From positions 1 through 21,933 of IMG/VR virus record IMGVR_UViG_3300007345_006582: a stretch of 21,933 nucleotides of DNA. The stretch is one strand, 5' to 3'. Positions 1 through 21,933 of this stretch are shown piece by piece; the stretch's first letter is position 1, and each line of letters begins with the position of its first letter. The notes beneath the pieces are model-generated. The model saw nothing but the letters and a program-made list of their open reading frames with translations, ran no database searches and was not told the DNA's origin. This stretch comes from a virus. The position numbers and the translations under genes are program-made.

Positions 1-86
1 TCCTCTGTGGTGGCACATTCGCACAGCCAATCTTCGAGTCTGTGATTGAGTTCGTCCATTGTGATTTTGGTGATTGCTGCGCTCAT
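1..86 (-). CDS. Unidentified minus-strand gene, 5' part only (runs off window start)
   Basis: The frame reads leftwards from an ATG at 86-84 and is still open at base 1, giving 28 codons (MSAAITKITMDELNHRLEDW, then LCECATTE). It starts one base after the stop of the upstream minus-strand gene, which suggests one operon. The visible part is probably helical with a Cys-x-Cys pair; nothing in it identifies a function. G+C is about 50%, as in its partner gene and well above the rest of the window. The opposite strand is also open here but gives a cysteine- and phenylalanine-rich peptide with no protein-like character, so the minus reading is preferred. Confidence 0.55.
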   Translation of the reverse strand, partial: MSAAITKITMDELNHRLEDWLCECATTE

Positions 87-87
87 G

Positions 88-261
88 TTATGCGTCCCAG
101 CTAAAAGGTTTTGCGTCTGCGCTACGTGTGTAAGGTTTGGCAAGGTGAGCTTTGCGAGCTGCTTCCTTCTCGTTGATTTCTTGTTGGATCAGCGCATCCA
201 GTTCGGCGTTCAGTTCTGCGAACTCTTTCGCAATTTCGTTTCGTGTTCCGTTAACTTTCAT
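88..261 (-). CDS. Small charged helical protein, 57 aa, unidentified
   Basis: The minus strand reads from ATG at 261-259 to TAA at 90-88: MKVNGTRNEIAKEFAELNAE, then a highly charged helix (about residues 8-40) rich in Glu, Ala, Lys and Gln, and a tail ending KPFSWDA. A single long amphipathic helix suggests a small DNA- or protein-binding accessory protein, but I recognise no family. Codon use (CTG, ATC, AAC, GCG, CGC) and about 49% G+C differ sharply from the AT-rich genes to the right. The next minus-strand gene starts one base downstream. No clear ribosome binding site precedes the ATG. The frame stays open further upstream without a better start. Confidence 0.55.
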   Translation of the reverse strand: MKVNGTRNEIAKEFAELNAELDALIQQEINEKEAARKAHLAKPYTRSADAKPFSWDA

Positions 262-324
262 ACTTATAAGGTAGTCGAATCCGTCAACGATTGCAAGAAA
301 AAGTTTTAATTATTTTTAACCTGC

Positions 325-501
325 TACCCCTCCCCCCATTGTCTACAGCATCTGGTGTGCCAACCCTCCCCCCTTTTTCTAAAATATTTTTGAGATTGAC
401 TTTTGCTAAATAGGTGGGGGGACATTTTCTTCAATATGTAATTCATTTTCAGACAAACTAAACCCAACCAAAATAATAAAAACCCATACCCCTCCCCCAT
501 T
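325..501. repeat. Repeated C-run motif (C4-T-C5/6) in the spacer
   Basis: TACCCCTCCCCCCATT (325-340) recurs as TACCCCTCCCCCATT (487-501), one C shorter. A related AACCCTCCCCCC sits at 362-373 and an opposite-strand G6 run at 416-421. Such runs stand out in DNA that is otherwise nearly all A and T. They may be binding sites for a phage or host regulator, or form G-rich structures on the minus strand (G6-A-G3 and G6-A-G4 lie within about 50 bases). Function is unknown. Confidence 0.5.
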
Positions 502-599
502 TAATAAAAATCAATAAAATAAATAAGAAATCAGTATAAATAAGAATAAAAAAAAATAAGCGAGGCTTTTGAAATAGGGAAAATAATATAAATATTAAT

Positions 600-628
600 T
601 TGACAGCCGCCGACCTATTTGGTATTAT
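600..628 (+). promoter_or_regulatory. Sigma70-type promoter for the glycan cassette
   Basis: TTGACA at 600-605 is an exact -35 consensus. It is followed after exactly 17 bases by TATTAT at 623-628, five of six matches to TATAAT. The ATG of the first cassette gene is at 636, seven bases after the -10 box, so the expected transcription start falls at or next to the ATG and no Shine-Dalgarno sequence fits. This predicts a leaderless or nearly leaderless transcript. Confidence 0.6.
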
Positions 629-635
629 ATAAGAT

Positions 636-950
636 ATGGATTATTTAATGGTATACCTAGACGAGAACCGGGAAAAACGAGCTGCGATTCCTGATGATGA
701 AGGAGTGTACTACGATTCGGTTGACTTTGAGGAATATACTGAAGATATGTCTGCAATGGAAGTAGTAGTATTACAATCAGAAGATTTTTATAATAAAGTT
801 AGAGATCCTGATTCTGAAGGCAAGTTTTTCACATGTGAGTTTGCGGGTAGATATGTATCTAATATGAAAGTGTGTGATACTATAGAAAGTGTTGGATTTA
901 CTACATTTTTTACTACTGTTATTAATGAGCATATAAGAAATGACGAATAA
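636..950 (+). CDS. Small acidic protein, unidentified, first gene of glycan cassette
   Basis: The gene encodes 104 residues, strongly acidic (many Asp/Glu, for example PDDEGVYYDSVDFEEYTEDM). There is no signal peptide, membrane segment or recognisable motif. It follows a good promoter and ends two bases before the large glycosyltransferase gene, so the two are probably cotranscribed. The ATG at 636 fits the -10 spacing; a second in-frame ATG four codons later (648) is possible. Acidic proteins of this size in phages can be DNA mimics or inhibitors, but nothing here supports that specifically. Confidence 0.75.
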   Translation: MDYLMVYLDENREKRAAIPDDEGVYYDSVDFEEYTEDMSAMEVVVLQSEDFYNKVRDPDSEGKFFTCEFAGRYVSNMKVCDTIESVGFTTFFTTVINEHIRNDE

Positions 951-952
951 AC

Positions 953-3900
953 ATGAATTACTTTATAACACATTGTGATAAGAATTATATAAAATATGCC
1001 GAAAGACTATTTGAAACACTAAAAAGATATTCTAAATATAAAATTATATTCTTATCTATTGATTTTGATTATAAAAATCGTTTTGATAACGTAATAAATA
1101 TAAAATGTGATGTTTCTGGCTTAGTAGGTAAAAAAGGAAACGATTTATTAAACTCTTTGAACGGTGATGCCAAATCTTACCATGTGTTTTTGAAGCCATT
1201 ATTAATAAAAAAGCTAATAGAAGATGAATTTATAGAGGTAAAGCCCGAAGACAATTTTTGTTACTTAGATTCAGATTGTTTCGTAATGAAAAATTGTGAT
1301 GATATTTTTAATAAAATTTCAAATATAACATATTACCCATTATTTACTGTGGGTTGTCAAGAGTATATGATGTTTGGGAATAGGGGTAATCCTTTCGCAA
1401 ATGAAGGTTTTGATTTAAAATTAACTTTAGAAGCCCCTTTGATGGAATTTCTGAAAATAGATATTAATTTAAGAACTTCGACGTATTTACAAACTGGAGC
1501 ATTTATTTTTAACAGTAAATGTTATGATTTTATAAAAGAATGGTTTAGTACTTGTTTCTTTAAAATACCTTTCAAAGATGTGGCTTTTTTAGCTCCTTTC
1601 CACGAAGAAACAGTTGCTAACTGTCTACTGTGGAAAAACAAAGTAAATAAAAATTTAGGAAGATCTTTAATTAATGTTATTGAAGGAAAACATCAAGATT
1701 TATTAAAGATGGTGGACTCAATAAATAATCCTCAATCAAATTTAATTAGATTGACAAATTATTGTGCTATACCGGGTGAATCTGAAATAGAGGATTTATA
1801 CTTTTACCATCGAAGAGTTGAAAATGATGTTTATGAATTTTTAATCAGTAAAGATGCTGAAATAAAATGTAAGAATAAAAAAATTATATTTTTAGCCCCT
1901 CACTTGTCTACTGGTGGATCTCCTTCGTATTTAAAATGGTTAATCGAGAAAAAATTATCAGAAAATTATTCTGTTAAAGTTATTGAGTACTGTTTTTACG
2001 GCGCTGATTATGTAGTACAGAGAAACCAAATAATAAATCTTGTCGGAGAAGAAAATTTCTTAAGTTTTGGATATATCCATGATTCTTATGAAAAATATGA
2101 ACAGAAAACACCGTTACTTATAGATTATATCAATAAAGAAAACGCATCGGAGATACATCTGAATGAAATCGTTGAAGATTTTTCAGCGAAACCAATAACT
2201 GATGGATTAAAGGAATTTTTATACTCAAAGAACAGGAAATTTAAAATTTTTGAAACGTGCCATAATTCTACGTTTAATTTCCAAAACAAAGTTTTATTAC
2301 CTGACGAATTCCATTTTTGCTCTCCTTTCCACTTGAAAGTCTCAGAAAATTTAAATGTTCCTAAAAAAATAGTAGAAATGGAAATACCTAAAAAGATGCG
2401 TCCAGAAAGATCAGGCGCTTTAGAAAAATTAGGATTATCTCCAGATTGCTTTCATGTGCTTAATGTTGGTTTATTCATGGTAAATAAAAATCAAAAATAT
2501 ATATTTGACCTTGCTGAAAAACTACAACATAAAAATATACAATTTCATTTTGTTGGCAACACTTGTTTTTTAAATGATTGTGGTTTAACAGAAACTCAAA
2601 AGAATTTACCGAATTGTATCGTGCATGGCGAAAAGGATAATGTTGCTGATTATATGGCGGCAATGGATTTGTTTTTATTTCCTTCTTTGCTTGAATTAAA
2701 TCCCATAGCACTTAAAGAAGCTATAAGTTGGAACATGAATATATTTTTAAATAATTTAGATGTATATGCAGGTTCTTTCGATAATAATCAGTTAGTTACT
2801 TATATAGAAGGTGATAACTTGTTCAATTATCTAAATTCTGATAAAATAGCCAAAATAGATATGGACATAACCGACAACAACAATATTGACATCTCTTTTA
2901 ATCAAGAAGCTAAGGTTGAAATTTTAGGATCTCAAAGTTTTAATTATGATATAAAATTTTTAAATTATAATAATGAGATAGCTTATTCAACACGACTGTC
3001 TACAAATATGTGGGCTGCATGTAGTAGTATAGATCGTAGCGGTAAAGTTTTAGTTACTAATTTATCGAATAATAAAACTTTAGAATTTGGATTTCAAAAT
3101 ACAAATTTAATTAATGAGTCAGGATCTTTAGGGGATAGTTTAGCTTGGCTTCCTGTTGTTAATCAATACGCCGTAAAAAATAATTTAAAAATTAATTATT
3201 ACACCCCTAATAAAGTTCTATTTGATAAATCTAAATACCCTTTAATTTCTTTTCATGATTACGCCGATCAAAAAAATATAACTGATAAAAGTTCTATTAC
3301 TAAAATTGGATGTTTTGAAAAAGAAAAATTAGCAATTCCTTTGCAGCAATTAGTTGGAGATATATTGGGGGTTCAAGTAGATGGCTCTGAAGATTTTAAG
3401 CCAGCTATAGATCCTTCATTCATAAAAGAAAGACCGTTTGACAAAAAGTATGTTTGCATAGCTACTCATTCTACTGCTCAGCTTAAATTTTGGAATAATA
3501 AATCTGGTTGGAAAAAAACGATTAGCTATTTAAAGTTTTTAGGATATGAAGTCGTTTGCATTGATAGGTATAATAGTTATGGTAGAGATCAGTTTATGAA
3601 TCCAATACCTAAAGAAGCAATACATTATCCGGGGGAGTCATTAGGAGATATTGTGAATTGTTTATATCATTGCGAATTCATGATAGGGTTGAGTTCTGGA
3701 TTATCATGGTTAGCTTGGGCTTGTAATAAACCAGTGGTAATGATTTGTGGTTTCTTAGAAAAAGAATATCATTTTGATACGCCTTATTATATTCAAAATA
3801 AACAAGTATGTAATTGTTGTTGGAATGATCCTAGTCAACATTTCGATGCGAATAATTGGACATGGTGTGGAAAAAGTAAAGATTTTGAATGTTCAAAAAA

Positions 3901-3964
3901 GATATCTTTTGATATGATGAAAAACACAATTAATAAATTAAGAAAGGATTTTAGTTTAATATGA
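953..3964 (+). CDS. Trimodular glycosyltransferase: GT-A + GT4-like GT-B + TibC-like O-heptosyltransferase
   Basis: The product has 1003 residues and three apparent domains. Residues 1 to about 290 look like a GT-A nucleotide-sugar transferase, with the metal-binding DxD motif YLDSDC (Asp106, Asp108). Residues about 305-640 look like a GT-B enzyme of the GT4 type, with APHLSTGGSP near 315-324 and the E-x7-E motif Glu581/Glu589 in ELNPIALKEA. Residues about 715-1003 match, from memory, the autotransporter strand-loop-strand O-heptosyltransferase (TibC) family: GSLGDSLAW at 724-732, IGLSSGLSWLAWA at 911-923, and the cysteine cluster CNCCWND (Cys953, Cys956), WC (Cys972), FEC (Cys980), equivalent to the four iron-binding cysteines of TibC. 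TibC transfers heptose to Ser/Thr hydroxyls of repetitive autotransporters; an iron-site role here is inferred. The next gene overlaps by four bases. Acceptor and sugars are unknown; a self-directed role on the fibre is a hypothesis. Confidence 0.85.
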   Translation: MNYFITHCDKNYIKYAERLFETLKRYSKYKIIFLSIDFDYKNRFDNVINIKCDVSGLVGKKGNDLLNSLNGDAKSYHVFLKPLLIKKLIEDEFIEVKPEDNFCYLDSDCFVMKNCDDIFNKISNITYYPLFTVGCQEYMMFGNRGNPFANEGFDLKLTLEAPLMEFLKIDINLRTSTYLQTGAFIFNSKCYDFIKEWFSTCFFKIPFKDVAFLAPFHEETVANCLLWKNKVNKNLGRSLINVIEGKHQDLLKMVDSINNPQSNLIRLTNYCAIPGESEIEDLYFYHRRVENDVYEFLISKDAEIKCKNKKIIFLAPHLSTGGSPSYLKWLIEKKLSENYSVKVIEYCFYGADYVVQRNQIINLVGEENFLSFGYIHDSYEKYEQKTPLLIDYINKENASEIHLNEIVEDFSAKPITDGLKEFLYSKNRKFKIFETCHNSTFNFQNKVLLPDEFHFCSPFHLKVSENLNVPKKIVEMEIPKKMRPERSGALEKLGLSPDCFHVLNVGLFMVNKNQKYIFDLAEKLQHKNIQFHFVGNTCFLNDCGLTETQKNLPNCIVHGEKDNVADYMAAMDLFLFPSLLELNPIALKEAISWNMNIFLNNLDVYAGSFDNNQLVTYIEGDNLFNYLNSDKIAKIDMDITDNNNIDISFNQEAKVEILGSQSFNYDIKFLNYNNEIAYSTRLSTNMWAACSSIDRSGKVLVTNLSNNKTLEFGFQNTNLINESGSLGDSLAWLPVVNQYAVKNNLKINYYTPNKVLFDKSKYPLISFHDYADQKNITDKSSITKIGCFEKEKLAIPLQQLVGDILGVQVDGSEDFKPAIDPSFIKERPFDKKYVCIATHSTAQLKFWNNKSGWKKTISYLKFLGYEVVCIDRYNSYGRDQFMNPIPKEAIHYPGESLGDIVNCLYHCEFMIGLSSGLSWLAWACNKPVVMICGFLEKEYHFDTPYYIQNKQVCNCCWNDPSQHFDANNWTWCGKSKDFECSKKISFDMMKNTINKLRKDFSLI

Positions 3965-4329
3965 ATATAGAAGTTTCAAATGGTGAAATCTTAGATAAGA
4001 TAACAATTTTAAGATTAAAACTAGAGCATATACACGATCAGCAGAAAAGAGCCAATATAATTAAAGAATATGATTTTTTAAAAGATATCTCAGATGAGAT
4101 TGATTATCCAGAAGATTTATATGAACAATTATATTTAGTTAATAAAGCTTTATGGAGAATTGAAGATGATATTCGCAATAAAGAGAGAAATCAAGAATTT
4201 GATGAGGAATTTATTAAGCTGGCTCGATCTGTTTATTTCACTAATGATAAAAGATCGGAAATTAAAAAACAAATAAATTTAAAAACTGAGTCTCAATTTA
4301 TAGAGGAGAAGTCTTATGAAAAATATTGA
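3961..4329 (+). CDS. DUF6165-like protein
   Basis: The product is 122 residues, mostly helical and charged. Its N-terminus (IEVSNGEILDKITILRLKLE, residues 3-22) matches my recollection of the DUF6165 family signature, roughly vSpGELiDKiTILeIKleri. That family has no established function but is common beside glycosyltransferases in surface-polysaccharide loci. The start overlaps the glycosyltransferase stop by four bases (ATGA type) and the end overlaps the methyltransferase start by 14 bases, so translation is coupled through the cassette. A weak AAAGGA lies about 12 bases before the ATG. Family assignment is from memory of the motif. Confidence 0.7.
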   Translation: MNIEVSNGEILDKITILRLKLEHIHDQQKRANIIKEYDFLKDISDEIDYPEDLYEQLYLVNKALWRIEDDIRNKERNQEFDEEFIKLARSVYFTNDKRSEIKKQINLKTESQFIEEKSYEKY

Positions 4330-4954
4330 TGACATTACTTATAATGAAATTTTTAATCACAATTGCTATCAGAAATTCGTTGATGTAGAGGACGGTGATT
4401 TTGTTTTAGATTTGGGATGCTCACAAGGTCCATTTTTTTTCAGGAATCGTGATAAAAAAATTACTTACGTAGGTGTCGATGCAAGTATCAATTGTATTAA
4501 GGATTTTTATAGTAATTTAGATGAGGGGGATTCTCCTATTATTATAAATTCTTTCTTGAGTAATGAGCTAAGTGTTTTACCATTTGAGTGGTACATATAC
4601 GACACTCCCCCCAGAGAAGTAAATTCTATAACTTTTCCTTCTTTGCTAAAAATGATAAATAGAAAAATAGATTTTTTGAAATTTGATATAGAAGCTTATG
4701 AAAAACTAATACTTGTAAAACATTATGATTTATTTAAAAGCAGAGTGAAAAAGTTTGCTGGAGAAATTCATTTTGGCGCACAATCGATTTTCTCAAGAGA
4801 AGATGTTTATCAAATGTTAGAAAAATTGAAAAATGATATTGATATATTCTTTAGATTATATGCATTGGACGGAGTAGATATCAGTGATTCCTTTTGGCAA
4901 AATAAAAATTTCTTTACAGAAGTTATTATAAATGGATATATAGGAAGAAACTAA
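4316..4954 (+). CDS. FkbM-family SAM-dependent methyltransferase
   Basis: The product has 212 residues. It shows the SAM-binding motif I VLDLGCSQG (residues 30-38), the motif II-like region TYVGVDAS and the FkbM-type signature FLKFDIEAYE (about 120-129), which normally reads DiEGyE. FkbM enzymes O-methylate sugars or polyketides, so a role in capping or modifying the glycan built by the neighbouring transferases is likely (inference). A strong Shine-Dalgarno GAGGAG at 4303-4308, seven bases before the ATG, sets the start inside the previous gene. The gene ends in a four-base overlap with the convergent minus-strand glycosyltransferase; no terminator is visible between them. Confidence 0.82.
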   Translation: MKNIDDITYNEIFNHNCYQKFVDVEDGDFVLDLGCSQGPFFFRNRDKKITYVGVDASINCIKDFYSNLDEGDSPIIINSFLSNELSVLPFEWYIYDTPPREVNSITFPSLLKMINRKIDFLKFDIEAYEKLILVKHYDLFKSRVKKFAGEIHFGAQSIFSREDVYQMLEKLKNDIDIFFRLYALDGVDISDSFWQNKNFFTEVIINGYIGRN

Positions 4955-5997
4955 TTAATTAATGATTTAAAAATCATTTCATATTGGTTGCATTGTATTT
5001 CTACGGTGAAATTATGCATAGCGTTTCTTAGACAATTTTCTGGATTGATTTCTTTATAACCTTTTCTTATTGCAAAATTAAATTGATTGTAAGTGGAGCA
5101 TCTAAATCCAGTGTACCCCTGCTTAACCGTCTCAGTAAAACCCCCAAAGTCTGTGGTTATGGTGGGTGTGCCTGAAAATTGAGCTTCTATTACAGCCCAA
5201 TTACAAGGTTCAACAAAAAAACTAGGAGCTAATAAAAATTTGGCTTCAGACAGTAATTTTTTTCTTTCTTCTGGTTCTACAAATCCAATCATTTTACAGT
5301 ATTTAGTGTCTTTTAGTCCTAATATATTAGGTCCGGCAAAATATATTTCTTGTCCGACAGTGTTGCACATGTCGTATGCGGCTTTAACTCCTTTTAATTC
5401 TATCATTCTACCAAGAAAAAGTGCTACATTTGATTTTTCTTTTTTATATAAAAAATCTTTTTGATAGAAACCCGGATAAGCTACAAATTCTTCATGAAAT
5501 TGAACGTTAGATTTTGCTACTCCGTGCATTTTATGCATTTGAGCATATGTTTCAAATATTTTAATTTGTGCAAACATTGAATCATAACCGATGCTTGGTT
5601 CAACAATTATAGCTTTATCATTAAAATGTTTAGCGCATGGTCCATGTGCGTAACCAAACCAGCATAATATAAATTCGTTTTCTGATTTTATTCTTTTATT
5701 TAATTCTTGTATACAATTATTATTAAAGATTTTTACAGCTTTAGCTTCAACGCTTTGATTAAATCCTTCAGTTTTCCATTTATTTAAATCTTCATAGCTT
5801 TCTTTTAGTATATCATCATTTGTAACGGTTATATGTTCTGTGCAGTTCACTTTGGAGTTTTCGTGTCCATAATGATATACGGTATGACCACGTTTCGTCA
5901 TTTCTTCGCAGAATTTATAAACTTTCTGAGTGAAAGCGCATAAAGAAATTTCTTTTCTTGTCGGAGTATATGGAACACTTAAACAATGGAAAATCAT
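4951..5997 (-). CDS. GT4-family glycosyltransferase, opposite strand
   Basis: The product has 348 residues, the normal length for a GT-B enzyme. The C-terminal half carries typical GT4 features: a VALFLGRMIELKG strand-loop near residues 192-204, then FFVEPCNWAVIEAQ with the nucleotide-sugar E-x7-E pair (about Glu263 and Glu271), followed by SGTPTITTDFGGFTETV. The N-terminal half is more divergent but begins with a plausible Rossmann domain for acceptor binding. It is the only minus-strand gene in positions 636-21933. It converges on the methyltransferase and diverges from phoH with 28 bases between start codons, so it has its own promoter there and could be an independently acquired unit. Donor and acceptor are unknown. 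Confidence 0.83.
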   Translation of the reverse strand: MIFHCLSVPYTPTRKEISLCAFTQKVYKFCEEMTKRGHTVYHYGHENSKVNCTEHITVTNDDILKESYEDLNKWKTEGFNQSVEAKAVKIFNNNCIQELNKRIKSENEFILCWFGYAHGPCAKHFNDKAIIVEPSIGYDSMFAQIKIFETYAQMHKMHGVAKSNVQFHEEFVAYPGFYQKDFLYKKEKSNVALFLGRMIELKGVKAAYDMCNTVGQEIYFAGPNILGLKDTKYCKMIGFVEPEERKKLLSEAKFLLAPSFFVEPCNWAVIEAQFSGTPTITTDFGGFTETVKQGYTGFRCSTYNQFNFAIRKGYKEINPENCLRNAMHNFTVEIQCNQYEMIFKSLIN

Positions 5998-6025
5998 CTA
6001 TATATAGTGTAATAATAATTACTAT
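5998..6025. promoter_or_regulatory. Divergent start region of 28 bases between GT4 gene and phoH
   Basis: All signals for two divergent genes must fit in or overlap these 28 AT-rich bases or lie inside the genes. GTAAT (6009-6013) and ATTAC (6018-6022) form a small inverted repeat. On the plus strand AATAAT at 6014-6019 ends six bases before the phoH ATG. On the minus strand TACACT ends eight bases before the GT4 ATG. Neither side has a Shine-Dalgarno sequence or a clear -35 box. Confidence 0.35.
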
Positions 6026-6757
6026 ATGTCAACTAAAAAACGTAGGCAACCAAAGGAAACAATAAAGGAAGTCTTAGAAGATAACGTGTTTAGGCAGGTT
6101 AAATTACAAATCAAAAAATTTAATTTGACTGACAAACAAAAAAGTTTAGTGGAGTTGGCTTTCCAGCATGATACGAAGATAATTTTTATTAATGGGGTAG
6201 CAGGTTCATCAAAAACGTTTTTATCAGTTTATTCTGCGTTACATTTATTAAACGCAAATCCAAGGTATGAAATTAAATATATTAGAACTATCGCTGAAGC
6301 TGGAGAAAGAGGTTTAGGCTCTTTACCCGGAACGGTTGATGAAAAATTCAATCCATTCATGATGCCTTTATATGATAAGCTTGATGAGTTACTTCCTTTA
6401 ACTCAATCTAAGTATTTAGAGGATCAAGGATACATTGAAGCTTTTCCTGTAAACTTCCTCAGAGGCGCTACGTGGAACGATAAAATCATTATAGCTGATG
6501 AAGCTCAGAATTATTCTACAAAAGAGCTGGTGACGCTTTTAACACGCATAGGAGAGGGAACGAAGATGTTTATCTGTGGCGATTCGATGCAGTCAGATAT
6601 TGGGACGAAATCTGGATTTACAAAAATATATGATTTGTTTAAAAGTGAAGAAAGTGAATCTAAAGGAATTCATTGTTTTGAATTTGAAGAAGAAGATATT
6701 GTTAGAAGCGAAATATTAAAATATATTGTTAATGTATTCAAGAAATTAGATAAATGA
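6026..6757 (+). CDS. phoH: PhoH-like P-loop ATPase
   Basis: The product has 243 residues, the usual size of phage PhoH proteins. The Walker A motif is GVAGSSKT (57-64), a slight variant of the common GPAGTGKT. Walker B is IIIADEAQN (154-162), and the region around GLGSLPGTVDEK and the MQSDIG segment are typical of PhoH family helicase-like ATPases. PhoH genes are very common in marine and other environmental phages, where they have been linked to phosphate stress and nucleic-acid metabolism, but their function in phages is unproven. The start has no Shine-Dalgarno sequence; an AATAAT box ends six bases upstream. It is followed after 24 AT-rich bases by a zinc ribbon gene. Confidence 0.88.
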   Translation: MSTKKRRQPKETIKEVLEDNVFRQVKLQIKKFNLTDKQKSLVELAFQHDTKIIFINGVAGSSKTFLSVYSALHLLNANPRYEIKYIRTIAEAGERGLGSLPGTVDEKFNPFMMPLYDKLDELLPLTQSKYLEDQGYIEAFPVNFLRGATWNDKIIIADEAQNYSTKELVTLLTRIGEGTKMFICGDSMQSDIGTKSGFTKIYDLFKSEESESKGIHCFEFEEEDIVRSEILKYIVNVFKKLDK

Positions 6758-6769
6758 TATATTGATATA

Positions 6770-6775
6770 TATAAT
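6770..6775 (+). promoter_or_regulatory. Possible -10 box directly before zinc ribbon gene
   Basis: An exact TATAAT ends six bases before the ATG at 6782. No convincing -35 box lies 15-18 bases upstream, and the surroundings are repeats of AT, so a chance match is possible. It is listed because five other genes here show the same spacing and this start has no Shine-Dalgarno sequence. Confidence 0.3.
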
Positions 6776-6781
6776 ATATCA

Positions 6782-7144
6782 ATGAGTAATATTTTTTGTT
6801 CGCAATGCGGCTCCAAACATTCAGTAGGATCAAGATTCTGTTCTGCGTGTGGGGCCGCGTTATCTAGTTTTTCTGCGCCAAGACAGCAGCTCAGTCAACC
6901 TCAAGTAGAAATTGAAGATGATTCTTCTTCATTTGTTAGACCAAGAAGATTGTCATACGAAATAGAACAAGGAGGTAATAACACATTTAAAGGTGAAGAA
7001 CTATTTAAGTCTGCTCCTGTGAGCGATAGCGATAGATTGGAAAGACCTGTTGCCCAGACTAGAAAATTAAGTCAGGAAGAGTATTTAGCGCAATCATTAA
7101 AAGAATGCGCTCCGAGGGGTATGCAGGATATTGATGAAAGCTAA
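6782..7144 (+). CDS. Zinc ribbon protein with disordered tail
   Basis: The product has 120 residues. Residues 5-24 form a double-CxxC zinc ribbon (Cys6, Cys9, Cys20, Cys23: FCSQCG then FCSACG). The remainder is low-complexity, rich in Ser, Gln, Arg and acidic residues, and probably disordered. Such short zinc ribbons often mediate protein or nucleic-acid contacts. The gene overlaps the sigma-like factor gene, so the two are translationally coupled, and a role in transcription alongside that factor is a fair guess but unproven. No Shine-Dalgarno sequence precedes the ATG; a TATAAT box does. Confidence 0.75.
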   Translation: MSNIFCSQCGSKHSVGSRFCSACGAALSSFSAPRQQLSQPQVEIEDDSSSFVRPRRLSYEIEQGGNNTFKGEELFKSAPVSDSDRLERPVAQTRKLSQEEYLAQSLKECAPRGMQDIDES

Positions 7145-7847
7145 AAAGAAAAAATTTGAAGAGATGTATGAAAAGATTGATGAGGTAATCAAAAAAAGAA
7201 AATCTAAGTGGAGACTTAAAGCTATTACTTGGTTTGATTTTGAAGATATTGAGCAGATAATAAAATTACACATCTATAAAAAATGGCATCTATGGGATCA
7301 ATCTCGACCAATAGAACCATGGGTTAATAGAATAGCTACGAATCAAATAAGAAATATAATTCGCAATAACTATACTTCTATTGCGAAACCGTGTTTATCA
7401 TGTCCATTTAACACCAGCAAAGGCATTGAAGTTGTTTATGAAGATTCATGTGGGTTTACGCCAAGCAAAGTACAGTGTAATGAATGTCCTCTTTATGCTA
7501 AATGGGAAAAATTAAAGAAACCAGCGTATGATATAAAGATGACTGTTAGTTTAGAGAATCATAAGAACTACTATATGACTTTTGAGTCTAGTACTAATTA
7601 TGATTATGTTGAAGCGGAAAAAAGAATGCATCTTTTAATGAAGGATCATTTAAACGATAAACAGTTTTTAGCTTATAAATTATTTTTTATTGATAATTTG
7701 AGTGATGATCAAGTGGCTAAGATTTTAAGATTTAAGACGAATGAAACGGGTAGAAAAGCTGGATACAAACAAATAAAGAATTTAAAAAAGATGCTGTATT
7801 TAAAAGCGCAAAAAATATTAAAGGATAATGATTTATTTTCAGATTAA
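7134..7847 (+). CDS. Sigma70-like phage transcription factor with inserted zinc-binding cysteines
   Basis: The product has 237 residues. Residues about 30-80 resemble sigma region 2: WFDFEDIEQIIKLHIYKKW, then PWVNRIATNQIRNIIRNNY. Residues about 170-225 resemble region 4, with LSDDQVAKIL followed by a basic helix (RKAGYKQIKNLKK). Between them is a cysteine-rich insert: CLSCP (Cys87, Cys90), Cys106, CNECP (Cys115, Cys118), probably a zinc knuckle. By analogy with T4 gp55-type and ECF-like factors it probably redirects host RNA polymerase to late virion genes. I chose the ATG at 7134, with AGGA five bases upstream, over the TTG one codon earlier. It overlaps the zinc ribbon gene by 11 bases and lies two bases before the next gene. 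Confidence 0.72.
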   Translation: MKAKKKKFEEMYEKIDEVIKKRKSKWRLKAITWFDFEDIEQIIKLHIYKKWHLWDQSRPIEPWVNRIATNQIRNIIRNNYTSIAKPCLSCPFNTSKGIEVVYEDSCGFTPSKVQCNECPLYAKWEKLKKPAYDIKMTVSLENHKNYYMTFESSTNYDYVEAEKRMHLLMKDHLNDKQFLAYKLFFIDNLSDDQVAKILRFKTNETGRKAGYKQIKNLKKMLYLKAQKILKDNDLFSD

Positions 7848-7849
7848 TT

Positions 7850-8920
7850 ATGTTATCAGATCAAGATAAAATATTTATTAATAAAAAAATTGAAGAAGGT
7901 TTGGACGATTATGTCGTTATGGCGAATCTACTTCATAAGAAGGAGAATTTAACGGGTAGATCAAAAGAAGCTAAAGCTGTTAGAGATTATTTGATCGAAA
8001 CTGGATTTATAAAGAAAAAGAAGAAAGAAAGATTTGCTAGAGCAAAAGAAATTTTAACAGAGTCTCAACAAAATTTCATAGATCAAAATATTGAATCAGG
8101 GATGGGGCCAAAGCAAATTACGGAGCTTGTTTTTAATCAGAAGTTTCAAGGTGTAGAAAATTTAAATATTCATGTCACAGCTGAATATAGGGCTGTTCAT
8201 AAATACATAAAGGAAAAGTATCCTCAATTTTTAGTAGATTCTGAATCAGGGGTTAATCAAAAATATGCAGTTCCAAGATCTTTAAAAACAGTTTTAAATA
8301 AAGTTAACAAATGGTGCGGCCAAAATTTAAATGAGGATAAATTATCTTTGCAGCATAGAAAATTTTTAGAGAGATTGTTGGTTTATTTAGCTAGTCCCAG
8401 ATTTGTTGGAAACTATGATTCTTACATGAGTTCTCAAGATAAGGATTTATTTGAAGCAGAATTTGTTCGTTCTGTTTGGGATAAGCCTGACCTAACCATA
8501 GATGAAATTAATTTGTATATAAATGTTTGCATGGATTATATTAATCTTAGACAGATTGATATTAAAAAGAATAAAGTTAATGATATGTTTAATGAAACTC
8601 AAGAACAAAATGATTTAACTATTCGTTTGACAGAGATTTTAAAAACAATAAGTGAAGAGTATAACCAATGCGCCAAAAGAATTGATCAGAGCATTCAAAA
8701 GCTTAATGGTGAGAGGGCTAAGCGTATAGATAAGCATCATCAAAAAAATGCTTCCATTTTAAATCTTGTGGAACTTTTTCAAGATGAAAAAGAGCGAAGC
8801 ATGATGATTCAGATAGCTGAAATGCAGAAGCAAGCTGTTCAGGATGAAGCCGAAAAATTTGAAAATATGTCTTCTTGGAAAGCTAGAATTTTAGGCGTAT
8901 CCAAGGAAGATGCAATATGA
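7850..8920 (+). CDS. Helical protein with duplicated HTH-like N-terminus; candidate small terminase subunit
   Basis: The product has 356 residues. Residues about 2-53 (LSDQDKIFINKKIEEGLDDY onward) and about 69-125 (LTESQQNFIDQNIESGMGPK onward) look like two copies of one helical DNA-binding-type domain. Residues about 250-345 are charged, probable coiled coil (for example ERSMMIQIAEMQKQAVQDEA). DNA-binding N-terminal domain plus oligomerising helices is the general layout of small terminase subunits, and the gene lies in the operon that leads into the large terminase, separated from it by one nuclease gene. It is longer than most small terminases, and I have no direct sequence match, so this stays a candidate. 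It overlaps the next gene by four bases. Confidence 0.4.
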   Translation: MLSDQDKIFINKKIEEGLDDYVVMANLLHKKENLTGRSKEAKAVRDYLIETGFIKKKKKERFARAKEILTESQQNFIDQNIESGMGPKQITELVFNQKFQGVENLNIHVTAEYRAVHKYIKEKYPQFLVDSESGVNQKYAVPRSLKTVLNKVNKWCGQNLNEDKLSLQHRKFLERLLVYLASPRFVGNYDSYMSSQDKDLFEAEFVRSVWDKPDLTIDEINLYINVCMDYINLRQIDIKKNKVNDMFNETQEQNDLTIRLTEILKTISEEYNQCAKRIDQSIQKLNGERAKRIDKHHQKNASILNLVELFQDEKERSMMIQIAEMQKQAVQDEAEKFENMSSWKARILGVSKEDAI

Positions 8921-9837
8921 ATAAATGTGAGATATGTGAACAGAAGTTCAAAACAGATAAATCATTTCATGCTCATTTAAAAAAACATGGAATGTATCAA
9001 GCTGAATATTATTGCAAATATCATCCTCGATATTCTCTTTATTATAAAAAGCAAATTCCTTTTATAACTAAGAAGGATTATTTTGAAAAAGAATTTATTG
9101 ACTTGAATGAGTTATTACTGTGGGAGAAAAATGCTGACAGTCAATTAGTTAAAGCTAAATGTTTGGAGCTTTTAGCAAAGCGTATAGAAGAGAAGGGTTA
9201 CGATTACGCTCCATTCCATAATGAATTAAAAACTTTAGATCTGCCTCCTATAGATGTATTTAAAAAACATTTTAAATCTTATAGTAAGGCTTGTCGAGCT
9301 ATAGATAAAGAGCCTATTTTTAATAAGCCGATGCCTTTTGAATTTTATGAAAAAGAAGTTCCAGAAATTGAAATTCTAGTTGATACAAGAGAACAAGATC
9401 CTCTTCCATTTAAAAAGACAAAAAAAGAAAAATTATATATTGGAGATTATTTAAATAGTCAAGGTCAATATACTTATACTTATGTAGATAGAAAAAGTGA
9501 AACTGATTTTTTAGGGACGCTAGCTTCTGGTGTTGAAAGGTTTGAGAGAGAAATAGAAAAGGCTATAGCTCTAGAAGGATATCTTTTCGTAGTTATAGAA
9601 ACAACAATTAATAAGATTAAATATAATCATAAAAAGTTTCGCCGCAAAACTAGTTTGGAATATGTATTTCACAATATGAGATATTTAACTCATAAATATC
9701 CACGCGGCGTTCAATTTATTTTTACTGGTGATAGAGAAAGGTCACTAGATTTAATTCCAAGGCTTCTTCATTTGGGGGATCGTTTGTGGAATGTCGATAT
9801 ACAATATTATTTAGATCATGAGCTGGGAGACAGGTAA
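8917..9837 (+). CDS. C2H2 zinc finger + ERCC4-type nuclease
   Basis: The product has 306 residues. Residues 4-24 form a canonical C2H2 finger, C-x2-C-x12-H-x3-H (Cys4, Cys7, His20, His24). The segment around 95-132 (ending VFKKHFKSYSKACRAIDKEP) resembles the short repeat often attached to homing endonucleases. Residues about 150-215 carry an ERCC4/XPF nuclease core: VDTREQ (155-160), IGDY (175-178), DRKSETD (191-197, a variant of ERKx3D) and ERFEREIE (from 207). Such nucleases cut branched or flap DNA. Here it may trim replication intermediates before packaging, or act as a free-standing mobile-type endonuclease. AAGGAAG lies seven bases before the ATG. The gene overlaps its neighbours by 4 and 20 bases, placing it in the packaging operon. 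Confidence 0.82.
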   Translation: MNKCEICEQKFKTDKSFHAHLKKHGMYQAEYYCKYHPRYSLYYKKQIPFITKKDYFEKEFIDLNELLLWEKNADSQLVKAKCLELLAKRIEEKGYDYAPFHNELKTLDLPPIDVFKKHFKSYSKACRAIDKEPIFNKPMPFEFYEKEVPEIEILVDTREQDPLPFKKTKKEKLYIGDYLNSQGQYTYTYVDRKSETDFLGTLASGVERFEREIEKAIALEGYLFVVIETTINKIKYNHKKFRRKTSLEYVFHNMRYLTHKYPRGVQFIFTGDRERSLDLIPRLLHLGDRLWNVDIQYYLDHELGDR

Positions 9838-11683
9838 TCAAGCGCAGAGAAAAAAAGAATTCATCAGCAATGAGGAATTACTTCAAAAAAAAGGTTTCTT
9901 AGAAGAAAAAGAAGCTAAACTTTTATTTTATGAATTTCTACGAAACAATGTGACGTTCGCTACAGATTTAATTACGGGGGTTCAATTATTTCCATTTCAA
10001 CACATGGCTATCAAAAGCATGTTGGAAACAGATTATTTTTTAGGTGTCTGGTCCCGTGGAATGAGTAAAAGTTATACTACAGGTATTTATGCTGTGTTAG
10101 ATGCTATTTTAAATCAAGGGGTTGAGACGGGTATTCTTTCTAGATCTTTTCGTCAGTCTAAAATGATATTTAAAAAGATCGAAGATATCGCTGCAAAGCC
10201 TGAAGCTTATTTATTAAAGCAATGTATTACTCATGTATCAAAAAGTAATGATGAGTGGGTAATGGAAATAGGTAAAAGCAGGATTCGCGCCCTTCCTTTA
10301 GGTGATGGTGAGAAGCTTCGTGGATTTCGTTTTCATAGAATTATTATTGACGAGTTCTTATTGATGCCAGAACGTATTTATAATGAAGTTATAGTACCGT
10401 TCTTATCTGTAGTTCAAAATCCTACCCAAAGAGAAGATCTTTATAAAGTTGAAAGTAAATTAATTGAGCAAGGGAAAATGAATGAAGAGGATAGATATCA
10501 ATGGCCCAATAATAAATTAATAGCTCTTTCGTCTGCATCTTTTAAATTTGAATACTTATATAAATTGTATGAACAATATGAGAACTTAATATTTAATCCG
10601 AAGAATAAAGAAAGAACTCGTCGTTGTGTGATGCAGTTTAGTTATGATTGCGCTCCTTTACAGTTATATGATCAGAACTTAATTAATCAAGCAAAAGCTA
10701 CGATGAGTGAATCTCAGTTTATGCGGGAATTTGGAGCTCAATTTACGGATGATAGTTCTGGATACTTTAAGATATCTAAAATGGCTTTATGTACTGTTCC
10801 TGATGGAGAGATGCCATCTGTGGAAGTGGTCGGTAAAGCTGAAGATCAATATATAGTTGCTGTTGACCCTTCGTGGTCTGAAACAGAATCTTCAGATGAT
10901 TTTGCTATTCAAGTTTTAAAGTTAAACAGTGAGAAGCAGATTTCAACATTAGTTCATTCATATGCTTTATCAGGAAGTTCTTTAAAAGACCATATTAAAT
11001 ACTTTTTATATGTGTTGAAGAATTTTAATGTTGTTGCAGTATGTATGGATTATAACGGAGGTGTTCAATTCATGAATTCTTGTAATGAAAGTGAATTGTT
11101 TAAAACTGAAGGGATAAATTTAAAACAAATAGTTACAGAATTTGAAAAGCCTGAAGATTACCCTCAGAATCTGATAACAGCTAAAAATGAATACAACAAA
11201 TCAGATTATAAATATGTATTTTTAAGAAAGCCTACTTCTAGTTGGATTAGAACTGCTAATGAATTACTTCAGGCAAACTTTGATCATAGAAGAATATTTT
11301 TTGGTAGCAGAGCTATAGATGATAATTTCAGAGCTCAGACAAGAAAGAAAATAGGAATATTAGATATGAAGTTTTCTAATATGGCTGATTCGGACAAACA
11401 AAATGAAGAAGCTAAAATGATTGATTTTGTTGAGCATCTCACAGATATGATACTTTTAACAAAAACTGAATGCGCACTTATTCAAATAACTACAACAGCC
11501 CAAGGCACACAAAGTTTCGATTTGCCTCCAAATTTAAAAAGAAAGACTGGTCCTGATAAACCTAGAAAAGATAGTTATTCAGCATTGGTTTTAGGTAATT
11601 GGTTGGCAAAAATCTATCACGACATGAATAATACTGAGATAGAAGAGGTCGCCGCCACATTTACTCCGATGTTCATCGCATAA
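9818..11683 (+). CDS. terL: Terminase large subunit (packaging ATPase-nuclease)
   Basis: The product has 621 residues, close to T4 gp17 in size. The ATPase domain has a deviant Walker A, SRGMSKS (79-85, compare SRQLGKT in T4-type enzymes), Walker B IIIDEF (175-180) and a coupling motif ALSSAS (236-241). The RNase H-like nuclease domain begins near 345 with VAVDPSWSE (Asp350), has VCMDYNGG (Asp411) and a third acidic site near Asp536/Asp543 in the DFVEHLTDM segment. The enzyme docks on the portal, pumps DNA into the head and cuts concatemers. The ATG at 9818 lies within the end of the nuclease gene, without a clear Shine-Dalgarno sequence, so translation is probably coupled. The portal gene follows. 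Confidence 0.92.
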   Translation: MSWETGNQAQRKKEFISNEELLQKKGFLEEKEAKLLFYEFLRNNVTFATDLITGVQLFPFQHMAIKSMLETDYFLGVWSRGMSKSYTTGIYAVLDAILNQGVETGILSRSFRQSKMIFKKIEDIAAKPEAYLLKQCITHVSKSNDEWVMEIGKSRIRALPLGDGEKLRGFRFHRIIIDEFLLMPERIYNEVIVPFLSVVQNPTQREDLYKVESKLIEQGKMNEEDRYQWPNNKLIALSSASFKFEYLYKLYEQYENLIFNPKNKERTRRCVMQFSYDCAPLQLYDQNLINQAKATMSESQFMREFGAQFTDDSSGYFKISKMALCTVPDGEMPSVEVVGKAEDQYIVAVDPSWSETESSDDFAIQVLKLNSEKQISTLVHSYALSGSSLKDHIKYFLYVLKNFNVVAVCMDYNGGVQFMNSCNESELFKTEGINLKQIVTEFEKPEDYPQNLITAKNEYNKSDYKYVFLRKPTSSWIRTANELLQANFDHRRIFFGSRAIDDNFRAQTRKKIGILDMKFSNMADSDKQNEEAKMIDFVEHLTDMILLTKTECALIQITTTAQGTQSFDLPPNLKRKTGPDKPRKDSYSALVLGNWLAKIYHDMNNTEIEEVAATFTPMFIA

Positions 11684-11705
11684 AAATAAAAGTTAAAAAG
11701 TCACT

Positions 11706-11732
11706 TTGAAAGTAACTTTGTGTAAGTATAAT
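11706..11732 (+). promoter_or_regulatory. Probable promoter in front of the portal gene
   Basis: TTGAAA at 11706-11711 and an exact TATAAT at 11727-11732 are 15 bases apart, shorter than the usual 17. The box ends six bases before the ATG at 11739. Upstream is an imperfect inverted repeat (AAGTTA ... TAACTT within about 11693-11718), too weak and too poor in T-runs to call a terminator. Confidence 0.4.
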
Positions 11733-11738
11733 ATAGAT

Positions 11739-13784
11739 ATGCCTCGTAAATATACAAAAAAATCAGATTATTGGAATCAGTTTTCTTCTGGCAATGAAAA
11801 TAGTTCAGAATCTTTGGAGAACTTAGTTCAGAAAAACGCTTCAGAGCCTCAATTAGTTGGAGATCCTTTTTACACTTTTAACAGTAATGCTGCTTACAGC
11901 AGAACTGGTGGCGACTCATCAACTAATCTCAGAAGAAATAGAGTAGCAACGGGGCCAAAAATTAATAAATACGCAAATATTAGAGAAGGATTATTGCCAT
12001 TTGAAATGTCTATCAATGGCTATAACGTTAGAGATGCGATTGAGTTGTGCCAAAAAGCTTATGCGAATGTTGCCATATTTAGAAATGCTGTTGACATCAT
12101 GTCAGAGTTCTCTAATGCAGAAATTAATTTAGAGGGTGGCAGTGCAAAAGCTAAAGACTTCTTCTATAAATGGATGAAGTATGTAAAAATCTGGAAAGTA
12201 AAAGATCAATATTTTAGAGAATACTATCGAAGCGGAAATATCTTTTTTTATAAACTGAATGCTAAATTCACTTTAGATGATTTCCAGTCTATTATTAAAT
12301 CGTATGCTAATGCTGATGGTTTATCGTATGATAGTATAGAAAAGATTTATAATTATCCTACCCCTTTTGATGTTAAAAATTCTATTCCTATTCAATACAC
12401 ATTATTAAATCCTTTTTATGTTGTTGCGAATAGAACTTCTTCTTGGAGGCAAGTTATTTATGAGAAGATGCTCTCTGAATATGAATTGGAAAGATTACAA
12501 AACCCTAAGAACGAACAAGATAAACTTATCTTCGAGAGTCTAGATCCGACAACAAAAGATAAAATTAAAAATGGTCAGTGGGCTCAAGATGGATTAAAAA
12601 TTCAATTGAATCCTACTGATATTATTTATTCTTTTTATAAGAAACAAGATTACGAGCCATTTGCTGTTCCATTTGGCTTTGCGGTATTAGATGATATAAA
12701 TTTCAAGTTAGAAATGAAGAAGATAGATCAAGCGATCTGTCGTACAATTGAAAATGTTATTCTTTTAATCACTTTAGGAACTGAACCTTCTAAGGGCGGC
12801 ATCAATCATAAAAATATTTCTGCGATGCAGTCTTTATTAAGTAATCAATCTGTTGGGCGCGTGTTAGTTGCAGATTATACGACTAAAGCTGAATTTATTA
12901 TCCCTGATATGAATAAAGTTTTGGGATATGAAAAATATAAAGTTGTTAATGAAGATATTAAAGAAGGTTTACAAAATATTTTAATTGGTTCTGAAAAGTT
13001 TGCAAATACTACAGTTAAAGCACAAGTATTTTTCGAAAGATTAAGAGAAGCTAGAAATGCTTTCTTGAATGATTTCTTGCAGCCAGAAATGGAATTAATA
13101 TTTAAGAATTTAGGGTTTAAAGGAAAATGTCCTGTCGCTAAGTTTGAAGAAGTATCCATTAAAGACGAAACTCAATTTAATAGAGTTGTTACCAGAATGA
13201 TGGAACTTGGAATCTTGCCTCCTGAAGAAGGAATCAAGGTTATTGAAACTGGTATTTATCCTTCTGGAGAAGAGCTTGCTGCTGCTCAAGAAAAATTTGT
13301 CGAGCAAAGAAAGAAGGGGTTTTATAATCCTATTGTGGGTGGTGTGCCAAGCATTACTCCTCCTATGCCGGGTGATGATGAAGAAGAACAAGCTGATGTA
13401 GCTCCTCAACCTATTAAGAATAATGTTCCTAATGAAGTTGGTCGCCCAATTGGAACAACCAAAGCAAATGTTTATTCAAGAGAAGCTATTTCAGAAGTTT
13501 TTGATTTAACTAAGAATTTATACAGCGATGTGCAATCTTTATTAAAGAAAAAATATAATAAAAAACGTTTGAGCACAGATCAGAAGAAGTTGGCTGAAAG
13601 CATTAGTGAAGCAATTATAATTGGATCAAATAGTTCTGATTGGAGTGCTACTGCTGAGAAGGTTTTAAGTGATCCTTCTACTCTTGATAGTTTAGGTATT
13701 ATGAAAGCTGTGCAAGAGCTTGCGGCAGAACACGATTTGAATACTTACGCTGCAGCTTTATTATATCACAGTAATAATAAATAA
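11739..13784 (+). CDS. Portal protein
   Basis: The product has 681 residues from the start chosen here. It follows the large terminase and precedes the prohead protease, the standard position. Its length and content fit a myovirus-type portal: an N-terminal disordered segment, a central all-alpha/beta body (IELCQKAYANVAIFRNAVDI near 105-125; KVVNEDIKEGLQNILIGSEK near 405-425) and a long acidic, Pro-rich then helical C-terminal extension. The dodecameric portal forms the DNA entry channel and the neck docking site. I chose ATG 11739 (MPRKYTKKSDYW) over the in-frame ATG at 11706, because the intervening bases contain a TATAAT box and encode an unconvincing leader. Confidence 0.87.
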   Translation: MPRKYTKKSDYWNQFSSGNENSSESLENLVQKNASEPQLVGDPFYTFNSNAAYSRTGGDSSTNLRRNRVATGPKINKYANIREGLLPFEMSINGYNVRDAIELCQKAYANVAIFRNAVDIMSEFSNAEINLEGGSAKAKDFFYKWMKYVKIWKVKDQYFREYYRSGNIFFYKLNAKFTLDDFQSIIKSYANADGLSYDSIEKIYNYPTPFDVKNSIPIQYTLLNPFYVVANRTSSWRQVIYEKMLSEYELERLQNPKNEQDKLIFESLDPTTKDKIKNGQWAQDGLKIQLNPTDIIYSFYKKQDYEPFAVPFGFAVLDDINFKLEMKKIDQAICRTIENVILLITLGTEPSKGGINHKNISAMQSLLSNQSVGRVLVADYTTKAEFIIPDMNKVLGYEKYKVVNEDIKEGLQNILIGSEKFANTTVKAQVFFERLREARNAFLNDFLQPEMELIFKNLGFKGKCPVAKFEEVSIKDETQFNRVVTRMMELGILPPEEGIKVIETGIYPSGEELAAAQEKFVEQRKKGFYNPIVGGVPSITPPMPGDDEEEQADVAPQPIKNNVPNEVGRPIGTTKANVYSREAISEVFDLTKNLYSDVQSLLKKKYNKKRLSTDQKKLAESISEAIIIGSNSSDWSATAEKVLSDPSTLDSLGIMKAVQELAAEHDLNTYAAALLYHSNNK

Positions 13785-13798
13785 GTGTAATAAATATT

Positions 13799-15388
13799 AT
13801 GTATAAGTACACAACGCGGTTCAGTAATGTTGTCACTGCTTCAGTAAATTTCGATAATAATTTGCTGTTGTCTCAGGCATCGTTGGAGCCTATTAAGGGT
13901 TTAATACCTAAGTCAGTTAACTTAGAGAAGAATGTAGATTTGATTGGAGCAGCATTTAATGGTGCTGTAGTTAATGCTTTTAACAAAAATGGTGATGGAA
14001 TTGATACTGATACCGCGATTGAATTTAAAAACTATTTTATACATAAGCCGACTAATATAGAGCATAAAAAGCAAAAAGTTGTGGGTCACATCGTTAATTC
14101 GGCTTTCTCCTCTTTTGGAGAGAATAAAATTTTAACTGATGATGATGTCAAAGGGTCGTTAGATCCTTTTAATATTGCTTTAGCTGCTGTTGTTTACAAA
14201 ACTGTAGATAAAGATTTTGCTGAAGCACTTTTAGAATCTAATGATCCTGATTCAAACTTGTACCAAAAAATAAGCGCAAGCTGGGAGATAGGATTCAATG
14301 ATTATTATATCGCTTTGGGTAGTGATAAGCTTAATCAAGCTGAAATCATTACTAAAAAAGAACAAATAAATGAATTTAAAAAATATCTACGAGGGTTCGA
14401 TGGAAATGGGTTCACAGATGATGGGACCCCTGTTTATCGACTCGTAACTGGGAGAATTTATCCGTTAGGTATAGGTTTCACTACCAATCCTGCGGCAAAT
14501 GTAAGTGGCGTAATTATTGACGATGGAACTCAAGACTTAATGGATAAAAACGATGCGAATAATCAAGACGGTGATATTAATACACCTGAAGTATTAAAAA
14601 TTCGCGAAAATTTTTCACAAAAAGAAAAACAACCTGTAAATATAACCAAAACTAATATTATGGATTTAGAACAGATATTATCAGATTTAAAGACCGTCCT
14701 TGCTGAGAAGCAGACGAAAGAATCATTCAGCGAAGAGGCAGTTGCAAGCATCTCTGCAAAAATCGCTGAAAGCATCAAGGAAAAGAGCGAAGAAATTCAA
14801 TCTAAAATTGTTTCCGCTGAAGAAGCTAAGGCAGCTGCTATTGCAGAAGCCGAAGACTTGAAAAAGACTTTAGCTGAAAACGGCGAAAAATTAGATAGTG
14901 CTCTTTCTAAAATTAACGAGTTAGAATCTATTCTTTCTTCTCAAGCCGCTCAAGAATTATTCAATTCTAGAATGAGCGTTCTTGATACTGAATACGATTT
15001 TGATGACGCTGACCGTAAATTGTTAGCTACAGAATTAAACAATTTAGATAGCTCTGATGAGGCTTTCGCTTCTTATCAAGAAAAATTGACTGTGATTTAT
15101 CGTCACAAGAGCAAGGCATTCAAAGACGAGCAAGAAAAGATTTTCCAAGAAAGATTAGAAGCTGAATTAGCTAAGCGTATTCAGAAGACTGAAGAAGTTC
15201 AAGTCGCTGAAGCTTCTGTCGAAACAACTGAAACTGCGGAGGTTGAAGTTGAAACTGCATTAGCAAACGCACAGGCTGAAGAAGCTTCTTTACCTGCTCA
15301 GAATATCGAGCCTACTGAAGAGAAGGTTTCTTGGAAAGATAGATTAAGTAAGGCTTTTTCAAAAGAAAATATAACAATTAACTTTTAA
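13799..15388 (+). CDS. Prohead maturation protease fused to scaffold
   Basis: The product has 529 residues. Residues 1 to about 275 fit a herpesvirus-like prohead protease of the HK97/T4 gp21 type: NIEHKKQKVVGHI puts a candidate catalytic His at 89, and KISASWEIGF a candidate Ser at 161 (or 159). Residues about 288-490 are long charged coiled coil with repeated Ala/Glu/Lys heptads, as in scaffolding proteins, ending in a basic tail (WKDRLSKAFSK). The protease would cut scaffold and capsid delta regions during head maturation. Codon use shifts to more C-ending codons from the scaffold part onward. The ATG lacks a Shine-Dalgarno sequence; TGTAAT ends seven bases upstream. The decoration gene follows after five bases. 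Confidence 0.83.
   Translation: MYKYTTRFSNVVTASVNFDNNLLLSQASLEPIKGLIPKSVNLEKNVDLIGAAFNGAVVNAFNKNGDGIDTDTAIEFKNYFIHKPTNIEHKKQKVVGHIVNSAFSSFGENKILTDDDVKGSLDPFNIALAAVVYKTVDKDFAEALLESNDPDSNLYQKISASWEIGFNDYYIALGSDKLNQAEIITKKEQINEFKKYLRGFDGNGFTDDGTPVYRLVTGRIYPLGIGFTTNPAANVSGVIIDDGTQDLMDKNDANNQDGDINTPEVLKIRENFSQKEKQPVNITKTNIMDLEQILSDLKTVLAEKQTKESFSEEAVASISAKIAESIKEKSEEIQSKIVSAEEAKAAAIAEAEDLKKTLAENGEKLDSALSKINELESILSSQAAQELFNSRMSVLDTEYDFDDADRKLLATELNNLDSSDEAFASYQEKLTVIYRHKSKAFKDEQEKIFQERLEAELAKRIQKTEEVQVAEASVETTETAEVEVETALANAQAEEASLPAQNIEPTEEKVSWKDRLSKAFSKENITINF
14660..15388 (+). CDS. Possible separate scaffold protein from an internal in-frame start
   Basis: An in-frame ATG at 14660 (Met288, MDLEQILSDLKTV) falls exactly at the junction between the protease-like domain and the coiled-coil scaffold domain. 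Initiation here would give a free scaffold of 242 residues, as in phages where scaffold is nested in the protease gene (lambda C/Nu3). Codon use becomes richer in C-ending codons from about here, as expected if this part is made in more copies. The upstream sequence is A-rich but has no good Shine-Dalgarno sequence, so the product is a suggestion only. Confidence 0.35.
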   Translation: MDLEQILSDLKTVLAEKQTKESFSEEAVASISAKIAESIKEKSEEIQSKIVSAEEAKAAAIAEAEDLKKTLAENGEKLDSALSKINELESILSSQAAQELFNSRMSVLDTEYDFDDADRKLLATELNNLDSSDEAFASYQEKLTVIYRHKSKAFKDEQEKIFQERLEAELAKRIQKTEEVQVAEASVETTETAEVEVETALANAQAEEASLPAQNIEPTEEKVSWKDRLSKAFSKENITINF

Positions 15389-15393
15389 AGGTT

Positions 15394-16062
15394 ATGGCAC
15401 TAAGATTATATCCATTCAGACAGTACAGCGAGCAAGATGTCATTAACTTGTTTGCAAGCGACACTGCTGATACCAATCCATCTACAAATGGTAATGGTTC
15501 AGCTGGTGTATTCGTAAAAGTTTCAGCCGGTAATTTGGATCAAGATCCTATTACTTATGCTACAAACGGTTATTTAGGCAAAACTGATTATCCATTTATT
15601 GGAGCTGCTCAGTATCCTTCTGTTCCTTTAACTTTCACAGCGGCTACCGCAGGAACTCCTGTTCTTGGTATTACGTTAAATCAGACAGTTTTAGAGGACG
15701 AGAACGGTGAGAAGCTTCTCTATAACCCTGTTAAAGCTGCAGAGTTACAGGCTTGTTTAAGTGGTCAGGCAGTTCCTGTCGCAAGTCGCGGTATGTTCAC
15801 TTTAGCTGATACAGCAATTGACTGGGAAGACGCCAACATGGTTGTCAACTCTCACTTGTTGATTTCTGCTAATGCTGGTAAAGTATCAGGTTTAGCTCCT
15901 TCAGCTGCTGGTCCATTCACTGGTGATTACACCATTGTTGGAAGAGTTTTAGCTACTGGTCAGCGTGTTTCTCAGAATGGTGAAAGCGATTACTTCGCCG
16001 GAACTACAACTGGAAAATATGCTTTAGTTCAAATCGATTGTGTGAACCCAACCTCACTGTAA
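15394..16062 (+). CDS. Probable capsid decoration/stabilisation protein
   Basis: The product has 222 residues, rich in Gly, Ala, Thr and Val and without long helices, so probably beta-structured. It starts MALRLYPFRQYSEQDVINLF and has no catalytic motif. It lies between protease/scaffold and major capsid protein, where head-stabilising (gpD-like) proteins are usually encoded, and its codon use is elevated in C-ending codons like the capsid gene, implying many copies per virion. AAAGG overlaps the previous stop, two bases from the ATG. The role is inferred from position and composition; I recognise no named family. Confidence 0.55.
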   Translation: MALRLYPFRQYSEQDVINLFASDTADTNPSTNGNGSAGVFVKVSAGNLDQDPITYATNGYLGKTDYPFIGAAQYPSVPLTFTAATAGTPVLGITLNQTVLEDENGEKLLYNPVKAAELQACLSGQAVPVASRGMFTLADTAIDWEDANMVVNSHLLISANAGKVSGLAPSAAGPFTGDYTIVGRVLATGQRVSQNGESDYFAGTTTGKYALVQIDCVNPTSL

Positions 16063-16084
16063 TTAGAAAGGCTTTAATAATAAT

Positions 16085-17230
16085 ATGAAGATAGTTTTAA
16101 AAAGAACAGATGAACAGGTTGAGTTAATCAAAGCTTTGGCATCAAAAAATCGTGAAGTAGCCTATGACGCTCAAGTCGCTTTGGCTGAATTCATTGGTCC
16201 TGTTTTAGCCGAAGTTATTAATAACGCTCCAACTGTTTCCAACTTATTTACAAGTTTACAATTCAACGCAGAAGATAATCCTTCGATTCCTTTGGATTTA
16301 TACTACGATGTTTTCGACGAAGATTACATCAAGGTTTATTCTCAGTCTGTCGCTGGTGGTCTTCCTCAGAATATCGTTCAGCCTACTGCTTCTGAACTCA
16401 AAATCGCAACCTATCGTTTAGATAGTGCTGTTGCTTTTGACAAGAAGTATGCTGCTAAGAGTCGTTTAGATGTCGTCAGCAAGTCCTTCACTCGCGTAGC
16501 TCAAGAAGTTATGTTGAAGCAGGAAAGAACTTCTGCTAACTTGCTCATGACTGCATTAGCAAATGCTTCTACAGGTGGCGCTAATCACGTTATTCGTTCT
16601 GCTGCTGCTAATCGTTTCGTCCTCGAAGATTTAAACAAGTTATTCACCAAGATCAAGAGAATTAATTCTTCTTTCGTTGGTGGAACTCCTTCTGGAGCTC
16701 GCAGAGGTTTAACTGACCTCATCGTTTCTCCTGAAATCGTCGAGCAAATCCGTGGCATGGCCTACAATCCAATCGGTACTAAGGGTCCTGATTTAACATC
16801 TAATCCTGCTGCTGGTGATGGTTCTGGTCTCACAGCTCCTGATTCAGTTCGTAATCAAGTCTTCAGTCAAGCTGGATTGCCTGAGTTCTTTGGCGTTTCC
16901 ATCATGGAAATCTTGGAACTTGGTGATGGCAAGAAGTTCAATACCATCTTTGATACCGTTGCTGGTTCTACTAGCTATGACGGTCACTATGCAACAGGTG
17001 GTAGCGCTGGTGCTTTCAATGGTGCTTCTGAGCAGATTGTTGTTGGTCTTGACAGATCTCGCGATTCTCTTATTCGTGCAGTTGCTGTTGATTCTGACAC
17101 AGGTTCTGAATTCACATTACAAGCTGACGATCAGTATACTCTTCGTCAGAACAAAATCGGATACTTTGGCGCTCTTGAAGAGGGACGTATGGTCCTCGAC
17201 AATCGTGCGCTTGTTGGTCTTATCGTTTAA
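16085..17230 (+). CDS. Major capsid protein (HK97 fold)
   Basis: The product has 381 residues. It shows the general features of HK97-fold capsids: a helical N-terminal segment (to about 45), an E-loop/P-domain region with a long spine-type helix (VVSKSFTRVAQEVMLKQERT near 130-150), and an A-domain with SPEIVEQIRG and a GLDRSRDSLIRAV segment near the C-terminus. Its place after protease, scaffold and decoration genes is the standard one. Codon use is the most biased in the window (CGT, GGT, ATC, AAC, CTC; about 48% G+C in spots), as expected for the most abundant phage protein. AGAAAGG lies about 13 bases before the ATG, a rather long spacing. A strong terminator follows 21 bases after the stop. 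Confidence 0.87.
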   Translation: MKIVLKRTDEQVELIKALASKNREVAYDAQVALAEFIGPVLAEVINNAPTVSNLFTSLQFNAEDNPSIPLDLYYDVFDEDYIKVYSQSVAGGLPQNIVQPTASELKIATYRLDSAVAFDKKYAAKSRLDVVSKSFTRVAQEVMLKQERTSANLLMTALANASTGGANHVIRSAAANRFVLEDLNKLFTKIKRINSSFVGGTPSGARRGLTDLIVSPEIVEQIRGMAYNPIGTKGPDLTSNPAAGDGSGLTAPDSVRNQVFSQAGLPEFFGVSIMEILELGDGKKFNTIFDTVAGSTSYDGHYATGGSAGAFNGASEQIVVGLDRSRDSLIRAVAVDSDTGSEFTLQADDQYTLRQNKIGYFGALEEGRMVLDNRALVGLIV

Positions 17231-17251
17231 TATCAACCAGATCCACTATGG

Positions 17252-17283
17252 GGGTGCTACTCGAAAGGGTAGCACCCTTTTTT
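17252..17283 (+). terminator. Strong intrinsic terminator after the capsid gene
   Basis: The stem GGGTGCTACTC (17252-17262) pairs with GGGTAGCACCC (17267-17277), with one T-G wobble, around a GAAA tetraloop, and is followed by six T (17278-17283). This is a textbook rho-independent terminator. It closes the head transcription unit and separates it from the tail/fibre unit, which has its own -10 box directly downstream. Confidence 0.93.
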
Positions 17284-17284
17284 A

Positions 17285-17311
17285 TTGAATTTTAATTTTA
17301 AAGTTTATAAT
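17285..17311 (+). promoter_or_regulatory. Probable promoter after the terminator
   Basis: TTGAAT (17285-17290) and an exact TATAAT (17306-17311) are 15 bases apart, the same short spacing as before the portal gene. The box ends seven bases before the ATG at 17319. A new promoter is needed here because the preceding terminator should stop head-gene transcription. Confidence 0.45.
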
Positions 17312-17318
17312 AATATAT

Positions 17319-17708
17319 ATGGCTAAAAAATCTACGAATAAGAAAAAGTCTGAGCTTGATGATTTGAATTTTGCTGATGGCAAGGTTCATGAAGATCCAG
17401 ATATTGCAAGAGTTAGGCAGTTGGAAAAAGCTTTGGGTATTGAGAAATCAAATCCATTTGGAACAACTAGTCTAGAAATCTTCAAAGAGAAATTAAGTGA
17501 AATGACTAATATTGATTTGCAGCATATGTGCGAAAAAGTAGGAATATTCGCTAGTGGTTCGAGGCAAGATATTAAGTCTAAATTATTAAGAGAATTTAAA
17601 TCTACTAATAAGGGTTCTATCGGAATGACAGTCGAAAACCCTGCAGTACAGTTAGATCCAAATAATCCTGAACATCAGAAAGTTCTTAAAATATTAGGAG
17701 AAATTTAG
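17319..17708 (+). CDS. Small protein with SAP/LEM-like helix-extended-loop-helix motif
   Basis: The product has 129 residues. A Lys-rich start (MAKKSTNKKKSELDD) is followed by a segment near 55-85 (LSEMTNIDLQHMCEKVGIFA then GSRQDIKSKLLREF) that resembles SAP or HeH/LEM-type motifs, small folds that bind DNA or proteins. It is the first gene after the head terminator and precedes the fibre genes; its role could be in head completion or connection, but position alone cannot decide. No Shine-Dalgarno sequence; a TATAAT box ends seven bases before the ATG. Confidence 0.6.
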   Translation: MAKKSTNKKKSELDDLNFADGKVHEDPDIARVRQLEKALGIEKSNPFGTTSLEIFKEKLSEMTNIDLQHMCEKVGIFASGSRQDIKSKLLREFKSTNKGSIGMTVENPAVQLDPNNPEHQKVLKILGEI

Positions 17709-17748
17709 TATTTCTTCTTTTTTTATTATATTGAGTGTAAAGTAAGGT

Positions 17749-18093
17749 GTGGCAACGCAACTTACTGTAATTCGCGGAGATACGCTTTGTACTCAAACGA
17801 TTAATTTAGCATCTACTACAGACGATTTTACTGATTTAGTTTGTACTGGACAATTACGTCCTCATCCTGATGGTGATTTAGTTTATCAGTTCGTTCCTAC
17901 CATAGAATACGCAGGGCCTCTTAGTGGTTCTGTGTATTTTAGTATACCCGGAAGTGATACTAAGAATTTTCCTCCGATTAATTTGTATGGAGATGTCCAT
18001 TTTAATTGTACTGGTAATTCAACAAGTGGAGTAGATAATCAAACTCTTTTTGAGTTCAGATTAGATGTAAAAGCTGACGTAACTCATTTATAA
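17749..18093 (+). CDS. Probable baseplate/fibre adaptor protein (BppU N-terminal-like)
   Basis: The product has 114 residues from a GTG start. The N-terminus (MATQLTVIRGDTLCTQTINL) resembles the 'rGDt' beginning of BppU-type N-terminal domains and similar small phage structural proteins often encoded just before fibres. The rest is probably all beta (LRPHPDGDLVYQFVP; VYFSIPGSD). The GTG is preferred because an in-frame TAA lies two codons upstream and no ATG follows early in the frame; AAGG almost touches it and GTGTAAA lies just upstream. It ends nine bases before the fibre gene, so a role as attachment partner of the fibre is likely by position. Confidence 0.6.
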   Translation: MATQLTVIRGDTLCTQTINLASTTDDFTDLVCTGQLRPHPDGDLVYQFVPTIEYAGPLSGSVYFSIPGSDTKNFPPINLYGDVHFNCTGNSTSGVDNQTLFEFRLDVKADVTHL

Positions 18094-18102
18094 GGATAAA
18101 GT

Positions 18103-21100
18103 ATGGGAGAAATTGATGTAAATGTTTCATCGTGTAAAAATCAAATTGATGTAAATTTAGTTGCTAATCCTGATATAGATATAACTGGTGTACAAAGAGG
18201 TCCTGCTGGTACAAGCGGAACTTCTGGAACAAGTGGTACATCAGGCACTAGTGGTACTTCTGGCACATCAGGTACTAGTGGCACTTCTGGTACTAGTGGT
18301 ACATCAGGAACGAGTGGGACTAGTGGTACATCAGGAACTTCTGGCACATCAGGCACTTCAGGAACTAGTGGAACTAGCGGTACGTCAGGAACATCAGGGA
18401 CATCAGGTACTTCAGGAACTAGTGGAACTAGTGGAACTAGCGGTACGTCAGGAACATCAGGTACATCTGGTTTAGATGGTAATTACGGTGGTTTATCATT
18501 TAAATATAATTTTTCTACAAGTACAGCAGATCAGAATCCCGGCGCGGGAGATTTTGCATTTAATTCTTCTACTCAATCTTTAACGACTAGAGTTAATATT
18601 AGCAGTGAGGATATATATGGTTCTGATATCGCTGCATTTTTAAGAACAATTGATGATTCTAATTCTGGAGTAAAAGGTCATTTAATAATTACAAAGTTAT
18701 TTGATCCAGAAAAATTTATTCTTTTTACATTAAGTGCCTCAGTAGAATATTCTGGATACTTTAAAATAACAGTTTCAAGAGTAGATAGCTCTGAAACAAA
18801 TCCATTTTCAAATAGTGATGATTGTATAATTAGCTTTGCTAGAACTGGTGATGCTGGAACTAGTGGCACATCAGGAACATCAGGCACTTCTGGAACATCA
18901 GGGACTAGTGGTACATCTGGAACAAGTGGTACTTCAGGGACTTCTGGTACTAGTGGAACTTCTGGAACCTCTGGTACTAGTGGAACCAGTGGAACTAGTG
19001 GGACTTCAGGCACTTCAGGAACAAGTGGAACTTCTGGCACATCAGGAACTTCTGGAACCAGTGGAACTTCTGGCACATCAGGAACTTCTGGAACCAGTGG
19101 AACTTCTGGAACCAGTGGAACTTCTGGCACATCAGGAACATCAGGAACTTCTGGGACAAGTGGAACTTCTGGTACGTCAGGAACATCTGGTACAAGTGGT
19201 ACATCAGGAACTTCAGGCACAAGTGGAACTTCTGGAAGTTCTGGATCTTCTGGTACTTCTGGGCAAGATGGTAATTTTGGTGGCGCGACTTTTGATTACA
19301 CTTTTGATACTGATACGACTAATAGTGATCCCGGCGCTGGTAAATTAAAATTTGATAATTCTAATATTTCTTTAGCGAACAATTTATATATTGATGATAC
19401 TGATGATAGTGGAACAAATATTGATAGTTTCTTGAGAACTATTGATGATTCAACTTCTACAATAAAAGGTCACTTTAGAGTATCAGAAAAATTTGATACG
19501 AATAATTTTGCCTTATATACAATTTCATCTCTTACTGAATATAGTGGATATTACGATGTTGTTTGTGCATATGTCTCAGGTAGTGTTACTTCTTTTTCAA
19601 GTAATCCTGATATTGTAATTACATTCGCTAGAACAGGCGATAAAGGTGACCCCGGAACCAGTGGAACTTCTGGAACTTCAGGAACAAGTGGAAGTTCAGG
19701 AACTTCTGGTACGTCAGGAACTTCAGGAACCAGTGGTACTTCAGGAACTTCTGGTACTAGCGGAACTAGCGGAACTAGCGGAACCTCTGGAACTTCTGGA
19801 ACTTCTGGTACATCAGGAACAAGTGGTAGCAGTGGATCTTCTGGATCATCTGGCTCCAGCGGTAGTTCAGGAACTAGCGGAACTTCTGGTACTAGTGGTT
19901 CTAGTGGAACTTCAGGTACTTCAGGAACAAGTGGAACCTCTGGTACATCAGGTACTAGTGGCACTTCAGGAACTTCTGGAACGAGTGGAACTTCTGGCAC
20001 ATCAGGGACCTCTGGAACTTCTGGTACATCAGGGACCTCTGGAACTTCTGGTACATCGGGAACAAGTGGCACTTCTGGAAGTAGTGGAAGTTCTGGATCT
20101 TCTGGAACATCTGGGCAAGATGGTAATTTTGGTGGTGCGGCATTTAAATATAATTTTGATAATTCTACTACTGATTCAGATCCGGGTTCTGGTAATTTTA
20201 GATTGAATCAATCTACGCAGAATACTGCGACAAGAATTTATATAGATGATGAGGATTTAGATGGTTCTGACATTCAACCTTATTTAAGAACTATAGATGA
20301 TAGTACTTCTACTATAAAAGGGCATGTAAAAATAAGTAAATTATTTGATACATCTTCTTTCTTGTTATTTACTATAAGCGCCGCAATAAGTGAACCGACT
20401 GGGTACTTTGTAATAACTGTTTCTCCTATTGATGAATCAACAGCAAGTCCATTTAGTAATGGTGATGATTGTGTACTAACATTCGCAAGAACAGGTGATA
20501 AAGGTGACCCCGGAACCAGTGGAACTTCTGGAACAAGTGGAACCTCTGGCACTAGTGGTACTAGTGGTACATCTGGAACTTCAGGCACATCTGGAACCAG
20601 TGGTACATCTGGTACGTCTGGAACTTCTGGGACAAGTGGCACATCAGGCACTTCTGGAACAAGTGGTACATCAGGAACTTCTGGCACAAGCGGTACATCA
20701 GGTACTAGTGGAACTAGCGGCACAAGTGGAACCTCTGGAACATCTGGTAGTTCAGGAACATCAGGAACTAGCGGTACAAGTGGAACTTCTGGAACGAGTG
20801 GGACTAGTGGTACATCAGGTACTAGTGGAACTAGCGGCACAAGTGGAACCTCTGGAACATCTGGTAGTTCAGGAACATCAGGAACTAGTGGCACAAGTGG
20901 AACTTCTGGAACGAGTGGGACTAGTGGTACATCAGGTAGTTCAGGAACATCTGGTAGTTCAGGAACATCAGGAACTAGCGGTACTAGTGGAACCTCTGGA
21001 ACGAGTGGGACTAGTGGTACATCAGGTACTAGTGGAACTAGCGGCACAAGTGGAACCTCTGGAACATCTGGCAGTTCAGGAACATCAGGAACTAGCGGTA

Positions 21101-21933
21101 CAAGTGGAACTTCTGGAACTTCTGGAACTTCTGGAACGAGTGGTACATCAGGAACTAGTGGCACAAGTGGTACATCAGGAACTAGTGGCACAAGTGGAAC
21201 CTCTGGTCAAGATGGTAATTTTGGTGGCGCATCATTTAAGTATAATTTTGATTCTACAACAACAGAAGCTGATCCGGGCGCAGGTAATTTTAGATTAAAT
21301 AATTCTACTCAGAATACTGCTACAGCAATATATATAGATGATGAAGATTTGGATGGAAGTGATATCCAGCCTTATTTGCGCACGATAGATGATTCTACAT
21401 CAACAATTAAAGGACATGTAAAAGTAAGCAAGTTATATGATAGCTCTGCTTTTATAATGTTTGCAATTAGCAGCGCAGTATCAGAACAAACAGGATATTT
21501 TAAAGTAGTTGTAAGTCCGGTTGATGAATCAACGGCTAGTCCATTTTCCAACGGCGATGATTGTATACTAACTTTCGCACGTACAGGTGATAAAGGTGAT
21601 CCGGGTACCAGCGGAACAAGTGGTACTAGTGGAACCTCTGGAACTTCAGGGACAAGTGGTACTTCTGGTATTAGCGGAACATTCAGCGGCACAGATAGTT
21701 ATTTTCTATATAAAACAGGATCTACAACTGCTACTGCTGATGGTATTTATTATGATTCTTCTAATAGTCTAGTAGGAATAAATCAATCAAGCCCAAGCTC
21801 ATTTAATTCTGCTGCTGATGATCTTGTAATAGGAAACACTTCTTCTACGACTGATCATGGTATCACTATAGTTGCTGGGTCTACTACAAGTGCTAGTAGA
21901 ATTAATTTTGCAGATGGTACTTCTGGGGCAGCA
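18103..21933 (+). CDS. Giant collagen-like tail fibre, 5' part (runs off window end)
   Basis: The frame is open from ATG 18103 to the last base, 1277 codons, with no stop. AAGGA lies six bases before the ATG. Residues 1-32 form a short N-terminal anchor. Then Gly-Thr-Ser tracts alternate with four copies of a globular module: tract 36-122, module 123-251, tract 252-386, module 387-517, tract 518-670, module 671-803, tract 804-1034, module 1035-1167, then seven triplets and a new domain (from about 1189: SGTDSYFLYKTGSTTATADG, then VGINQSSP). The VGINQSSP-type segment commonly precedes the C-terminal knob or S74 chaperone domain of phage fibres, expected beyond the window. Gly-x-y repeats imply a trimeric collagen-like shaft, here almost proline-free. 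It is probably the host-recognition fibre. Both reading strands are open, but only this frame makes sense. Confidence 0.88.
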   Translation, partial: MGEIDVNVSSCKNQIDVNLVANPDIDITGVQRGPAGTSGTSGTSGTSGTSGTSGTSGTSGTSGTSGTSGTSGTSGTSGTSGTSGTSGTSGTSGTSGTSGTSGTSGTSGTSGTSGTSGTSGTSGLDGNYGGLSFKYNFSTSTADQNPGAGDFAFNSSTQSLTTRVNISSEDIYGSDIAAFLRTIDDSNSGVKGHLIITKLFDPEKFILFTLSASVEYSGYFKITVSRVDSSETNPFSNSDDCIISFARTGDAGTSGTSGTSGTSGTSGTSGTSGTSGTSGTSGTSGTSGTSGTSGTSGTSGTSGTSGTSGTSGTSGTSGTSGTSGTSGTSGTSGTSGTSGTSGTSGTSGTSGTSGTSGTSGTSGTSGTSGTSGTSGTSGSSGSSGTSGQDGNFGGATFDYTFDTDTTNSDPGAGKLKFDNSNISLANNLYIDDTDDSGTNIDSFLRTIDDSTSTIKGHFRVSEKFDTNNFALYTISSLTEYSGYYDVVCAYVSGSVTSFSSNPDIVITFARTGDKGDPGTSGTSGTSGTSGSSGTSGTSGTSGTSGTSGTSGTSGTSGTSGTSGTSGTSGTSGTSGSSGSSGSSGSSGSSGTSGTSGTSGSSGTSGTSGTSGTSGTSGTSGTSGTSGTSGTSGTSGTSGTSGTSGTSGTSGTSGTSGTSGSSGSSGSSGTSGQDGNFGGAAFKYNFDNSTTDSDPGSGNFRLNQSTQNTATRIYIDDEDLDGSDIQPYLRTIDDSTSTIKGHVKISKLFDTSSFLLFTISAAISEPTGYFVITVSPIDESTASPFSNGDDCVLTFARTGDKGDPGTSGTSGTSGTSGTSGTSGTSGTSGTSGTSGTSGTSGTSGTSGTSGTSGTSGTSGTSGTSGTSGTSGTSGTSGTSGTSGSSGTSGTSGTSGTSGTSGTSGTSGTSGTSGTSGTSGTSGSSGTSGTSGTSGTSGTSGTSGTSGSSGTSGSSGTSGTSGTSGTSGTSGTSGTSGTSGTSGTSGTSGTSGSSGTSGTSGTSGTSGTSGTSGTSGTSGTSGTSGTSGTSGTSGTSGQDGNFGGASFKYNFDSTTTEADPGAGNFRLNNSTQNTATAIYIDDEDLDGSDIQPYLRTIDDSTSTIKGHVKVSKLYDSSAFIMFAISSAVSEQTGYFKVVVSPVDESTASPFSNGDDCILTFARTGDKGDPGTSGTSGTSGTSGTSGTSGTSGISGTFSGTDSYFLYKTGSTTATADGIYYDSSNSLVGINQSSPSSFNSAADDLVIGNTSSTTDHGITIVAGSTTSASRINFADGTSGAA
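18208..18468 (+). repeat. Collagen-like tract 1: 29 uninterrupted Gly-Thr-Ser triplets
   Basis: Residues 36-122 of the fibre are 29 perfect Gly-Thr-Ser triplets, preceded by GPA (18199-18207) and followed by GLD. At DNA level this is a nine-base periodicity with constantly changing synonymous codons. Confidence 0.95.
18469..18855 (+). repeat. Globular fibre module, copy 1
   Basis: Residues 123-251 (GLDGNYGG to ARTGDA). This is the most divergent copy in its first half but keeps the shared landmarks: FKYNF, NPGAGDF, GSDI, FLRTIDDS, KGHL, SGYFKITVS, NPFSNSDDC and FARTGD. Probably a beta-rich knob inserted in the shaft. Confidence 0.85.
18856..19260 (+). repeat. Collagen-like tract 2: 45 triplets
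   Basis: Residues 252-386: 43 Gly-Thr-Ser and two Gly-Ser-Ser triplets near the end. A perfect 36-base tandem duplication lies inside it (19027-19062 and 19063-19098). Confidence 0.94.
19027..19098 (+). repeat. Perfect 36-base tandem duplication in tract 2
   Basis: Bases 19027-19062 are repeated exactly at 19063-19098, encoding four triplets each. Because neighbouring triplets otherwise use shuffled synonymous codons, exact identity points to a recent duplication. Confidence 0.9.
19261..19653 (+). repeat. Globular fibre module, copy 2
   Basis: Residues 387-517 (GQDGNFGG to ARTGDKGDP). Shares DPGAGKLKF, FLRTIDDSTSTIKGH, YSGYYDV and ITFARTGDKGDP with the other copies; the centre and the strand before SSNPD are more variable. 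Confidence 0.88.
19654..20112 (+). repeat. Collagen-like tract 3: 51 triplets with Gly-Ser-Ser cluster
   Basis: Residues 518-670: 41 Gly-Thr-Ser and 10 Gly-Ser-Ser triplets. Five consecutive Gly-Ser-Ser triplets lie at 19831-19869 and three near the end, so this tract is the richest in Ser-Ser. Confidence 0.93.
20113..20511 (+). repeat. Globular fibre module, copy 3
   Basis: Residues 671-803 (GQDGNFGG to ARTGDKGDP). Very similar to copy 4, including long identical stretches around IYIDDEDLDGSDIQPYLRTI and DESTASPFSNGDDC, so these two copies arose from the most recent module duplication. Confidence 0.9.
20512..21204 (+). repeat. Collagen-like tract 4: 77 triplets, the longest
   Basis: Residues 804-1034: 72 Gly-Thr-Ser and five Gly-Ser-Ser triplets. 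At the usual collagen rise of about 0.29 nm per residue this tract alone would be about 66 nm long if triple-helical (inference). It contains a near-perfect 117-base tandem repeat. Confidence 0.93.
20701..20934 (+). repeat. Near-perfect 117-base tandem repeat in tract 4
   Basis: Bases 20701-20817 and 20818-20934 differ at two positions only (AGCGGT versus AGTGGC in one triplet pair). Each unit encodes 13 triplets with one Gly-Ser-Ser. A third, 93-base partial copy with one mismatch lies at 21025-21117, and 20944-21024 resembles the end of the unit. Confidence 0.9.
21205..21603 (+). repeat. Globular fibre module, copy 4
   Basis: Residues 1035-1167 (GQDGNFGG to ARTGDKGDP). Closest to copy 3. 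It is followed by only seven Gly-Thr-Ser triplets (21604-21666), then GIS and GTF, and the chain passes into a different, non-repetitive domain. Confidence 0.9.

Follow-up and report, generated by a model that had tools for sequence, protein, structure and literature searches.

Which substrate might a phage modify with a single protein chain that unites three sugar-adding enzymes? The question is raised by a gene at positions 953 to 3964 (forward strand, ATG start, 1003 amino acids) of an IMG/VR virus record of 21,933 bases, hereafter the window. The gene is a phage gene, and one of the three enzymes united in its product is related to TibC, a bacterial protein glycosyltransferase. The phage origin proposed in an earlier, sequence-only reading of this DNA sits well with a terminase large subunit (9818-11683) and a tail fibre encoded in the same window. 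A near-identical copy is present in a second, independent assembly of almost the same virus, IMGVR_UViG_3300025653_004546, which differs by 11 mismatches over the 12,230 bases in common. The fusion gene is likewise unbroken there and hence cannot be put down to faulty assembly of a single sample. A DNA search of window positions 1-12000 against phage records returned 0 matches.

A TibC-like domain at the C-terminus

The C-terminal third, residues 643-1003 (2879..3961, forward strand), consists of N-terminal strands followed by a GT-B catalytic part and groups with TibC and AAH by both profile and fold. The family model TIGR04414 (hepto_Aah_TibC) scored 215.4 bits, above its curated cut-off of 200, across residues 720-995 and model positions 88-373 of 374, and TibC itself (PDB 4rap) was matched at E 2.6e-45 across residues 722-999. 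The predicted structure, proposed earlier as a check on the resemblance, was matched to 4rap by Foldseek at E 1.9e-25 with a TMt of 0.72 over 385 alignment columns, the 4rap chain being 381 residues long. Residues 644-721 form eight strands in the model, as would be expected of the TibC barrel, which has been described together with the sugar-binding and iron-finger residues of the enzyme (PMC4358343).

Much of the TibC active site can be followed through the phage domains. The catalytic base D110 of TibC corresponds to D728, with Asp in 98 of 98 aligned phage domains; T226 corresponds to T841 (conserved in 99/101), K230 to K845 (K or R in all phage domains aligned) and W305 to W919 (101/101). 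The four cysteines remarked upon in the sequence-only reading (C953, C956, C972 and C980; 3809..3892, forward strand) all align with the TibC iron-finger residues Cys339, 342, 358 and 370, and the four columns of this putative iron finger hold Cys in every one of 101 phage domains, the local pLDDT of the model being about 53-55 in this region. The beta-hairpin thumb, whose hydrophobic tip in TibC is formed by F265 and V266, may be represented in the window by DQFMN at 879-883, one column off register in the multiple alignment, and these columns vary among phages; a thumb-less window protein was considered and rejected, given that the alignment gap falls at another place and that the region of the thumb seems to be retained.

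The earlier designation as a TibC-like O-heptosyltransferase is borne out for the fold and not for the sugar. The sugar-binding Arg286 of TibC, whose replacement by alanine abolished or largely diminished activity (PMC4358343), is Ile900 in the window protein; among 101 phage domains this position is R in 72 and I in 16. P300, which in TibC helps to determine the stereochemistry of the heptose (PMC4358343), is Ser in the window protein, matching Ser294 of AAH. In view of these two replacements the name heptosyltransferase is not to be transferred. Furthermore, no partner autotransporter was found among the window open reading frames run against Pfam, the fibrous partner there being a collagen-like tail fibre. 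With R286 replaced and no autotransporter partner found, the whole protein is not a strict bacterial autotransporter heptosyltransferase.

The GT-A and GT4-like domains

Residues 1-295 (953..1837, forward strand) matched no Pfam or NCBIfam family, and their assignment as a GT-A domain with an intact DSD motif was borne out by structure prediction. With 33 phage relatives as input, the model reached a pLDDT of 91.5 and a pTM of 0.91, and its best PDB matches by Foldseek were UGGT, LARGE1, glycogenin, LgtC and WbbM, at E values of about 1e-6. Asp106 and Asp108 of the motif D106-S107-D108 are invariant in the 33 relatives, as are Glu219 and His286. The domain thus displays the GT8/GT24-type feature of a GT-A fold with DxD, although its CAZy family is unsettled because identity to solved members is only 8-15%.

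The middle of the chain, residues 309-627 (1877..2833, forward strand), is a GT4-like GT-B domain, as had been proposed. Pfam matched it to PF13692 (Glyco_trans_1_4, 3e-08) and PF00534 (Glycos_transf_1, 8.4e-08), and the matching folds include BshA, WaaG and PimB'. Both features of the GT4 family are present, namely the Glycos_transf_1 domain and the E-x7-E pair, here E581-x7-E589. Taken together, the three domain assignments go well past what chance could produce.

Distribution and shuffling of the modules

The TibC-like domain (TIB for short) turned out to be anything but the rare or isolated case that the sequence-only reading had suggested. Scanning of IMG/VR with a five-row alignment located TIB domains at 411 places, of which the best 80 loci were retained; TIB was also present in every one of 44 IMG/VR contigs, each 15 kb or longer, for which the PhoH gene of the window's clade was the sole criterion of choice. 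Among the best 80 of the 411, the window's nearest relatives (L008, L009 and L010/L006) carry a four-part chain of GT-A, GT9-type, GT4 and TIB, and compared with these relatives the GT9-type insert is missing only in the window and its near-identical twin. Across the loci the modules are fused with GT9-type and FkbM domains (L008-L017, L033-L047), an FkbM methyltransferase domain being part of the chain itself in L011, L012 (1.3e-18) and L016 (1.2e-13), or GT4, GT-A and TIB are encoded as adjoining separate genes (L051, L054, L056-L061, L067, L068 and L082). This pattern of modules either fused or split points to a single pathway.

Among annotated phage records, TIB was found in only 4 of 50,697. 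In one bacterial class, sampled via a Methylomicrobium genome, the TIGR04414 cut-off was passed by 1 of 274 genomes, which was that Methylomicrobium itself, with a stand-alone frame of 421 amino acids. In a FastTree phylogeny most phage TIB domains stood apart from a bacterial set of Selenomonadaceae type, itself supported at 1.0, and the Methylomicrobium copy was placed among the phage sequences. A scan of genome contigs with the phage TIB alignment gave 9 loci, a low number because the search patterns were phage-like. One of these, labelled Lokiarchaeota (L204), carries the phage fusion together with its upstream phage open reading frame and is therefore probably a mis-binned phage contig. 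The phage TIB genes form a large and apparently undescribed set; a search of openly available journal papers found nothing relevant on TibC-like chains in phages, on a tie between these and collagen-like fibres, on collagen-fibre glycosylation or on DUF6165.

Neighbouring genes and the collagen-like fibre

Directly downstream of the fusion gene, and overlapping its stop codon (ATGA), lies a DUF6165 gene (3961..4329, forward strand; PF19662, 3.8e-15), which is itself overlapped by an FkbM-like methyltransferase gene (4316..4954, forward strand; PF05050, 1.4e-4, just under the cut-off). A separate GT4 glycosyltransferase (phrog_3408; 4951..5997, reverse strand) follows and is conserved beside PhoH in the clade. 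DUF6165 is a recurrent 3' partner, situated 0-36 nt from the TIB gene in 16 of 84 loci. The gene order TIB, DUF6165, Ser/Thr-rich collagen-like fibre recurs in L070, L073, L077, L078, L084 and L085; in these operons DUF6165 overlaps the TIB stop or starts within 36 nt of it, and in L070 the fibre frame begins some 20 nt past DUF6165. Fibre genes abut the glycosyltransferase genes, or are no more than about 2 kb away, in a further set of loci (L002, L004, L051, L054, L071 and L086); in the window the distance is about 14 kb.

The window's own fibre (18103..21933, forward strand) was identified by PF01391 (3.9e-88) and PHROG tail-fibre matches and is incomplete at the window end, with 1277 amino acids shown. 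Ser (314) and Thr (261) make up 45% of it, and its (Gly-Thr-Ser)n repeat comprises 209 G[ST]S triplets in five long runs, within which there is no Pro. The 209 triplets are encoded by 45 different DNA 9-mers, which indicates that the peptide and not a DNA repeat is conserved; judged by this codon variety, the repeat appears to be under peptide-level selection.

With four G[ST][ST] triplets, searched as a DNA pattern, for a criterion, Ser/Thr-collagen repeats were detected in 22 of 50 TIB contigs and in none of 45 controls (Fisher p 4.5e-8). The control contigs, each of at least 20 kb, had been picked by a distant PhoH alignment and were not matched in clade to the TIB contigs. A positive contig was present in 14 of the 19 TIB clusters formed at 60% identity. 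Within the window's clade the repeat occurs in 19 of 22 contigs of at least 21 kb, although co-occurrence there fails as a test because TIB is universal in that clade. Viewed reciprocally, of 50 contigs picked for their GTS repeat, 13 contain a strong TIB domain and 37 do not.

Those 37 contigs are also what might be expected if the enzyme glycosylated some other virion protein, such as a capsid, neck or different tail protein, and the Ser/Thr-collagen were present in the same phage groups by coincidence. Three loci with split genes and no detectable Ser/Thr-collagen (L058, L067 and L081) have a structural-looking gene of about 700 amino acids directly upstream of the glycosyltransferase genes, and a search for Ser/Thr-collagen in the split-gene TIB phages L056, L058-L061 and L064 (contigs of 27-91 kb) found none. 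Such a coincidence is nonetheless improbable in our estimate, since TIB, DUF6165 and the Ser/Thr-rich fibre follow one another directly in several lineages and the fibres extend to most TIB clusters.

Sugar supply

Compact HldE-kinase-like genes, all scoring under the TIGR02198 cut-off, were found in 7 of 50 TIB contigs as against 1 of 45 controls, which falls short of significance (p 0.06). In L046 the TIB gene and the fibre have such a gene between them, together with several sugar-type enzymes; in G013, G120 and G141 its distance from the TIB domain is about 4 kb or less. A search for GmhA in the TIB contigs did not find it. Neither the window nor its two longest relatives, G006 and G011 (114 and 128 kb), contains an HldE-like kinase, which implies that host nucleotide sugars would be used in these phages.

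Proposed function and alternatives

The sequence-only reading had the chain priming a Ser/Thr residue and then extending the glycan, which is plausible, and had named no acceptor; the evidence assembled here points to the collagen-like fibre of the phage itself, with its (Gly-Thr-Ser)n repeat. That the chain O-glycosylates this fibre is a proposition for which we judge the chances to be about even. The protein would accordingly act as a soluble, phage-encoded protein O-glycosyltransferase assembly, in which the TibC-like domain would place the first sugar (a heptose or a related sugar from a nucleotide donor) on Ser/Thr hydroxyls of the fibre, and the GT4-like and GT-A domains of the same chain would extend it with further sugars. 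The FkbM-type methyltransferase next door may cap or methylate the glycan, and DUF6165 would be a likely accessory subunit. Once in place, the glycan might stiffen or stabilise the proline-free collagen stalk, or else shield or tune the fibre. What the data establish directly is which domains are present, that their catalytic and cysteine residues are conserved, that the three modules are linked as fused or separate genes and that they are associated with Ser/Thr-collagen fibres; acceptor, donor, order of transfer and biological role are inferred. TibC itself hyperglycosylates a fibrous protein of repetitive sequence on its serines (PMC4358343), and glycosylated threonine stabilises the collagen of a vent worm (Mann et al. 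1996, as cited in PMC6953826), a precedent that makes triple-helix stability without proline a possible benefit.

One contender from outside the virion is the host cell surface, whose LPS or O-chain the enzyme might alter during infection, for example to block superinfection. GT8-type glycosyltransferases and rfaE in the tail-fibre and host-recognition region of pelagimyophages are so interpreted in PMC7029224, and enzymes of LPS synthesis typically have GT9 and GT4 domains. We nevertheless consider a host-glycan target unlikely, given that the enzyme from which the TibC fold is known glycosylates protein and the putative iron-finger cysteines are retained in every phage copy, that neither a membrane gene nor one for LPS synthesis stands out in the window, and that TIB genes adjoin virion fibre genes in several lineages. 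Glycosylation of modified bases of the phage DNA as a defence against restriction, a common interpretation of phage glycosyltransferases (PMC7029224, PMC10202952), is highly improbable here, as searches with the three domains gave no match to a phage DNA-glucosyltransferase family, the substrates of the best solved relatives are proteins, lipids or sugars, and the window showed no sign of a base-hydroxymethylation gene.

Returning to the glycosylation of the fibre, a bolder version may be entertained, albeit tentatively and with the chances weighing against it: a widespread phage system would coat proline-free (Gly-Thr/Ser-Ser)n collagen with (hepto-)oligosaccharides, the sugars would replace hydroxyproline as the stabiliser of the triple helix, DUF6165 would be a dedicated accessory subunit, and TibC-type enzymes would serve fibres generally, beyond autotransporters. 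Were fibre glycosylation to prove correct, a large set of uncultured phages would be seen to decorate their tail fibres with glycans by means of one multi-domain chain, and phage glycosyltransferases, which are usually read as protecting DNA or changing the host O-antigen, would have to be re-read. It would also provide the first functional context for DUF6165 and an explanation for the stability of proline-free collagen-like stalks.

Comparison with known systems

Among described phages, the pelagimyophages resemble the window in carrying glycosyltransferases and the heptose-pathway gene rfaE beside tail-fibre genes; they differ in that these genes are read as modifying the host O-chain, and the accessible text of PMC7029224 reports no TibC-like domain. 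TibC-like genes occur in three uncultured huge phages (LR756501, LR756503 and LR756504; 636-735 kb). In LR756501 a collagen fibre with GSSGTSG has as neighbours a GT4 gene and a fusion of GT4 with TibC; here two separate chains are involved, the identity is 26-30% and the record is unannotated. In the cultured Microcystis phage Mel-JY01, the 1226-residue protein WWT39291.1 ends in a TibC-like domain of 34% identity and is encoded 1.7 kb from a Ser/Thr-collagen gene; it differs in that GT4-like and other domains precede the TibC-like one, with no window-type GT-A detected, and it is annotated only as "methyltransferase FkbM".

With TibC and AAH themselves (TIGR04414; PDB 4rap and 4rb4) the window protein shares the fold over the whole length of the domain, the equivalents of D110, T226, K230 and W305, the four cysteines, the N-terminal beta domain and, as a plausible acceptor, a fibrous, repetitive, Ser-rich protein. 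It departs from them in its fusion to GT-A and GT4 domains, in being phage-encoded with DUF6165 adjoining, and in the replacement of R286 by Ile and of P300 by Ser, the latter also found in AAH. TibC assembles into a ring-shaped dodecamer, an arrangement that the two additional domains of the window protein may alter. The partner of the bacterial enzymes is an autotransporter, whereas that of the window protein is apparently a collagen-like fibre.

Gene neighbourhood of the TibC-like domain

A recurrent neighbour of the TibC-like genes is DUF6165, which lies directly 3' of them at 16 of 84 loci, spanning at least three lineages, and in most such pairs the stop of the TibC-like gene overlaps the start of DUF6165. 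Examples of this immediate 3' neighbour are found at 3961-4329 in the window, at 11709-12098 in locus L070, and at 10840-11220 in L062. On the upstream side, the fusion gene of the window is abutted by a 104-aa ORF (636-950), which is kept upstream of the glycosyltransferase genes across many relatives. Preceding the fibre genes of the window, a 381-aa ORF (16085-17230), for which PHROG and Pfam gave no match, encodes what reads like a major capsid protein.

In L046, a phage contig of 174.5 kb, carbamoyltransferase, SDR, Zn-alcohol-dehydrogenase-like, TPP-enzyme-like, and HldE-kinase-like genes (11592-16695) are flanked by the TibC-like fusion and the Ser/Thr-collagen fibre; this set looks like a sugar-nucleotide pathway.

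Where the GT4, GT-A, and TibC-like parts are adjacent separate genes, the TibC-like gene is followed by a protein of 1.3 thousand residues (L058 11059-15060 and relatives), part of which is cytidyltransferase-like by PHROG matches. In three such phages, a protein of about 700 aa without a PHROG match is encoded directly upstream of the GT4 gene (L058 1460-3565, L067 1339-3432, and L081 365-2461). These three phages have no Ser/Thr-collagen nearby, and the ~700-aa protein is a possible alternative acceptor.

Labels and annotations of related sequences

The 6.4-kb contig RDOE01000149.1 (L204) bears the label Candidatus Lokiarchaeota but is probably a mis-binned phage contig: it contains the fusion in its four-part phage form, the best segment of which is 63% identical to the window, together with the phage upstream ORF. 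In Microcystis phage Mel-JY01, a TibC-like domain ends the protein encoded at PP395634.1 4750-8430, which is annotated as "methyltransferase FkbM" with no mention of that domain.
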